Shown: positions 1 through 64,000 of the stretch, in pieces
Layout: each line of letters starts with the position of its first letter
How positions within the stretch are numbered: position 1 is the stretch's first letter
Assembly: GCF_009856865.1 (NCBI RefSeq)
Contig: NZ_WVUD01000015.1
Span: forward strand, 1-64,000
Reading direction: 5' to 3'
Length of the DNA: 64,000 nt
From: Solidesulfovibrio aerotolerans
GTDB lineage: Bacteria; Desulfobacterota; Desulfovibrionia; Desulfovibrionales; Desulfovibrionaceae
Made by a program: the position numbers and the translations under genes
The notes under the pieces: model-generated
What the model was told of the DNA's origin: nothing
Databases searched by the model: none
The model's input: only the letters and a program-made list of their open reading frames with translations

Positions 1-152
1 TTTGAACTTGATGTCATGGCAATTTATGCCATTTTTTCAAAATTGATCGCCTAAGTGGAAAGGCATCATGAGCTTGCACCAGTTGTCGCTTTCAGGCGTC
101 AAGCCTTTTCTTAGCCGGACAGTAATGTTAAGACGTGTTTATTTTTCGACTT

Positions 153-194
153 GATGTCTATTCAAGAGAAGACATCTCCTAGCTTTTGCTAGGA
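153..194. repeat. two adjacent perfect hairpins upstream of the replication gene
   Basis: GATGTCT (153-159) pairs perfectly with AGACATC (170-176). Immediately next to it TCCTAGC (177-183) pairs with GCTAGGA (188-194) around a TTTT loop. The two stems abut with no gap. They lie about 270 bp before the prim-pol/helicase gene and no gene is seen between 1 and 463. A leader RNA, an antisense control element or a protein-binding site would all fit; there is no T-run, so a simple terminator is unlikely. Confidence 0.5.
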
Positions 195-463
195 TAGGAT
201 TTAAAATATACAAAGCACCCATGGCGTTTGTAAACCGCAAAGTAAAATTCTAAACAATTTGCTGGATATTAATAACTGTAGCAAATTACTGAGTAAATTA
301 GCTTGCTTTCTGTAGGTCAGCAGTAGCATTTCCGGGCTGGCATGGTTTCCCGCTCTGGGGCTTGAGGGCGGCGAATCGCTGTGCTATTTTTACCTGTCAT
401 TTCGGGGAGGCACAGAGCTTTCCTGAACCGAGTCATGGAATTACACATAAACAATGGTTGCGT

Positions 464-2500
464 ATGAGTTTCATTCAAGACGACATATACCAGATGATTC
501 AGAGATCAGATAAGTTGAAAGATGATGACCGTCTGTCAATCTTTGAATACTTGTCGCAGAAATTTTCAATAATCCCCTTGCGCGGTGGATTTGCTTCTCC
601 AATAGAAGCTTCTGGTGATCCAGATGAAATGAAGCGAATGGCTAACAAGTTGAAAAGACCAATTGAAAGCGGTTGGGAAAAATGGTGCGAAACGATTCGC
701 TCGTTCAACCATCAAGATTTTAAAGCTGACAGGGCAGGAATAGCGTGTGGCCCAGCGAGTGGCGTGCTGGTCTTAGATGTTGATTACATTGATGAATTTT
801 GGAAAGTCCTTAAGTTCAATGGTATTGATCCCATGCTCCCATCTACTTTTGCCGTTAAATCCGGAGGAAGAGGTGATCGTTACCACTATTATTTTAGATA
901 TCCTAATGATGGTAAGAAATACTCCTGCCGATCTAAGGCCAAATGCTTTGACGTAAGAGGAACAGGAGGACAAGTAATCTGTCCCGGGTCTTTACACCCA
1001 GAGACTCAAAAGCCTTATGTTATTGCCACTAATGAAGATATTTTAGATGCTCCAAACTGGTTGCTCGAATATTCTTCAGGGGCACGAGATATTTTCACAG
1101 AAGATGATCAAGATAGACGTTCCAAAAAAAATTTACTTCCCGCCTCTCGAAATAAAGCTTTTGAAATAGAGACGTTAGAAGCTAATTCGGTTGATCTTGA
1201 TAGTCTTATTGCAGGATTGCCTATTTCTGAAGACATTAAGCAAAAGATCATGACGCCATATCTTCGGGGCACTAGATCAGAACCATCCTGGTCGGTTCTG
1301 CTTGGTCTGCTCAACGCTGGTGTTGATGAAAGGACAATCAGGTCTATCTACCAAAGCTATCCCATTGGTGAAAAGTCTAGGGAAAAATCTGATTGGTTTG
1401 AACGGGAAATTGAAGCAGCTAAGAAAACTATAGCTCAGAATCCAATAGGGGTTCATATGCAACTTGGTTTCTCTTCTGGGACGAATGGTTCTTCTTCTGA
1501 TTCTGAGTATGGTATTGTCAATGCGTTTGATGTGTTAACGGCGCAAACAAACTTTGAGTTTCTTATAGACAATTTCTGGCCTAAAGATGAGCCGTTGTTA
1601 ATCACTGGATATGGTGGGGCTGGTAAGTCAGTCCTGACCTTGCAAATAGCAATGGATCTGGTTTTCCCTCCAGCCAATGGGTTCTTAAATAAATACAAAG
1701 TACTACATGGAGGACATCGCGTCCTTTTTGTACAATCTGAAAATTCTTTAGTTGGAATGAAGCGAAGACTCGAGCTTATACGCGGCGCTTATGCTATCCC
1801 AGACGATGTTATTCGAGAGAAGCTTTTTTTCGTCGGTAGAAAAAAGGATATTCGTGCTACTGGCGATCTTGATAGTCCACGGTTTCAAGATGTAATCAAG
1901 AAACAGCATGATTTGATAAAATTCGATATTCTGGTGATAGACCCGCTCATAAGTTTTCACAGTAAGGATGAAAATTCAAATGACGAGATGCGTAGACTCT
2001 TGGACAATTTTTCTGACTTTTGTGAAAGTCTTAAGGTCTCGCCGTTAATCATACACCACCACGGAAAATTTAAGCAAGAAAGAGGAGTCGGTGGAGGACG
2101 CGGTGCGAGTGCTATAGGTGATTGGTCTCCTAACACCTGGGAACTCGAATACAAAGAAAAGGATAAGAAATTTAAGTTCATTCATAAGAAAGCTAGAAAT
2201 TTCATGTTAAACGATGATCTTTCACTTGAATTGAGCAACTTGAGGTTTGCTGTTAGCGTTCAGTCGGGTAGCTTAAAGAACGATACTACTTACTTTGTCA
2301 TCAAAGCTTTGCAAAACTTGAACGGAGTTGCTCAGACCCAAACTGTTTTGAAAAATGAAGTTGTCAATGTATACAAAGCGGAGAATCCAGGTAAAAGTAT
2401 TACTGCCGTGACTGCTGTCAAGTACATTAAGGATGCCGTTGGCAAGAAAGCTGTTAAAACCATCCATGGTGCGAAAGGATCAATATCCTATCAGCTTTGA
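464..2500 (+). CDS. prim-pol / RepA-like helicase fusion, island replication protein
   Basis: Two-domain replication protein. The N-terminal part (about residues 60-210 from this start) looks like a bifunctional primase-polymerase domain: an acidic DVD motif in LVLDVDYID, then HYYFRYP, then DVRGTGGQVICPGS. The C-terminal half is a RecA/RepA-like ATPase with Walker A (GYGGAGKS), Walker B (DILVIDPLISF) and a later HHHGK motif, as in hexameric RepA/AAA_25 helicases. Such fusions prime and unwind DNA for autonomous replication of plasmids, phages and integrated satellites. The frame is open from a TTG at 362, but ATG 464 fits the family start better; neither has a clear Shine-Dalgarno sequence. 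It is the only replication gene seen in island A and probably serves its excised form (inference). TTGCAAC repeats lie just downstream. Confidence 0.8.
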   Translation: MSFIQDDIYQMIQRSDKLKDDDRLSIFEYLSQKFSIIPLRGGFASPIEASGDPDEMKRMANKLKRPIESGWEKWCETIRSFNHQDFKADRAGIACGPASGVLVLDVDYIDEFWKVLKFNGIDPMLPSTFAVKSGGRGDRYHYYFRYPNDGKKYSCRSKAKCFDVRGTGGQVICPGSLHPETQKPYVIATNEDILDAPNWLLEYSSGARDIFTEDDQDRRSKKNLLPASRNKAFEIETLEANSVDLDSLIAGLPISEDIKQKIMTPYLRGTRSEPSWSVLLGLLNAGVDERTIRSIYQSYPIGEKSREKSDWFEREIEAAKKTIAQNPIGVHMQLGFSSGTNGSSSDSEYGIVNAFDVLTAQTNFEFLIDNFWPKDEPLLITGYGGAGKSVLTLQIAMDLVFPPANGFLNKYKVLHGGHRVLFVQSENSLVGMKRRLELIRGAYAIPDDVIREKLFFVGRKKDIRATGDLDSPRFQDVIKKQHDLIKFDILVIDPLISFHSKDENSNDEMRRLLDNFSDFCESLKVSPLIIHHHGKFKQERGVGGGRGASAIGDWSPNTWELEYKEKDKKFKFIHKKARNFMLNDDLSLELSNLRFAVSVQSGSLKNDTTYFVIKALQNLNGVAQTQTVLKNEVVNVYKAENPGKSITAVTAVKYIKDAVGKKAVKTIHGAKGSISYQL

Positions 2501-2520
2501 CCTAAGATATTGACACTCCA

Positions 2521-2690
2521 CCTGCAAGTTTTGTTGGGTTGCAACGGTTGCAACTTTCGACAAATTTCAAATTTGCAACAAAAAATCGAAAGATTTTAGA
2601 TTGTTACTGCTGTTTTTCAGCTGCAACTGCAAGTTTGCGGTTTGCAACTGTAACCCTTTGAAATTTTTAAGGTTCAACTGCAAAAATTCT
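2521..2690. repeat. iteron-like TTGCAAC repeats
   Basis: The heptamer TTGCAAC occurs at 2539-2545, 2548-2554, 2573-2579 and 2642-2648. The near copies CTGCAAC (2621-2627) and CTGCAAG (2628-2634) lie between them. The cluster begins 20 bp after the stop of the prim-pol/helicase gene. Clustered short direct repeats beside a replication gene are typical of plasmid origins, so this is a candidate origin or Rep-binding region for island A (inference). Confidence 0.45.
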
Positions 2691-2701
2691 GTTATATATT
2701 A

Positions 2702-2729
2702 GAGGGGGGTTGCTTTCGCACCCCCTCCT
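2702..2729. other. GC-rich hairpin in a geneless stretch
   Basis: GAGGGGG and CCCCCTC flank a short internal loop. No T-run follows on either strand, so termination is uncertain. The surrounding 2500-3187 stretch holds only the TTGCAAC repeats, this hairpin and AT-rich sequence with no convincing gene. Confidence 0.3.
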
Positions 2730-3187
2730 GTCTCACAATAGTTTAGCAATGTTGATGGCGATGAAACTTTCCTTTTAAAGGAACGAAAAGGAACTTCCAG
2801 CAACTTTTGAAACAAACTTTGCTAATTTCATCCAAGTTCAAAACAAAGTTTAGAAAGTATCGGATTTTTGGCTTCTTAAGTTTCGCTGGAGCTGATGGTA
2901 AAAGATGTAACTTGGATTTCTTCGCCATGATCATAAAGAACCTTGTCCTATATGGATCCAATATAGCTAAAAAAGTGTAGTCTATGGACGGGTTTTTGTC
3001 CATTTGTCGATGAAAAAGTTCTCCTGCTCAGGGTGATGTTTGTGGTGAAGAAGATTTGCTTTTGAAGGAACGTAATGGACTTCCGGCTATTTTTATCCAA
3101 GTGCAAATAATATTTTCACCAGATATTGTCATTTTTCTCGTAGGTTACATTTTTTGTAACCGATCTAATCGCCGGTTTATTGCTATT

Positions 3188-3352
3188 TTATTCAGAATGA
3201 GAGCTATTGGCATAGTTTTTAAGAGCCACTTCGGCGGCTTCTTTCGTGGGATAGTTAAGCCAGTTTTAAAAGTTTTTGATGTTAAAGATATTATCAGGAC
3301 ATGCTGTTTTCTCTTTTGTTTTCATAGGACAGGGGTATCCCGGCTTTTTCAT
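3188..3352 (-). pseudogene. small degraded ORF with one internal stop
   Basis: On the minus strand a 55-codon frame runs from ATG 3352 to a stop at 3188-3190, interrupted once by TAA after NIFNIKNF. The second half reads NWLNYPTKEAAEVALKNYAN, a composition typical of a real helical protein end. No Shine-Dalgarno sequence is visible. It could be a decayed gene or a chance frame. A GC-richer fragment at about 3440-3560 on the plus strand (TILADAQTENDNAAGQ) also looks like a coding remnant of unknown origin. Confidence 0.3.
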
Positions 3353-3730
3353 CACAAATTGAACTTTTTTGTCTAAGTTTATTACCCATCAAGATTGACA
3401 AACCCTACTTTGGCTCATGGGTATTCTTATCTGGACCCTATGGGACACATGAAAACCAGAACTTACCCAGCTGGGAACGATCCTGGCCGATGCCCAGACC
3501 GAGAATGACAATGCCGCCGGGCAGAAAGCGGGGCGCTCGTGCCAACCTGCTTAAAACGCTCCGTTATCATAGGGCAAGTTCTCATTCTTGTTGTCGCTGG
3601 CTGCCGGCCCAGAAGTCGGTGAATCTCGTCAAATCGGCAATTTTTGAGCATGGTCAGTCGCAGGATCCTGCGAGTTTTAAGTTGTGGAATTGCTCCAAAT
3701 ACCCATTCTTGTCGTTTCTAGCTGATAATA

Positions 3731-3757
3731 AAAGAAAAAGGGCCGCTTTCGCGACCC
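3731..3757 (-). terminator. Rho-independent terminator of the TGT-like gene
   Basis: The stem GGGCCGC/GCGACCC with a TTTC loop (3740-3757) is followed on the minus strand by a T-rich tract (3739 downwards). It lies about 60 bp after the stop of the gene at 3817. Confidence 0.75.
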
Positions 3758-3816
3758 TTCATGTTTTGGTCGGAGAATGAGTCCACCGATTCCTGCGAAT
3801 CCTTCTCTCCCATATT

Positions 3817-4707
3817 TTAGAAAATTAGACCGTCCTTGATCTGGAGTTCTGTAACCACCTTTTCCAAGGTGTTGTAGTACACTACTTGTGCTACTTGCCT
3901 ATATAGAACCCTTTTGGACCCGGTAAACTCATCCATCGTTAGCGATAGTCTGTCGTTCAAGAATTTTTCGAACACATCCATGTATGGATAATTGTAACGC
4001 GTGTACATATGTCCATTCTTTTTGTCCAGTTCCTCAGGAAAGTAAATGATATCTGTTTTGTTCCGTTCTTTCCGTTCAGGATTCCAAAATCTTACGACTC
4101 CTGTTATGGCATCGTTGAGCCAAGATTTAGAGTCACAGGAGAATGCTGGGCAGTTGGAAATCAGTTCGAAATCACTAATACCGAACAAATGCACCCTGAC
4201 TTTCCTTGTTTGGTGCAACCAGAATACCGGCGGGAATAAATTTTCCGGGATTAATCTCCCTTTACTTTGGCCGATGGCTATAAATTCCGGACAATCTTCC
4301 GTGTAGGACCAAGCTTCATGGTTTTTCAGGTTATGGATAACCGGTACGCCAACTACGTTTGCATTCTCTAGCTTGACCAATTCTTCGTAGTTGTTTGCGA
4401 ATCCTTGTGGTCCAAAGTTGAAATCAGGGCTGAACACCATTAGATAACCAGTTGGGTTCATCGAACAATGTACAGTGAATCGAGTGATGAGTTCACTTAC
4501 AGTAACGTCGAGATTCGAGAACATTGCGCTGAATGCTCCGTTGTCTAGAACAATACTGCTGATGATTGACTCAAATTCTTTGAGATATTCTTTGTACTTT
4601 CTGGGCATCCTAGCTGCCGTCCAAAGAATACTTAGCAAAATGTCGGGGCACCGTTTGAGTAGTTCCTGTAAGACATTTATATTGGGCGATGAGATAAACA
4701 CGCGCAT
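3817..4707 (-). CDS. TGT/DpdA-like TIM-barrel protein (island A copy)
   Basis: 296 aa, start supported by AAGGAG before ATG. Landmarks are VLDNGAFSA near residue 55, PVIHN near 125, IAIGQ near 145, VHLFGI near 175 and CDSKSW near 195. Their order resembles tRNA-guanine transglycosylases and the phage DpdA group, which insert 7-deazaguanines into DNA; the aspartates of DNGAF and CDSKSW would be the acid and nucleophile positions. This assignment is from motif pattern only. A clear paralog lies at 32085 in island B: both start MR[VI][FY]xSS and end with the same signature (LEK..TE.QI.DGL). The gene follows the helical protein at 4761 by 53 bp in the same direction, so the two form an operon found in both islands. 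No preQ0 synthesis genes are nearby. Confidence 0.55.
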   Translation of the reverse strand: MRVFISSPNINVLQELLKRCPDILLSILWTAARMPRKYKEYLKEFESIISSIVLDNGAFSAMFSNLDVTVSELITRFTVHCSMNPTGYLMVFSPDFNFGPQGFANNYEELVKLENANVVGVPVIHNLKNHEAWSYTEDCPEFIAIGQSKGRLIPENLFPPVFWLHQTRKVRVHLFGISDFELISNCPAFSCDSKSWLNDAITGVVRFWNPERKERNKTDIIYFPEELDKKNGHMYTRYNYPYMDVFEKFLNDRLSLTMDEFTGSKRVLYRQVAQVVYYNTLEKVVTELQIKDGLIF

Positions 4708-4723
4708 AATATACTCCTTGAGT

Positions 4724-4752
4724 GGCTCCCCCAGTACGTGACCAGGGGAGCC
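4724..4752 (-). promoter_or_regulatory. intercistronic hairpin before the TGT-like gene
   Basis: GGCTCCCC (4724-4731) pairs perfectly with GGGGAGCC (4745-4752) in the 53-bp gap between the two operon genes. No T-run follows on the minus strand. The AAGGAG ribosome site of the TGT-like gene lies a few bases downstream. It may stabilise or process the message, or attenuate the second gene. Confidence 0.45.
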
Positions 4753-4760
4753 TTTATGTG

Positions 4761-5909
4761 TTATGCAGCTACTTGCTTGGGCTTGCGCTTTAACTCTTCC
4801 TTCTTCTTGAGGATTTCGAGTTGCGCAATTAAGGCATCAATACGGTCAGTTTCGACAGGGGTTTCGTAGGAGTCGAGATTGATGATATCAATGACCGTCT
4901 CCTTCAACAGCTGCACAGCAACATTGATATCTTTTGGGCGCTGGGCGCGGGCCTTTGAAGAGCCTTCTTTGCTCCCAGGCTTCTTATGGGTTAACAGGTC
5001 ATTGCGGTTTTCAGGTTCATTGACCAACTCCAGCAGGTATTCGACTGGCTCCATGCCGGCGTCCTTGCGGTGTTTCATCTCGTCGATGTCCGCCGTTTCG
5101 ATCTTGATTCCGCTGCCGCAAACCATCCGAAGGGTTTGGAACGGAATCTCAAGTCCTTCACGGTTCAGCCGATGGCGGTAAATGGCAGCGTCGCAATTGG
5201 CTTTGAACTCGTACATTGGCATGTCGCTGTTAACGTTAATGTTGTCCCCAAGAAGTTTCATCACCGTCGCGATAGGCTTGGGATCCTTTTCCAGGTGGCA
5301 ATCCTTAACAATTGACGCGATCCGTACGAGGCGGTCAATGCCTAATTCCAGATGTTCCACGGCATCACCAAGAGAAGCCGCGCTCATATAACCTCGTAAC
5401 GTGCTGGGATGAATGTGCGGGTCCAAGCGTTCCATACGATATCGTGTCCAACCTTTGAGACCGCCTTTTTCCGCACATGTTTGAATTTGGGTGATGGTTG
5501 CCATTTCGCCGAGTGTGAGTGCAACAATACCTAACTGTCTTTGTGCCGCGGCGAAGACTGGCTGGAAACCGATGTTGGTTTCGACAATCTTCTTGTATTT
5601 GTCATCCAAGGAGAGGGTCTTAAATTCACCCGTTCGAATTTCATCCAAGAAGTCAACGGGGGTGATCTTTTTGGCCTTCACTTCTTCCAGAGTGTCAGGA
5701 ATACGTCCAATTCCACCAGTTGCGCTGTGCATGATGGTAACAGCTTCATCATCTAACTGGGCGCGAAACTGTTCATAGGATTGGGACTCGTTCGGTTGAC
5801 ACTTGGTGGGAACTGCGTGTCCGCGTGCATCGCCAGTTTTCGGTGTAGCACCAGCACCGCCAGTGCCACCAATTGGCAACTCAGATTTATGATCATGATC
5901 AGCTGACAT
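4761..5909 (-). CDS. DUF3102-like helical protein, partner of the TGT-like gene
   Basis: 382 aa, start supported by AAGGAG. The N-terminal 50 residues are low-complexity and Gly/Ala-rich. A mid region (about 135-200) with GLKGWTRYR and STLRGYMSAA resembles the DUF3102 pattern of phage and plasmid proteins that are thought to bind DNA. The rest is predicted mostly helical and ends in a Lys-rich tail. The central part aligns by eye with the protein at 32980-33894 in island B, which also directly precedes a TGT-like gene. No enzyme motif is visible. Conserved pairing suggests a DNA-binding or targeting role for the TGT-like partner (inference). Confidence 0.5.
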   Translation of the reverse strand: MSADHDHKSELPIGGTGGAGATPKTGDARGHAVPTKCQPNESQSYEQFRAQLDDEAVTIMHSATGGIGRIPDTLEEVKAKKITPVDFLDEIRTGEFKTLSLDDKYKKIVETNIGFQPVFAAAQRQLGIVALTLGEMATITQIQTCAEKGGLKGWTRYRMERLDPHIHPSTLRGYMSAASLGDAVEHLELGIDRLVRIASIVKDCHLEKDPKPIATVMKLLGDNINVNSDMPMYEFKANCDAAIYRHRLNREGLEIPFQTLRMVCGSGIKIETADIDEMKHRKDAGMEPVEYLLELVNEPENRNDLLTHKKPGSKEGSSKARAQRPKDINVAVQLLKETVIDIINLDSYETPVETDRIDALIAQLEILKKKEELKRKPKQVAA

Positions 5910-6320
5910 TTCTTACTCCTTGATCTTCCCAGTTAAGGGAGAGGGTGTCGCTTTGAAACTACTTCCCAGTGAAGTTTTTCGCAGCGCCGTTCTGCCTCTT
6001 ATAGTATCAAGGATCGTGCCAGGAAGTGTTGTCGGTTAACTTGCTAAAATAACACAAGTATTTTTTTATGAGCTTCCGAGGTGTTAAATATATCCGTCAT
6101 ACTAAACGGACGACCGTCGTATTTGACGGCCGTGTGGTTTTCATGTCATGCTAAATTCGCATGTGGGAGAGACTTAGGTGCGGCTGAGGGGTTGGTCAGC
6201 ATTGAGTCTATGGGGCAGAATTTTTTTGCCAAACTGAAAGGATTTGCGGTATGCACGTACTAGTCTGCGGGCCTGTAGAAAAACCAATGATTTCTATCAT
6301 GTTGGATAGATGGAGTACTT

Positions 6321-8141
6321 ATGGCTGGGCGTGAATGGTTAGTGCTTCCTGGGATGACCCAAGTTTTTCTCCGTTATCTATCTATTGCAAAAGAATATTT
6401 GTCTGGAAAATCAGCCATTCACAATAAACCATTAATGATAATAGGTGATTCTGGTGTCGGTAAGGGTCTATTTATTGAGTGTGCAAAGCAACTTTTCGAA
6501 TGCAGAGCTGAATCAGCTCCTTCTCTGCAAGCCGTTAAAAATGCCAGCCCTTTTATCAGAATTAATTGTGCATCATTTACAAAAGACTTAGCTGAATCCG
6601 AAATATTTGGACATGAGAAAGGTGCGTTTACAGGTGCAACTGAGAAGAAGAAAGGCATTGTCGAGGAGGCTGGCGGAGGTGTGTTGGTTTTAGATGAAAT
6701 AGGTGAACTTCCAGAATCTGTACAAGCAAAGATACTTATATTCATTGAAGAAGGAGAGTTTAGAAGGGTTGGTTCGAATAAAATAGAACGCTCGAATGTA
6801 TTTATTATTGGAACTACGAATCAAAAGCAGGGTAAATTTAGGGCTGATTTTTGGTATAGATTCTTTCCAATATTTATCCCGGCATTGCATGAACGTAGGC
6901 TTGATGTCCTCTACTATATTGCATTAAAGTATCCACTTATATTTAATCGGTTGACACCGCAGCATGCGTTGAGTTTGTTGGCGCATAATTGGCCTGGGAA
7001 TATTCGTGAACTCGAACGGGTCATTTCAATAATAATGTCTGAAGATTTGATGCGTGAATCACAGCCCCTGACCGGCGAGCATGTTCAAAATAAACCTATC
7101 CCTTTATTTTTTCCTGTGGACACAAGGCAAACATCTTTGGCTGAAATGTATCTTAGCCGTTTTTGTAGCGACTTGCTTGCTGCAGATTTTGATATCGAGT
7201 CTTTTAATTCGATAATATCATGTTATGGTTTGCAAGTCCCTTATTCTTTTTCTATCTCAGATGGATTAAAAAAAATCAAAAAAATTTATGCAGAATTAGA
7301 AAAAAAGCAAACTAGTCACTACTATTTTGGCAAAAAATCATTTTCTGAAAGATCTTTTACAAAACCAATTTTAGACTGGGAGTTGAATCGTAAATTTCTT
7401 GGGAAACCCCAAATCCTTGGACCTACGGATAAAGGATTCATTTTGTATTATTATCCTGATGGGTTCCAAAAAGAATACGACAATCACCCTATGCTTGATT
7501 TGATTCAAAAAATGCAAAACAACATAAACGATGAGGCAAGTTTCTATCAAAAAATAAAAATTTGTTTCGAAGAGAACATGCAGCGCCTTGGCCATTTGAA
7601 GAATGTAGCTGTAGTTTCTAGGGTAAATAAAATTGAGGAAATTGGTGTGTGTTTCTCGTGTATATGCAATTTTTTTTTGAAAAATAGTTCTTCTCATCTG
7701 AATGTATTCGATCAGGCGGAGGTTCACCTCGCCGGTTCTGATTCTTTTGGAAAAGTTCAAAAATCTATAATAACAGCTTTTGTTGATGCCGGCTTGGTTC
7801 CAGGAGCTCTTAAGTTTGCTTCCGGAAGAAAATTGATTTTTAAAAAAAAGTATCGAGTCGAAACAGATTGGGGTGAGTATGTTAAATCAGTGCTGCGGAA
7901 TGATGATACTCCCGGTGTTGCGTCAGGACAAGTTCAACCAGTAGAAAACCGCGTGGTTTGCGAATCAGTCTTATATAAATGTACTGAAGATGAACTGTTG
8001 CGCTCCTATTATAAATACTTACGCTCGAATTACGATACTGTTGTGCAAGTTTGTAGGCATGCTGGGCTTAACGAGTCAACATGTCGTAATAAACTCAGAG
8101 AATTTGGGTTGTTGCCGAAACAGATGAAGGAGGATAAATGA
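6321..8141 (+). CDS. sigma-54 activator lacking a sensor domain, long unknown C-terminal region
   Basis: 606 aa, start supported by GGAG seven bases upstream. The AAA+ domain begins almost at the N-terminus: Walker A GDSGVGKG (about 42-50), the sigma-54 contact loop GAFTGA (about 98-103), Walker B VLVLDEIGE (about 118-126) and NWPGNIRELER (about 228-238). All catalytic features are intact. There is no receiver, GAF or PAS domain in front. After residue about 260 comes some 270 aa of unrecognised sequence, then a Fis-like helix-turn-helix (NESTCRNKLREFGLLP) at the end. It could activate sigma-54 promoters of the island or host. Regulation may come through the unknown middle region. AT-rich codon use fits the island. 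Confidence 0.8.
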   Translation: MAGREWLVLPGMTQVFLRYLSIAKEYLSGKSAIHNKPLMIIGDSGVGKGLFIECAKQLFECRAESAPSLQAVKNASPFIRINCASFTKDLAESEIFGHEKGAFTGATEKKKGIVEEAGGGVLVLDEIGELPESVQAKILIFIEEGEFRRVGSNKIERSNVFIIGTTNQKQGKFRADFWYRFFPIFIPALHERRLDVLYYIALKYPLIFNRLTPQHALSLLAHNWPGNIRELERVISIIMSEDLMRESQPLTGEHVQNKPIPLFFPVDTRQTSLAEMYLSRFCSDLLAADFDIESFNSIISCYGLQVPYSFSISDGLKKIKKIYAELEKKQTSHYYFGKKSFSERSFTKPILDWELNRKFLGKPQILGPTDKGFILYYYPDGFQKEYDNHPMLDLIQKMQNNINDEASFYQKIKICFEENMQRLGHLKNVAVVSRVNKIEEIGVCFSCICNFFLKNSSSHLNVFDQAEVHLAGSDSFGKVQKSIITAFVDAGLVPGALKFASGRKLIFKKKYRVETDWGEYVKSVLRNDDTPGVASGQVQPVENRVVCESVLYKCTEDELLRSYYKYLRSNYDTVVQVCRHAGLNESTCRNKLREFGLLPKQMKEDK

Positions 8142-8226
8142 GTGTGAGTTTTTCAGAAGAAATACCAAATTAAAAGAGGGCCCGTTTTTCAGCTCGTAAA
8201 TGTCGAAATTTTTTATTCCAACACGC

Positions 8227-8248
8227 AGGATCCTGCGAATTTTCAGGG
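8227..8248. repeat. dispersed GCAGGATCCTGC palindrome
   Basis: The palindrome GCAGGATCCTGC followed by GAATTTT also occurs at about 3659-3681 and, with one change, at about 14262-14281. All copies are intergenic in island A. It appears to be a module of the larger GC-rich repeat family. Confidence 0.45.
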
Positions 8249-8381
8249 TCACTTTGGAAGCATTATCGCAGGTTTCCCACTTCACCCCTTGTTTGGATTG
8301 TCCGGTGCTCCAAAAAGCGGGTTTTGACTTTTAGGTCTACCACCAATGGTCAATTTTTAGCTCTTTTGTACAATTCTTCAG

Positions 8382-8453
8382 CCACTTTTGCTCGAAGAGC
8401 AACGCAGCTATTTCCTCGGATTTTCGTATGGAATTAGTGCGTTGCAAATCGAA
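8382..8453. repeat. conserved hairpin element near the DUF6573 gene (island A copy)
   Basis: About 72 bp nearly identical to 34466-34537 in island B. GCAACGCA (8399-8406) pairs with TGCGTTGC (8438-8445) across a 31-base loop, and a small GCTC-GAA-GAGC hairpin precedes it. Spacing between the arms is the same in both copies. It lies on the 3' side of the DUF6573 gene in both islands. Confidence 0.6.
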
Positions 8454-8532
8454 GAACAATTGCCTAATAGTCTGTTATTGCGTAATATTTTCTGACATGA
8501 CAGCCAGTGACCCTTTCTGGTAAATCGACGGC

Positions 8533-8706
8533 ATGGAATGGTTCATCGGATCAACCCTGGTCATGGGCATAGTCGTCGTTCTCGGGCTGTTTCTTGGCAA
8601 AAAGAAAGGCCATAAGAAACGCTCCGGTCCTGGATTCTTCAGTTTTGACCGATACAAAGAACGTGAACTTTCCAAGCGTGGGGTCTTCGATAAGACGAAA
8701 TGGTAA
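8533..8706 (+). CDS. 57-aa single-pass membrane protein
   Basis: A short frame from ATG 8533 to TAA 8704-8706. The N-terminus is one hydrophobic segment (WFIGSTLVMGIVVVLGLFLG, residues 3-22). A strongly basic stretch KKKGHKKR follows, then a polar tail ending DKTKW, which is the layout of a small inner-membrane protein with cytoplasmic tail. No clear Shine-Dalgarno sequence is seen. It converges on the DUF6573 gene 15 bp away. Function unknown; no counterpart in island B. Confidence 0.5.
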   Translation: MEWFIGSTLVMGIVVVLGLFLGKKKGHKKRSGPGFFSFDRYKERELSKRGVFDKTKW

Positions 8707-8721
8707 GTTTAGTAACTTTAT

Positions 8722-9111
8722 TCAGTCATCCTCGGGCAGCATAATCGTCAGCACTGGCTCAGCATTGTCACCAGGGCCGATGTGAGCGATGATATCAACG
8801 GTTTCTTTTTTATCTGGCCCCATCAGGAACGACACTTTGAAGTACACCCGATCTGTCCCTTTGCTGGACCGGGCGGCGAACATCGCCAGTGTCAGCAGAT
8901 CATGGAGTCGGCCAGCACTGGATTGCCCATAACTCCTGTCCAATCCGGTAGGAACTTCAATATATTGGTGGTAGAGGTTATCGGTGACGACAGTGTGGAC
9001 TTTGAACCCGGTTGCTTTGGCATCGGCGGTGATGTCAATTAGGACACCATCTTCGATAGCCTGTGCCCGGGTGTAGCTGTAGATGACGTTCCAGTCTTTA
9101 TCGGTGGTCAT
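8722..9111 (-). CDS. DUF6573-like protein (island A copy)
   Basis: 129 aa. It begins with an IYSYTRAQAIEDGVLIDIT signature near residue 10 that I associate with the DUF6573 family found on plasmids and phages; function unknown. It ends in an acidic PEDD tail. A close paralog, same length, is at 34562-34951 in island B. The start lies inside the end of the 75-aa gene (14-bp overlap), with GGAG nine bases before ATG, so translation is probably coupled. The pair is kept together in both islands, suggesting a backbone role in maintenance or control rather than cargo. Confidence 0.7.
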   Translation of the reverse strand: MTTDKDWNVIYSYTRAQAIEDGVLIDITADAKATGFKVHTVVTDNLYHQYIEVPTGLDRSYGQSSAGRLHDLLTLAMFAARSSKGTDRVYFKVSFLMGPDKKETVDIIAHIGPGDNAEPVLTIMLPEDD

Positions 9112-9325
9112 TTTTGGTATCTCCAGATTCGGCAGTTAAAATGGCATCGAGTTTTTGACGGAAACTTTGACACAGTGTAATTCCAACATCGGCGTATGAG
9201 CGCGTTAGTTCCCCATAGATTTCGATCGACGATGTATCCATTATTTTGAAAAGCTGTTCAATCGAACGAAAAGCATTGAATATTTCGTCCTTGCTTTGAA
9301 GAAGATCATGATCTTTTTGACCCAT
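9098..9325 (-). CDS. 75-aa helical protein paired with DUF6573 (island A copy)
   Basis: Small, probably all-helical protein beginning MGQKDHDLLQSKDEIFNAF. Its paralog at 34938-35165 begins MGKDHQDLLDLKTEIINGF, has the same length and overlaps its DUF6573 gene in the same way. GGAGG lies upstream of the ATG. No domain is recognised. Conserved order and overlap with DUF6573 imply that the two products act together (inference). Confidence 0.7.
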   Translation of the reverse strand: MGQKDHDLLQSKDEIFNAFRSIEQLFKIMDTSSIEIYGELTRSYADVGITLCQSFRQKLDAILTAESGDTKNDHR

Positions 9326-9360
9326 ATGGCCTCCTTTGTTTTTTAAGTAGAAGAATAGCC

Positions 9361-9562
9361 TGGACCAGTGGGGCGGTCACGGGAGTTTGGGATAGGCTGG
9401 GAATTGGACTGGACAAAGCTCTATGGAAATCGGACGTTGGTTGTAGGACGCGATTTCCTGGGATTTTGGCCCGGGGGGAACCCCAAGGCCCCGGCCATAG
9501 GAAAAGGCCCAGGAACGGGCCGGTAGAGAGCAGGGGAGGGGTGTCCGAGAGGAAATCCCAGT
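9361..9562 (+). repeat. GC-rich dispersed repeat R1
   Basis: First copy of a repeat family. Hallmarks are a left module with ATGGAAATCGGACGTTGG-like sequence, CTGGGATTTTGGCCCGGGG, and GGCCGGTAGAGAGCAGGGGA (9518-9537). CTGGGATTT on the left can pair with AAATCCCAG at the right end, and GGCCC-AGGAAC-GGGCC forms an inner hairpin. It separates the DUF6573 pair from the PAS gene. Confidence 0.75.
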
Positions 9563-9835
9563 GGTTGGTCCGGGATGAAAGAGTCAGCTCGTCTTCGACC
9601 GGAGAAGTAAATGGAGGTGTGGATACCTCACTGCTAACGGTTCATCGTTCTCCATTCTTCCTTGGCACAAGCTTGAGTTGACAGGAACCATCGTCCAGTT
9701 TATATGGTAGTAAAGTTTCGAACTTCGGCTGAAAAAGATTTTTTGTTAATTAACTTGGTGTCTTGTGGTATCGTTGAAAGGCTGTCGATGCCATGTTGCG
9801 ACGCTATTACGTTATTTATCTATGGAGGATTTGAA

Positions 9836-10180
9836 ATGTGTGATGTGACTAAGGTTTGGGAGAATCTGAACACGGCACTGATTGTTTCCGACCCTGATTT
9901 CAATGTGACGTATGCCAATCAGAGGGCTTATACTCTTTTTGAAGAGTTGAAGATTGCCGGATTGGAAGTTGGTAAGAATATGGCCGCATGCCACCAAGTA
10001 GCTACCATGACAAAACTGAAAATGATCTATCAGGACTTTGCATCCAAAAAAATTAAAATCAATCATCTGACCATGGATGGACCTGATGGGACTTTGACCA
10101 TCGTAAACGTCCCTTTTTACAATGAGGGAGGAGAGTTGGGAGGCGTTGTGGAAATGGTTTTTGAAGGTTCTCTTGCCTGA
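9836..10180 (+). CDS. single PAS-domain protein
   Basis: 114 aa from ATG 9836, which has GGAGG seven bases upstream; longer frames start without a ribosome site. The sequence is one PAS fold: a conserved ALIVSDPDFNVTYANQRA start and GGVVEMVFEG end. It has no kinase, cyclase or other output domain, so it would act as a stand-alone sensor or adaptor, binding a ligand or another PAS protein. It is flanked by repeats R1 and R2, making a one-gene block. Partners may be the diguanylate cyclase or kinase in neighbouring blocks (inference). Confidence 0.75.
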   Translation: MCDVTKVWENLNTALIVSDPDFNVTYANQRAYTLFEELKIAGLEVGKNMAACHQVATMTKLKMIYQDFASKKIKINHLTMDGPDGTLTIVNVPFYNEGGELGGVVEMVFEGSLA

Positions 10181-10221
10181 GTCTTGTCGTTATAGGTAAA
10201 GAGAAGTTGTTTTATCTCCCT

Positions 10222-10318
10222 GGTGGTTCATTCTGGTGAAGGATAGTCATGACCAAGTAAAAGAGCATGAGAGATTTTCAACTTACTTGGATAAATGAGA
10301 GCAAAAGGGTGAACCACC
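10222..10318. other. nested inverted repeats, candidate structured RNA
   Basis: GGTGGTTCA (10222-10230) pairs with TGAACCACC (10310-10318). Inside it CCAAGTAA (10253-10260) pairs with TTACTTGG (10283-10290). Both stems are perfect and nested. The element lies between the PAS gene stop and repeat R2 and has no T-run. Confidence 0.5.
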
Positions 10319-10454
10319 ATATCCTGAGTTTTTTTGTGCCATTCTTTCGGACTGATTGACAATGATGATGCGGCCAGAAGAAATTTATGGTCAGCACCGT
10401 GAAATTTTGGACATCTTGACCCAAGTGAATTGTTCGCCCATCCTCTCTAGTTCC

Positions 10455-10620
10455 TTGGCCCGGAAAAAGCCCTATTGAAATCGGACGTTGGAGTTATACT
10501 GGGAATTACGGGACTTTTGGCCCGGGGGGAGACAAAGGGGGGAGGCCATTGGAATAATTCCAGGAAAGGGGGCGTAGGTGCGTTGGGGGTGGGTGTTTAA
10601 ACTAAGATCCCAGCATCACA
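10455..10620 (+). repeat. GC-rich dispersed repeat R2
   Basis: It shares the left module (CCCTATTGAAATCGGACGTT) with R1 and R4, and the core GGGGGGAGACAAAGGGGGGA with R7. CTGGGA on the left can pair with TCCCAG at the right end. It lies directly upstream of the EAL-HDOD gene. Confidence 0.7.
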
Positions 10621-10656
10621 TTGGAGTGTATTTCTGTGGACATCAAAGGTCTATGA

Positions 10657-11901
10657 ATGGAAAGTAGTTGCGAAGATATTTTTGTTGCACGGCAACCGAT
10701 ATTTGACACTTCAGGAAATATCTGGGGTTATGAGCTTTTGTACCGTTCATCGGCTTCTGCTGTCGGCGCACAGATTAATGATGAAAATTTGGCAACGATC
10801 AAAGTAATTTCTGATGGATTTTCTTTGGTGTGTGAAAGTTTGCTCAACAGTCAGAAATTATTAGTTAATTTCCCTTGTAGCTTATTGACATCTGAAGCAG
10901 CTTTTGCCCTGCCATCAGATAAATGTATCGTAGAAATACTTGAAAATGTTTATCCAAGCAAAGATGTTTTAGATTCGCTGCATGTGCTGTTGGCAAATAA
11001 TTACACATTAGCACTCGATGACTACATTGGTCAGGAAGAGCTGAAACCATTCTTGCCGTTTGTAAAAATTGTTAAAATCGATATCCTTGCATTGGATAGC
11101 CTCGATCAAGCAAATGAAATTGTGAAAAGCCTCGAAGGTAATGGTGTGATTCTGTTGGCAGAGAAAGTTGAAGACATATTTACGTATGAAAAGCTGATGG
11201 ATATGGGGTTTGTTTTATTCCAAGGGTATTTTTTTGCGCGTCCCGAAGTGGTTCCAGGGAAGAAAGTTTCTGCTCAAGAAGTTTCAAAAATCAATCTATT
11301 AAACGAACTAGGGAAAGATGATTTAGACGTTGTTCGTTTGTCAGAGATAGTTAAATCTGATCCTTCCATTAGCTTTAGATTGCTGAAATATATTAATATG
11401 GCTGGGCAGAACACCGGGCGTTGTATTGATTCTGTAGAACGGGCAATTACAGTCTTGGGGCGACGCCAGCTGGTTCAATGGCTTCGAGCGGTAATCCTCT
11501 CAGATATGAGCTCTTCGATGAAAGCTAATGAACTTTCATTTATGGCTGTTAACCGTGGTTTTTTCTTTCAAGCCTTGTCGAATCTTGTTAGTTGTTATGA
11601 ATTTCAGCCGGAGACAATGTTTTTAATTGGGATCCTTACTCTAGTTGATTCTATAATGGAAATATCTTTAAGTGACATATTGAAACCATTGGCCTTGGAT
11701 GATAAAATAAAAAATGTTATGCTGGATACCGATGCGAAGTTAACTCCATTTATCGAGCTTGTTCGGGCCTATGAGAAATGGGATGTAAATAAAATCAAAA
11801 CATTAGTGACTTCTTTATCGTTGGACCTTGATGTGGTAGACGCGATCTATAATAAATCCTTTGCAAAAACTTTAGCAATTATGAAGTCTGTTGCTAATTG
11901 A
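10657..11901 (+). CDS. EAL-HDOD signalling protein
   Basis: 414 aa. The N-terminal half is an EAL-fold domain of the YuxH type, opening FVARQPIFDTSGNIWGYELL. The signature reads ELL instead of EAL and the usual metal ligands are not apparent, so c-di-GMP hydrolysis is doubtful; binding is possible. The C-terminal half (about 195-414) is an HDOD domain with SDPSISFRLLKYIN and a VLGRRQLVQWL stretch. Such proteins link c-di-GMP or stress signals to motility and biofilm behaviour. The next repeat block carries a GGDEF protein, so the island brings both c-di-GMP-related modules. Boxed by R2 and R3. Confidence 0.85.
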   Translation: MESSCEDIFVARQPIFDTSGNIWGYELLYRSSASAVGAQINDENLATIKVISDGFSLVCESLLNSQKLLVNFPCSLLTSEAAFALPSDKCIVEILENVYPSKDVLDSLHVLLANNYTLALDDYIGQEELKPFLPFVKIVKIDILALDSLDQANEIVKSLEGNGVILLAEKVEDIFTYEKLMDMGFVLFQGYFFARPEVVPGKKVSAQEVSKINLLNELGKDDLDVVRLSEIVKSDPSISFRLLKYINMAGQNTGRCIDSVERAITVLGRRQLVQWLRAVILSDMSSSMKANELSFMAVNRGFFFQALSNLVSCYEFQPETMFLIGILTLVDSIMEISLSDILKPLALDDKIKNVMLDTDAKLTPFIELVRAYEKWDVNKIKTLVTSLSLDLDVVDAIYNKSFAKTLAIMKSVAN

Positions 11902-11902
11902 T

Positions 11903-12300
11903 TGGATGCCGGGGCCAGCCCAAAGCCATAGGTATGGGGCGTAGGGCGTGAATTAGCGTGGTGTCCAAGGGAAAAGACCAAGTCCCAAATTCCCCCAAAG
12001 GGAAGCTTCGACTGTTTCCCTGAAGAAAGTAATGCTATTCCAGCTAGTTATAAACTGCAGGTTCCTGCATTTTTTAATATTAGACAGATGCGCCAGGATA
12101 TCGGTTCGTTTAGAGCTTGATCGGCGACAACGGCGGTGGATCACATCTCGAATCAAAAACGTTGGTTTCCTCTGAATACTTCTGCCATTTGCAGCCCCTG
12201 GTAATGACCAAAACCTTTGAAACTGTCCTTTCCCTGGTCTTAGAGCATTTGGTAAGGGCGGACCAATAAGGTTATTTGACTGTAAACGTGACTTTTCTAG
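11903..12300 (+). repeat. GC-rich dispersed repeat R3
   Basis: A variant copy. It keeps the CCAAGGGAAAAGACCAAGTCCC-type core in divergent form. Its right part (about 12150-12260: GCCATTTGCAGCCCCTGGTA, CTTTGAAACTGTC) matches the right part of R5, and TCTTAGAGCATTTGGTA matches R4. The 11902-12353 gap holds nothing else recognisable. Confidence 0.5.
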
Positions 12301-12353
12301 TTAGTGCTTAACTAAAGTTTTGATGATACGAAAATACAAGAAGGATTGTTCCG

Positions 12354-13424
12354 ATGGTAGAATCTTGTCCGAGTGATAAGTGTAAAGTACAGAATGTCTG
12401 TTCTGAAATTCATAAGCTCGGATATGGAGACGATCCTGCGTGGTTAGCGATTATCTTAATCGTCAGGAATTTATTGGCAAAGTTTTCGTGTTTTTCTGAG
12501 TCTCAAAAATCTATGTTGAAAAGTTATGTTTTTTCTGAGCTTAAGAAAAAAGATGCATCGCCTGAGCATCTAGATGAAGTGATCCAGCGCCTTGAGCATT
12601 TCTTTGAAGACAATAAAAAATGTAAGGATTTAAAAACTCAATTTGCTCGCCAGAATGAAATGTTGGGTGGCATGACTGGAGAAATTGATGGATTTTTAAA
12701 ACAGCTATTTTTTTCTGAGTCGTCTCGAAGTGATCTAGTTACAAAGTATGGTAACGAGTCGCTTGAAGTTCTGAACAAACATGTTGAACCAGCTGAAATT
12801 GTAAATAAAATGAAAGTCATGGTTACAGAAATGCTGACTGCGTACAGGCAGGAAGCTGAAGAGTGGCAACAGAAAGCAAAAAGTTTAGAGCAGATGGTCA
12901 ACGTAGACTCATTGCTTTCGCCGTTACACAATCGAGGTGCCCTCGAAAAATATCTACGGAATGAAATTGCTAATTCTTCGGCAACTGGCAGTGAACTCAC
13001 TGTTTTGATGATGGATATAGATAATTTCAAAGAAATAAATGACGAATTTGGTCATCATATTGGGGATGATGTCCTTAGAGCTTTGGCTAAAATAGTTCAT
13101 AGCCATGCTGCAATGTATAAATGGTATGCAGCTAGGTATGGTGGGGATGAGCTTGTCGTCGTTTGTAAGTCATCAGCAGAAGAAGTTATGCTACATGCAG
13201 ATGCAATTAAAATTGCTGCCCAGAATTATGATTTTTACACGAGAAAAGACGAAAAAGTCCAAAAGCCTAGTGTTAAGTTTACAATTTCCATCGGCATCGG
13301 TGAGTATGTCAGGGGGATGACTTCTGATGATCTGGTTGATGTTGCTGACAAGGCTATGTATAAAGTTAAAATGGCTGGGAAAAATGATGTTGCTGTTTTT
13401 GAACAGAATAAAGAAATTTCGTAG
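12354..13424 (+). CDS. GGDEF diguanylate cyclase
   Basis: 356 aa, start supported by AAGAAGGA upstream of ATG. The first 170 residues are helical with no known sensor domain; Cys residues in the first 25 (CPSDKCKVQNVC) could bind metal. A coiled-coil-like segment precedes the GGDEF domain (about 185-350): VDSLLSPLHNRGALE, MMDIDNFKEINDEFGH, and the signature RYGGDELVVV. Leu replaces the usual Phe of GGDEF, a tolerated change, so activity is likely. It would make c-di-GMP and influence motility and attachment. It lies between R3 and R4, next to a convergent 92-aa gene. Confidence 0.85.
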   Translation: MVESCPSDKCKVQNVCSEIHKLGYGDDPAWLAIILIVRNLLAKFSCFSESQKSMLKSYVFSELKKKDASPEHLDEVIQRLEHFFEDNKKCKDLKTQFARQNEMLGGMTGEIDGFLKQLFFSESSRSDLVTKYGNESLEVLNKHVEPAEIVNKMKVMVTEMLTAYRQEAEEWQQKAKSLEQMVNVDSLLSPLHNRGALEKYLRNEIANSSATGSELTVLMMDIDNFKEINDEFGHHIGDDVLRALAKIVHSHAAMYKWYAARYGGDELVVVCKSSAEEVMLHADAIKIAAQNYDFYTRKDEKVQKPSVKFTISIGIGEYVRGMTSDDLVDVADKAMYKVKMAGKNDVAVFEQNKEIS

Positions 13425-13493
13425 GTCTTTTGTTGCGCATTCAGTTTTCGAAAGAGAAGGTTATTTCTGCTGTAGTCCAGTGAAGAGCATCTA

Positions 13494-13772
13494 TTAGGCT
13501 GCAAAGTTTTTCTTTGTCTTGTTGGTGAGAAGGGTTGCATGATGTTGCGATGAGTTTGGATTTGAAAACTTTGCATAGCTTATGATGCATTGATTTTTAA
13601 GCCTAAGTTGTAGCTGCGTATTGTATTGCTTGGCTAATGATTGCGCTGTCATGATGCTTTCCAAGCCGCTCCCTGGTCCAAACCGAAGACAAACATTTTG
13701 AAAATTATCTAGGTATACTTGGCAGTTACATTGTTCTCGGAGATGTTTCAGGGGGTCGAAATGGTCTTTCAT
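13494..13772 (-). CDS. 92-aa hypothetical protein with a strong ribosome site
   Basis: The start ATG 13772 follows AAGGAGGT at a workable distance, one of the best ribosome sites in the island, which argues for a real gene. The sequence opens MKDHFDPLKHLREQCNCQVY and contains LRFGPGSGLES. The pattern faintly recalls TubC-like docking domains, but I do not rely on that. It converges on the GGDEF gene with a 69-bp gap and sits upstream of R4. Confidence 0.6.
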   Translation of the reverse strand: MKDHFDPLKHLREQCNCQVYLDNFQNVCLRFGPGSGLESIMTAQSLAKQYNTQLQLRLKNQCIISYAKFSNPNSSQHHATLLTNKTKKNFAA

Positions 13773-13907
13773 CGAAGGGACCTCCTTGGGATTGGCTTTT
13801 ATCTTTACACGACTGAGCCCGTTGTGCCAAGGTTTACTTGGGTAAATTTCACCCTGATCGAAAATGTAATTAAAGTTGGCTAATCTAGATTTCGATTAGA
13901 ACGAACT

Positions 13908-14360
13908 GGCGTGGCGTTGGACAAAGCCCTATGGAAATCGGAAGTTGCGTGTAGGATGCGATTTCCTGGGATTTTGACCCGGAGGGACACCCCAGGCCCC
14001 GCCCATTGGAAAAGGCCCAGGAATGGGCCGGTAGAGAGCAGGGGAGGGGTGTCTAGGGAAGAAGGCCAAGCCCAGATTTGCCCAAGGGAAGGGTTCCAGC
14101 TTTTTGCTCAGATAAATACTGTGACTTCGACGACTTTTGAAAAGTCCAGTTTACTGGAACTTTTGATTTTCAGCTGATGGTAAAAAATTATGCTTATCGG
14201 TACTGGGTAAGCGTTAACGGCGCGGGTATGGCATTTTCGACCAGAACGATGGTGTCGGATCGCAGGATCCTGTGAATTTTAAGACCCGTGATGGTGACAA
14301 TGTCACGGGAACTGGCCTGTTTCCTGGTCCTTGAGCATTGGGTACGCTGAATCGTGGCGT
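13908..14360 (+). repeat. GC-rich dispersed repeat R4 (long copy)
   Basis: The left part (13908-14090) closely matches R1, with GGCCGGTAGAGAGCAGGGGA at 14026-14045. The right part contains the inverted repeat TCCAGTTTACTGGA (14145-14158) also found beside R5, the GCAGGATCCTG module (about 14262) and CCCGTGA/TCACGGG arms (about 14284-14308). It separates the GGDEF block from the HTH and kinase block. Confidence 0.75.
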
Positions 14361-14473
14361 TAACACCTAGTAATAGCTCAATTTCTTCAAATACGAAATT
14401 TCCTTCGTTTTTGACTGGACGAAATTTGACGTTTTGCGAGTAAATCAGCGGTTGCCGTTAATCACTAACTGTA

Positions 14474-14501
14474 TTGACATCTTTACGTTTTAAGCTACAT
14501 T
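14474..14501 (+). promoter_or_regulatory. sigma-70 type promoter of the HTH gene
   Basis: TTGACA (14474-14479) and TACATT (14496-14501) are separated by 16 bp. They lie about 40 bp upstream of the ATG at 14543, which has TAAGGAG before it. Confidence 0.55.
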
Positions 14502-14542
14502 CTGGAAATCAAATCCGAAACATTTCTTAAGGAGTTTTACCC

Positions 14543-14863
14543 ATGCCTGGAAGAGAATCAAAATTCGACGCGATGAAACTTCGTACCATGATCACCGAAG
14601 GGAAGACGGCTCAGCAAATCATAGATGGTTTTGAAATTGATAAAGTGACTTTGAAAAACCATCTTCTGAAGTTGATGCAGATGGATGAGAAGTTTTATAA
14701 GATCGAAGGGATGGAAGCTCGGGCGGTTTCTGGGAATGCCAAGTTTTCGAAAAATGGTCTCCGCTTGTCCCCGACACTTCTGTCCAACTACGGTTTCACC
14801 TTGGGTGACGAATTTAAAGTTTCGAGCTTGGAAGAAGGGAAGATATTGCTGGAGCAGAAGTAG
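14543..14863 (+). CDS. HTH plus AbrB-like small regulator (island A copy)
   Basis: 106 aa, start supported by AAGGAG. The N-terminal half looks like a helix-turn-helix (MITEGKTAQQIIDGF followed by VTLKNHLLKLM). The C-terminal half has an AbrB/SpoVT-like flavour (LSNYGFTLGDEFKVSSLEEG). The protein at 27398-27760 in island B has the same two-part layout, including KQTLKQYVLKL and VEGDEFTVMVENG, so the two are paralogs. It is a likely DNA-binding regulator of the island. The promoter is at 14474 and a bidirectional terminator at 14886. Target sites are unknown. Confidence 0.65.
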   Translation: MPGRESKFDAMKLRTMITEGKTAQQIIDGFEIDKVTLKNHLLKLMQMDEKFYKIEGMEARAVSGNAKFSKNGLRLSPTLLSNYGFTLGDEFKVSSLEEGKILLEQK

Positions 14864-14885
14864 CTTGTTTCGGTAGAGTAAAATT

Positions 14886-14920
14886 AAAGCCCACGTGGTC
14901 CAAGTTGGGGCGTGGGCTTT
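14886..14920. terminator. bidirectional terminator
   Basis: AAAGCCCACG (14886-14895) pairs with CGTGGGCTTT (14911-14920), giving T-runs on both strands. It serves the HTH gene (+) and the hybrid kinase (-). Confidence 0.8.
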
Positions 14921-14944
14921 TATCACTTGTACGTTTTGTGAAGC

Positions 14945-17041
14945 TTAAACGTTTGTGTCGGGGCTAAATATTTGATCTATTGCGTTCTTTAAGTCTTCGA
15001 GGATGATTGGCTTTGATAGGTAGCCGTTCATGCCATGGGCCAGAAAATTTTCTCGGTCTCCAGCCATCGCATGAGCAGTCAGAGCTATAATAGGTATTTT
15101 GGAGAAGTTTTTGTTTGAATTCCTTATCGCTATGGTCGTTTCCACTCCATCAAGATTCGGCATTTGGATGTCCATGAGAATTAAATCGAATTGATCTGAT
15201 TGCAATAGCTGTAACGCTTCTGCCCCGTCGTTGACGCACTTTGAAATATGGCCGATTTTTTTTACAAAGCTAGATATGGCCAATTGGTTGACTTTATCAT
15301 CTTCTGCGATAAGTATTTTTAGGGTCGAAATGTTTCCGCGAGCGATGTCGTTAATTTGATCTGTATATTCTAGGATCGGAGGCTCAGTGATCTTAAAAGG
15401 AATCGCAACACAAGTCGTAGTGCCCCCTCCGTCATTATTGTCGACAGTGATACTTCCTCCCATAACAAGGAGTAGCTTTTTTACGATAGAAAGTCCAAGA
15501 CCCACCCCTCCGTATTTACGCGTCAAAGATCCATCGACTTGTGTGAAGGGGTCAAAAATTTCATCTAATTTGTCTTCAGGTATCCCAATGCCTGTGTCTG
15601 AAATTTCAATAAAAATGTGAATAATATTTTTATATGTGAGCGACGTAATCGATAGGAAAATGTGTCCCTGAGATGTGAATTTGACTGAATTTCCGAATAT
15701 ATTGAATATGATTTGTCTTAACCGGCCAGAATCTCCATAAATAAATCCAGGGATTGATTCATCGATAAATGTTTTAATCTCTAAGTTTTTTGAAGTTAGT
15801 TCTGTAATGAAAGTATTTATAACGTCTTCGGCAAGTTGGTTGACGCTGAATCCATGACTCTCTAGGGCGACGTAACCTTGTTCGATACGAGACAAGTCTA
15901 AAAGATCAGTAATTAAATTAGTCAAGTTCCTTCCTGAATTCAAAGCGATGTCGATATACTCGTTTTGCTCGCTGTCCGTGTCCGTTGACTCAAGCAACTG
16001 GAGCATCCCCATGATGCCGTTCAGGGGTGTCCTTATCTCATGACTCATGTTGGCTAAAAATTCAGATTTTGCTTTATTTGCTGCGTCTGCTGTTGTCTTT
16101 GAAAAGATCAATTCTGATTCGAATTTTTTCTTTTCAGTGATATTTTTTGCGATCCATATGATACCTTCAGATAAATCGTAGGGATTTATTGCAGAACCGC
16201 TCACTTCACAGGTTATTATTGAGCCGTCTTTCTTTTTTAGTTGCCATTCGCAATTGACAACTTTAATTGTTGATGCCTTTGACCAATAACTTTCTCCATA
16301 TTTCAAAAAAAGTTCATTGTTAACGTGGATTATTCTGACAGGATGCCCTATGACTTCTTCTCTAGAGTATCCAAACATTTCTTCAAAGCCGATATTTACA
16401 TCTGCTATAATGCGATCCTTCTTGACAACAAGAATTGCCACTGCAGGAGTTTTTAAAATATTTTCTTTCCATAAAAGATGCTTCTCTAGAATCGATTGGT
16501 TTTTTTTGAGAGATATTTCAATAAATTTTTTTTCAGTAATATCTCGATTGCATCCTCGGCGTCCTAGGCAAATCCCTTCGGAGTTGTAAATAGCCTTGCA
16601 GGTATGGCTAATCCATACGATTTCCCCTCTTGAATTTATTATGCGGAATTCGATTTCGATGTGTGGAGACTGGACTCTACAGAATTTCATTTCTTCCAGA
16701 TGGTTTTCCCATAAAATTGCATCTTCTTCGTAAACTATTTTTTGAATAGATACTTCGCTATTAATAAAATCGTTCGGTGTGTAGCCACAGATACGTTCGC
16801 ATGAAGGAGAAACCCAAATATATTTGTTGTCTAATCCCTTCCAGTATTCCCAGTCGTAGCAATGGCCTACTATTATCGAAAATTTTTGTTTCAAATCTTC
16901 TAATGAATTCTGCAAATTTATTGTGTTTAGATGATTTGATTCTGTCGAAGATTTAATGTAGTCTTCAAGTCCATTGATGCGATTGATGGCAGAATTAAAT
17001 TTTTTTTGACAAATGATGTCAAGACATTTTGAATAAGTCAT
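14945..17041 (-). CDS. hybrid histidine kinase, PAS-PAS-HisKA-HATPase-receiver
   Basis: 698 aa from ATG 17041, which has AGGA at good spacing; a GTG 54 bases earlier lacks a ribosome site. No membrane segment is seen, so it is cytoplasmic. Two PAS domains (about 50-165 and 185-300) precede HisKA with the phospho-acceptor His in NMSHEIRTPLNG (about 325). The ATPase domain has a DTGIGIP N-box region and GGVGLGLSIVK. A C-terminal receiver (about 575-690) has the phospho-acceptor Asp in LILMDIQMPNLDG and a Lys in YLSKPI. No separate output regulator is adjacent. It is the last gene of a minus-strand run CheW, receptor, 153 aa, kinase. Confidence 0.88.
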   Translation of the reverse strand: MTYSKCLDIICQKKFNSAINRINGLEDYIKSSTESNHLNTINLQNSLEDLKQKFSIIVGHCYDWEYWKGLDNKYIWVSPSCERICGYTPNDFINSEVSIQKIVYEEDAILWENHLEEMKFCRVQSPHIEIEFRIINSRGEIVWISHTCKAIYNSEGICLGRRGCNRDITEKKFIEISLKKNQSILEKHLLWKENILKTPAVAILVVKKDRIIADVNIGFEEMFGYSREEVIGHPVRIIHVNNELFLKYGESYWSKASTIKVVNCEWQLKKKDGSIITCEVSGSAINPYDLSEGIIWIAKNITEKKKFESELIFSKTTADAANKAKSEFLANMSHEIRTPLNGIMGMLQLLESTDTDSEQNEYIDIALNSGRNLTNLITDLLDLSRIEQGYVALESHGFSVNQLAEDVINTFITELTSKNLEIKTFIDESIPGFIYGDSGRLRQIIFNIFGNSVKFTSQGHIFLSITSLTYKNIIHIFIEISDTGIGIPEDKLDEIFDPFTQVDGSLTRKYGGVGLGLSIVKKLLLVMGGSITVDNNDGGGTTTCVAIPFKITEPPILEYTDQINDIARGNISTLKILIAEDDKVNQLAISSFVKKIGHISKCVNDGAEALQLLQSDQFDLILMDIQMPNLDGVETTIAIRNSNKNFSKIPIIALTAHAMAGDRENFLAHGMNGYLSKPIILEDLKNAIDQIFSPDTNV

Positions 17042-17300
17042 GTACCGTCCTAGCTTGTAGTAGATGAAGGTTTTTGACTTGGCGTAAATAGCCACAAGTC
17101 AGGTTTAATTCGGGAAATCACCAAAAAATAACAAATCCAGGCTTAAAATATTTTTTGCTGTAGAATACTTGCAGCTAAAATAAACATAAAAAGTTTAAAA
17201 AATCTGAAGCTTGTGTTGTAAAAATCTTGGTTTTTAACAAACATGCTCTGAATTTGTAAAAGAGTTTAGGTCAAGATAACGGTCAAGATGTAGATATGAG

Positions 17301-17762
17301 TCAGTAGGGTTTTATTTTAGAATTTAAAGAACGAGCAGATAAATTCGTTAAAAAATTCGCCAAGTCTTGCATTATTTTTTTATAATTTAATTCTAAAAAA
17401 TTGATTTCAAGGTCTTCAAGAAATGTCTCTGTGTTGTACAAGGCAATAAGGACGTTTTCTTTTCCGACCCTCTTGTACGCTTTGAGTAGCCGTGATTCGT
17501 GAAGAATAATTATATTTAGTAGGTAAATAGCTAAATAACTTTTATTGATTTGAGTGCGTTCTTCTGGAGTGCCAAGGAGTTTGATTCCAATGGACTGAAT
17601 GGCTTCTGTTAAAGCTGGATTAGTCTCAATTATTCTGGAAATTTCCATGTGAGCTCTCTTCCTAAGGTGGGTTGGTATTCTATTCATATCAGGAGAGGTG
17701 GAGTAGTTCCTACCCCCACCTCCCTGATTGTAATCGTTAGAATTTTTCGAAATCGTTGTCAT
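17301..17762 (-). CDS. 153-aa helical protein after the chemoreceptor gene
   Basis: The first ATG overlaps the end of the chemoreceptor gene by 26 bp, consistent with translational coupling; no independent ribosome site is seen at the first ATG. After a polar N-terminus ([10 protein letters not shown]) it is helical ([20 protein letters not shown]). No domain is recognised. The other receptor in this island is also followed by a small helical protein (21137), so each may be an accessory of its receptor, although I cannot align the two convincingly. Confidence 0.55.
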
Positions 17763-19743
17763 CTATATCGATATCAAACTTAGCGGCTGATGTTTGTCTT
17801 GTGGTATTAGTCTTACGTGCGTGGCTAGTGGGTAAAGCTTTGAGGGTTTTTTTTCGTTGTCTAACGGTATTACCAACTTGGAAAAATTCAATTGTGCTTT
17901 GAAGTTGTTCAGCTTGACTTGAGAGTTCTTCAGATGTCGATGCCATTTCCTCGGAAGCAGATGCGTTCTGTTGGACAACCTGATCAAGTTGAGTAATGGC
18001 TTTGTTTATCTGATCTGCACCTGAATTTTGTTCCATACTTGAAGCCGCTATCTCCTGTACTAGTTCGGCCGTTTTCTGAATATCTGGAACCATTTTGGTC
18101 AGCATTTCTCCAGCTTCTTCAGCAATTCGAACACTTGAGGTAGAAAGATCAGAAATTTCCGAAGCAGCACTTCCACTACGTTCGGCCAGTTTCCTGACTT
18201 CTGCGGCTACGACCGCAAACCCTTTACCGTGTTCACCTGCTCTAGCTGCTTCGATAGCTGCGTTAAGGGCTAACAGGTTGGTCTGACGTGCTATTTCTTC
18301 AATGATCGAAATTTTTTCAGCGATATTTTTCATGGCGGTCACAGCTGAAATGACAGCTTTTCCACCTTCTTGAGCGTCTTGTGCGGCTTTGACTGCAATA
18401 GACTGGGTTTGCTGGGCATTCTCAGCATTTTGTTTTATGTTTGAGGACATTTGCTCCATGGATGAAGAAATCTCTTCAACGCTGGCCGCTTGTTCTGTTG
18501 CACCTTGAGACATGCTTTGAGCTGAAGCAGATAATTCTTCTGAACCAGAAGCAACATTCTCTGAGGCAGATTGAATTTCAGCCACAACCTCACGCAATTT
18601 TACAACCATAGTATTAAGGGATGCTGCCAAAATACCGATTTCGTCTTTTTGATCTATTTCAAGGGTTTTGGTGAAATCTCCGTTAGACATGGCTTCGGCA
18701 AACTGAACACCCTTTTGAACTGGCCCCGTAATTGCTTTTGTTAAAACGACTGAAACGATAATACCTAGGAGAAGGGCGATAGAAAGTCCTACAACCATGG
18801 TAGTAGAGGCAGTCCCAAGACTGGTGACTGCTTCCTTCGAAATCTCACTTGTTTGATCCATCCCAGCCATTGAAGTTTGTGCGGCAGCGCTTAGTACTGC
18901 TTGACCGATTTCTGTGCTTTTGACGTTGATCTTTTGCAATTCATTCCAGTTGGTTAAAAGACCCGTCATCGAAACTTTGTAAGATTGTGCAGAATCAGAT
19001 ATAACTGCGAGTTGCTTGAGATTGATTTCATTAAAAGTGATGGTTTTAATTTTCGAGAGCAAGTCTTCAATTTTTTGAAAGTTACTCATTGCTCCTTCGA
19101 GTACCTTGGGCTCTCGAAGTGCCTGCGCTTTCCAGACCAAAATGCGTGTTTCTTTTCCGATGTCTATGACATCATTTATTAAAGAAACCTTGCTTGTCCT
19201 TTCTTTAAGTTTGTCGCCAGATGTTCCGTTGGAAATTTCTTTGGCAAGGGCATCTTCTTGGCTTTTAAGAAAATCATTGGCATTTTTCATGTAACTAGCA
19301 GCTGCTGTGTCAAGCAGTTTTCGGTCTTTATCTAGTGCTTGGATTTGAGTTACAGTTTGATCGGCAAGTTTTGAATACTCATTGACTTTGCTTTGGGCCA
19401 GAGCAACGTTTTCCCGTAGTTTGACCAGGTCAGAGTACTTGTCAGCGTGTGTTTTTGCATCAGATAAATACTTCTGAACCTGGTTAAGTTCCTTTTTACC
19501 TTCCTCGAGAAAAGATGTTTCTTCTGAAAGACTGTATCCACGCCACGCATACATTGTGAGGAATGAATGCCGCTCAACATTTGTGGCAACCGCTACTTCT
19601 GGTACGTACTGGTCAGATAGTTTTTTTGCATCTTTCTCAACAGTTGTCATATTGAAAACAGCCATTCCACCAAGCGAACACGCTATTAATATAAGTATGC
19701 CAAAGCCAATGCCAATCTTCATGCCAAGTTTAAGATTTCGCAT
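17737..19743 (-). CDS. methyl-accepting chemotaxis protein, four-helix-bundle sensor
   Basis: 668 aa, start supported by GGAGGAT. The N-terminal membrane helix (about 9-30) is followed by a periplasmic helical region of about 280 residues, a second helix (about 312-335), HAMP (about 335-390) and a signalling domain with the conserved tip [22 protein letters not shown] near residue 490. It senses a periplasmic ligand and controls CheA through CheW. CheW is encoded directly upstream (55-bp gap), but no CheA is in the window, so it must join the host array. No C-terminal CheR pentapeptide is apparent. Confidence 0.92.
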
Positions 19744-19798
19744 TTTATCCTCCGGTGATGTGTGTTTTTAAAAAATCAGCGCATCAGTAAAAAAACTA

Positions 19799-20311
19799 TC
19801 AAAGAGCTATGACCGGCGCTTTGTCTTGCCCAACAGCATCAAGAACGACAGCTAACTCTTGTGAGCTGAAAACTTTGTTGATGTCCAAAATTATGATAAA
19901 TACTTCATCTGACCGACCCATCCCGACAATGAAATCTTTTCGTATGGCAGTACCCATATTGGGTGGTGGCTCGATTTGTCCTTCATCCATTTCGTAGACT
20001 TCACGGACAGAATCAGATAGAATACCGAAAATAGTTTGGTCGCCTTCAAAATTAACTTCTGTAATTATAATGCACGTATTGATGGTTTTTTCGGTTTGCC
20101 CGAGGCCAAACTTTACTTTGAGGTCGACTACTGGGACTGCGTGCCCTCTTAAATTGATAACACCACAGATATAGTCCGGCGTCCTGGGCATTCTGGTGAT
20201 GGTCACATACTCAAGAACTTCTCTTACATGATTAATGCTTAAGGCGTATAACCCTTTTTCTAGGGTAAAAGTTAAGTACTGGTCATCGCAGCTATCTGTT
20301 GGTTCTTTCAT
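19799..20311 (-). CDS. cheW: CheW chemotaxis adaptor
   Basis: 170 aa, a complete single CheW domain: YLTFTLEKGLYALSINHVREVLEY at the start, then MPRTPDYICGVINLRGHAVPVVDL, a characteristic CheW block. It couples receptors to the CheA kinase. First gene of the minus-strand operon with the receptor at 17737. Ribosome site GGGAGA. Being encoded on an island without CheA, it would add to or compete with the chromosomal CheW (inference). Confidence 0.92.
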   Translation of the reverse strand: MKEPTDSCDDQYLTFTLEKGLYALSINHVREVLEYVTITRMPRTPDYICGVINLRGHAVPVVDLKVKFGLGQTEKTINTCIIITEVNFEGDQTIFGILSDSVREVYEMDEGQIEPPPNMGTAIRKDFIVGMGRSDEVFIIILDINKVFSSQELAVVLDAVGQDKAPVIAL

Positions 20312-20686
20312 CGATTTCTCCCGTCAGGTTCCCGGGTTTCAGGGTGAGTGGCCGTGCTATTTCTTTCGATGAAGCATCGCGCGTTGTACTAATGCTATGA
20401 GAGTGGTGATTTTTTAAAAAGCAATTCATATACGCTCCCAAACATCACTTTGCAGAAACTGTTAGGTTATGGAAATATATTTACTTTTTACCTCCGGTGC
20501 AAAATTTTTTCAAGCTAAATGTTTTGAGCAAAGTAGTTGCGCAAAAAAAATCAGTGGGATAAGTTATAGGGTTGGGAGCTTACGCTCAAAGTGGAATTTG
20601 CATTGTCGTTGCATTTGTAAACAGATATATGTCTCGTCTGGCATAGAAAATTGCTATTTAAAGCAGATGTTTTTTAAACAATGACG

Positions 20687-21060
20687 TTTGCGATTTCCTG
20701 GGTTTTTGCCCCAGAGGGAACCCCAAGGATCCGGCCACTGGAAAAGCCTCAAGACGGGGCTGGTAGAGAGATTTGGGGTGTCCAAGGGAAACGCAAGCCC
20801 AAATTTATCCCGGGCAAGGGCTTTAGCTGTTTGTATACAGATAAACTGTGACATCACCGACTTTTGAAAATTCCAGTTTACTGGAACTATTGATTTTCAG
20901 CAGATAGCTTGAAAGTTCGCTTAGTTGGCTCTGAATGCCATTTCGAACCAAAAATGATGGTTTCCGATGGCATAATCCTGCCATTTCCAGCCCCCGGTAG
21001 CGACCAAACCCTTTGAAACTGTCCAGTACCTGGACCTGGAGTGGGGGAGGGGCCGTACGG
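20687..21060 (+). repeat. GC-rich dispersed repeat R5 (long copy)
   Basis: It shares GATTTCCTGGG, GGAACCCCAAGG and TGGTAGAGAG with R1 and R4. On the right side it has TCCAGTTTACTGGA (20872-20885), as beside R4, and GCCCCCGGTA...CTTTGAAACTGTCC, as in R3. TGGGTTT can pair with AAGCCCA. It separates the CheW operon from the second receptor operon. The gap 20312-20686 holds nothing else convincing. Confidence 0.7.
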
Positions 21061-21136
21061 CATAGCTATCTGTCTAAAATATAATATATTTTTCAAATAC
21101 GAGTTTTCTTTCGTTTTTGACTGGACTGAAAAGCAA

Positions 21137-21475
21137 TTATTGGGCGAGTCCCAAAGTTTTACAAGATTTAAGCATTTCTCTCTGGTGGAGTAGTTCTTGG
21201 ATCTTTATGAGCCTATCGAAAATTTTAGGCAATATGGTGTCTATCCCTGAGTTTACAAAATCAGTGTAAATATGTTCAACAAAGTTTATGTCTAAATAAA
21301 AAATCTTGAGCAGCTTTTTCCTGCTATACATATTCAGGAAACTTTCGATCTCTTCAAAGTTGATTGCTAACAATTCAGAATAATACATGACGAGTAGAAC
21401 CTTTCGTTCAAAAGAGGACGGATATGTTTCGCCGAGAATGCCGTTTGATATAAATCTAAGATCTTTGTAGGGCAT
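21137..21475 (-). CDS. 112-aa hypothetical protein downstream of the second receptor
   Basis: Predicted helical, opening MPYKDLRFISNGILGETYPS. The ribosome site is weak. It follows the NIT-type receptor gene in the same direction with a 146-bp gap and ends just before R5. No known domain. A role linked to the receptor is possible by position only. Confidence 0.5.
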   Translation of the reverse strand: MPYKDLRFISNGILGETYPSSFERKVLLVMYYSELLAINFEEIESFLNMYSRKKLLKIFYLDINFVEHIYTDFVNSGIDTILPKIFDRLIKIQELLHQREMLKSCKTLGLAQ

Positions 21476-21621
21476 ATTTTTTCTGAGGGTTGGGGGGTGA
21501 GCTCAAATGTCTTTCAGATAATATGAACTCACCCCAGTTGATCTTGGCCAAAGCTTCTACTGACGATATGCACTAACGGATCAGACAGTAGGTTGATATG
21601 CTTAAATATTATTTTCCATCA

Positions 21622-23757
21622 TTATTTCCCTAGTGCAAGTGACTTCTTGCCGGCAGGAAGAGCAGACGCACTAGAACCACCGTCCGACTTCATCTCATCA
21701 ATGAGTCGCTTTAGGACCTGTGCCTGAGTGGCCAACTCACCGACTGCCTGTGCCGATTGTCTCATTCCATCGGAGGTTTCCATGGAAACCCTGTTGACGT
21801 CTTCAATGCTTCGGTTGATCTCTTCGCTAGTTGCGGATTGTTGTTCGGAAGCTGTTGCGATAGCCCGCACTTGATCCGTAGTTAAATCAACAAGCGTGAC
21901 AATTTCATTGAGAGAATCACCTGCTTTTGTCGCTAGAATCGTAACCGAACTGATCCTTTTTACTGCTAAATCAACGTTTCCAATGTTTTTATTGGCTTCG
22001 TTCTGGATGCCCCTGATCGCATCGCCTACTTCCTTCGTCGCGGTCATGGTCTTCTCTGCCAATTTCCGAACTTCATCAGCTACTACTGCAAATCCTCGTC
22101 CTGCATCACCTGCCCGAGCAGCTTCAATTGCTGCATTGAGGGCTAGAAGGTTTGTCTGGTCAGCAATATCTGAAATAACATTGAGAACTTGCCCAATTTC
22201 TAGAGCTTGTTTTCCAAGTAAAGTCATATCGTTTTTCAATTCAAGAGCTGTAGATTCTACTTCAGCAATGCCTGTGACAACTTCAGTTACCACAGTGAAT
22301 CCATCTTGTGCTTGATGTTTAGCTTGGTCTGCGGTTTCTGCTGCTTGAGAAGCATTTTTTGCTACTTCCATAACCGTAACGTTCATTTGTTCCATGGCAG
22401 TCGCAGTTTCTGCTACTCGTTGTGACTGAATTTCAGCTCCTTGAGTCGATTGTTCTATCTGTGCCGATAACTCTTCTGATGCAGAGCTAACAATTTCTAC
22501 GACACTTTCAATAGAACTAGCCGCTGCAGTCATGCCTTCAGCTTTTGCATGTTCAGCAAGTGCTTTTGCTTCTTCAGCTTCTTTCATAGCATCATTGGCA
22601 TGCTTGGATTCTTCCTCAGCTTTTTGGCTATTTGCTTCTGCTTCAGCAATTTTAGATTTTAAGTTTGAAATCATCACGTTTAAAGATGATTTAAGGCTCC
22701 CGAGTTCGTGCGAAAACTTTTCGTTAAGATTGGCGTCAAGGTTGCCGTCAGAGACTTCTTTTGCGTAAAAAATTAGATGGTTAATGGGGTGAGTTATCGA
22801 GCGCGCAAGTAAGTATGCGACTGATAATGACAAGATTAGTGTAAAACCAACGCCACAGAAAACTCGTATTAAGGCAGAAGATATTTCATCCTGAATCTTT
22901 AAAAGATTTGCAGCAATGGAAGCCATTTCCTTCGTTCTTACCGCGTTTAACGAGTCGACAACTCGCGTTATTGTGGATAAGAATTCTTTGCTATTTATTC
23001 CAAAGTTCCCGTCGTTCGCTTTGGTCAAGACTGTGTTGAATGTTTTGTTTGTGTCAGTCCAGGCTTGTGACTTTTTGCTTTCGTCGAGCAGAGTGTTGGC
23101 CTGTGAACTCAAAACCATAGCCTTTGAATCAAGATTTGCATCAATGTTGGACTTAAACGTTATGAGGCGAGTAAACATTTCTTCGTTTATTGGTTTGTCT
23201 AAAGTGAGTATCCCAGAGAGAGTGGCTCTGAGTTTCCCAGCGTTTTCCTTGGCAGTTTCTAGTATAATAATTGTCGTTAATGCTTTTCCGAATCCTCGTG
23301 TAGTCTTTGAGTTTGCAATAGCAGTTTCTGTTCCCATTAGAGTTGCAATTATTTGTCCGTAAGCATCAAAAATTTCTTTTGTCGAGCCTTTTGAGTCAGC
23401 TCGGTTTCGAATTTTATCAATTTCTGATATTGCTTGAGATGTTAAGTTTTTTGTACTTTCGCTGACTTTCGCGGTTTTTAATTCATTAATCACAGGTGAA
23501 ATTTGGCTAGTCGAAGATTTTCTCTGGTTGGCCATATCATCTTGAGAACCACCGGAGAGATATATCGATGTACGCCCTCGTTCTTTTTGTAACTCGTGTA
23601 CCAAGTCGGATACTGCCACAAAAAGCTTTGTATTATGCTCCATATTGTCTATAACACTAGATTCATCTATGCTGATTTTTGTATAGACAAAACTGATTGC
23701 TAAGAATGCGATGAGTGGGATCGCTACGAGAACGATTAGCTTGCTGGAAATCTTCAT
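21622..23757 (-). CDS. methyl-accepting chemotaxis protein with NIT sensor
   Basis: 711 aa from ATG 23757, which has AAGGA upstream; a longer frame lacks a ribosome site. An N-terminal membrane helix (about 5-27) precedes a NIT-like nitrate/nitrite-sensing domain (about 40-290) with VHELQKERGRTSIYLSGG. A second membrane helix, HAMP and a signalling domain with [20 protein letters not shown] follow. NIT domains are reported to sense nitrate or nitrite, which would let the host steer by nitrogen oxyanions. Monocistronic, or with the 112-aa gene downstream. Last cargo gene of island A before the repeated tRNA leader. Confidence 0.9.
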   Translation of the reverse strand: MKISSKLIVLVAIPLIAFLAISFVYTKISIDESSVIDNMEHNTKLFVAVSDLVHELQKERGRTSIYLSGGSQDDMANQRKSSTSQISPVINELKTAKVSESTKNLTSQAISEIDKIRNRADSKGSTKEIFDAYGQIIATLMGTETAIANSKTTRGFGKALTTIIILETAKENAGKLRATLSGILTLDKPINEEMFTRLITFKSNIDANLDSKAMVLSSQANTLLDESKKSQAWTDTNKTFNTVLTKANDGNFGINSKEFLSTITRVVDSLNAVRTKEMASIAANLLKIQDEISSALIRVFCGVGFTLILSLSVAYLLARSITHPINHLIFYAKEVSDGNLDANLNEKFSHELGSLKSSLNVMISNLKSKIAEAEANSQKAEEESKHANDAMKEAEEAKALAEHAKAEGMTAAASSIESVVEIVSSASEELSAQIEQSTQGAEIQSQRVAETATAMEQMNVTVMEVAKNASQAAETADQAKHQAQDGFTVVTEVVTGIAEVESTALELKNDMTLLGKQALEIGQVLNVISDIADQTNLLALNAAIEAARAGDAGRGFAVVADEVRKLAEKTMTATKEVGDAIRGIQNEANKNIGNVDLAVKRISSVTILATKAGDSLNEIVTLVDLTTDQVRAIATASEQQSATSEEINRSIEDVNRVSMETSDGMRQSAQAVGELATQAQVLKRLIDEMKSDGGSSASALPAGKKSLALGK

Positions 23758-24052
23758 AACAAAAAATCCTTTTAGGAGCGTACTGTATTGATCTGAGATT
23801 AGAGCCACAGTCTGGTAATTTTTTACCACAATTTTGGGACCGAGGGCAAGTAATATCTATAATTAATTAATGTGAAAGTACTAGTCAAATTTGGCATATG
23901 TCAAATTTAACACAAGTTCCAACATCACTGTTTCCAAAATTTCCCCTTGACCTCCCAGCCCGTGGGAGTGTAGTCCCCTCCGACCAACGACGAGCCAACA
24001 AGCGCCAACGTCTTTGGTACCCGAAAATTTCTGGGGAATGGAAAATTTAGGG

Positions 24053-24081
24053 TTGACTTCGGGAAGAGTTCGGAATAGATA
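24053..24081 (+). promoter_or_regulatory. intact promoter of the truncated tRNA
   Basis: TTGACT (24053-24058) and TAGATA (24076-24081) are 17 bp apart, identical to the promoter of the complete tRNA-Val. Confidence 0.7.
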
Positions 24082-24103
24082 TCACCTTCCCTGATTTGAA
24101 TTT

Positions 24104-24140
24104 AGGAGCGTAGCTCAGGGGGAGAGCACTTGCTTGACAC
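24104..24140 (+). pseudogene. truncated tRNA-Val, 5' half only
   Basis: It matches the first 37 bases of tRNA-Val: acceptor 5' strand AGGAGCG, D arm and anticodon stem with GAC. At 24141 the sequence changes to ACCACAAGCAGG and the 3' half is missing. It marks the junction of the two islands. The promoter is intact, so a chimeric transcript could run to the terminator at 24196. Confidence 0.88.
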
Positions 24141-24195
24141 ACCACAAGCAGGATTTAAACCCCTAAAATCTTTAAAGAAATCCCTATGAAAAAGT

Positions 24196-24234
24196 GATCT
24201 CGTTGGCGAGTAGCCAACGGGATTTTCTGTTTTT
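24196..24234 (+). terminator. terminator after the truncated tRNA
   Basis: The stem CGTTGGC/GCCAACG (24201-24219), extended by flanking bases, is followed by a T-rich tract on the plus strand. Confidence 0.65.
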
Positions 24235-24239
24235 ATTAG

Positions 24240-24700
24240 GTCTACTTTCGGCCTGTTTGGTGCATCCGTGGTCGGCCTGTGGCGGTCCAGCCAACTCGGT
24301 TCCAAATCTGCCCTCCTGGGCTTTGGACGGCCTGGCCCATGTCATTTCCCCGGGCCTGCCTCCGGCTTCTCTATGGGCCAAATATCGACCTTCTCGGCCA
24401 CCTCTGGGGTTTGGTGCCGAATAAAACTGTGGTCCACCTCCTGGGTATTTTCTTTTCCCAATCTGCCGGTTTCTCTTTCCCCTGGCATCTGCTAACGTTT
24501 GCTTGGCACCAGTGCCATTCTGGCTGTCCGCCGCATCCGGTCAAAACCCGCTGTCCTGGCCATGATCCGGGGGAATGACCTTCCCTGTGGCGGTTTATGT
24601 GCACTGGTTATACCCATGGGGTAGGGCAGGTACACTTCCCAGAGGACAACCCGACACTTGCCGTTAAAAGATCCTCCTCCGTCCTCAACCTTAAGAGTTT
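24240..24700. other. GC-rich stretch without a supported gene
   Basis: Base composition differs sharply from the AT-rich surroundings. Many overlapping short frames exist on both strands, none with a ribosome site. Words such as GGCCTGGCCCATG and CCCCGGGCCTG recall the R repeats in reverse orientation, but I cannot align it with confidence. It may be a degenerate repeat or an integration-host sequence at the end of island B. Confidence 0.35.
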
Positions 24701-24879
24701 CCATGGGTTTGTAAGAGAATCTTTGTTTTAAAAGAGAATCGAATAAGTGTTTCGTAAAGATTGAATTTTAAAAAATTACAGAAGTCGAAGCTAAATTAAA
24801 ACAAGATAAACTTATTGATTTGTTATAATATTAAATCCAGCTTAGTCAATGTCTGATTGTTCTTTGACAACTTAAAAAT

Positions 24880-24915
24880 GGAGGCAAGACACCTCTGCTA
24901 AGGTATCTTGCCTCC
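24880..24915 (-). terminator. terminator of the 85-aa gene
   Basis: GGAGGCAAGA pairs with TCTTGCCTCC, with further pairing inside (ACC/GGT). The minus strand continues into ATTTTTAAG. Confidence 0.75.
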
Positions 24916-24925
24916 GGGTCATCCC

Positions 24926-25183
24926 CTATTTCTTGCAAAAATAAGCTTCAAGATCTCTTTCTTCTTGAAGATTTTGATGAAAAGTCTCACAATTGCTGTC
25001 AAATCTTGCTTTTTCTGCTGCTTTGATTGCTTTGATGTTGTATTTAAATTCATTCATAGTATATTTATCTTTTACTGGAACATAATGCTTCGCATAGCAA
25101 GACTTGCAAAGAAACTTCCACTCTTCACCGACTTTGCAATTAAACTTATGGGTGTTGTCCCACAAACAAGTTTTTCTAGACAT
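24926..25183 (-). CDS. 85-aa zinc-ribbon-like protein
   Basis: Small basic protein with spaced cysteines: CLWDNTHKFNC, then WKFLCKSCYAKHY, a pattern suited to binding one zinc ion. The C-terminal half is helical and charged. No strong ribosome site. It lies downstream of the integrase in the same direction, 77 bp beyond, each gene with its own terminator. It could be an accessory of integration or excision by position (inference). Confidence 0.6.
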   Translation of the reverse strand: MSRKTCLWDNTHKFNCKVGEEWKFLCKSCYAKHYVPVKDKYTMNEFKYNIKAIKAAEKARFDSNCETFHQNLQEERDLEAYFCKK

Positions 25184-25220
25184 AGTATTTCTCGTTAGTT
25201 TTATAGTTTACAAAAATAGT

Positions 25221-25256
25221 TGAAGCGGAACACCTTGGTAGAGGTATTCCGCTTCA
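25221..25256 (-). terminator. terminator of the integrase gene
   Basis: TGAAGCGGAA pairs with TTCCGCTTCA, with inner ACCT/AGGT pairing. The minus strand continues into CTATTTTTG. The inner ACACCT...AGGTAT matches the hairpin at 24880. Confidence 0.75.
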
Positions 25257-25260
25257 ATCC

Positions 25261-26385
25261 CTAGGCAATAGATAGTCCAGGTAGTAAACGTACTGCTCTT
25301 TCCTTTTCTCCTTCCATGTAATGGTAATAGGTATCAGCAGTCATCTTGACGGTGGAGTGACCCATCATCTTGGATACAGCTGCTAGATCAGCTCCTTTGC
25401 TCAACAAGGTTGTTGCAAAGAGATGCCTAAGATCATACATTCTTGTGGGATAGGTAATCCCAGCACGTTGGCAAGCATTTTTAAATGCTTTTCGAATGGT
25501 CGTTAAGCTTCTGCCCATGTACTCAATTACATAGCCAGAGATCGAACTTTTTCTGACCTCTTCCATTCGTTTTAGAAAGTCAGGATTGATTGGAACAGTT
25601 CGATATGTTTTTGTTTTGCTTGCATAGATACGGATAGTTCCATCTTTGAAATCTATGTCCTGCCATCTCAAAGATAGAAGTTCAGATTCCCCAGGACGAG
25701 TCCCTAGATTAAAGCAGACTTCCATTGCCCATTGTAAATGGGGTTCAGCATGTGCTATGATCTTCTTTACGTCTTCAACAGTTAATTTCAAGTCCCATGG
25801 TTGTACCTTTGGCTTCTTCCAGTGTTTCAAGGGATTGACCGAAGTAAACCCATTGTCGATACCGAAGTTGAAGATAAAACTTACATAGTCACAGTATTTA
25901 TTGACTGTATACTGTGAACGAACCTTGCCAGTACGGTTACTTACTCCTTTGAAGTGTAAGATGAATGGAATCATGTCATCTTGATAGGTTAAGGAGTTAA
26001 TTGGTTTGTCACCAAGCACCGGGACGAATACATAATTCAGAAGATGATCAATGTTTTTGATATGCTTCTCAGTTCTCCCTGAAGCACGCATGTGATCGAG
26101 GTATTTTTTTCCCAGAACTGCCAGGGTCATGCCGGAGGGTTGCGGAGTGATGGCCTGGTTGGCCGCCATATCCCCTGTACTGGCCGTATTAGCCGCCAGA
26201 ACGGCCCCGGCAACCGAATCCGGATCAGGGATCGGAAGCCCCTGCTCAAGGGCATCAAGGACCGCAGAGTTGAAAGCAGCGGCACGAGCTTGAGCGAGAT
26301 CACCTCTCCCAAACGACTTATCATGCCGTTTACCATCTTGATTCCAATAAACCATCCATCGGCTATCACGTTGATAAATACCCAT
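25261..26385 (-). CDS. int: tyrosine-recombinase integrase of island B
   Basis: 374 aa, start supported by GGAG. It opens with an Arm-type DNA-binding region (GIYQRDSRWMVYWNQDGKRH), then a SAM-like core-binding domain (about 110-195) and a catalytic domain. Catalytic residues are visible: Arg in LGTRPGESELLSLRW, Arg in YDLRHLFAT, His in MMGHSTVKMT and Tyr in DTYYHY. The first catalytic-box His is Tyr, a common variant. It lies within 1.2 kb of the left island junction, the expected place for the enzyme that integrates at tRNA-Val. A Gly/Ala-rich linker (about 55-85) of higher GC content is unusual. Confidence 0.92.
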   Translation of the reverse strand: MGIYQRDSRWMVYWNQDGKRHDKSFGRGDLAQARAAAFNSAVLDALEQGLPIPDPDSVAGAVLAANTASTGDMAANQAITPQPSGMTLAVLGKKYLDHMRASGRTEKHIKNIDHLLNYVFVPVLGDKPINSLTYQDDMIPFILHFKGVSNRTGKVRSQYTVNKYCDYVSFIFNFGIDNGFTSVNPLKHWKKPKVQPWDLKLTVEDVKKIIAHAEPHLQWAMEVCFNLGTRPGESELLSLRWQDIDFKDGTIRIYASKTKTYRTVPINPDFLKRMEEVRKSSISGYVIEYMGRSLTTIRKAFKNACQRAGITYPTRMYDLRHLFATTLLSKGADLAAVSKMMGHSTVKMTADTYYHYMEGEKERAVRLLPGLSIA

Positions 26386-26477
26386 AATAAACTCCAGAGT
26401 AGAAGTTGAGAATAGACAAAGACGATGAACAAGTTACATGTTCATCTTCAAAAGCAGAATTTTGTAATCAATTGAAC

Positions 26478-26502
26478 TAAAAGGGGCAGAACACCCCTTT
26501 TA
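26478..26502 (-). terminator. terminator of the small recombinase gene
   Basis: AAAAGGGG pairs with CCCCTTTT around a seven-base loop, directly after the gene stop. The run of T bases is part of the stem. Confidence 0.65.
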
Positions 26503-26509
26503 AGGTAAG

Positions 26510-27067
26510 TTAAATGGTATTCAGCAGAATTTCTTCAACTTCCTCCTCTTGCACTCCTAGATAACGCCTAGTTATGGAAGGACTGCTATGATTTAAACGT
26601 TTAGCTAAAACTTCCCAGCTAACTCCAAATGTTTTTCGTTGATGGTAACACCAAGTCTTTCTAAGACTATGTGCTCCAAAGTTGCCTATAAGATTTATCT
26701 CATCTGCCCATCTTTGGACCATCTGCGTAACGGCATAGGTGGTTATCGGGTAGTTTTTACCCTTCCTGCTTTTAAACAGGAAGTGATCATCAACTAGGTC
26801 AATGGTTTGAAAATATTCGTTCATAACGGCAAAGATCTCTTTGTTCATGATGAACACGTTATCCTTGCCAGTTTTCTTCTCCTTTATGGAGATTCTCTCT
26901 CCCAAGTCGCATGTTTTGACATCACTGATCTTAAGAGCAAGCATATCTTGCACTCTCAGGCCAGAATTGACTCCCATTGTGAAAAGTAGTCGATCACGAG
27001 GGTTGTTGCTTAAGAGCTTCTTAATGCTCTTAATATTTTTCAACTCAATGATTGGGTCTACCTTCAT
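26510..27067 (-). CDS. catalytic-domain-only tyrosine recombinase
   Basis: 185 aa from ATG 27067, which has AGGAGGA upstream. The whole protein is a tyrosine-recombinase catalytic domain: Arg in NSGLRVQDMLALKI, HSLRKTW (His and Arg), LNHSSPSITRRYLG (second His and Tyr). There is no core-binding or arm-binding domain, as in small integrases and resolvases of phages and plasmids. It is distinct from the full-length integrase 120 bp away. Possible roles are multimer resolution, inversion or cargo recombination; the sequence does not decide. Confidence 0.82.
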   Translation of the reverse strand: MKVDPIIELKNIKSIKKLLSNNPRDRLLFTMGVNSGLRVQDMLALKISDVKTCDLGERISIKEKKTGKDNVFIMNKEIFAVMNEYFQTIDLVDDHFLFKSRKGKNYPITTYAVTQMVQRWADEINLIGNFGAHSLRKTWCYHQRKTFGVSWEVLAKRLNHSSPSITRRYLGVQEEEVEEILLNTI

Positions 27068-27354
27068 AACTAGGTTCCTCCTAAGTTCGAATTTAGTTGT
27101 AGGATTATATAATCGTACATTCAAAACAGGGGTTCAGCAGGACCTCCCAGATACACTGGAACGATCCTGTTGGAATTCAAAGACTTATGGAGCCTCTAAC
27201 TCCCAATGTACGTTTTTACGGAAAATCGTACATTGGTATATTTTTGAATATCTATATTCTTTTGCTTAAAATCGCATAAGAAGATTCAAGATTGAGCGAA
27301 TATATCTTGCTGATTTATTTGTAAATCGTATTGAAATTAAAGACGAAACAAAGA

Positions 27355-27386
27355 ATAATGCCAAGCATGTGTTTGCATGGCATTAT
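27355..27386 (-). terminator. terminator of the HTH regulator gene
   Basis: ATAATGCCA pairs with TGGCATTAT. The minus strand continues into TCTTTGTTTCG. It lies just after the gene stop. Confidence 0.65.
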
Positions 27387-27397
27387 CCAACAAATGG

Positions 27398-27760
27398 TCA
27401 GTGCTCAATCTTGGTCAGAACGATAGAACCGTTCTCCACCATCACTGTGAACTCGTCGCCTTCAACCAGTTGAAGTTCTTCAAGTCCAAGGTTTTTCAGA
27501 TAGAGCTTGATTTCGTTGTTCTTATTGACCTTTGGTCTGGTAGAACTTTTAACGTACATTCCCCTGACTTCATAGAAGTGGCGGTCATCACTGATCAGCT
27601 TCAAGACGTATTGCTTGAGGGTTTGCTTGTGGGCAATCCCAAGCTTCGTCATGATTTCAGTTGCTGAATCATTGTTCTTGATGCACTCTCGAAGTAAGGT
27701 CGGGTTATACTTCGATTCGATCTTCGGTGCCTTGGTGGGCTGATCGTCTTTTTTCGACAT
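27398..27760 (-). CDS. HTH plus AbrB-like small regulator (island B copy)
   Basis: 120 aa, start supported by AAGGAG. After a basic N-terminal tail it has a helix-turn-helix-like region (NDSATEIMTKLGIAHKQTLK) and a C-terminal strand-rich region (VEGDEFTVMVENGSIVLTK). Paralogous to the 106-aa protein at 14543. In island B it sits next to the recombinases and may control them or the Rep gene (inference). Confidence 0.65.
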   Translation of the reverse strand: MSKKDDQPTKAPKIESKYNPTLLRECIKNNDSATEIMTKLGIAHKQTLKQYVLKLISDDRHFYEVRGMYVKSSTRPKVNKNNEIKLYLKNLGLEELQLVEGDEFTVMVENGSIVLTKIEH

Positions 27761-27954
27761 GACAAGACTCCTTGTTGGATTTGTACTATTAAATATCTGT
27801 AGGTCTTAGTTGAATAGACAATAAGCAAAAAGTAGCATGTTTAAAAAGACATCCTTATCTTATGCTTTAATTTTAAGAAAATCATAGTAATTTGCTTGAA
27901 ATCGTCGGTTGTTGCGACCTCAGAAATGTTTCTACGGGCATAGAATTCGTAATT

Positions 27955-28130
27955 TGGCCCTAGGACGCGATTCCCGGGCCTTTTGGGGTGTACGGACCCC
28001 AGACTATGGGTTCGGGGTGGAAAGCCCAAAATAACGGCAATTTGGGGGCCTGTTTCTGGCCACACCTGGGTGGCGGAAGTGGGGGAGGGTCCAAGGACAA
28101 GGGAAAAGAGATCTGGCCGTTCGATAATCC
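27955..28130 (+). repeat. divergent GC-rich repeat R6
   Basis: GC-rich block in an AT-rich gap. It shares CCTAGGACGCGATTCCCGGG and GGGGGAGGGTCCAAGG-like words with R1 and R5, but most of it does not align. I treat it as a decayed member. Confidence 0.35.
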
Positions 28131-28484
28131 GCATATCAAGGGATAAAAATAGAAAAAGAAGCATATCCCATAAAGGAACAAGCTTCTTCTAGCATTTTGG
28201 CCTTTCTTGAGTACCAATCAGTTAAATTGATACTCAAGAAAGCCCCAAGATCGAATGGATTGTTGCCAGTCCAAGCTCCTTGTTACTTCTGTACGTTCGG
28301 TTTTCCCGAATACAGCTATATTGAATGATGCAGTGCTAGAATGTATAGAAAATTCTTAAATTATTTTGGTATTATAAACTTTTTTATGCTCTTTTAATTG
28401 AGTATGATTTTATTTAACTTTTAAATTCTAATTTCTATGATTACTGCATCATTCAATGGTCCCTTACAGACCGCAGCCACCCAT

Positions 28485-28700
28485 TTATTTAAGCTTCCTT
28501 TGCTTTGTTTGGTATAAATGGGCTTCCCGTGGTCAAATCGGTGTCCTTGTTTTCAACATCCCGTGCATAATCGCTTCAATATACTTGAATACATTCGTAT
28601 TAGATTTCGAACGGCCATGTTTCTCATCCTGTATATCGGCCACCACTGCTTCATCTCGCTAGAGATTGCGGGCTACTGATTGTCTCAACCACTCCTCCAT
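28485..28700 (-). pseudogene. degraded ORF with internal stops
   Basis: On the minus strand a 72-codon frame runs from ATG 28700 to TAA 28485, broken by two stops. It reads MEEWLRQSVARNL, then RDEAVVADIQDEKHGRSKSN, then PREAHLYQTKQRKLK. Composition is protein-like but no family is recognised. The rest of 28140-29250 is AT-rich and shows no gene. Confidence 0.3.
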
Positions 28701-29257
28701 CTTGATTGCTCAATGATGGATTGGTTCATCTCATGGAGTTCATGATTCAAAAGGAATTGATCAGAACTCTTATTCAAGAGACTTTTTATTTTTTGACTTA
28801 TTTGTCCACCAAGATTAATTCTTGACGAACTTGGACATCGATGCTTCACGGCTCCCATGACCAATTATTTAAAATATTTAAAAGTTGTGTTATCAATACT
28901 GATTAACAGAACTAAGTGTATGGTTTTTAATATCTATCAAAAATCTATGATAAAATTCAATTATATTCAAATTAAATTACTAGAAGATATAGCCTTTATC
29001 TAGGTAAATACTGAGAGTAGCAGGAGTCGAGAACATACTTGATCAAATACAATTGATAAATTATTATCGAAATATATTTGCTAATTATAAGTTGATATTA
29101 ATCTAGTTTATTTTAGTGTTTTCAGAGCTTCAATAATAAGCTAGTTAATGCCATAATTTAAATTGGGAAGGAACAAAACAAGTCCCATTTGGTATATTAG
29201 ATGGTAGCAAATACAACTTCTGAAGATAGAGGTTATAAATGGAATAATATCATGAAT

Positions 29258-30319
29258 TTATTTAATATTGTCTATTATGTTTTTAATATCATTCTTATAC
29301 TTGTATACTGTACTTTTGGATAAATTACTAAACCTTATTATGTTATCTATGTTTATAATTTTATTATTTAATTTTAAATAGTCAATAGTTTGCTTGATTG
29401 TCTCTAGTGTACTGCTTCTTCTCGCCTCATGTGTATGCTTAGCTCCAAGTGACTGATGATCTTTAATAAATAATTTTTTCTCTTCAGGAGAGTCAAGTGA
29501 TAGTTCTCTTTTCTTTAAACCCATGATACCGATATTTTTGGACCAATTTTTAAAGTTTTTATCAAGACGTTTAGTCCAAGTGTACTTAGTTATCGATCTT
29601 GCTATGCTTAGAACTTCATTTCTTAGAAAATCTTTGTTTTGTCCACCATACCAGATATTTTCAGCAGTATATCTTAAACAGATAGATTGGACTTCATTTT
29701 TAAATAAATCATAGTCATTAAAATCTTTTACAATCTTATAAACTAATTTTCTGCAACGATGGAATACTTGCATGTGACGACCTTCGAAGAACCATTCATC
29801 ATCGTCGTTGTACTTGATGGAGGGAAGATTAACAAACTCAGCAAGATATTTTAGATCATAAGACCTATTTGACCAAAAAACACTCCACATTGGAGAGAAT
29901 GGGTTTTTAATTCCAAACTGGGTAAAACCCTTATCAGCTTCAAGTTTATTTTGGTATCCTGCTGTCACAGCATTGAAATATCGGATTGCTTTCCAGCTAA
30001 TGTTTATAGTTCCTTTTTCTAACGGCAGAAGTACTGGATTATCAAGCTCATAGAAGTATTGGGCGTGTCGATTCTTTTTGTTCATAATAATTAAAGTTGG
30101 TTCAGGAAGGATATCATTTTCCCAAGCAAATGCAGCCATATCATAATCTAGGTCCAGAGATATGTAGCCACGTTTTTGAGTAGGAAGCTGAATGTAATTT
30201 GCCGTTGTAATAATATCTTGTTTCTTGCCAATTCTACTTAGAGATTTATTTTTCCCCCAATATGGGTTGTCAGGAAGAAAGTCATAGAATCTTTGCTTTG
30301 GATCATTCGATTTTATCAT
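29258..30319 (-). CDS. rep: plasmid-type Replicase (Rep) of island B
   Basis: 353 aa. N-terminal Replicase family domain: RFYDFLPDNPYWGKNKSLSR, an acidic SLDLDYDMAAFAW segment, HAQYFYEL and NPFSPMWSVFW. A C-terminal helix-turn-helix-like region (FSNLSKSTVYKYKNDIKN) follows a PriCT-like stretch. This is the type of initiator-primase found on ColE2-like theta plasmids. The start ATG has GGTGG upstream, and that site is buried in a leader hairpin (30321-30368). It indicates that island B can replicate autonomously when excised (inference). It differs completely from the island A replication protein. Confidence 0.82.
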   Translation of the reverse strand: MIKSNDPKQRFYDFLPDNPYWGKNKSLSRIGKKQDIITTANYIQLPTQKRGYISLDLDYDMAAFAWENDILPEPTLIIMNKKNRHAQYFYELDNPVLLPLEKGTINISWKAIRYFNAVTAGYQNKLEADKGFTQFGIKNPFSPMWSVFWSNRSYDLKYLAEFVNLPSIKYNDDDEWFFEGRHMQVFHRCRKLVYKIVKDFNDYDLFKNEVQSICLRYTAENIWYGGQNKDFLRNEVLSIARSITKYTWTKRLDKNFKNWSKNIGIMGLKKRELSLDSPEEKKLFIKDHQSLGAKHTHEARRSSTLETIKQTIDYLKLNNKIINIDNIIRFSNLSKSTVYKYKNDIKNIIDNIK

Positions 30320-30320
30320 G

Positions 30321-30368
30321 ATTGACCACCTTTATCAGACCTTTAAGGTGTGATAGCCGATGGTCAAT
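30321..30368 (-). promoter_or_regulatory. rep leader hairpin that can hide the ribosome site
   Basis: ATTGACCA (30321-30328) pairs with TGGTCAAT (30361-30368). Inside, CACCTT can pair with AAGGTG. On the rep mRNA the 3' arm contains the GGTGG ribosome site directly before the start codon. Structure-based control of rep translation is likely. Confidence 0.6.
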
Positions 30369-30479
30369 TTATATCTGTAATGTTTTGAATGCCAAAGTCA
30401 AAATACTAATAATAAAGAAAGAAACAAAATAATATAGAAATAAAGTAAGCAATAAGGATATTTATAGGTGATTTTTGCT

Positions 30480-30671
30480 TCAAACTTGTTGGTGTACCGG
30501 TGGTACGCCTATTTCACCTATCCTTTCGATTGCCCTTTTAGAAAGTTCTAGGACTTTAAGGAAACTTGAATTTCGTTCCAGTAAGGTTTGCTGGGATCGG
30601 TCAAGTTGGCCTGTCGGTGGTGGGCAATCACCCAGGATTATGGGGTAAATTTTGCAAAATTCTATGCCCAT
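30480..30671 (-). CDS. possible 63-aa protein or gene remnant
   Basis: The frame reads protein-like in its second half (LLERNSSFLKVLELSKRAIERIGEIG), which would form an amphipathic helix. No ribosome site is visible. It stands alone between rep and the radical SAM gene on the same strand. It could be a small regulator or a decayed fragment; GC content is slightly above the surroundings. Confidence 0.3.
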   Translation of the reverse strand: MGIEFCKIYPIILGDCPPPTGQLDRSQQTLLERNSSFLKVLELSKRAIERIGEIGVPPVHQQV

Positions 30672-30807
30672 AGAAATTTTTATCTAATTATTTCATGTGG
30701 TTGTGATATCAATGTGATTTTACGCTGTGACTGTTGAAAGAATGCTCATTGGTTTTTATTTATTGTCTTTTTGCTTTTTCCTATCCTTTGCAAGGATTAT
30801 TTACCCC

Positions 30808-30842
30808 TAAAAAAGAGCCACCTGGGGGCAACCAAGTGGCTC
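30808..30842 (-). terminator. terminator of the radical SAM gene
   Basis: GAGCCAC (30815-30821) pairs with GTGGCTC, with further TGG/CCA pairing. The minus strand continues into TTTTTTAG. Confidence 0.8.
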
Positions 30843-30862
30843 CTTCAACTGAATGTTAAATA

Positions 30863-31801
30863 CTATTTCAACCAAATCACAGCCTGATCGTCAACCTTGT
30901 AACCATCGCCGTTCGCGTAGACCAATATTTTCAATTTATCGACACTGTTCAATTTCTTTGCAACAGCAGTAGTCATATTGATAAGCTCTTCCACGTAAAA
31001 CATATGTAAAGTCGAAGTTCTAATCATGTCAAATTGAGCAGCAATACTTTTATGCCCATTACTTTCAAGAATTTGCATGCAGCGAGTTATTCCAGGTCCA
31101 CGAGGGTTCAACGGTTCTGTCCAGATAGATTCAGGGTCACATTCTAAAACAGAAGAAAGCATTTGTTCAAAGCTTGCAGTATCATTTCCAATTCCAGGCA
31201 ATACCGGGCAAATCATTCCAAAGGTTTTAATCCCCAGGGAGTGGGCTTTTATCATAGTATCAATACGTTCAGATATCATGGAAGCGTTTGGTTCTATCAA
31301 CTTTATGATGTTTTCTTTTGAAACTGGACTTGTAATGCTTAATCCAATTCTAATGCGGTCTCCAAATTGCTTGATGATATCAAAATCATTTTGAACGGCA
31401 GCATTCTTTGTCAGGATTCTAACTTTGCACTTCGATTTGACAAGAACTTGTTCTAGAATCTTTCTTCCAAGATTATGTTTCTGTGCTTCTGGTGACCAAC
31501 AGTCAGTTATTGTGCTGATCATGACCATATCTTCTGGACCTAAATTGCTTATCTGTCTACCAACTCTAATTGCTGTCCATGGATCAACTATAGAATTACC
31601 TTGTTCAAAATATTGAAAAGAAGAAACACCAATATTTCGAAAAAGAGCGTGGGTTCGTAAAAGAGAAGGCGTAGAGCAATAAGCACAACCATGTCCACAG
31701 ATTAACCCTCCATTTATAGCATGGGTTGCTAAATATTTTTTCTTGAATTCATCCGACTTTGTGACACCAACACTTCGTTGAAACTCTTTGATTTCATTCA
31801 T
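30863..31801 (-). CDS. radical SAM protein of the SplB / DNA repair photolyase group
   Basis: About 312 aa; the second ATG (31801) has better spacing from AGG than the first (31807). The radical SAM cluster motif is CGHGCAYC near residue 35, whose three cysteines bind the 4Fe-4S cluster. Later landmarks TDCWSPEAQ, RILTKNAAVQ, RIGLSITSP and PVLPGIGND follow the order seen in COG1533 (spore photoproduct lyase-like) proteins. The substrate of most members is unknown; DNA lesion repair and base or peptide modification are options. The next gene upstream is the TGT-like protein on the same strand, 284 bp away behind a terminator, so they are separate units. No island A equivalent. Confidence 0.78.
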   Translation of the reverse strand: MNEIKEFQRSVGVTKSDEFKKKYLATHAINGGLICGHGCAYCSTPSLLRTHALFRNIGVSSFQYFEQGNSIVDPWTAIRVGRQISNLGPEDMVMISTITDCWSPEAQKHNLGRKILEQVLVKSKCKVRILTKNAAVQNDFDIIKQFGDRIRIGLSITSPVSKENIIKLIEPNASMISERIDTMIKAHSLGIKTFGMICPVLPGIGNDTASFEQMLSSVLECDPESIWTEPLNPRGPGITRCMQILESNGHKSIAAQFDMIRTSTLHMFYVEELINMTTAVAKKLNSVDKLKILVYANGDGYKVDDQAVIWLK

Positions 31802-31967
31802 AATCATCCTGCTTTTGTTTCTAATTGGTTTGGTTGTTTTACCATACGACAGGGATTTTACACGAAATATTTACATTCACATCTTGTAATATCTATAATT
31901 TTGTGTTTCTTTAGTGCAGAAAAATGTCAATGAACGCAAAAGATATGCTTATAGGCAAATAAAACAG

Positions 31968-31994
31968 AAAAAGGGCACTTTCGTACCCTTTTTC
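31968..31994. terminator. terminator of the TGT-like operon of island B
   Basis: AAAAAGGG pairs with CCCTTTTT around ACTTTCGT-type loop sequence. T-runs exist in both directions. It closes the minus-strand operon ending at 32085. Confidence 0.75.
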
Positions 31995-32084
31995 ATTATC
32001 GAACATCGGTGTTTGTTGTAATGGTATTCGTAGTATACGTTTTGCTACTAAGTGGATAAAATTTTGCAATAACTACTGAAGATT

Positions 32085-32978
32085 TCACCAAGTATCAAAT
32101 ACTAATCCATCAGATATTTGCCGTTCAGTAATTTTTTTCTCCAAACTGCTGAAGTAAAAAGAATTTGCAACAGTTCTTAAAATAGTTTCTGTAGCCAGAT
32201 CATTCTTAGTTAAACCAAGATTCGTGTAGATGTAGTCTTGGTACTCTTCGAGTATATTATACTTTTTGTATTTATGACCATCAATAAAATCATCGTTTGT
32301 ATTGCCGTTTCTGTCTTCAGGCAAAAAAGAGAATGTAACTTCTTCTTTCATAAGTTCAGAATAAAATATAACTCTACCAACACTCACCCATCGAGCAAAA
32401 GACGAACAATCAGTAGACCAAGCTTTCAATCCAAGCAATCTTTTGTAACTACCATATGCAAAAACATGGACTTTAAAATTATGGGTATAAAATAATTCGA
32501 CAACATCTTTCAAATGTTGTGGGTCTTTGCTTAAAGTTGAACCAATAGCGATTTTATCATAGTAGCCTTCAAACGATAGAAAGTGGTTAATTTCTTGCTT
32601 TGTAAAACTATGTATAACTGGAACTGGTCTATGTCCATTGTCTTCCAAATATATTTGGTTGGCCCAGTTGATTTCTAATGGATCACCATCAAATTTTTCG
32701 TCATAGTTAAAATAAAAATTGAATAAATGTTTCCGCCTTGTTAAAAACTTCGAGTATATTTTGACGTTACTTTTGTGCTTTAATGTGCCTTGATTTAAAG
32801 CCCATACTCCAGAGTCAAGTATTAATGAGTTTATATTTTTAGGTTTTTCTTCGATCATCCTCAATGTCTCTGGGCCATCAGTCCGATAGGATCTTAAGAC
32901 ATTAATTTTGGACTCAGGGCTTCTCGAATTAAGTTTACTCAAAATATCAGCTGTTATTGATGATTGATAAATTCGCAT
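32085..32978 (-). CDS. TGT/DpdA-like TIM-barrel protein (island B copy)
   Basis: 297 aa from ATG 32978, one base after the stop of the preceding gene; this start gives MRIYQSS, matching MRVFISS of the island A copy (296 aa). Motifs in order: LILDSGVWALNQG (about 55), PVPVIHS (about 125), KIAIGST (about 145), VHVFAYG (about 170), STDCSSFARW (about 190). The pattern is that of the TGT fold; the aspartates of LDSG and STDCSS are the candidate catalytic residues. Family members exchange guanine for 7-deazaguanine in tRNA or, in phages, DNA. Substrate not decided here. Assignment rests on motif order only. Confidence 0.55.
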   Translation of the reverse strand: MRIYQSSITADILSKLNSRSPESKINVLRSYRTDGPETLRMIEEKPKNINSLILDSGVWALNQGTLKHKSNVKIYSKFLTRRKHLFNFYFNYDEKFDGDPLEINWANQIYLEDNGHRPVPVIHSFTKQEINHFLSFEGYYDKIAIGSTLSKDPQHLKDVVELFYTHNFKVHVFAYGSYKRLLGLKAWSTDCSSFARWVSVGRVIFYSELMKEEVTFSFLPEDRNGNTNDDFIDGHKYKKYNILEEYQDYIYTNLGLTKNDLATETILRTVANSFYFSSLEKKITERQISDGLVFDTW

Positions 32979-32979
32979 G

Positions 32980-33894
32980 CTATTTTTCCCAATCAAGACC
33001 TTCTTCTTTACATTTTATTTTAAAAAGTTCTGTTATGTAGTGTGCACCATCTTCTAAGAGATAAAGTTCGATTGATTTCATGGGATATCTTTGATCAATT
33101 GCTTGCTTTCCGAGTTTTGTAAGGTTTTCTAGAAGCAAAGCTAGTTCTCGGCATCTTGCAATTTGTTGTTTTCTAGGTTTTGTTTCAGGAGTTTCAAAAT
33201 CAATCATATTTAGAAGTGTTACTGTTGGATTTTTTGATTCGTACAATTTATCTAACAGCTTTTTGTCAAATTTTAATCCAACTTCTACTGCATCTGCTAT
33301 ATGCTCAAGCTGTATATTTATTTTTTTCTTTTTAAATAATTTTTCGTTAATTATGAATGCTTCAACTAGTATTGTGAACATTTCAAAGTCATCTTCTTTG
33401 TCAAGGTCAAGGGTGTATGAAATGTTTTGAAATATTTTATCGATTGGGTCGGTAAACTTATGAGTGTCAACTGCTTGAGCCAGTGCCTTAATTCTTTTCC
33501 AGCCCAGGTTGTAGTACTTTTCGATGTCTTTCAGTTTGGCTACTTTTTGTCGTATTTTTCGTTCTTCAGTGCTTAAATTAAAATGTGTTATTGCAAATAC
33601 TTCCCATGTTCCGTATGTGCATGTTTGTTTTGCTTTCAATATTATCTTGCCTGATTGTATTCTTAAGATTGCTTGCCAGATGTCGTCTTTATGTGAATCC
33701 AGGCGTATGCGTATTTCAAGGTCTGTATAGGCTCGTTTTAACTTCTCTAAGTTTTCTTCTGAATCTGATAATTTCTCCTTGATTAAAATGTCAATAGCTT
33801 CAACTTCAGGGCATTCATTTGGGTGTTTTCTTTGGTTTTGGTTGGGTTCTTGTTGATTTGCTAGTACGGGCAAGTTGTTATCATTCTCTATCAT
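32980..33894 (-). CDS. DUF3102-like helical protein, partner of the TGT-like gene (island B copy)
   Basis: 304 aa from the ATG with GGAG six bases upstream (33894). The region about 80-145 (ILKAKQTCTYGTWEVF then YNLGWKRIKALAQAV) resembles DUF3102. The remainder is helical and aligns by eye with 4761-5909 of island A, including a TLLNMIDFETPE / YLLELVNEPEN block. The stop is separated from the TGT-like start by one base, so the two are tightly coupled. The N-terminal tail is Asn/Gln-rich. Confidence 0.5.
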   Translation of the reverse strand: MIENDNNLPVLANQQEPNQNQRKHPNECPEVEAIDILIKEKLSDSEENLEKLKRAYTDLEIRIRLDSHKDDIWQAILRIQSGKIILKAKQTCTYGTWEVFAITHFNLSTEERKIRQKVAKLKDIEKYYNLGWKRIKALAQAVDTHKFTDPIDKIFQNISYTLDLDKEDDFEMFTILVEAFIINEKLFKKKKINIQLEHIADAVEVGLKFDKKLLDKLYESKNPTVTLLNMIDFETPETKPRKQQIARCRELALLLENLTKLGKQAIDQRYPMKSIELYLLEDGAHYITELFKIKCKEEGLDWEK

Positions 33895-33973
33895 GTTCAT
33901 CTCCAAAAAATAATCAGTAATTTAAGGTAGTTAGCATAAAAAGACGAACTTTCCGACGATCTGTTCTAACCAG

Positions 33974-34180
33974 CTAAAATGACTGAAAAAAATGTGCAAG
34001 TGAGACAGCAGTGACCTTTTTGCCGAGATACCTCCTGGAATTATCTTTATCTATACCAAAGTTCTCCCGACGCAATGTCGCATAAAAGTGATGAAGCGGT
34101 TGAATAAAATAGGGTGGTAATAAACACAGTGCAGGTGTTTTCCCTTCATATTCGACTTTAACACTGGTTAATTGCTGCAT
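33974..34180 (-). CDS. 68-aa hypothetical protein
   Basis: The start has AGGAAG at good spacing. The sequence opens MQQLTSVKVEYEGKTPALCL and continues with a PPYFIQPLHHFYATLRRE segment. Unknown family. It precedes the DUF3102-like gene by about 80 bp on the same strand and may lead the operon. No equivalent in island A. Confidence 0.45.
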   Translation of the reverse strand: MQQLTSVKVEYEGKTPALCLLPPYFIQPLHHFYATLRRENFGIDKDNSRRYLGKKVTAVSLAHFFQSF

Positions 34181-34465
34181 GTGACTTCCTGGTACTATTA
34201 TTTTGCTGTTACTTTTTTAAAAAATTTGTATTAGAGTGCGCACTTGTCATTGACTTTTGGTAATTACCTTTGAGGTTGAAGTCAAGTGCCGGTGGCGCGG
34301 CCAAATGTGTCGGTGGATACCTTTTTTCACTGTGAGATTGCAGTAAATATGCTCAATTTACCACTTTTATCCCAATTTTTAGGGGGTAGTGCTCGAAAAT
34401 CCGTGTTTAGAGATTAGGATTTACCACTCATCTGGTGGTTCTTGGTTGCTATTGGGTTTTTTGCA

Positions 34466-34537
34466 CCACTTTTGCTCGAAGAGCAACGCACTTATTTCCT
34501 CGTATTTTTGTATAGAATTTGTGCGTTACAAATCGAA
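34466..34537. repeat. conserved hairpin element downstream of DUF6573 (island B copy)
   Basis: Near-identical to 8382-8453. GCAACGCA (34483-34490) faces TGCGTTAC (34522-34529) with the same 31-base loop; one arm base differs and is unpaired. It begins 24 bp after the DUF6573 stop on the minus strand. The rest of 34181-34465 shows no gene. Confidence 0.6.
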
Positions 34538-34561
34538 TAAAATCAGTATGTTTTGAAAGAA

Positions 34562-34951
34562 CTAATCGTCCTCGTGCAGCATCAAGGTCAGAACTGGCTC
34601 CCCCTGATCACCAGGGCCAATGTGCGCGATGACCTCGACTGTCTCCGTTTTCCCAGGGGCCATGAGGAAAGCAACCCGGACTGTCGCTCGATCCGCGCCG
34701 GCATGATTCTTTCTGGCAGCGCACAGCACAAGGAACAGGAGGTCGTGGAGGCGGCCAGCTGTGGACTGACCCTCGCCTTCGAGTCCGGTGGGTGGTTCGA
34801 CGTACCCGTGAAAGAGGGTAGCGGTGACGACGGTATTCACCTTGAACCCGACTCCCCTGGCAGCATCGGTGACATCAATGAGAACTCCGTCCTCGATTGC
34901 TTGTTGCCGTGTATAAGAATAAATAAGATTCCATTCGTTATCGGTGGTCAT
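34562..34951 (-). CDS. DUF6573-like protein (island B copy)
   Basis: 129 aa, paralog of the protein at 8722: same IYSYTRQQAIEDGVLIDVT opening, same GRLHDLL centre, same acidic end. It overlaps the 75-aa gene by 14 bp as in island A. Base composition is noticeably GC-richer than the neighbouring genes, as is the 51-aa gene upstream, which may reflect a different source or stronger expression. Function unknown. Confidence 0.7.
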   Translation of the reverse strand: MTTDNEWNLIYSYTRQQAIEDGVLIDVTDAARGVGFKVNTVVTATLFHGYVEPPTGLEGEGQSTAGRLHDLLFLVLCAARKNHAGADRATVRVAFLMAPGKTETVEVIAHIGPGDQGEPVLTLMLHEDD

Positions 34952-35165
34952 CTTCTTGATCCTGTTCTTGAGTGGTTAGAAGGGCATCGAGTTTGATCCG
35001 AAAGCTATTGCATAATTCAAGACCTACCTCGGCACATGAACGGGTCATGTCGTCATGGATTCCTTCAGATTGTTTGCTCATGATCTTGAAAAGTTGTTCA
35101 ATCGGATGAAATCCATTGATTATTTCCGTTTTTAGATCAAGAAGGTCTTGATGATCTTTCCCCAT
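34938..35165 (-). CDS. 75-aa helical protein paired with DUF6573 (island B copy)
   Basis: Same length and layout as 9098-9325, including EQLFKIM near residue 25. The conserved pair, conserved overlap and conserved downstream hairpin form a three-part unit present in both islands. No known domain. Confidence 0.7.
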   Translation of the reverse strand: MGKDHQDLLDLKTEIINGFHPIEQLFKIMSKQSEGIHDDMTRSCAEVGLELCNSFRIKLDALLTTQEQDQEDDHR

Positions 35166-35253
35166 CGTTCTCGCCTTTGTTTTATAAAGGTTGTCAGGAA
35201 TGTTTTATGTTGTGGAAGTTTCTCAAGAAGAAGTGCTGGGACTAAGAAAGTTC

Positions 35254-35281
35254 GCAGGATGCTATTGCTAACACCCTGCGA
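35254..35281 (-). terminator. hairpin after the 51-aa gene
   Basis: CGCAGG pairs with CCTGCG across a 16-base loop just downstream of the small gene. The following minus-strand sequence is only weakly T-rich (AACTTTC), so termination is uncertain. Confidence 0.4.
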
Positions 35282-35295
35282 AGTCGGCATAAAAC

Positions 35296-35451
35296 TTACT
35301 CGTCGGAAGCGTCGTTCATCTCCTGAACGAACTGCTCCTGGTCGGCAGGAGACATACGCTCGAAGGAGTCATGCATCTCTTCACGTTCAGGATCAGGACC
35401 GAGGTCAGGTGCGCCAGGGATAAAGACGGGGCCAAAGGGATTCTCAACCAT
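35296..35451 (-). CDS. 51-aa acidic protein with a strong ribosome site
   Basis: GGAGG lies eight bases before ATG 35451, and the frame ends at TAA 35296-35298. The protein opens MVENPFGPVFIPGAPDLGPD and is rich in Glu, Asp, Pro and Met, with an acidic end (NDASDE). Codon use is GC-richer than the island average. No known family. It lies upstream of the 75-aa/DUF6573 pair on the same strand and may be its first gene. Confidence 0.65.
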   Translation of the reverse strand: MVENPFGPVFIPGAPDLGPDPEREEMHDSFERMSPADQEQFVQEMNDASDE

Positions 35452-35534
35452 AGGAATTACCTCCGTTTAACTGGGATCGAGATGGAATGTCGCAGGTGCC
35501 GGTACTCGGGTGAGAGTACCCTAGGCTCGGGGGC

Positions 35535-35720
35535 CAGGTCACGGTGAAGGTGGAGTGGTTGGGACAGCGAGCACTGGAAACGGACATTGGGCTTAAACTG
35601 GGATTCCCTAGGGTTTTGGCCCAGGGGGAGACAAAGGGGGGAGGCCACTGGGAAAGCCCCAGGAAGGGGGCCTAGGGCGCGAATTAGCGGGATGTCCGGG
35701 TGGGTAGGCTAAGTCGGGAT
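35535..35720 (+). repeat. GC-rich dispersed repeat R7
   Basis: It shares CAGGGGGAGACAAAGGGGGG and the AGGCCACTGGGAAAG core with R2, and GCGCGAATTAGCG with R3 (GGGCGTGAATTAGCG). It separates the backbone genes from the flagellin gene. Confidence 0.7.
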
Positions 35721-35874
35721 GATATGGGGGAGAAAATTCCCCTTAGTACTGATAACCGAAAAGTACAAAGAACTAGGGAAGTGCTTTGAAACATGAAAAT
35801 TAAGTTGTTTATAGGTAAAGCTTGGGTATGGATGGAATATTGTTACAAACTATCTAAAATTAAAATATATCACT

Positions 35875-37386
35875 TTATCCCTGGATGATTTGTAATGCCA
35901 TCTTTGGCAATGAGTTCGCTTGAGCTAACATGGCAACTGAAGCTTGTGTAAGTATTTGCTCTTTCACGAATGAAGTCATTTCTTCTGCAACATCTGTGTC
36001 AGATATTTGCGATTCAGCGGCATGGAGATTTTCTGCTTGGGTTTGTATGTTTGAAATAGTGTTTTCAAGTCGATTCTGTGTTGCTCCAAGGTTGGCTCGA
36101 ATTTTGTCTTTCTTGACTATGGCTTGATTTAGAGATTCCAACGCATTTTCTGCGCCTTCTTGTGTGTCTATCCTTGTACTAGCTATCCCAAGATTATCTG
36201 TCGAAACAGATCCAATACCTACATTGTAATAATCCTCTTCTTTTTTGTTGCCTGTCCCGAAATGTACGGTTATGTCGTTGATGTCGGGTGTACTGTCTTG
36301 TAGTAGGCTAACATCACCGCTCACATCGTAATAATCCTTAATAGCATCTGGAGATAGTGCTTTATCATAAATTCGAACGTCATCCATTGAACCGTCAAAA
36401 CGTTCGTAAGCATGCACTGCCTGAAAAGGGTCGTAGCCAAAATAGGTATCAGCAAGAAATGCAACGTTTCCTGTCCCATTGTTAGAACTAATTACCTCAT
36501 CACCATCCAGGTATAGACGATACTGGCCGTTGTCATATGTATTTGTAACAAGATGCCAATTATTTAAAGAAGGCATAGTTGGAGACAAATAGTGGTTTGT
36601 GTAGACACTATTTGAATACCATACTTCAATATTGCCTGCTGAATTTAATTGAATCTCATATCTTCTCTTTCCTGAAGGTGCATTAGATGTAAATAATTGC
36701 TGTTCTTGTCCGGTCAAACTGTTCGTATTGAACCAAAACTGGATAGTAAATTTATCACCTGTCATGCCAAAGTCAGTGGTTAAACCACTGTTCGTACCAT
36801 TGAATTCAATTGCGCTACTACCCTCGACCCCAGTTACAAATGATGTACCAGTAGAAGTGGAAGTGTATCCATTTCCTGATGTATCATTAATCGTGCCATT
36901 GAAATCTAAGTTGAACATCATATCGTCGGATAATTGATTCTTTGTTGTTTCAATCCTTGTTAAATCTCCATTCAGTAATTTTGTCCCATTGAACTCTGTT
37001 GATTGTGCGATTCGTTCAATTTCTGATTTCATTGCCTGAAATTCAGAGTCAATAATTATTCTTTGATCTGATGTATATGTTCCAGTTGCTGCTTGTTCCG
37101 CAAGTTCTTTCATACGAATCAACTTTTCATCAACAATTTGTAAAGCTCCATCAGCAGTCTGAATCATTGAGATAGCATCGTTAGCGTTCCTGATTCCTTG
37201 GTTCAAGGTGCTGACATCAGATCGCATCAACTCACGGACTGCGAGTCCGGCAGCGTCGTCGGCGGCTGAATTGATACGCAATCCAGACGACAGCCGCTGG
37301 ATAGAAGTGCTCATCGCCCCATAGTGGGCTGACAAATTCCTGGCGGAATTCATCGCCATGAGGTTGTGGTTTATGATCAATGCCAT
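35875..37386 (-). CDS. flagellin with an inserted LamG-like domain
   Basis: 503 aa. The N-terminal D0/D1 region (1-150) is typical flagellin: MALIINHNLMAMNSARNL, RLSSGLRINSAADDAAGL. The C-terminal D1/D0 region (about 405-503) is also typical, ending NSLPKMALQIIQG. Between them (about 160-345) is a LamG/concanavalin-like jelly-roll: DFNGTINDTSGNGY, FTIQFWFNT, NWHLVTNTYDNGQYRLYLDG and SMDDVRIYDKALSPD, which often bind glycans. The insert replaces the surface-exposed variable region, so polymerised filaments would display it. AGGAG lies ten bases upstream of ATG. No flagellin chaperone gene is adjacent. Flanked by R7 and R8 as a one-gene block. Confidence 0.9.
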   Translation of the reverse strand: MALIINHNLMAMNSARNLSAHYGAMSTSIQRLSSGLRINSAADDAAGLAVRELMRSDVSTLNQGIRNANDAISMIQTADGALQIVDEKLIRMKELAEQAATGTYTSDQRIIIDSEFQAMKSEIERIAQSTEFNGTKLLNGDLTRIETTKNQLSDDMMFNLDFNGTINDTSGNGYTSTSTGTSFVTGVEGSSAIEFNGTNSGLTTDFGMTGDKFTIQFWFNTNSLTGQEQQLFTSNAPSGKRRYEIQLNSAGNIEVWYSNSVYTNHYLSPTMPSLNNWHLVTNTYDNGQYRLYLDGDEVISSNNGTGNVAFLADTYFGYDPFQAVHAYERFDGSMDDVRIYDKALSPDAIKDYYDVSGDVSLLQDSTPDINDITVHFGTGNKKEEDYYNVGIGSVSTDNLGIASTRIDTQEGAENALESLNQAIVKKDKIRANLGATQNRLENTISNIQTQAENLHAAESQISDTDVAEEMTSFVKEQILTQASVAMLAQANSLPKMALQIIQG

Positions 37387-37689
37387 CCGACGGCATCTCC
37401 TTCCAGGTCCTAAGCGGTTTCACTCATTCTCGATGGCAATTATTTCCGGTGTCCCAGCACCTACATCACTAGAGATCGTGAGACGGTGGGAAAAAAGGGC
37501 AGTCAGGATAGTTTCCATGATACTCAATGCATTTCGCATACCCGGTTTGCTCATCCGAATTTTATTCTTGAGTAGACAGCCGGTATACTCATATAATATG
37601 TTTAAATATCAGATTGTTAGGTAAGTAATCGCCGGCGGAACAGGAATAGAAATGTGTTCGAAAATTGGGGTAAACCGATCAGATGGTTC

Positions 37690-37945
37690 TGCCAAAAGAC
37701 TGACGTTCGAACGGGATCATGAAGGAATCCGGTACGGGAAGGTTACCCATTCCTTGGGGAAGTGGTCACGGGGGCGGCGGGATTATACTGGAAGAACCCT
37801 GACTCAAAACGGACAACGGACATTGCCCCGGAACGGTCCAGGACTGGGTTTGGTGGTCCCGGGGATAGAAGGGGGCGGATGACAGGGGAAAGCCCCAGGA
37901 AGGGGCCGGTAGAGAGCAGGGGAGGGGTGTCCTGAGAATGAGGAG
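37690..37945 (+). repeat. GC-rich dispersed repeat R8
   Basis: It contains GGCCGGTAGAGAGCAGGGGA (37904-37923) identical to R1 and R4, and on its left AAGTGGTCACGGGGGCGG resembling the start of R1. It lies between the divergent flagellin and MucR-like genes. Confidence 0.75.
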
Positions 37946-38063
37946 CCGTGCCGTTCCCGAACCCAAAAGCGGAAGAAAATTTTATGCGTAATTTTCTAGT
38001 GGGTAATTGACATCTTCTCCAAACCGGAGCTATAGCGAAAAAAAGTTCCTAAAGGAGATATCT

Positions 38064-38639
38064 ATGATTGACAAAAAGACCTGGGATGATGCCTTTAACC
38101 TTGCGAAAGCTCAAGTACGGCATGGAAATGCTGACTATTCAGACCTTAGAAGTGTGACAGAAGAAATTTATAAACAAATGATTGATATTAAAGATGTGCC
38201 AGACACGTATGATGTCACTCCAACTAGTGCTCAAAATAAAAGACTTGCTTCTTCTGACAGTAAGTTTAAGCATGAAGTCGTTAATGGTAAAGTAAGGTGT
38301 GCTATCTGTGGTAAGCTTTTTAAATCTATATCACAAAATCATTTAAACACACATGAAAACATTCTTCGTGATGACTACATGATAAAGTACGGTGTTAACG
38401 ATAAGGAGATGCAAGGAACAATCGAGCGTCATGCCAAGACGGGCGATGACAACTCACTTACTATCCTTAGTTATGTCATGAAAGAGTACAACCTGAAGAG
38501 GGCAGAAGCAAAGCCTTTTGTGATTAAACAAGGATTCACAGACCTTGTAGATTTGATGGCACAAGCAAAAGAGAAGGGTATTTCTGCGCTTGAACTCTTG
38601 AAAGAGAAAGTTCCTGTTCCTAAAAAGAAAAAAGAGTAG
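38064..38639 (+). CDS. MucR/Ros-like zinc-finger regulator
   Basis: 191 aa from ATG 38064, preceded by AAAGGAG. A central C2H2-type finger reads CAICGKLFKSISQNHLNTHE, followed by DDYMIKYGV, close to the Ros/MucR pattern (finger, then a Y..K(Y/W)G segment). The N-terminal region is helical and the C-terminus Lys-rich (PVPKKKKE). MucR-type proteins repress AT-rich acquired DNA and surface genes such as flagellar and exopolysaccharide genes. Its place beside flagellin and secretin genes fits such a target set (inference). Own terminator at 38668. Confidence 0.75.
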   Translation: MIDKKTWDDAFNLAKAQVRHGNADYSDLRSVTEEIYKQMIDIKDVPDTYDVTPTSAQNKRLASSDSKFKHEVVNGKVRCAICGKLFKSISQNHLNTHENILRDDYMIKYGVNDKEMQGTIERHAKTGDDNSLTILSYVMKEYNLKRAEAKPFVIKQGFTDLVDLMAQAKEKGISALELLKEKVPVPKKKKE

Positions 38640-38667
38640 GGTTTCACCGTACTCATGAAAATTTAGA

Positions 38668-38709
38668 AGCCCACGTCTGTCATGTTAAGTGGTGGACGTG
38701 GGTTTTTTT
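38668..38709 (+). terminator. terminator of the MucR-like gene
   Basis: AGCCCACGTC pairs with GACGTGGGTT and is followed by a run of seven T bases. Confidence 0.85.
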
Positions 38710-38762
38710 ATGGATGTTCTTCATCCCCGCAGTGCCCAAAATGGAAACTCTTGGTGGACAGG

Positions 38763-40835
38763 TCACTGTCCAGAGGATTGATTCGGAGAAGAGGTTCCTA
38801 ATCCTTTGGCTGTTGAGGGGGGAATGGATGCAATAGGTTTTTCTCCCAAGATAGTAGGTGTAATAAAAATCAAAACATCTGACTTCTCATATGCTTTACC
38901 TTTAGACTTAAACGCCCACCCGAGACCAGGAATATTACTTAGAAATGGAACGCCATTTTCCGTGTCGCTATTTTTGTCACGAGTCAAACCAGATATAACA
39001 ATTGTATCTCCATCTTCTACCACCAAATTGGATTTTGTTTCCCTTTTAAAAAGTGGCGGGGTGCCTTGAACCCAATTTGATTGATTTTCGTCTACTTGGT
39101 CGTCTTTAACAAGTATTTTCATACGCAAGCTTGTGCCGTCAACAACATGTGGAGTTATTTCTAGTTTAAGTGTTGCGTTTTTATACTGTGTATTTGTTCC
39201 TTGCTGCGATGTGGTAGAGTATGGGATTTCTTTTCCGTTTTCAATTGAAGCTATTTGATTTTCCATCGTAGTTATCGTAGGGCTTGACAGAATTGTAACC
39301 TTACTTTCTCCAGCTAACGCAGTTAACTGCGCTTCAAGTATAGTGCCTCCAATCTTTCCAAAAAGAAAATTAAGTCCTGTGCCTGCTGTAGCTGCACTAG
39401 TGAGTGTCGGATAATTCAAGCCAAAGCCCGATCCAGATGATCCACCTTGAAAAAAAGGAATAGACGTATTCGTTGAAGTGGCGGTTCCTGTCGAAGCATT
39501 AGAAGAAGCGCCTGTTGCACCGAGTAAAGCGCTAGCAACGGACGCAGCAAGAGTTTCAGCTGCTGTTGCACTATTTGAAGACAAAGTATTGTTTGTAGTG
39601 TTCTTGGTAGAATTATAGTTGTCAACTCCCGGAAAGTTTGCATCTCCTGGCGGTGTGCGTGTTGCATCTGTAACGTTTTGCGTTCTCCCTAAGACGGTTG
39701 AACCTGTTGTGTTAGAAGAAAGCGACCCATTAGTATTTAATGAGCTATTAGTCGCCCCGTTTGTTGTCGCCGTATTACTGCCTACGTTTCCAACTGTAGT
39801 TGTGGAACTTGAGGTAGCACTTTGAGCTGGGGTAATTTGGAAGTTAGAATTCTTAAGCTGACCACCCCATTGTACACCAAGTTGCTGAGCGGTAGCTTGG
39901 GATGTTTCCACTATAAAAGCTTTGAGTTTGATTTGATAGGGTGGTTTGTCTATGCTATCAATAATTTTAATTACTTTTTTAAGATCAGACGGTGGACCCT
40001 GGACAATTAAAGTGTTGCTATGTGTGTCAGGTACCACTGAACAATACAGTTGCCCAGGCTGCCTTCCATATTCATTTATTTGAGCTGTTGATGGTCCTTG
40101 CGCAGCACTTGTAAACTGAGTTGAACCTTGAATCGGGCTGGTGTTATTGGAAGAAGCATTCCTTGTTATAGTATCAGTTTGTTCTGGCGTGCCCGTAGCC
40201 TTGTTTCCACAGAGCATGGAGATCGTATTGTTAATGCTTATAAGATCAGAGTAATTAATCTCAATTTTTGCAGTAGCGAAATCCTCCGTCTTCCGCTTAG
40301 TTTTTTCTTCCATTCGACTTTTATTATGTTCAGCGCTAATTTTATTTTGTGCTTCAAGATCTTCTAGTCTCATTACAGTAATAATGCTGTCGTTGATATC
40401 GTATGTCAGTCGATTCGCAGACAACAATCCTTTAAAAGTCTCATCCCATAGAGCATTGTCTACATCGATATTAACTAAAATAGCTTTATCTTTTTCGCCA
40501 CTGTTAACGCCTGGTATCGATGAGGAGAATACTATATTTTGCTTTGCAACTCTAGCCATTGCACGAAGTACAGTGACAATATTCGTGTCATACATTCTTA
40601 GTGTTAGTCTGTCAGTGGGTAGCTTCTTGACTACTTCTTTCTTATCCTTTTCTTTTTCTTCTTGAACAACTACTTCTGAATATTCTATGCGCCGCTCCCT
40701 TGGACTCGGGGAAAATCCTTCAGATTTAGTTGCTTTAATATCCCATTGTTCTTTGAAAGCAGATTTCTGAGGTTTTTGTACGCAACCCTCGGATAATGTC
40801 CCAATAAGAACACAAGCAATAAGAAAAAATTTCAT
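38763..40835 (-). CDS. secretin, outer-membrane pore of the PilQ/GspD family
   Basis: 690 aa from ATG 40835, which has GAGG seven bases upstream. The N-terminal signal reads MKFFLIACVLIGTLSEGC; the Cys may be lipidated though the lipobox is atypical. An STN/secretin-N region (about 75-150, LRMYDTNIVTVLRAMARVAKQNIVF) and a second N-domain (about 210-330) precede a long Ser/Thr/Asn-rich insert (about 335-490). The C-terminal secretin domain follows (KVTILSSPTITTMENQ, GDTIVISGLTRD, VPFLSNIPGLGWAFKS, FITPTIL). Such rings export pili, proteins or filamentous phage. Only a lipoprotein accompanies it; no ATPase or inner-membrane platform is in island B. Confidence 0.85.
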   Translation of the reverse strand: MKFFLIACVLIGTLSEGCVQKPQKSAFKEQWDIKATKSEGFSPSPRERRIEYSEVVVQEEKEKDKKEVVKKLPTDRLTLRMYDTNIVTVLRAMARVAKQNIVFSSSIPGVNSGEKDKAILVNIDVDNALWDETFKGLLSANRLTYDINDSIITVMRLEDLEAQNKISAEHNKSRMEEKTKRKTEDFATAKIEINYSDLISINNTISMLCGNKATGTPEQTDTITRNASSNNTSPIQGSTQFTSAAQGPSTAQINEYGRQPGQLYCSVVPDTHSNTLIVQGPPSDLKKVIKIIDSIDKPPYQIKLKAFIVETSQATAQQLGVQWGGQLKNSNFQITPAQSATSSSTTTVGNVGSNTATTNGATNSSLNTNGSLSSNTTGSTVLGRTQNVTDATRTPPGDANFPGVDNYNSTKNTTNNTLSSNSATAAETLAASVASALLGATGASSNASTGTATSTNTSIPFFQGGSSGSGFGLNYPTLTSAATAGTGLNFLFGKIGGTILEAQLTALAGESKVTILSSPTITTMENQIASIENGKEIPYSTTSQQGTNTQYKNATLKLEITPHVVDGTSLRMKILVKDDQVDENQSNWVQGTPPLFKRETKSNLVVEDGDTIVISGLTRDKNSDTENGVPFLSNIPGLGWAFKSKGKAYEKSDVLIFITPTILGEKPIASIPPSTAKGLGTSSPNQSSGQ

Positions 40836-40899
40836 TACGATACCTCGATATAAGGTCTTTAATCCTGCATTTCTCTTGATCAGAATTCGATTGTTCATG

Positions 40900-41244
40900 T
40901 TATAAGCCCTGATCGACATGAAGGACAAATTCTTTGACACCTGTAATTTTGTTCATCACTTCGATCCTATATCTTGTGATTTCAATTATCGAAAGATTCG
41001 TTCCCTTGATTGTCTCGTCTGCTCGGTATTCGTTGTCGTTTACAATGGCAAACTTATTGGCATTAGATTCAACATAGGCTGTGTATTTCAATGCCTTGAA
41101 GTCACTATCAACGCAAGAAACGCTGGATCCGATGTGATTTATAGCCGTTCGTTTCTCTGCGCAACCGAACTGTACGAAAAGCACAGCAAATGCTAAAATT
41201 AAGGGCAATAGTTTTTTTGGGAAAAAATTTATGATCTTAACCAT
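40900..41244 (-). CDS. small lipoprotein upstream of the secretin gene
   Basis: 114 aa from ATG 41244 with AAGGAG upstream. Signal peptide with a lipobox-like end (LAFAVLFVQFGC). The mature part is about 90 residues, ending KEFVLHVDQGL. It precedes the secretin by 64 bp on the same strand, so it may be a pilotin or assembly partner for the ring (inference from position). No family recognised. Confidence 0.7.
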   Translation of the reverse strand: MVKIINFFPKKLLPLILAFAVLFVQFGCAEKRTAINHIGSSVSCVDSDFKALKYTAYVESNANKFAIVNDNEYRADETIKGTNLSIIEITRYRIEVMNKITGVKEFVLHVDQGL

Positions 41245-41410
41245 AGAATAGCTCCTTCGAACTCTCAAATTTTTTTAATAAAGTTATATTTTTTCGTTCA
41301 ATATGCAACGCATTTCTGAACGAAACAAGTTCCTCCCAATAACTCAATTATTCCGAATGATCAAGGCCATGTTCACGGGTTATTTTTTGGTGTATCCCGC
41401 CAAATTTATC

Positions 41411-41655
41411 TCATGTCAAATTTAACATAAGCACCACCTGCACTTTTCCTAAAATTTCCCCTTGACCTCCCAGCCCGTGGGAGTGTAGTTCCCTCCGACC
41501 AACGACGAGCCAACAAGCGCCAACGTCTTTGGTACCCGAAAATTTCTGGGGAATGGAAAATTTCGGGTTGACTTCGGGAAGAGTTTGGAATAGATATCCC
41601 CTTCCCTGATTGAAATTTAGGAGCGTAGCTCAGGGGGAGAGCACTTGCTTGACAC
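41411..41655. repeat. right copy of the tRNA-leader direct repeat (attachment junction)
   Basis: Partner of 23896-24140. It includes the promoter and 5' half of the complete tRNA-Val and ends in the anticodon loop. Confidence 0.85.
41568..41596 (+). promoter_or_regulatory. tRNA-Val promoter
   Basis: TTGACT (41568-41573) and TAGATA (41591-41596) with 17-bp spacing, about 22 bp before the mature tRNA 5' end. Confidence 0.75.
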
Positions 41656-41693
41656 GCAAGGGGTCGGGAGTTCAAATCTCCCCGTTCCTACCA
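41619..41693 (+). tRNA. tRNA-Val (anticodon GAC)
   Basis: 75 bases including encoded CCA. Acceptor AGGAGCG pairs with CGTTCCT (one G-T), the D arm has GCTC/GAGC, the anticodon arm is CTTGC-TTGACAC-GCAAG with GAC, and the T arm is GGGAG-TTCAAAT-CTCCC. It is the integration target: its 5' half lies in the direct repeat and the 3' half only here. Island DNA lies to the left, chromosomal genes to the right. Confidence 0.97.
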
Positions 41694-41703
41694 CGAATTT
41701 ACA

Positions 41704-41729
41704 GGGAGGCTTTGGCCTCCCTTTTTTTC
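41704..41729 (+). terminator. terminator after tRNA-Val
   Basis: GGGAGGC/GCCTCCC with a four-base loop followed by seven T bases. Confidence 0.88.
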
Positions 41730-41766
41730 TAGCGCGATGGGGCTACTGCCCCGCGGAGAAGGCGAC

Positions 41767-43710
41767 GTGCAGGTCACAATTGAGGATCAATCCCTGGAGG
41801 CGGCAGCCGGTGAGGCATGCGGCCAGGTTCTGGCACGGGCCATTTCCGGCAAGCGTTACAAAAATACGGTTGCCTGTCTTGTAGACGGTCAAGCCCGCGA
41901 TCTCGCTTCGCCCCTGCCGGACGATGCCCACGAAATCACGCCCATAGCCGCCGATACCCCCCAGGGGCTGGCTGTTATCCGACACTCGGCCGCCCACATC
42001 ATGGCCGAGGCCGTCAAAAAGCTTTTTCCCGCTGTCCAGGTCACCATCGGCCCGGCCATCGAAAACGGCTTCTACTACGATTTCGCTTACGAGCGCCCGT
42101 TTACCCCCGAAGATCTTGAAGCCATTGAGGCGGAGATGCGCAAAAGCATCGCCGCCAACACCGCGTTTGCCTGCACATATGTGCCCAAGGCCGACGCCAA
42201 GGCTCTTTTCGCTTCCCAGGGCGAGAGCTACAAGCTCGAGATCATGGATGAAAACATCGTCGGGGACACGGTATCGCTCTATCGCCACGGCGCCTTTACC
42301 GACCTGTGCCGCGGTCCCCATGTGCCGACCACGGGCATGGTCCGGGCGGTCAAACTGCTTTCCGTGGCCGGGGCCTATTGGCGCGGCGATGAAAAGCGGC
42401 CCATGCTCCAGCGTATTTATGGGACGGCCTTTGCCGCTGAAGCCGATTTGAAGACGTACCTGCGCCACCTGGAAGAAGCCAAGAAACGTGACCACCGCAA
42501 GCTCGGCACGCAGTTGGATATGTTCAGCTTTTCCGAGGAAGTGGGCGCGGGTATGTGCATCTGGCATCCCAAGGGCGAGCTGGTGCGCACTATTTTGGAA
42601 GATTTCGAGCGCCGCGAACACCTGCGCCGGGGCTATCAGCTGGTGCGCGGCCCGCTGATTTTGCGCCGCGAACTCTGGGAGCGCTCCGGGCATTACGACA
42701 ATTACCGCGAGAACATGTATTTCACAGAGATCGACGAGCAGTCTTATGGTATAAAGCCCATGAACTGCCTGGCGCATATGCTCATTTACAAGTCGCGCAT
42801 TCGCAGCTACCGCGACCTGCCCCAGCGCTATTTTGAGCTGGGCGTGGTGCACCGCCACGAGAAATCCGGCGTGCTCCATGGCCTGCTGCGCGTGCGCCAG
42901 TTCACCCAGGACGACGCCCATATCCTGTGCCGGCCGGATCAGTTGCAGGCCGAGATCACCGGAGTGGTGCGCTTTGTCCAGGATGTGCTGGGGCTGTTCG
43001 GCTTTGATTTCGAGGCCGAGTTGTCCACCCGGCCGGAAAAGTCCATCGGCTCCGACGAGGACTGGGACCGGGCCACCAAGGCGCTCAGCGACGCCATGGA
43101 GTCCATCGGACTGCCCTACGAAATCAACGAAGGCGACGGTGCCTTTTACGGACCAAAGATTGACATTAAGCTCAAAGATGCTTTAGATAGACGGTGGCAA
43201 TGCGCCACCATCCAGTGCGACTTCACTTTGCCGGAACGCTTCGACCTCGTTTATACCGATACGGACGGGGAGCGGAAACGGCCGGTGATGCTGCATCGGG
43301 TCATTTTGGGCGCGGTGGAACGATTTCTGGGCGTGCTGATTGAGCACACCGCCGGGGCCCTGCCCACGTGGCTTGCCCCGGTACAGGCCCGCATCCTCAT
43401 CGTCACCGATGCGCAAAAAGACTTCGCCGAGCAGGCTCTGGAGCGGCTCAAAGCAGCCGGCATCCGGGCCGAGCTCGATGATCGCAACGAGAAACTGGGT
43501 TTCAAGGTACGCGAAGCCCAGGTAGAAAAGATCCCCTATATGCTCGTGGCAGGGGACAAGGAAAAGGAGCTCGGCGGCCTGAACGTGCGGCTGCGTTCCG
43601 GGGAAAATCTTGGTGTCAAGACCCTGGACGAAGTAGAGTTGCTGATCACGGCCGATTGCCAAGAACCATTCAAGCGTGGAGGGATGCGCTATAACTTCTG
43701 CTCCCAGTAG
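41767..43710 (+). CDS. thrS: threonyl-tRNA synthetase
   Basis: About 647 aa. I choose GTG 41767 (giving MQVTIEDQS) because it starts the TGS domain and has AGAAGG just upstream; the frame is open from 41737. Domains in order: TGS, the second additional domain with [16 protein letters not shown], the class II catalytic core ([13 protein letters not shown] with the zinc Cys, [24 protein letters not shown], and [13 protein letters not shown]) and the anticodon-binding domain. It charges tRNA-Thr in the cytoplasm. First gene of the translation operon; its end overlaps infC by 20 bp. GC-rich codons mark the chromosomal backbone. Confidence 0.97.
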
Positions 43711-44233
43711 TGATCCTCGGTGTAACCACCGGATCCGCGCCCGCGAGGTGCGGGTGATTGCCGACGACGGCTCGCAGGTGGGCATCATCCCAACCAGCGA
43801 GGCGTTGCGCATGGCCCAGGAAAAGGGCCTGGACCTCGTCGAGGTCGCGCCCAATGCCGAGCCCCCCGTCTGCCGGATCATGGATTTCGGCCGCTTCAAG
43901 TACCAGCAGCAAAAAAAGGTGCAGGAAGCCCGAAAGAAAGCAACCACGGTTCAGCTGAAGGAAATCAAGGTCCGGCCGAAAACCGACGAGCACGATTATC
44001 AAACCAAACTGAAGCACATCCGTCGTTTTCTCGAAGACGGCGACCGGTGCAAAGTCACGGTATTTTTCCGTGGCCGCGAAATCGTGCACAAAGACCGTGG
44101 CCAGGTCATTCTGGCCCGGGTGGTGGTCGATCTTGGCGAGCTGGCCAAGGTGGAGCAGGAGCCCCGTACAGAGGGGCGCATGATGACCATGCTGCTGGCC
44201 CCCCAGGTCAAAAAACCCATCGCGCCGGTGTAA
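43691..44233 (+). CDS. infC: translation initiation factor IF-3, probable AUA start
   Basis: About 180 aa. IF3-N begins near [13 protein letters not shown] and IF3-C follows with [20 protein letters not shown]. The best ribosome site GGAGGG (43678-43683) is seven bases before an in-frame ATA at 43691. The only usual start is a GTG at 43676 that overlaps that ribosome site and has none of its own. infC is known for rare AUU/AUC/AUA starts that IF3 itself discriminates against, giving autoregulation. I therefore place the start at AUA. It overlaps thrS by 20 bp. Confidence 0.93.
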
Positions 44234-44263
44234 CCGCCCGGCGCGTCACTGAAGGAGTCCGTC

Positions 44264-44461
44264 ATGCCCAAGATGAAGACCAACCGTAGCGCCGCCAAGC
44301 GCTTCGGCAAGACCGGTTCCGGCAAGTTCACCCGCCGTCGCCAGAACCTGCGCCATATTCTGACCAAGAAAAACGCCAAACGTTCCCGCCGTCTGGGACA
44401 GGGCGCTCTGGTCGATTCCGCCAACATCAAGGCTGTCAGCCGCCTTTTGCCTTACGCCTAG
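44264..44461 (+). CDS. rpmI: 50S ribosomal protein L35
   Basis: 65 aa, full length: MPKMKTNRSAAKRFGKTGSG opening and HILTKKNAKRSRRLG centre, both diagnostic. GAAGGAG upstream. Between infC (30 bp) and rplT (41 bp) in the standard order. Confidence 0.97.
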   Translation: MPKMKTNRSAAKRFGKTGSGKFTRRRQNLRHILTKKNAKRSRRLGQGALVDSANIKAVSRLLPYA

Positions 44462-44502
44462 GCCCTCCCGGTCTTGGCATCCACGCTTGAAGGAGCAGAT
44501 AC

Positions 44503-44856
44503 ATGCGCGTGAAAAGGGGACAAGCCGCCCATAAACGGCACAAGAAATTTCTTAAAATGGCCAAAGGATACGTCGGGGCTCGCAGCAAGCTGTACGAAAC
44601 CGCCCGCGAGGTAGCCGAACGTTCGTTGGTCTATGCTTATCGCGACCGCAAGCAGCGCAAGCGCCAGATGCGCCGGCTCTGGATTCTGCGCATCAATGCC
44701 GCCGCCCGTGAAAACGGAATGTCCTACAGCGTGTTCATGCACGGCCTGACCCTGGCCGGCGTGGAACTGGACCGCAAGGTTCTGGCCGACATGGCCGTTC
44801 GTGAAAAGGACAGCTTCGTGAAGCTGGCGGAGCTGGTTAAATCCAAGGTGAATTAA
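44503..44856 (+). CDS. rplT: 50S ribosomal protein L20
   Basis: 117 aa, full length, opening [20 protein letters not shown] with [20 protein letters not shown]. It binds 23S rRNA early in assembly and in other bacteria represses its own operon. GAAGGAG upstream. The stop codon is directly followed by the GTG start of pheS. Confidence 0.97.
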
Positions 44857-45900
44857 GTGTCCGGACCTTCGCTCGTAGCTGAGCTTGAGGGCCTGGTCGA
44901 AGCGTGCGCTGCACGCCTCGGCCAGGCCTTGGCGCTTGAGGAGCTTGAAGCCGTGCGGGTCGAGTATCTCGGCCGCAAAGGCCAGTTGGCCACCATCATG
45001 AGCCGGCTGCCGGGGCTGGACCCCGACGCCCGCCGCGAGGCCGGGAAAGCCGCCAACACCGTCAAAGAGCGCCTCACCGGTCTCTACGACGGCCGTCTGG
45101 CTGCGCTCAACCGGGTCGCCATGGACGCCGCCCTGGCTGATTTTGATCCCACCGTGCCCGGATTTGCCCCCTTTGGCGGCAGTCTGCACCCGGTCACCAA
45201 AGTCACGGCTGAAATTTGCAGGGCCTTGGAAGAACTCGGTTTTTCCATCGTCACCGGCCCTGAGATCGAAACCGATTACTACAATTTCGAAGCGCTCAAC
45301 ATGCCCCCGGAGCATCCCGCCCGGGACATGCAAGATACCCTCTATATCTCGGATGCGGTAGTCCTGCGCACCCACACTTCGCCCTTGCAGATCCGCACCA
45401 TGCTGGCCCAAAAGCCGCCGGTCGCGGTCATCGCCCCGGGCAAGGTCTACCGGCGCGACTCCGACATCACCCACACCCCGATGTTTCATCAGATCGAGGG
45501 TCTTTTGGTCGATGAAGGCGTGTCCATGGCCGATCTGCGCGGCACGTTGACCGCCTTTGTGCGCCGCATCTTCGGGCCGGCCACCAACGTCCGGTTTCGA
45601 CCGAGTTTTTTTCCGTTTACCGAGCCCAGCGCCGAAGTGGACATCTCCTGCGTCATGTGCGCCGGCAAGGGGTCGACTGCGGCCGGGCCGTGCCGGGTGT
45701 GCAAGGGCACGGGCTTTGTCGAGATTCTTGGCTGCGGCATGGTCGATCCCAACGTCTTTGATGCTGTGGGCTATGACACCGAGCGCTACACCGGCTTTGC
45801 CTTTGGCATGGGCGTTGAGCGCGTGGCCATGCTCAAGTACGGCATTGGCGATCTGCGCATGTTTTTTGAAAACGACATCCGGTTTCTGAGTCAATTCTAG
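44857..45900 (+). CDS. pheS: phenylalanyl-tRNA synthetase alpha subunit
   Basis: 347 aa from GTG 44857, with no gap after rplT. The N-terminal coiled coil (about 5-85) precedes the class II catalytic domain with [48 protein letters not shown] and [23 protein letters not shown]...CRVCKGTG insert with four cysteines probably binds zinc, as in several bacterial lineages. With PheT it forms the alpha2beta2 enzyme. The usual direct junction with pheT is broken by an inserted toxin-antitoxin pair. Confidence 0.97.
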
Positions 45901-45992
45901 GCCGCGTCAACCCGGTTTAGGGCGGTTGGGGCGGTAGGGCCGCGGGGCAGGGGACAGGTTGCCCTGCCCCGCGCGCCTGTCCCGGAGGTGGT

Positions 45993-46277
45993 ATGCGCCT
46001 GACGCCGCAGCAGCGAAACGCCATTGTCTCGGCTGTCGCCACCGTGGACGCCGCTGCCGAGGTGTATCTCTTCGGTTCCCGGGTCGATGACGCCGCCCGG
46101 GGCGGTGACATCGATTTGCTTGTGGTCTCCGCCCTGGTGGATGCCAAGGCCAGACGGGCCATCCGTCGGCGCATTCTGGACGCCATCGGCGAACAAAAAA
46201 TCGATATCACGGCCGTGGGCGACCTTGGCGATCCCTTTGCCCGGTTGGCGCGACATGGCGGGGTGCGGCTCAAATGA
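45993..46277 (+). CDS. mntA: MntA-type nucleotidyltransferase antitoxin
   Basis: 94 aa, a minimal nucleotidyltransferase fold: YLFGSRVDDAARGGDIDLLV carries the GSx(10)DxD motif that binds the nucleotide and metal, and DIT near residue 74 supplies a third acidic position. MntA antitoxins modify the partner HepT on a tyrosine to silence it. GGAGGT is upstream of ATG. The end overlaps hepT by 4 bp (ATGA). It sits 92 bp after pheS. Confidence 0.88.
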   Translation: MRLTPQQRNAIVSAVATVDAAAEVYLFGSRVDDAARGGDIDLLVVSALVDAKARRAIRRRILDAIGEQKIDITAVGDLGDPFARLARHGGVRLK

Positions 46278-46735
46278 CCCAGGCCGACCGTCTGGCCCAT
46301 CTTGACAATGCTCTGGCAGCCTTGCAGGCCGCCATGGGCTGGCTTTCGCGTTCCAGTCAGCGCTGCCGGGATATCGATCCTGTTGGCCCCCTGTCCGAAA
46401 CGGATTTCGACGCCCTGGAAAACCTGACCAGCCGGTTTGCCCGGGCTGTGGATCTCCTCATCCACAAAGTCTACCGGGCCATGGACGCTGTGGAACTCGA
46501 CGCCGGCGGTTCGACTTTGGATGTGGTCAACCGGGCGCACAAGCGCGGCCTTTTTGATGATCCGGAGCGGATTCGCGAGCTCAAAGACGTGCGCAACGAA
46601 ATTGCCCACGAATACATCCTGGCTGATGTCCGCGAACTTTTTGCCACAGTCAAGGCGCTTGTTCCCGAACTTGACGAGGCGGCGCGGCGCGCCACGGCCT
46701 ATCGGAAAAATTACCCGGCCGACCACCCGGCCTGA
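46274..46735 (+). CDS. hepT: HepT-type HEPN ribonuclease toxin
   Basis: 153 aa, all-helical HEPN protein. The active-site motif RNEIAHEY matches RX4HXY exactly: Arg and His for RNA cleavage and the Tyr that MntA modifies. It overlaps mntA by 4 bp. The upstream helices (LTSRFARAVDLLIHKVYRAMD) fit the HepT dimer interface. The module ends 49 bp before pheT, so transcription of pheT probably passes through it. Confidence 0.88.
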   Translation: MTQADRLAHLDNALAALQAAMGWLSRSSQRCRDIDPVGPLSETDFDALENLTSRFARAVDLLIHKVYRAMDAVELDAGGSTLDVVNRAHKRGLFDDPERIRELKDVRNEIAHEYILADVRELFATVKALVPELDEAARRATAYRKNYPADHPA

Positions 46736-46784
46736 TCCGCCACACGGCGACGTGGGGATTTATCCCCCCAACGGGAGACGCATC

Positions 46785-49190
46785 ATGCTGCTCAGTCTGT
46801 CCTGGCTTCGCGAACTGACCCCCTATAACGGCACGGCCCAGGAACTGGCCGACCGTTTGACCATGTTGGGCCTGGAAATCGAAGAGATCAAAAATCCCTT
46901 CGAAGCCATCATGGGCGTGGTCGTCGGGCGGGTCGTCACCCGCGAGGCCCATCCCGATTCCGATCATCTTTCCTGCTGCACCGTTGACGTCGGCGGCCCG
47001 GAAATCCTGCCCATCGTGTGCGGTGCGGCCAACGTGGCCGCCGGCCAGCTTGTGCCCGTGGCCACGGTCGGCGTGGTCATGCCGGGCGGGATGGCCATTA
47101 AAAAGAGCAAGATTCGCGGCCAGGCGTCCGAGGGCATGATCTGCTCTGAATCGGAACTGGGTCTGGCCGAGGTCAAAAGTCCGGGCATCATGGTCCTGCC
47201 CGAATCCTGCGTTGTCGGCACGCCGCTGCCCGTGGCCCTTGGCCTGGATACCTGCGTGCTCGACGTCTCCATCACGCCCAACCGGGCCGATTGCCTGTCT
47301 GTCCTTGGCATTGCCCGGGAAACAGCCATGGCCTTTGACCTGCCGCTGACCTTGCCGGCCGTTGCCTATCCCGAATCCGGCCCTGACGCCGCCGGGCAGG
47401 TGGCCATTGCCATTGCCGACGGTGAGCAGTGTCCGGTCTACCGGGCCAAGCTTTTAAGCGGCGTCACCGTCGGCCCTTCGCCGGACCGCATCCGTTGGCG
47501 GCTTTTGGCAATCGGTGCGCGCCCCATTTCCAACATTGTCGATGCCACCAACTACGTTCTTTTCGAGCTGGGGCAGCCTTTGCACGCTTTTGATCGCAGC
47601 AAGCTGGCCGGCAATGTCGTTGGCGTGCGCCATGCCACCGAGGGCGAGACCATCGTCACCCTGGACGGCCAGGAGCGAGCGCTCACCAGCCGTGACCTGC
47701 TTATTTGCGACGCCGAAAAGCCGGTGGCCCTGGCCGGGGTCATGGGCGGTGCCAACAGCGAAATGGAAGCCGGCAGCACCGACGTGCTGCTGGAATGCGC
47801 GGTTTTTCGTCCGGGGACCATCCGCAAGACCGCCCGTCGCCTGGCTCTGCCGAGCGAAGCCTCCTACCGGTTCGAGCGCGGCGTGGATCAGGTCGGTTCA
47901 GTCTATGCCATGAACAGGGCCGTGGCCCTTATCCTCGAAACCGCCGGCGGTACGGCCTTGCCCGGCGTTGCGGCGGCGCAGCCTAAGCCGTACACGCCGC
48001 GCGGTATTGGCTTTCGTCCGGCCCGGGCAACCATGCTGCTCGGTGAGGCCATGCCCGAGGCCTTTTGCCGCAAAGTGCTGGCCGGCCTTGGCTGTGGCCT
48101 GACGGACACCGATCCCTCCGGCGTCATCGCCGTGACCCCGCCGTCGCATCGGCTGGATCTGGAGCGCGAGGCCGATCTGATCGAAGAAGTGGGGCGGGTT
48201 TACGGCCTCGACCGCATTGCCCCGCGTCTGCCCCGGGTGGCCAGGGCGTTGGACGACGTGCCGACGGAATCGGAATTTGGCTTCTGGTCGCGGGTGCGGG
48301 CCTTTGCCGTGGGCGTGGGGCTGCGCGAAGCGGTCAACTACAGCTTCGTTGGCCACAGCGATCTCGACATTCTCTGCCTGGACGCTGCCTGCCGGGTGTC
48401 GGTGGCCAATCCGCTGACCGAAGACCAAAACGTCATGCGGCCCATGCTGGCTCCGGGCTTGCTGGGCACGGTGCGCCACAACCTGTCCCAGGGCAACGCC
48501 AATCTGCGCCTGTTTGAGGTGGCCCGCATCTTTACTGCCGACAGCGAAGCCGAGTCCACGGCCCGGGAGGCTGGTCGGCTGGGATTTGTCCTGCACGGCC
48601 TGCGCCACCCCGAGGGCTGCCCCTGGCCCAAGGATGAGTTGGCCGGCTACGCCGATATCAAGGGCCTGGTCGAAGCGCTTTTGACCGCGTTCCATCTGCC
48701 GGCCGCCACGTTTACCCGCGACGACGCCCTGCCGTGGCTGGCCCCGCAAGTGACGGTGGCCGTGGCCGGCAAGACGCTCGGCGTTATTGGCCAGGTAACC
48801 CCGGATGTGGCCGACGCCTACCACGCCCGCCATCCGTTGTGGCTGGCCGAGCTTGATCTCGATCTCTTGCGCGCCCTGGCCGGCGGCGTGGCCCGGGACT
48901 TTAAGACCCTGCCCGGCTTCCCGCCGGTGCGCCGCGACGTGACCCTGGCCGTGCCGGCCGGCGTGACCGTCGGGGCCATCCTGGACGCTATGGTTGCCGC
49001 CAAAGCGCCCATCTTTGAGGATGTCCTGCTCATCGACGCCTACAAGCCCGAAGACGGGGAGGGGCAACGCCTGACCTTCCGCCTGACCTACCGCCACGCT
49101 GAAAAGACACTCAAGGACAAGGAAGTGGACAAGGTCCACGAGGGGCTGGTCGGGACCGTGCTGGCCACGTTGCCGGTGACGCGGCCGTAG
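46785..49190 (+). CDS. pheT: phenylalanyl-tRNA synthetase beta subunit
   Basis: 801 aa from ATG 46785 (MLLSLSWLRELTPYNG), with GGGAGA upstream; the frame is open further left inside hepT but the family starts here. Domains: N-terminal B1, tRNA-binding OB fold (VVTREAHPDSDHLSCCTVDVG), B3/B4 editing domain (RPISNIVDATNYVLFELGQPLHAFD), B5 and the C-terminal ferredoxin-like anticodon domain (FPPVRRDVTLAVPAGV). It pairs with PheS and edits Tyr-tRNA-Phe. A terminator follows at 49220. Confidence 0.97.
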   Translation: MLLSLSWLRELTPYNGTAQELADRLTMLGLEIEEIKNPFEAIMGVVVGRVVTREAHPDSDHLSCCTVDVGGPEILPIVCGAANVAAGQLVPVATVGVVMPGGMAIKKSKIRGQASEGMICSESELGLAEVKSPGIMVLPESCVVGTPLPVALGLDTCVLDVSITPNRADCLSVLGIARETAMAFDLPLTLPAVAYPESGPDAAGQVAIAIADGEQCPVYRAKLLSGVTVGPSPDRIRWRLLAIGARPISNIVDATNYVLFELGQPLHAFDRSKLAGNVVGVRHATEGETIVTLDGQERALTSRDLLICDAEKPVALAGVMGGANSEMEAGSTDVLLECAVFRPGTIRKTARRLALPSEASYRFERGVDQVGSVYAMNRAVALILETAGGTALPGVAAAQPKPYTPRGIGFRPARATMLLGEAMPEAFCRKVLAGLGCGLTDTDPSGVIAVTPPSHRLDLEREADLIEEVGRVYGLDRIAPRLPRVARALDDVPTESEFGFWSRVRAFAVGVGLREAVNYSFVGHSDLDILCLDAACRVSVANPLTEDQNVMRPMLAPGLLGTVRHNLSQGNANLRLFEVARIFTADSEAESTAREAGRLGFVLHGLRHPEGCPWPKDELAGYADIKGLVEALLTAFHLPAATFTRDDALPWLAPQVTVAVAGKTLGVIGQVTPDVADAYHARHPLWLAELDLDLLRALAGGVARDFKTLPGFPPVRRDVTLAVPAGVTVGAILDAMVAAKAPIFEDVLLIDAYKPEDGEGQRLTFRLTYRHAEKTLKDKEVDKVHEGLVGTVLATLPVTRP

Positions 49191-49219
49191 ATCCAGCCTC
49201 TGGCCGTTGCCAACGAGAA

Positions 49220-49254
49220 AAAGCCCCGACACTTCAGGTGCCGGGGCTTTTTTA
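49220..49254 (+). terminator. terminator of the thrS-pheT operon
   Basis: AAGCCCCG and CGGGGCTT form the stem, with further pairing around ACTTCAGG, followed by TTTTT. Confidence 0.88.
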
Positions 49255-49335
49255 GTGCCAAAGGCGTATGAGGAGCGGGTGGAAGCCCCGCCGTCGCCAG
49301 CGTTTGCAGCGGTGCCCGGAATGGGTCCGAAAGCC

Positions 49336-50157
49336 TTAGGCCTTTATAAAGGCCAGCAAGTCGGCGTTGACGGTATCCTTTTGGGTTGTGCAGATGCCGT
49401 GGGGGCCGCCGGGATATTCCTTGAGCACGGCGTTTTTGACCAGCTTGACGGCCGCGCGGGCGGCCGCATCAATGGGCACGATCTGATCGTCGTCGCCGTG
49501 CAAAAAGAGTGTCGGCACGTCGATTTTGTGCAGATCGGCCGTCAAATCCGTTTCCGAGAAGGCCTTTATGCAGAAATAGGCGGCCGGAAAGCCGGCCAGC
49601 ATGCCCTGTCGCCAGAAGGCCTCGCGCACGCCCTCGGAAACTGCGACCCCGGGGCGGTTGTAGCCGTAAAAGGGCAGGGACAAATCCTTGAAAAACTGGG
49701 AGCGGTCTTTTTGCACCCCGGCCCGGATGTCGTCAAAGACCTTCAGGGGCAGGCCGGCAGGATTGCCTGGCGTTTTGAGCATGAGCGGTGTGATCGCGCC
49801 GATCAGGATGAGTTTGCTCACACGTGTGGAGCCGTAGCGGCCAAGGTAGCGCACCACTTCGCCGCCGCCCGTGGAATGGCCGATATGCACGGCATCGGTC
49901 AGGTTCAGGGCCTGGGTCAGTTCGGCCAGATCGTCGGCGTAGGTGTCCAGGTCGTTGCCTGTCCAGGGCTGGCTGGAGCGGCCGTGGCCCCGGCGGTCGT
50001 GGGCGATGACCCGGTAGCCGCTAGCGGCCAGGAAAAACATCTGGTCCTCAAAGGCTTCGGTCGACAGGGGCCAGCCGTGGCTGAAGACCACCGGCTGCCC
50101 GGTCCCCCAATCATTATAATACAGCGTCGTGCCGTCTTTGGTCGTAAGCGTCGCCAT
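49336..50157 (-). CDS. alpha/beta hydrolase, non-heme chloroperoxidase-like
   Basis: 273 aa, start supported by GGAG. Catalytic triad: nucleophile Ser in GHSTGGGE (about 97), Asp in HGDDDQIVP (about 223), His in GGPHGI (about 252). The oxyanion HGWPLS motif is near residue 28 and DRRGHGRSS near 55. This set is typical of cofactor-free haloperoxidase or esterase relatives; the true substrate is unknown. It is encoded opposite to its neighbours, between pheT and merR. The product lacks a signal peptide, so it is cytoplasmic. Confidence 0.88.
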
Positions 50158-50392
50158 GGTCGTTCTCCTTGAGGTTTGTGGCTGGTCCCTTGCGGGATCG
50201 ACCGGCGTTTGGGAAGAATAAGGTCACAGTTGCCGCCGCGTGCCATCCTGCCCGTGACGGGCCGAAAGGGGGAGCGGGCTCCGAATCTAAAAGCCATAGC
50301 CCCTCTTGGGCGCTGCGGGAAGCCAAAGCGCAAAGATTTATGCCCGGTCCGCACTCTTGACCTGGCCTGCGGCTTGGCGCACAAGGGGGGAT

Positions 50393-50692
50393 ATGCTGCA
50401 AAAGACCTATAAGATCGGTGAGATCGCCAGTCTGACGGGGCTAAAGCCCTTCGTGCTGCGGTTTTGGGAAACCGAATTTCCCCAGCTGGCCCCGGTGCGC
50501 ACCAAAAAAGGCCAGCGGGCCTACACCGACGAGCACCTCGCCCTGGTCAACACCATAAAGACCTTGCTCTACGAGGAAAAACTCACCATCGACGGTGCGC
50601 GGCAGCGGCTGGCCGGTTCCGGTCAGGACAAGGCGCTCCTCAAACAGGTCTATGCTGAACTGGCGGTGATCCGACGCATGCTTGCCACTTGA
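50393..50692 (+). CDS. MerR-family regulator
   Basis: 99 aa from ATG 50393 (AAGGGGGG upstream). N-terminal MerR helix-turn-helix: YKIGEIASLTGLKPFVLRFWE and QRAYTDEHLALV. The C-terminal part is a short dimer helix with no metal- or ligand-binding domain. Short MerR proteins beside pheT are common in this lineage. The target is unknown. Confidence 0.85.
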   Translation: MLQKTYKIGEIASLTGLKPFVLRFWETEFPQLAPVRTKKGQRAYTDEHLALVNTIKTLLYEEKLTIDGARQRLAGSGQDKALLKQVYAELAVIRRMLAT

Positions 50693-51241
50693 AACCGCGC
50701 CGTGTTCGGGACAGATGCCGGTCCTGTGGCAGTGGCAGCCAGCCCGCTTCGCCACACGCGCCTGGCAGGCACCGGACAGGAGCTGACGGGTTGGGCCATG
50801 GCCGGGTGGCCGATGACTGGCGGGGCGGCCGAGCGGCAGGGTAGCAGGGCGGCCGAGTGACAGGGGGGCAGGGTGGCAGCTCGGCGGGGACAGCACGTTA
50901 CACAATTGTTGCGGTCCGGTTGCAATGCGCTGAGCCCAGGCGCACTGGTCCGGGGCGCGTCTGGGGGCTTGATTGGTTCTGGACGCAGGACGGATTTTAC
51001 ATTATTGCTAGTTTGCCCTCGTGCGGGTGGAGAGAATTCGCACGGGGGCGAGAGGCGGAATTTTTGAGGCCGGACAGGGCGATGCACTGAGGCAATCGCC
51101 CGGCCGGTACACGGGTCGCCGCGACGCGTAAATGCCGTATTCGACCCCGGGCGCGCCGTTTTACGGGCGCGGCCACGGGCGGGCAGGCCTGGCGCGGGGC
51201 CTTGGCGTGTAACCTGTTCAACACAAATGCAAGAGGACCCT
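50693..51241. other. GC-rich gap before glnN, no gene supported
   Basis: About 550 bp. It contains degenerate direct repeats of GGGCGGCCGAGYGRCAGGG-type sequence at about 50820-50880. Many overlapping frames exist but none has a ribosome site. The glnN promoter is probably in the last 200 bp; I see no confident -35/-10 or -24/-12 match. Confidence 0.5.
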
Positions 51242-53422
51242 ATGAGCGGAATCAAAGCTCGTCTGGACGCGATCTCGGCGATCATCAATTACAAGCCGGC
51301 GCATGCCCCCTTAAATTTCAGCGAGACGAAACCCACTGAGGTCTTCGGCTGCAACGTCTTTAATGACAAGGTCATGCGCGAACGCCTGCCCAAGCATGTC
51401 TATAAGTCCCTTAAAAAGACCATTGATCTGGGCGAAAAGCTTGATCCGACCATCGCCGACACCGTGGCCAATACCATGAAGGACTGGGCCATCGAACGCG
51501 GTGCCACCCACTTCACCCACGTGTTCTACCCGCTCACGGGCCTGACCGCTGAAAAGCACGACTCCTTCCTGGTGCCCGACGGCAAGGGCGGGGCCGTGGC
51601 CGAATTTTCCGGCAAAATGCTGATCCAGGGCGAGCCCGATGCGTCGAGCTTCCCCTCCGGCGGCCTGCGCTCCACCTTTGAAGCCCGGGGCTACACCGCC
51701 TGGGACGTGACTAGCCCGGCCTACATCCTGGAAAATCCCAACGGCACCTTCCTGTGCATCCCGACGGCCTTCGTGTCCTGGACCGGCGAGGCCCTGGACA
51801 AAAAGACCCCGCTGTTGCGTTCCGGCCAGGCCCTGAACAAGCAGGCCAAACGGGTGCTCAATCTGTTCGGTGTCGAGACCAAGCTGCCGGTCGGCTCCTT
51901 TGCCGGTCCCGAGCAGGAATATTTCCTCATTGACCGCAATTTCGTCTTCTCCCGCCCCGATCTGCTCATCGCCGGGCGCACGCTGTTCGGCGCCAAGCCG
52001 GCCAAAGGCCAGGAGTTTGAAGACCAGTACTTCGGCGTCATTCCCCGCCGCGTCCTGTCTTTTATGATGGAAGTCGAGCGCGAGCTCTATAAGCTCGGTG
52101 TGCCGGTCAAGACCCGCCACAACGAAGTGGCCCCGAGCCAGTTCGAAATCGCCCCGATTTTCGAGACCGCCAACCTGGCCACCGACCACAACCAGATGGT
52201 CATGACCGTGCTGCGCACCGTGGCCAAACGCTACGGCATGATCTGCCTGCTGCACGAGAAGCCCTTTGCCGGCATCAACGGCTCGGGCAAGCACTTAAAC
52301 TACTCCATCGGCAACGCCGAACTCGGCAGCCTCTACGATCCGGGCGAAACCCCCCACGACAACGCCCAGTTCCTGGTGTTTTGCGCCGCCGCCATCCGCG
52401 CCCTGCACAAGTTCGGCCCGCTGCTGCGCGCCACCGTGGCCACCCCGTCCAACGACCATCGCCTGGGTGCCAACGAGGCCCCGCCGGCCATCATGTCCGT
52501 CTACCTCGGCGAGCAGCTCACCGACGTGTTCGAGCAGATCAAAAAGGGCAAGGTTGAAGGCTCCAAGCAGAAAGGCGTTATGAGCATCGGTGTCGATACC
52601 CTGCCGCCGCTGCCCATGGATCCGGGCGACCGCAACCGCACCAGCCCCTTTGCCTTCACCGGCAACCGCTTTGAGTTCCGCGCCGTGGGCTCCAGCCAGT
52701 CCATCGCCGGCTCCCAGGTGGCCCTTAACGCCATGATGGCCGAGTCCCTGGACTACATCGCCACCAAGCTCGAAGCCGCTACCGGCGGCGATCCGGCCAA
52801 GCTCCATGCCGCCGTGCAGACCGTCATTCAGGAGATCATTACCGAGCATGACGCCGTGGTGTTTAACGGCGACGGCTACTCCGAGGAGTGGCATGCCGAG
52901 GCGGCCAAGCGCGGCCTGGCCAACTTAAAGACCACCCCGGACGCTTTGCCGGAGATTACCAGCCCTGAGGTTGTCAAGCTGTTCACCACCTACGGCATCT
53001 TCAGCGAGGCGGAACTCAAGTCGCGCGAAGAGATCTATCTGGAGCAGTACGTCAAGACGATTCAGACCGAAGCCAATCTGGTCGTGCGCATGGCCAAGAC
53101 CGTCATCTTCCCGGCCGCCGTGCGGTATCAGAGCGAACTGGCCGGTGCCTGCGCCAACCTCAAGGCCATCGGCCACAACTTCAAAATGGACACCCTGGAG
53201 TGCGTCACCACCAAGCTGCGCGACATCCAGGCCAAGACCGCCGAGCTGGAAAAGCTCATGGAGCACAGCGCCGAGGGCTCCCTGGCCGAGGCCAAGTACA
53301 TGTGCTGCACCATCCTGCCGGCCATGAATGAGGTCCGTGCCCTGGCCGACGCCCTGGAAGCCGTGGTGGCCGACGATCTGTGGCCCCTGCCGAGCTACCA
53401 GGAAATGCTGTTTATCCGCTAA
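51242..53422 (+). CDS. glnN: type III glutamine synthetase
   Basis: 726 aa from ATG 51242 with AGAGGA upstream. The size and the opening ([21 protein letters not shown]) are those of the GSIII family. Glutamine synthetase signatures: [10 protein letters not shown] near 220, [19 protein letters not shown] near 300, and [13 protein letters not shown] near 345. It forms glutamine from glutamate, ammonia and ATP as a dodecamer. Monocistronic, with its own terminator. No glnB or glnD nearby. Confidence 0.95.
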
Positions 53423-53445
53423 CCGCTTCGCGTTTACGACGCGTT

Positions 53446-53479
53446 AAAGGGCTGCTCCTGCGGGGGCGGCCCTTTTTTT
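53446..53479 (+). terminator. terminator of glnN
   Basis: AAAGGGC and GCCCTTT arms enclose a GC-rich loop, followed by a T-run. Confidence 0.85.
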
Positions 53480-53697
53480 ATTGCGCGCCCGGCCGGGGAG
53501 GGCGTCAGGCGGGCTTGCCCCAGCGACTGCCTGCACAAACTCTGCACAACAATCCTGCAAATTCTGACCGGAAACACCAAAACGCATGCACGCGCTTCCC
53601 TTACGGTCCGCTCTTAACGGCCCCGGTCAAGCCATGAAGGGCATGGACAACGCTGGGTGGCTTGCAAAGAAACTACGAGTACGTAAGGGAGAGACGC

Positions 53698-55236
53698 ATG
53701 GCTGCTGTTTGCCTCAAAATCACCAGACCGGTTTCACCCCAAGCCTGGCTGTACCTGCATGCAGGAGCCGCAGGCGTGTGCCTTGTCTTGGCCGACTGGC
53801 TGTTTTTCAGGCACACGATTGGAATTTCGTTTGCCCAGTTCCTCTTTTTTCTGGCTCTGGTTTGCGCCTGTGTGAATCCCCTGCGGGCCACGGCCAAAGA
53901 AATCAAACGTGCGATCATGATACTGGCAGCCGGGCTGGCGGCTGTGGTCTATGACTTCAATTTCCTCTCTTTCTGCTTCGGCACGGCGGCCATGGCCTTG
54001 TACAGCCAGATGTTAAGCGGAGCGAAACTTGCCCGATGGCCGGACAGAATCCGGCAGTATTGGCGTTTTCTCTGGGTCGGGTATCTCTGGCTGCCCCGGG
54101 ATATCGGGCGGGCACTTTTATTGTGGCGCGCTCGCAGGCCCAGGCAGCCCGTATTTGCCCGGCTCACGCTTTGGGTTGTGCCACTGGTTATGGGGACGAT
54201 TTTTCTGGCTCTTTTCGCCGCAGCCAACCCCCTTATCGGCAAGGTCTGGCGCGTCGTGGACCTGCATTTTCTCTGGCGTTCGCTTTCCCCGGCCAGAGTG
54301 TGCTTCTGGCTGTTTGTTTTGGGACTCGTCTGGCCCTATCTGCACATGCCTTCCGGGCGGCAGCCGGCAATGGCCGGGCGCGGGCAAACCCGACATCCGA
54401 TTTCGCGCCGGATTGACCTTGGGCTGTTATTAAACCCGGCCGTGCTGTTGCGTTCGCTCCTGGTCTTTAACGCGCTCTTTGCGGTCCAGACCGGTCTGGA
54501 CATGGCCTACCTGTGGGGCGGGCTGCGCTTGCCCGACACCCTCAGCTATGCCGATTATGCCCATAACGGGGCTTATCCCTTGTGCGGCGTGACCATTATT
54601 GCCGCAGCGTTTGTCCTGGCGTCGTCGGCGACCTTTGGTGCGGCCGGCCCTTGCGGGCGGCTGCGCACCTTGCTGCTGCTGTGGGTAGGCCAGAACCTCT
54701 TTTTGGTTCTTTCCTCGGTGTTACGGCTTGATCTGTACGTTGCGGCCTATTCGCTTACGACCTTGCGGGTTGCGGCTTTTCTCTGGATGGGTCTTGTGGG
54801 GCTTGGTCTTTTCCTTATTTGCCTTAAAATTGTGTATCATAAAAGCAGCGCCTGGCTCATCGGCGTCAACGCCCTGGCCGTGGGTGTGACGCTCTACTGC
54901 TGCTGCTTTGTCAATTTCCCCCTGCTGATCGGCCAGTACAATATTGCCCATGCGTCTCCCCAGGGTGTAGATGGGCCGAGCAAACTTGATGAAGCGTATC
55001 TGATAGGACTTGGACCCCAGGCAATCCCGGCCCTGGACGCGGCCATTGCGGCCAGCAGCCTGGGCGGTCGCGATGCGACTCGCCTTGAACGGGCGCGCCG
55101 TTCCTATGCCAAGGCCCTTCGCGCCCAGCAACAGGACTGGCGGGCCTTTGGCCTCGAAGCCTGGGGCTTGACCCGTTACCTGGACAGCACAGCCGCATCG
55201 GACGCACCGCATCCGTCTGACGGCCCGGAGCAGTAA
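53698..55236 (+). CDS. DUF4173-like polytopic membrane protein
   Basis: 512 aa from ATG 53698 with GGGAGA upstream. About ten or more hydrophobic segments are spread over the first 420 residues, for example FAQFLFFLALVCACV and LRVAAFLWMGLVGLGLFLI. The AANPL...FWLFVLGLVWP arrangement and FNALFAVQTGLDMAYLWGG match my memory of the DUF4173 family. The C-terminal 90 residues are soluble. The stop is 2 bp before the response regulator, so the three genes 53698-57619 are one operon, as seen for DUF4173 with CreBC-like systems. Function unknown; a signal-generating or sensing role is possible. Confidence 0.75.
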   Translation: MAAVCLKITRPVSPQAWLYLHAGAAGVCLVLADWLFFRHTIGISFAQFLFFLALVCACVNPLRATAKEIKRAIMILAAGLAAVVYDFNFLSFCFGTAAMALYSQMLSGAKLARWPDRIRQYWRFLWVGYLWLPRDIGRALLLWRARRPRQPVFARLTLWVVPLVMGTIFLALFAAANPLIGKVWRVVDLHFLWRSLSPARVCFWLFVLGLVWPYLHMPSGRQPAMAGRGQTRHPISRRIDLGLLLNPAVLLRSLLVFNALFAVQTGLDMAYLWGGLRLPDTLSYADYAHNGAYPLCGVTIIAAAFVLASSATFGAAGPCGRLRTLLLLWVGQNLFLVLSSVLRLDLYVAAYSLTTLRVAAFLWMGLVGLGLFLICLKIVYHKSSAWLIGVNALAVGVTLYCCCFVNFPLLIGQYNIAHASPQGVDGPSKLDEAYLIGLGPQAIPALDAAIAASSLGGRDATRLERARRSYAKALRAQQQDWRAFGLEAWGLTRYLDSTAASDAPHPSDGPEQ

Positions 55237-55238
55237 GC

Positions 55239-55937
55239 ATGGCCCAGAGTATTCTGGTGGTCGATGATGACCCGCATATTCGCGAAATTATTTGTTTTGC
55301 CCTGGCCAAGGCCGGATACGAAACCCTGATTGCCGGGGACGGTGCCGCGGCGCTGGAGCTGTTTGCGGCATCCCCGACCGGGCTTATCGTCTTGGATATC
55401 GGCCTGCCGGAAATGGACGGGCTTGAGGTCTGTCGGCAACTGCGCAAGACCAGCGAGGTGCCAATCCTGTTTCTTTCGGCCCGCGACGAGGAGATCGACC
55501 GAGTGCTGGGCCTGGAAATCGGGGGCGATGACTATGTGGTCAAACCGTTTAGCCCTCGCGAACTCGTGGCGAGGGTCAACGCCATCTTAAAGCGGTCGCG
55601 CCCAAAGCCGCTCCCTGTCGGGGTAGGGCGTTTTTCCCACGGCGGCCTGGAGCTTGACGCGCCAGGCCATGTCACGCTGTTTGCCAACGTTTTGGTCGAG
55701 TTGACGGCCATTGAGTTCGCCATTCTCAAAACATTGCTGGCCAGGCCCAGCCAGGTGCTCACCCGCGAGCAAATCCTTGATGCGGCCTACCCAGGGGCCT
55801 GTCAGGTGGCGGATCGCACCATCGACAGCCATATCCGCAATATCCGGGCCAAATTGGCCGAGGCCGGCTGCGCCCATGCGGTGGAGACTGTCCACGGGGT
55901 CGGCTTCAAGCTTGGTCCCTGCGAGAAGGCTACGTGA
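55239..55937 (+). CDS. OmpR/CreB-family response regulator
   Basis: 232 aa. Receiver domain (1-115): ILVVDDDPHIREI, phospho-acceptor Asp in GLIVLDIGLPEMDG (53) and VVKPFSP Lys. Winged-helix output (about 130-228): LELDAPGHVTLFANVLVELTAIEF and RTIDSHIRNIRAKL. It activates or represses promoters when phosphorylated by the adjacent kinase. The stop overlaps the kinase start (GTGA). Confidence 0.94.
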   Translation: MAQSILVVDDDPHIREIICFALAKAGYETLIAGDGAAALELFAASPTGLIVLDIGLPEMDGLEVCRQLRKTSEVPILFLSARDEEIDRVLGLEIGGDDYVVKPFSPRELVARVNAILKRSRPKPLPVGVGRFSHGGLELDAPGHVTLFANVLVELTAIEFAILKTLLARPSQVLTREQILDAAYPGACQVADRTIDSHIRNIRAKLAEAGCAHAVETVHGVGFKLGPCEKAT

Positions 55938-57619
55938 ACCCGAGTCAAGGCCTAGGTATTCCCCAGGTCCGGCCCAAATGGCGTCCTCGGCTCGGGCTTT
56001 GCGTGGCCCTGATGCTTTTAAGCGTCCTCATGTTGCCGCTTATGGGCCTCTTTTTTTTCCGAATTTATGAAAATCAGCTCATCCACCAGACCGAAGCGGA
56101 ACTGATCGGGCAAAGTGCGGTGCTGGCCGCGCGTTTGGGCCGACAGATCGAGGCTTTGCCGATACCGGACGAACTGTTGGGCCCCTGGGTTGCGCCAAGC
56201 CCGCCAGGGCTGGAATTTGATCCGCGCCGGCCGATTCTGCCCCGGCTTGATCTTGCCGGCGACGCCCTGGGCCCCAGGCGTCCCGAGGCGCAACCGCCGG
56301 CTGTGCCGCCTTCGCCGCTTTACCTGGCCCTTGGCGAAGAGCTGGCCCCGGAACTGGTCGAGACGCAAAAGATCACTTTGGCCGGTTTTCGCGTGCTCGA
56401 TCCCCAGGGCGTGGTGATTGCCGGCCGCGAAGAAATTGGTCTTTCGCTGGCGGCGTGCGAGGAGGTCAAGGCGGCCTTACAAGGCACGTTTCAAAGTGTT
56501 TTGCGGCTGCGGGTCTCCAAGCATGAACCGCCACCGCTGTATTCGTTGAGCCGGGGAAGTCGGGTGCGCGTTTTTACCGCCATGCCGGTTGTGGTTCGCA
56601 ACCACGTGGCTGGCGTCATATACGCCTCGCGCACACCCTCCAACGTGCTGCAACATCTTTATATCGAACGCACCAAAGTCGGGTTGGCCACGCTGTGCAT
56701 GCTGGCCCTCACCTTGGTTATCGGCTTGCTGTTCCACCGCACCCTGACTGGTCCCATCCGCGAGTTGGTGGTCCGCACCCGGGCCATTGCCAAGGGAGAC
56801 CGGCAGGCTATCCAGCCGTTATCCCGCCATGGCACCCAGGAAATAGCCGCCTTGACCCAGGGGTTTCTCGATATGGCCGGCAGTCTGGCCGCGCGCTCGG
56901 ATTTTATGGCCACGTTTGCGGCCCATGTTTCCCACGAATTGAAATCGCCTTTGACTGCGATCAAGGGGGCGGCGGAACTCTTGCGCGACGACCTGGACGC
57001 CGGGCCGGATGCTATGGATGACGCGGCCAAAAGGCGCTTTCTCGATAACATCATCACCGACACGCAGCAGCTTGCCGCCATCGTCAACCGTTTGCGCGAA
57101 CTCGCCCAAGCCGAAACCCAGCCCACCGCAGGCTGCACGAGCCTTACGCAGGTGAGCGCCGCTTTGCGCGCCGGCTTTCCCGGGCTGCGTTTTGTTCTCC
57201 ACGGCGACACGGAGCAACTGTTGGCCATTTCGGCCGAAAACCTCCGTATTGTGCTGGCGCATCTGGCGGATAACGCCGTGCGGCATGGCGCGGACGAACT
57301 TGTTCTCAGTGTGGAGGACAAAGGCGACTGGGCCTGGGTGGAGCACGCTTTCAAGCCGCCGGACGGACAAGCTCTGCGCGCAAAAAACCAAGGCGACGCT
57401 GTGTTGCTGACCGTACGCGACAATGGTCGGGGGATTTCCCCCAACAACCGTGACAAGATTTTCAACAATTTTTTCACCACCCGGCGGACCCAGGGTGGCA
57501 CGGGCATGGGACTTTCCATTGTCCGCGCCATGCTGGCGGCGCATGGCGGGTCGATTGAACTGCTGGAAAGCGCTTTGGGAGCGGTCTTTGCCCTGCGGAT
57601 TCCTGGTGGTCATTCGTAA
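55934..57619 (+). CDS. CreC-like sensor histidine kinase
   Basis: 561 aa from a GTG overlapping the regulator stop. Membrane helix 1 (about 20-42), a periplasmic sensor of about 200 residues, helix 2 (about 253-275), HAMP, then HisKA with the phospho-acceptor His in FAAHVSHELKSPLTAIKG (about 335). The ATPase domain is compact: ADNAVRHGADEL, TVRDNGRGISPNNRDKIF and GGTGMGLSIVRAML. The layout resembles CreC. A proline-rich stretch (about 105-120) lies in the sensor. Partner of the regulator at 55239. Confidence 0.92.
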   Translation: MNPSQGLGIPQVRPKWRPRLGLCVALMLLSVLMLPLMGLFFFRIYENQLIHQTEAELIGQSAVLAARLGRQIEALPIPDELLGPWVAPSPPGLEFDPRRPILPRLDLAGDALGPRRPEAQPPAVPPSPLYLALGEELAPELVETQKITLAGFRVLDPQGVVIAGREEIGLSLAACEEVKAALQGTFQSVLRLRVSKHEPPPLYSLSRGSRVRVFTAMPVVVRNHVAGVIYASRTPSNVLQHLYIERTKVGLATLCMLALTLVIGLLFHRTLTGPIRELVVRTRAIAKGDRQAIQPLSRHGTQEIAALTQGFLDMAGSLAARSDFMATFAAHVSHELKSPLTAIKGAAELLRDDLDAGPDAMDDAAKRRFLDNIITDTQQLAAIVNRLRELAQAETQPTAGCTSLTQVSAALRAGFPGLRFVLHGDTEQLLAISAENLRIVLAHLADNAVRHGADELVLSVEDKGDWAWVEHAFKPPDGQALRAKNQGDAVLLTVRDNGRGISPNNRDKIFNNFFTTRRTQGGTGMGLSIVRAMLAAHGGSIELLESALGAVFALRIPGGHS

Positions 57620-57691
57620 GGACGCGCGCAGACGTCAGCGGGGCAGGGAGTGGGGCTGGGGCGGCGCGTCAGGATAACGCGCGGTTAAAAA

Positions 57692-57724
57692 AAACGGGCC
57701 AAGACTATAAGTCCTGGCCCGTTT
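57692..57724. terminator. bidirectional terminator
   Basis: AAACGGGCCA pairs with TGGCCCGTTT, with GAC/GTC inside. It serves the kinase gene (+) and the RNA-binding protein gene (-). Confidence 0.8.
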
Positions 57725-57798
57725 GTCTATCGTTTCAGCGCCCGGCAGACGAACTACCGGATTGTGTTGCGGCGTAATTGGAGCCGCAACGCAGCAGA

Positions 57799-58107
57799 CT
57801 ACCAGCGACCGCCGCCGCCACCGTAGCCGCCACGACCGCCACCGCCGCCGCCGCCGGAGCGGGGCTTGTCCTGGGCCTCGTTGACCTTCAGGGTACGACC
57901 GCCGAGTTCCTTGCCGTCCAGATTCTGGATGGCGGCGGCGGCGCCCGCATCGTCCATTTCGACGAAACCGAATCCGCGCAGGCGTCCGGTCTCACGGTCC
58001 GTGATGAGATTGACGCTCAACACTTCGCCGTAGGCGGAAAAATGGTCACGGATATCGTTTTCGGTGGAAGAGAAGGACAAGTTACCGACATACAGTTTCT
58101 TCGACAT
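57799..58107 (-). CDS. glycine-rich RNA-recognition-motif protein
   Basis: 102 aa. A single RRM (1-78) with RNP2 KLYVGNLSF and RNP1 RLRGFGFVEM, both with the aromatic residues that stack on RNA bases. A Gly/Arg-rich tail (GGGGGGRGGYGGGGGRW) follows. Bacterial relatives of this Rbp type are small, often cold- or stress-induced RNA chaperones. Monocistronic; terminator at 57692. The 58108-58757 gap upstream holds no gene I can support. Confidence 0.92.
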   Translation of the reverse strand: MSKKLYVGNLSFSSTENDIRDHFSAYGEVLSVNLITDRETGRLRGFGFVEMDDAGAAAAIQNLDGKELGGRTLKVNEAQDKPRSGGGGGGGRGGYGGGGGRW

Positions 58108-58757
58108 GGCTAGGCTATGACTCCGGTATTTGGCATGGGCTGATTTCGTCTATGGGCTCGGTCTGGCTCGAAAATTCCAATGGGCGAATGTCATCATGCA
58201 CGTTGATGGAATGAGGTATACTAACCGGACATGGAAATTGCGCAACCCAAAATATTCGTCAGACCAAAATTTAATTTTTCTTTTAAATCTTTATAAAACA
58301 GTATGATGGCGACTTTGCTCGGAGAAGGGCGGGGGAAGAAAGAAAAAATTTTTTTCTTGCGTTTGCAAAGGCAATCACAGCGGCCCGTGCCCCGGCCCGC
58401 GGGCAGGTGGCGAGTGCGGGGAGCCGTGTTGTCTGCAAATTGTCATAATATGGCGGAACTAATAGTTTTGTTGTGCAAGCAACCAAATCTGTCCCGTTTG
58501 GACTGCGGGGAGGCGGGCCGGGCCGAAAAGGAAATGCGCGGCAGCCTGCAGCACCCGCCGGGGCCCAGGAGCCGGTTTCGCCCGTGGGCGTCGCTGCCGC
58601 ACCCGGCAACGTGCGCGCCGGCAGCGGGCATGTCCCGCTTTATGCTGCGGGCAAATGGTGCCGTCGGCCGAACGCGCCTCGGCGGCGGGCAGGGCATCCG
58701 GCAACACGCTCAAAACGAGCTGCATCGGCGAGGTCGGCCAAGCGCGCGCCGGCCAAG

Positions 58758-59795
58758 CTACACTTTGCGGATATCGAGTTCCCGCACGAGGTGGCGCAGG
58801 GTGCGGGGGCTGATGTCCAGGCGCGCCGCCGTTTGGGTCCGGTCGCCGCCGCAGGCGGCAAAGGCCCGCAGGATGGCTTGGGTCTTGGCCTGGCGCACCG
58901 CCTCGTCCAGAGTCACGGCCGTGTCCGGCTCAGGGCTGCGTGGCGTGATCTCGCCGCCAAGGCGCATGTCCTCGGGCAGATCGCCGGCATCGATGGGGCC
59001 TTCGCGGCTTAAAAGGGCCAGCCGTTCGATGAGGTTTTTAAGCTCGCGCACATTGCCCGGCCAGTCGTGCCCCGTCAGCTCGGTCAGCGCCGCCTTGGTG
59101 AAGCGCAGCCCCGGCTTGTGGTAGCGCTGGCGGTAGATCGACAGAAAATACTCAGCCAGAAAAACGATATCGCCGCTGCGCTGGCGCAAAGGCGGCAGGA
59201 CCAGTGGCACGACGTTTAAGCGGTAATAGAGGTCGGCCCGAAACGCCCCCTGGCGCACCATCTCCGGCAGCGTCCGGTTGGTGGCGGCCACGATGCGGGC
59301 CGCAAAGCGGATGGGGCGTTCCCCGCCCAGGCGGCGAAACGACCGCTCCTCCAGGACGCGCAAAAAATCCACCTGATTAATCGCCGGGATTTCCCCCACC
59401 TCGTCCAGAAACAGCGTTCCGTCGCCAGCCATTTCAAAGATGCCGCGCTGGGCCTTGGACGCGCCGGTAAAGGCTCCGGCCTCGTGGCCGAAGAACTTGT
59501 CGGCAAACAATTCTCCCTTGAGCACGCCGCAGTTGACCGGGACAAAGGGTTTCTTGCGCCGCCGGCTGAGGTTGTGGATGCACTGGGCCAGCAGTTCCTT
59601 GCCGGTGCCGGTTTCGCCGGAAATGAGCACGCAAGCGTCAGATGGGGCGATCTGGGTAGCCAGGTCGTAAACGGCCTGCATCTCAGCGGAACAAAAGAGG
59701 AATTCAGCCTCCGGCGGGGCCTGTCCGGCGGTGACGGGGTCGTCGGCGTCCAGCGGCAAATATTTGCCGCAAAGCAATATGCTGGAATCACTCAT
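58758..59795 (-). CDS. sigma-54-dependent activator, divergent from the TauE operon
   Basis: 345 aa from ATG 59795 (GGGAAAG upstream). A short N-terminal region (1-35) without a sensor domain is followed by a complete AAA+ domain: GETGTGKE, GHEAGAFTGASKA, LFLDEVGEIP and NWPGNVRELKNL. The C-terminal Fis-type helix-turn-helix reads GDRTQTAARLDISPRTLRHLV. With no receiver or ligand domain, control may come from a partner protein or expression level. It probably acts on the divergent exporter genes, whose control region has two palindromes and a -24/-12 match. Confidence 0.9.
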   Translation of the reverse strand: MSDSSILLCGKYLPLDADDPVTAGQAPPEAEFLFCSAEMQAVYDLATQIAPSDACVLISGETGTGKELLAQCIHNLSRRRKKPFVPVNCGVLKGELFADKFFGHEAGAFTGASKAQRGIFEMAGDGTLFLDEVGEIPAINQVDFLRVLEERSFRRLGGERPIRFAARIVAATNRTLPEMVRQGAFRADLYYRLNVVPLVLPPLRQRSGDIVFLAEYFLSIYRQRYHKPGLRFTKAALTELTGHDWPGNVRELKNLIERLALLSREGPIDAGDLPEDMRLGGEITPRSPEPDTAVTLDEAVRQAKTQAILRAFAACGGDRTQTAARLDISPRTLRHLVRELDIRKV

Positions 59796-59879
59796 CTTAT
59801 ACTTTCCCTGCCGGCCACGCCGCACACGGCAAAACGGATTCGTCCAGGCAATCATGCGCTCTAAGCCGAAAAATGACAA

Positions 59880-59916
59880 CGGCAAAAAATTGCCGACGTG
59901 CGGCGAAACTTTGCCG
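59880..59916. promoter_or_regulatory. paired palindromes, probable activator binding sites
   Basis: CGGCAAAAAATTGCCG (59880-59895) and CGGCGAAACTTTGCCG (59901-59916) are two copies of one 16-bp inverted repeat with centres 21 bp apart, two helical turns. They lie between the activator gene and the TauE gene. Confidence 0.7.
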
Positions 59917-59923
59917 TTTTACC

Positions 59924-59939
59924 AGGGGCTGAAAGTGCT
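59924..59939 (+). promoter_or_regulatory. probable sigma-54 promoter of the TauE operon
   Basis: AGGGGCTGAAAGTGCT has GG and GC separated by ten bases and matches the -24/-12 pattern at GG, C, TGC and T. It lies about 170 bp before the TauE start and next to the paired palindromes. Confidence 0.5.
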
Positions 59940-60107
59940 AACATGCTTTATTTACAGTTAATTCAAAAAGGCACAATCCTTGATAAGAGGGGGGTCAGAA
60001 GGGACGGTTCGCCTGCGGATACAGCGAGCCCCTGTTTCGACCCGAGCCGCCGGCCGGGCCGGACGCCCACCCACCACACCATTTCGGAAAAGGAGAACGA
60101 GAGGATC

Positions 60108-61079
60108 ATGAAGCGGCAAATTTTACTCAAAGCGGGCCTGCCGGTCCTCGCGGCTGCCCTGCTGATTGCGGTCTTCGCCATGGCGGCCCAGAACGATGCG
60201 GCCGTGACCCAGGCCCTCGATCAGGCCGGTGTCACCGGCCCCTGGTGGATGTGGCCCCTAATTCTGCTGTTTTTCTGTTTCATCCTCGGCATCATCGCGG
60301 TGCTGGCCGGTGTCGGCGGCGGCGTGCTCTACGTGCCACTCGTCAGCGGCTTTTTCCCCTTCCACCTCGACTTCGTGCGCGGCGCGGGCCTGATGGTTGC
60401 CTTGGCTGGCGCTTTGGCCGCTGGTCCGGGTCTGCTCAAGCGCAACCTGGCCTCATTGCGCCTGGCTTTGCCTGTGGCCCTTATCGCCTCGTCCTGCGCC
60501 ATTGTCGGTGCCTTGATCGGTCTGGCCCTGCCCACCAACGTGGTCCAGATCGCTCTGGGTGCCACCATCCTTTTTATCGCCCTCCTGATCCTCAAGTCGA
60601 AAAACGTGGCCGTGCCCGAGGTCAAAAATCCCGATGCCCTGGGCATTGCGCTGGGCATGAACGGCGTCTACCACGACGCCTCCTCGGGCCAGGACTATGC
60701 CTGGAAGACCCACCGCACCCTGCCCGGTCTGCTCATGTTTATCATCATCGGCGTCATGGCCGGCATGTTCGGCCTGGGCGCTGGCTGGGCCAACGTCCCG
60801 GTCTTAAACCTCATGATGGGCGTGCCGCTCAAAGTTGCCGTGGGCACGTCGAAGTTCCTGCTCTCGATCACCGACACCTCGGCCGCCTGGATCTATTTGA
60901 ACCAGGGCTGCGTCATTCCGCTTATGGCCATTCCGTCCATCGTGGGCCTTATGTTCGGTTCCTTTGTGGGCGTGCGGCTGTTGGCCAAGGCCAAGCCGAA
61001 GTTTATCCGTTACATGGTCATTGGCGTCTTGCTGTTTGCCGGAGCCAAAGCGCTGCTTAAGGGCCTGGGCATCGGCTGA
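60108..61079 (+). CDS. TauE/SafE family sulfite or organosulfonate exporter
   Basis: 323 aa from ATG 60108 (GAGAGGA upstream). Eight or so hydrophobic segments: MWPLILLFFCFILGIIAVLAGVGGGVLYVPL begins the first repeat (described here in part as VGGGVLYVPLVSG) and FIIIGVMAGMFGLGAGWANV the second, the two glycine-rich halves typical of the family. It probably exports sulfite, sulfonates or a related anion across the inner membrane; the substrate is not decided by sequence. It leads the operon with genes at 61126, 61633, 62907 and 63260. Confidence 0.9.
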   Translation: MKRQILLKAGLPVLAAALLIAVFAMAAQNDAAVTQALDQAGVTGPWWMWPLILLFFCFILGIIAVLAGVGGGVLYVPLVSGFFPFHLDFVRGAGLMVALAGALAAGPGLLKRNLASLRLALPVALIASSCAIVGALIGLALPTNVVQIALGATILFIALLILKSKNVAVPEVKNPDALGIALGMNGVYHDASSGQDYAWKTHRTLPGLLMFIIIGVMAGMFGLGAGWANVPVLNLMMGVPLKVAVGTSKFLLSITDTSAAWIYLNQGCVIPLMAIPSIVGLMFGSFVGVRLLAKAKPKFIRYMVIGVLLFAGAKALLKGLGIG

Positions 61080-61125
61080 GCCGCATTTGCCCCCAACCAC
61101 GATACCACACTCTACGGAGACTTTC

Positions 61126-61545
61126 ATGAGCACCGATACCACACAGACCCCGGCTGAACAGGTTGTTTATTCCAACATGCTCTTCTACGGCTGCTGGGGC
61201 TCCCTGGGCCTTATGGCCGTGACCTATCTGCTGTATATCTCGGGTCTGGTCACCCCCCACGTGCCGCTGGATACCGTGACCCAACTCTGGTCCCAGCCGG
61301 TCAAGGTCTATCTGGAAAAGGGCAACGTCCCCACGGGCTGGGGCTGGCTCAAACTCATCGGCCAGGGCGATTTCCTCAATTTCACCGGCGTGGTGCTTTT
61401 ATCGGGCATGACCATCCTGTGCTATCTGCCGCTGATCGGCGCCTATATGAAAAAGAAGGAGCCGATTTTCGCTACCATCGCCGTGCTGGAAATCCTGGTG
61501 CTCGCCTTTGCCGCTTCCGGCATTGTCGGTGGCGGGGGACACTAG
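61126..61545 (+). CDS. small membrane protein after TauE (DUF1634-like)
   Basis: 139 aa from ATG 61126, with GGAGA upstream. Three clear hydrophobic segments (about 18-40, 80-103 and 112-134) with a soluble loop between the first two. Such proteins regularly follow TauE exporters in sulfate reducers and are probably accessory subunits (inference). 46 bp after the exporter gene. Confidence 0.75.
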   Translation: MSTDTTQTPAEQVVYSNMLFYGCWGSLGLMAVTYLLYISGLVTPHVPLDTVTQLWSQPVKVYLEKGNVPTGWGWLKLIGQGDFLNFTGVVLLSGMTILCYLPLIGAYMKKKEPIFATIAVLEILVLAFAASGIVGGGGH

Positions 61546-61632
61546 GCCGGGCGGCCCTGCTTCCCTGTCGTCGGCGGTTCGCGTAATGCATGGATATCGC
61601 GTCAAGCGAAACGCCGCAGGCATGGAGGAGTG

Positions 61633-62910
61633 ATGGCAACAGCAACGAATGAGGCGGATTGGTTTGCCGAAGGTGGCGTGGATTTGCCCGGGTTTTTTGA
61701 CGCCATGCCCCTGGGGGCGGCGATCTACGACACCCTCGGGCGGGTCGTGCACCTCAATGCCTCGTTGCGACGGTTGACCGGTTTCCGACTGGACGAGGCC
61801 CGGGGACTGCCCTGTCGGCACGTCCTGCGCACAGCGCTGTGCGGCCGCGACTGCCCCCACCTGCGCGGGGGGGGCTGCGAGCAGTCCCTGGAAACCGACA
61901 TCGTCAATCGGGGCAGGCGAAAGATACCGGTGCGTTTAAGCACCCGGTGTCTGCGCAACCGGGATGGCGAGCTTTTGTACCGCGTGGACTTTGTGGAAGA
62001 GCTGGACCAGCGGGAGACCGACGGCATGTTGACGAAAAAGTCCGGCCTGGGGGCGCTGATCGGCAAGAGCGCGGTGATGGAAGGCATCCTCTCGGTGCTG
62101 CCGGAGTGTGCCCGGTCCGAACGCCCGGTGCTGCTGGTCGGGGAGACCGGCACGGGCAAGGATCTCATCGCCGAACTTGTCCATGAAAGCTCCTTGCGCG
62201 CCAAACGCCCGTTTTTGCGCATGAATCTCGGTTTCCTGCCCGCGAATCTGCTCGAAGCCGAGCTTTTCGGCCGCGTGGCCGAGGAAGGCTCGGGCCTGGA
62301 GGAGATTCGCGGTCGTTTCCAGGAGGCGACCGGCGGCAGCATGTTCTTCCCGGAACTCTCCGACGCGCCCCTGTCCCTGCAGCAGCGCCTGGCCGCCTTT
62401 CTCGATACCGGAACCATCTGTCCGCTGGGCGAAAAAACGCCCCAGCCGGTGGATGTCCGGCTGTTGTTTGCCACCCAGCGCAATCCCGAGGAACTGGCGG
62501 CCAAGGGCCTGCTTGACCCGGAATTTTACAAGCACTTAAGCGTCCTGCGCCTCGATCTGCCGCCGCTGCGGCAGCGCGGCGAGGATCTGCCCTTTTTGCT
62601 GGCCTACTTTGCCGAACGCTTTGCCGAGCGCTTTAAAAAAAGCGTGAAAGGCTTTTCCCCGGAAGCCATGAGCGTGCTGGCCGAATATCCCTATCCGGGC
62701 AATGTGCGCGAGCTGCGAAACATTGTCGAATACGCGGTCATGACCTCCAAGACGCCGCTGATTGTCCCGGCCAACCTGCCGGTCTACGTGCCGGTGCGCC
62801 CGGCTGGGGCTGCAGAGGAAGTGCCCAGTCTGGGGGCAATAGCGGATGCGCCCAAACCCAAGGCGGCCAAGGCCAAAAAAGAGCCGGCCGGCAAGAGGAG
62901 CGGGACATGA
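61633..62910 (+). CDS. PAS plus AAA+ protein related to sigma-54 activators, key motifs lost
   Basis: About 426 aa, ATG 61633 with GGAGG upstream. N-terminal PAS domain (about 15-130) with clustered cysteines (CRHVLRTALCGRDCPH, then CEQS and TRCLRN), which could bind metal or sense redox. The AAA+ domain has Walker A GETGTGKD, but the GAFTGA loop is replaced (FGRVAEEGSGLEE) and Walker B reads MFFPELSD, with Pro where the catalytic Asp is expected. YPGNVRELRN is kept. There is no helix-turn-helix; the end is a Lys/Ala/Pro tail. It probably cannot activate sigma-54 polymerase and may be a signalling adaptor. Confidence 0.85.
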   Translation: MATATNEADWFAEGGVDLPGFFDAMPLGAAIYDTLGRVVHLNASLRRLTGFRLDEARGLPCRHVLRTALCGRDCPHLRGGGCEQSLETDIVNRGRRKIPVRLSTRCLRNRDGELLYRVDFVEELDQRETDGMLTKKSGLGALIGKSAVMEGILSVLPECARSERPVLLVGETGTGKDLIAELVHESSLRAKRPFLRMNLGFLPANLLEAELFGRVAEEGSGLEEIRGRFQEATGGSMFFPELSDAPLSLQQRLAAFLDTGTICPLGEKTPQPVDVRLLFATQRNPEELAAKGLLDPEFYKHLSVLRLDLPPLRQRGEDLPFLLAYFAERFAERFKKSVKGFSPEAMSVLAEYPYPGNVRELRNIVEYAVMTSKTPLIVPANLPVYVPVRPAGAAEEVPSLGAIADAPKPKAAKAKKEPAGKRSGT

Positions 62911-63257
62911 GCGGACATCGGGTATTGATTGCCCTTCGCGGCAACGAGGTGGCCTGGCGTTTCGATAAAACGGCCGAGGCCCTGGTCTGTGCCATTGACG
63001 ATGACGGGACGGTGACGTCGCAATCCGAAATCATCTTCGCCTGCTACTCGGCCGAGGATCTGTGTGAATACGTGCTGGCCCACAACATCGACACCGTTGT
63101 GGCCGGCGGTATGGAAGAAGAGTATTATCATTACCTGCGCTGGAAGCGGGTGGACGTCATTGACAACGTGGCCGGCGAACTCGGCCCGGTGCTGGAGCGT
63201 CTGGCCGGGGGGCGGCTCAGTTCCGGGGACATCCTGTTTCCCCAAGGCGAGGGCTGA
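62907..63257 (+). CDS. NifX/NifB-C-like dinitrogenase cofactor-domain protein
   Basis: 116 aa, overlapping the previous gene by 4 bp (ATGA). It has the small alpha/beta fold of the dinitrogenase iron-molybdenum cofactor family: VLIALRGNEVAWRFDKTAEALV opening, AEDLCEYVLAHNIDTVVAGGMEE middle. Many members occur away from nif genes in anaerobes and may bind metal clusters. No nif gene is in the window. Placement between an AAA+ PAS protein and a kinase suggests a signalling or redox role (inference). Confidence 0.8.
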   Translation: MSGHRVLIALRGNEVAWRFDKTAEALVCAIDDDGTVTSQSEIIFACYSAEDLCEYVLAHNIDTVVAGGMEEEYYHYLRWKRVDVIDNVAGELGPVLERLAGGRLSSGDILFPQGEG

Positions 63258-63259
63258 TC

Positions 63260-64000
63260 ATGTTTCGCAAAGTTTTCAGCCGCCATCTGGAAGGCCTCAG
63301 TTCCTCCGACGTGGTTGTAACCCCCCGGATCTATCGGTCGCTGCGGCGAAAGATCACGGCGCTCATGCTTATAACCGCCACGCTGCCTTTGGCCATCATG
63401 GCGGCGCTTAACTATTACGAATACCAAAAAGCCCTGTCCCGCGAGATCCAGAATCCTTTGCGGGTCATCGTGAACAAGGCCAAAAATTCCTTTGAGCTTT
63501 TTTTGGCCGAGCGCACCTCGGCCGTGGGCTTTATCGCCCAGGCCTATACGTTCAAGGAACTGGCGGATGATAAGGATCTGGCCAGAATTTTAAAGATTTT
63601 ACAGACTGAATACGTCGGTTTCGTCGATATCGGCCTGATTAACGACAAGGGCGAGCTGGTCAACTATGTCGGCCCCTATGCCCTAAAAGGCCACAATTAC
63701 GCCGAGCAGACCTGGTTTAACGAGGTCCGGGTCAAGGGCCGCTATATTTCCGACGTGTTCATGGGCTTTCGCAAATTTCCCCACGTCGTGGTGGCCGTGC
63801 GCCACACCCTGGACTCGGGCGAGCCGTTTATCGTGCGGGCAACGCTTGACACGCACCAGTTCGACAAGATCATCGTGGCCATGGGGCTGGAACCCGGGTC
63901 CGACGCGTTGCTGCTCAACCGGGCCGGCATCCTCCAGACCAGTTCCCAGCGTTTCGGCAAGGTGCTCGACACCTTTTCCCTGCCCATGCCGCCGCCGACC
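63260..64000 (+). CDS. sensor histidine kinase, N-terminal part (cut by window end)
   Basis: 247 residues are present and the frame is still open at 64000. A cytoplasmic start (MFRKVFSRHLEGLSSSD), membrane helix about 31-50 (ALMLITATLPLAIMAAL), then a Cache-type periplasmic sensor with YVGFVDIGLINDKGELVNYVG and FRKFPHVVVAVRH. The kinase part lies beyond the window, so the output type is inferred from the N-terminal style. It starts 2 bp after the NifX-like gene, the last visible member of the TauE operon. Confidence 0.75.
   Translation, partial: MFRKVFSRHLEGLSSSDVVVTPRIYRSLRRKITALMLITATLPLAIMAALNYYEYQKALSREIQNPLRVIVNKAKNSFELFLAERTSAVGFIAQAYTFKELADDKDLARILKILQTEYVGFVDIGLINDKGELVNYVGPYALKGHNYAEQTWFNEVRVKGRYISDVFMGFRKFPHVVVAVRHTLDSGEPFIVRATLDTHQFDKIIVAMGLEPGSDALLLNRAGILQTSSQRFGKVLDTFSLPMPPPT

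Follow-up and report, generated by a model that had tools for sequence, protein, structure and literature searches.

The first 64 kb of contig C52 of the Solidesulfovibrio aerotolerans genome (4.6 Mb in 161 contigs), the whole stretch analysed and here called the window, carry in two islands, A and B, diverged copies of one gene pair: an enzyme whose membership of the phage DpdA lineage is supported by sequence comparison, and a linked partner protein. Such pairs sit in mobile elements with integrase genes in sulfate-reducing bacteria, and DNA modification and self-marking by the pair are plausible. In the fuller reading that we prefer and hold with middling confidence, the pair would be a DNA-modification module of the mobile element, in which the DpdA enzyme, directed or loaded by its partner, uses preQ0 from the host to set a protective mark. 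The features concerned are collected in Table 1.

Table 1. Features of the two islands and of related loci. Positions refer to the window unless a locus number (L) precedes them.
Feature	Position	Strand	Evidence or remark
Island A replication protein (Prim-Pol, AAA)	362..2500	+	PF09250 E 2.7e-21, PF13481 E 2.5e-23
Island A DpdA-lineage transglycosylase, 296 aa	3817..4707	-	phrog_887 E 1.1e-17
Island A partner protein, 382 aa, helical core and DUF3102-like segment	4761..5909	-	adjacent upstream in family
Sigma-54 (-24/-12)-like site TGGCACGATCCTTGAT	6006..6021	-	about 100 nt upstream of island A partner, same strand
Sigma-54-type AAA+ protein, divergent from the pair	6321..8141	+	PF00158 E 1.1e-40, residues 32-181
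Island A DUF6573-type gene	8722..9111	-	same cluster (c5) as 34562-34951; 66% identical to island B copy
Element B left end: region upstream of tRNA-Val and its 5' half	23886..24143	+	direct repeat
Element B tyrosine integrase	25261..26385	-	PF00589 E 8.5e-29
Small second tyrosine recombinase, element-family marker	26510..27124	-	PF00589 E 8e-21
Island B replicase	29258..30319	-	PF03090 E 4.7e-23
Island B radical SAM protein, downstream of the pair	30863..31807	-	PF04055 E 4.3e-6, SPL 5.7e-4, NF033668 5.7e-21, all under cut-offs
Island B DpdA-lineage transglycosylase	32085..32996 from TTG	-	phrog_887 E 7.4e-15
Island B partner, 308 aa from TTG	32980..33906	-	iterated profile E 9.4e-56
Island B DUF6573 protein	34562..34951	-	PF20213 E 5.6e-22
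Element B right end: second repeat copy into intact tRNA-Val (41619-41693)	41401..41693	+	direct repeat
Longer TGT-like genes	L136:5504-6847 (own genome, C139); L141:5638-7062; L143:10374-11687; L151:16330-17832; also L171-L179

The enzyme and its place in the DpdA lineage

A first-pass annotation of the window had proposed that a two-gene operon of a TGT/DpdA-like enzyme and a DUF3102-like protein occurs in both islands. The genes lie where, and in the order in which, it placed them, the end at 33894 that it gave for the island B pair being one of two later ATGs of the partner gene (33900 and 33894). The conserved start of the island B enzyme, MRIYQ, corresponds to an ATG at 32978, and in island A 53 nt separate the two genes. 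Identity between the two enzymes is 25% across 304 alignment columns (E 2e-21). The two partners align directly over 122 columns at 20% identity with an E value of 0.029, which is barely a match, and it takes an iterated profile to connect them.

In hhalign comparisons, a profile built from 29 enzymes matches the DpdA of phage 9g with a probability of 98.9 (E 2e-17), whereas the host's own Tgt is not aligned (E 0.37). PHROG 887 (queuine tRNA-ribosyltransferase) matches both window enzymes. Pfam and NCBIfam hold no family at E <= 1 for either of them (P0001 and P0003); the Pfam TGT model (PF01702) is likewise unmatched by the window enzymes and, in a search of their own genome, matches on contig C95 only. 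A tblastn search of phages returned 96 records, among them 9g, Seurat and Vid5, all below 60% identity and none above 80% coverage; the 40 of the 96 matches that were listed are named queuine or queuosine tRNA-ribosyltransferase, DpdA, 7-deazaguanosine inserting enzyme or hypothetical, or are unannotated. Viral contigs gave no match with P0001 alone, seven distant loci with A3 and none with A4. Neither the enzyme nor the island A partner had a match in plasmids, and the latter had none in phages.

Four residues, D55, D95, H173 and D192, are invariant in all 43 relatives, one of which is a fragment. We take D55, D95 and D192 to be D102, D156 and D280 of Tgt, an assignment made by motif reading without superposition. 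The CxCxxC motif, the zinc site of tRNA-guanine transglycosylase, is found in none of the 43 relatives and is present in the host Tgt sequence. H173 aligns with H196 of the 9g DpdA, and an equivalent of this histidine is absent from DpdA2 according to the sections of PMC6884629 consulted here.

The predicted fold of the enzyme is a TGT barrel. The AlphaFold (AF2) model of the island A protein, for which the input was a 12-sequence alignment including viral DpdA-like proteins, has a pLDDT of 82.3 and a pTM of 0.84. On re-examination of Foldseek candidates, it superposes on the Tgt of Z. mobilis (6ygk) with a Z value of 17.6 (rmsd 3.6, 261 aligned) and on the DNA preQ0 insertase DpdA (7ui4) with a Z value of 17.0 (rmsd 3.6, 266 aligned). 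These values are tied, so the fold alone separates neither DpdA from Tgt nor a DNA from an RNA substrate. In the PDB ranking given by Foldseek itself aldolases come first, and in its viral ranking many proteins bear the name queuine or queuosine tRNA-ribosyltransferase. Searched against solved sequences, the enzyme profile finds no TGT, its best matches being TIR proteins (E 0.012); the link to TGT therefore runs through the DpdA sequences and the fold. Thus, the earlier view of a TGT/DpdA-like enzyme, for which the TIM barrel and the TGT aspartates had been named as the check, is borne out by sequence, predicted fold and invariant residues: the barrel is predicted, the aspartates are invariant and the reading is not refuted.

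The linked partner

An iterated profile seeded with the island A partner recovers 44 ORFs at 41 of 44 loci. Upstream of the enzyme and within strict distance limits lie 39 of these ORFs, and the other five, which are split, overlapping or decayed copies, are also beside an enzyme. The spacing between the two genes is short (median 56.5 nt). The 14 genomes of the genus hold 30 enzymes and as many partners, the two numbers agreeing in each genome, with the pair in nine genomes and in up to six copies per genome; left out of this count are one weak enzyme row, which belongs to a longer family, and one row that stems from a split partner. The genome of the window has five enzyme copies, in pairs on C52 (two), C78, C87 and C114. 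Because of these five copies and the equal numbers in each genome of the genus, chance pairing is excluded. The search for co-occurrence that the first-pass annotation had suggested thus finds the two genes in step, genome by genome, and the operon is conserved more widely than it had noted.

The distance matrices of the two genes, compared over 40 loci, correlate with r 0.915 over 780 pairs (the maximum of 1000 permutations is 0.146) and with 0.70 over the 750 pairs below 60% identity. These matched distances may reflect co-inheritance only. Over the same 40 loci the partner evolves faster, with a mean identity of 18.6% versus 31.7% for the enzyme.

The enzyme is found in 17 of 198 relatives, the genome of the window included, and in five of 395 genomes sampled from the phylum. 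The partner, too, is found in five genomes of the phylum draw, and four genomes (G000, G098, G410 and G453) have both. The fifth enzyme genome, G523, has no partner by profile at its locus (L132), where the gene upstream is weakly partner-like (score 0.5). At another locus (L131) there is a piece of a partner at the contig edge (E 3.6e-4), which an earlier profile count had missed, and the enzyme of L133 belongs to the longer family. Strict pairing everywhere, an idea we had entertained, is weakened by G214. Three distant homologues of the partner (E 4.5e-14 to 6.4e-17) occur in this genome, which belongs to another family and lies outside the five enzyme genomes; no short or long enzyme lies within the 14-kb stretches around these homologues. 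One of them is 1.9 kb from a gene that appears D5-like by eye, a replication gene.

Further observations concern the same genome. One distant homologue (L186:5710-6609) has a DUF3102-like segment by eye, and about 3 kb away lies a 412-aa protein with TGT-like motifs, also by eye (L186:9725-10963). Neither has a Pfam match passing the cut-off, and the 412-aa protein has no PHROG. Another of the homologues is beside a DUF1848 protein (E 7.3e-73).

The earlier description of the partner as DUF3102-like is weakly supported. The Pfam model, PF11300, finds nothing in the genome of the window, and Pfam returns one weak unrelated family for one of the two window partners and nothing for the other; NCBIfam and PADLOC have no match for either. 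A comparison of 30 partners with known families gave 33 families, all of them weak (best E 0.0014), and DUF3102 is absent from the 25 of these 33 that were inspected, as is any ParB-like ATPase. One segment of the partner profile, however, aligns with two DUF3102 proteins from the same taxonomic order (P 0.0033 and 0.0015, HHalign probability 10 and 17%), and both score better than all 300 control proteins, the best of which reaches 0.0082. The likeness is thus weak overall. The AF2 model of the partner, made from four sequences for residues 60-382 of the island A protein, is helical and poor (mean pLDDT 58.6), with more confidence in its middle region, where most of model residues 131-240 have a pLDDT of about 80-89, and it has no fold match. 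Given the lack of a convincing family, the poor model and the missing fold match, DNA binding by the partner hangs on one weakly matching segment.

Mobile elements, cargo and control

A 255-nt direct repeat marks the two ends of element B (23886-24140 and 41401-41655, 93%), and from these bounds we read the element as an insertion of about 17.5 kb, apparently in tandem with element A, the left end of which we read as lying off the contig. Insertion at a tRNA gene is demonstrated for island B only. Beyond it the tRNA setting is thin: a tRNA is present at eight of the 29 scanned loci, and at four of the 29 (L037, L050, L051 and L055) an integrase gene lies within 100 nt of one. The gene clusters present at 17 or more of 40 loci comprise the enzyme, the partner, two tyrosine recombinases, a replication protein, the DUF6573 protein and two small proteins, one of them weakly MazE-like and the other, of 75 aa, without a Pfam match. 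Among these clusters, for which single members were annotated and part of the neighbours scanned, there is no nuclease, DpdC or restriction gene.

The small second recombinase, with 53 matches in 11 of the 14 genus genomes, serves as a marker of the element backbone. We had considered the pair an essential part of this backbone, an idea rejected by the count in the four least fragmented genomes (G004, G005, G008 and G010): of their 20 backbone recombinase genes, eight have a short enzyme no more than 6.2 kb away, three have a longer TGT-like gene no more than 15 kb away and nine are by neither. No match to the partner profile was obtained at 20 further backbone loci, four of them shorter than 5 kb, which argues that the partner is no general maintenance gene.

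The longer TGT-like proteins (about 435-500 aa, with the motifs DSGGYS, FSLD, AIGGMV, HFLG and TYD) form a second family, related to the short one over 68 columns (Prob 85.7, E 5.5e-6) and present in 11 of the 198 relatives, the genome of the window included. They occur at four backbone-recombinase loci and at nine further loci (L171-L179); in L136 and L141 the gene lies beyond the DUF6573 gene and so may belong to a neighbouring element. Immediately upstream of the longer gene, seven of 13 loci have a member of one family of about 250 aa, which the gene of L172 joins weakly (E 0.009), two have another gene and at four none was found. Profile and PHROG searches reveal no known relative of this family. 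By eye its members had resembled a sliding clamp, and the clamp gene of 9g adjoins dpdA. The idea was dropped: one member has no PDB match, the family profile reaches E 0.39 or worse with no clamp among its matches, there is no PHROG, and the comparison with the 9g clamp gives E 0.2.

Several other genes of these islands deserve mention. A radical SAM gene with kinship to the SPL/PA0069 type recurs near short or long TGT-like genes (window 30863-31807, L141:7120-8058, L136 at 10853, L037, L044, L045 and L070), and its product could act on the same DNA base. The low-GC islands of the window also carry a hybrid histidine kinase, two chemoreceptors, a secretin and, by eye, a flagellin-like gene (14945-17095, 17737-19743, 21622-23829, 35875-37386 and 38763-40940), a cargo that is unusual for small integrative elements. 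Degenerate repeats of about 80-136 nt are spread across the islands (9410-9545, 10461-10596, 13918-14053, 20690-20770 and 35600-35680). A pair-less element encodes a single-subunit, T7-like RNA polymerase (L145:6781-8640; PF00940, E 6.5e-71).

In island A the pair is preceded by a sigma-54-like site and, divergently, by a gene for a sigma-54-type protein whose AAA+ domain begins near residue 32. This activator family is beside the pair in eight loci and is also found in the pair-less L144. Within 400 nt upstream of the partner, a site scoring at least 10 of 12 is found at seven of the eight activator loci versus two of the 33 without an activator (Fisher 1.2e-5), a comparison in which the cut-off was picked after the scores were known and the eight loci include two near-duplicate pairs (L044/L045 and L046/L048). 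The eighth locus, L039, has a site with a score of 9. Island A has an imperfect -12 element (TTGAT, not TTGC), the distance of the sites from the start varies from 16 to 112 nt, and across the whole window such sites occur at chance level (37 versus 36 expected). The presence of the activator beside some pairs suggests induction.

What the pair may do

In the reading that we prefer, the small enzyme would exchange guanine in DNA, rather than in RNA, for a 7-deazaguanine, most likely preQ0 supplied by the queuosine pathway of the host; the partner would bind DNA or the enzyme and direct or load the enzyme onto the element; and the resulting mark would shield the DNA of the element from restriction, above all when it is excised and replicating. 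The host has one standard Tgt (C95), a QueC (C20) and a weaker QueC match (C106), and there is no QueC match on the contigs carrying its five pairs. The precursor is therefore probably made by the host, and preQ0 would be the base inserted. In this respect the pairs differ from 9g and Vid5, which carry preQ0 genes beside dpdA; for phages without such genes, a host precursor is suggested in the sections of PMC6884629 consulted. The same sections report that phage CAjan depends on dpdA both to have the base in its DNA and to resist restriction enzymes. By this precedent, one would expect the pair to yield a 7-deazaguanine in DNA and to confer protection from restriction.

Known systems resemble the pair in part. 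The window enzymes share with DpdA of the 9g type the sequence lineage, a length of about 300 aa (317 in 9g) and the conserved histidine and aspartates, but they are only about 20% identical to the 9g protein, lie beside integrases in bacterial genomes, and come with a linked partner and in several diverged copies per genome. No partner of DpdA is named in the portions of the CAjan and 9g studies consulted. The bacterial Dpd system, which comprises DpdA, DpdB and others, also joins a TGT-like DNA enzyme to a second protein, but its solved DpdA (7ui4, 413 aa) is longer than the window enzyme, and the window partners have no match to the ParB-like ATPase DpdB in Pfam, NCBIfam or PADLOC. As far as the excerpts of PMC12839542 go, bacterial DpdA works with DpdB, which may be dispensable in some Dpd clusters, and BREX-related systems likewise combine a TGT with an unusual partner, a STAND NTPase; the two window partners, by contrast, have no NTPase match in Pfam. 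Among the open-licence papers listed on DpdA and 7-deazaguanine DNA, DUF3102 and genomic islands, no such pair appears in the titles or the beginnings of the abstracts. The analogy with DpdB, the linkage and the rate of evolution together lead us to see in the partner a putative targeting or loading subunit.

Three other explanations have to be weighed against this. The enzyme might modify RNA, either tRNA or a transcript of the element, with the partner as an RNA-binding or regulatory subunit, as the predicted TGT fold it shares with bacterial Tgt and the position of island B, and of the integrases at four of 29 loci, at or near tRNA genes would suggest; tRNA is, moreover, the substrate of Tgt enzymes. 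We nevertheless find this unlikely, since the enzyme profile aligns with phage DpdA but not with the host Tgt, the Pfam TGT model and, in all 43 relatives, CxCxxC are missing, and the host already has a separate, standard Tgt. It is also conceivable that the pair serves defence or offence, as part of a system in which marked DNA lets a nuclease tell incoming DNA apart, as in Dpd islands. DpdA is central to Dpd restriction-modification in the excerpts of PMC12839542, and the several diverged pairs per genome, together with the activator beside some of them, would fit, but the four enzyme and partner proteins of the window have no PADLOC match and the clusters at 17 or more loci, annotated as described above, include no nuclease, which makes this improbable in our view.

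The last alternative separates the two genes, leaving the enzyme to act alone as in phages and making the partner a maintenance protein of the element, for partition or copy control, that shares its operon. Its DUF3102-like segment, the replication gene near the pair in many loci and the partner homologues of G214, which have no short enzyme and one of which is close to the D5-like gene, all point this way. Against it stand the 20 further backbone loci without a partner, the equal numbers in the genus and the close spacing of the two genes, and we give it little credence. A DNA-modification module of the mobile element remains the reading we favour.

A bolder version of it, which we regard as doubtful, is a two-part DNA transglycosylase whose fast-evolving partner would be an exchangeable address subunit: the partner of each element would guide DpdA to the sequences of that element, so that co-resident elements mark themselves separately. 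As the longer family has its own upstream gene in or near similar elements, a TGT plus an address protein would then be a recurrent design. If the favoured reading is true, 7-deazaguanine DNA modification would reach integrative elements, beyond phages and Dpd islands, and DpdA-type modification would gain an uncharacterised linked partner. With one enzyme, one partner and a host precursor, the pair would offer a compact system for site choice by a DNA base exchanger.
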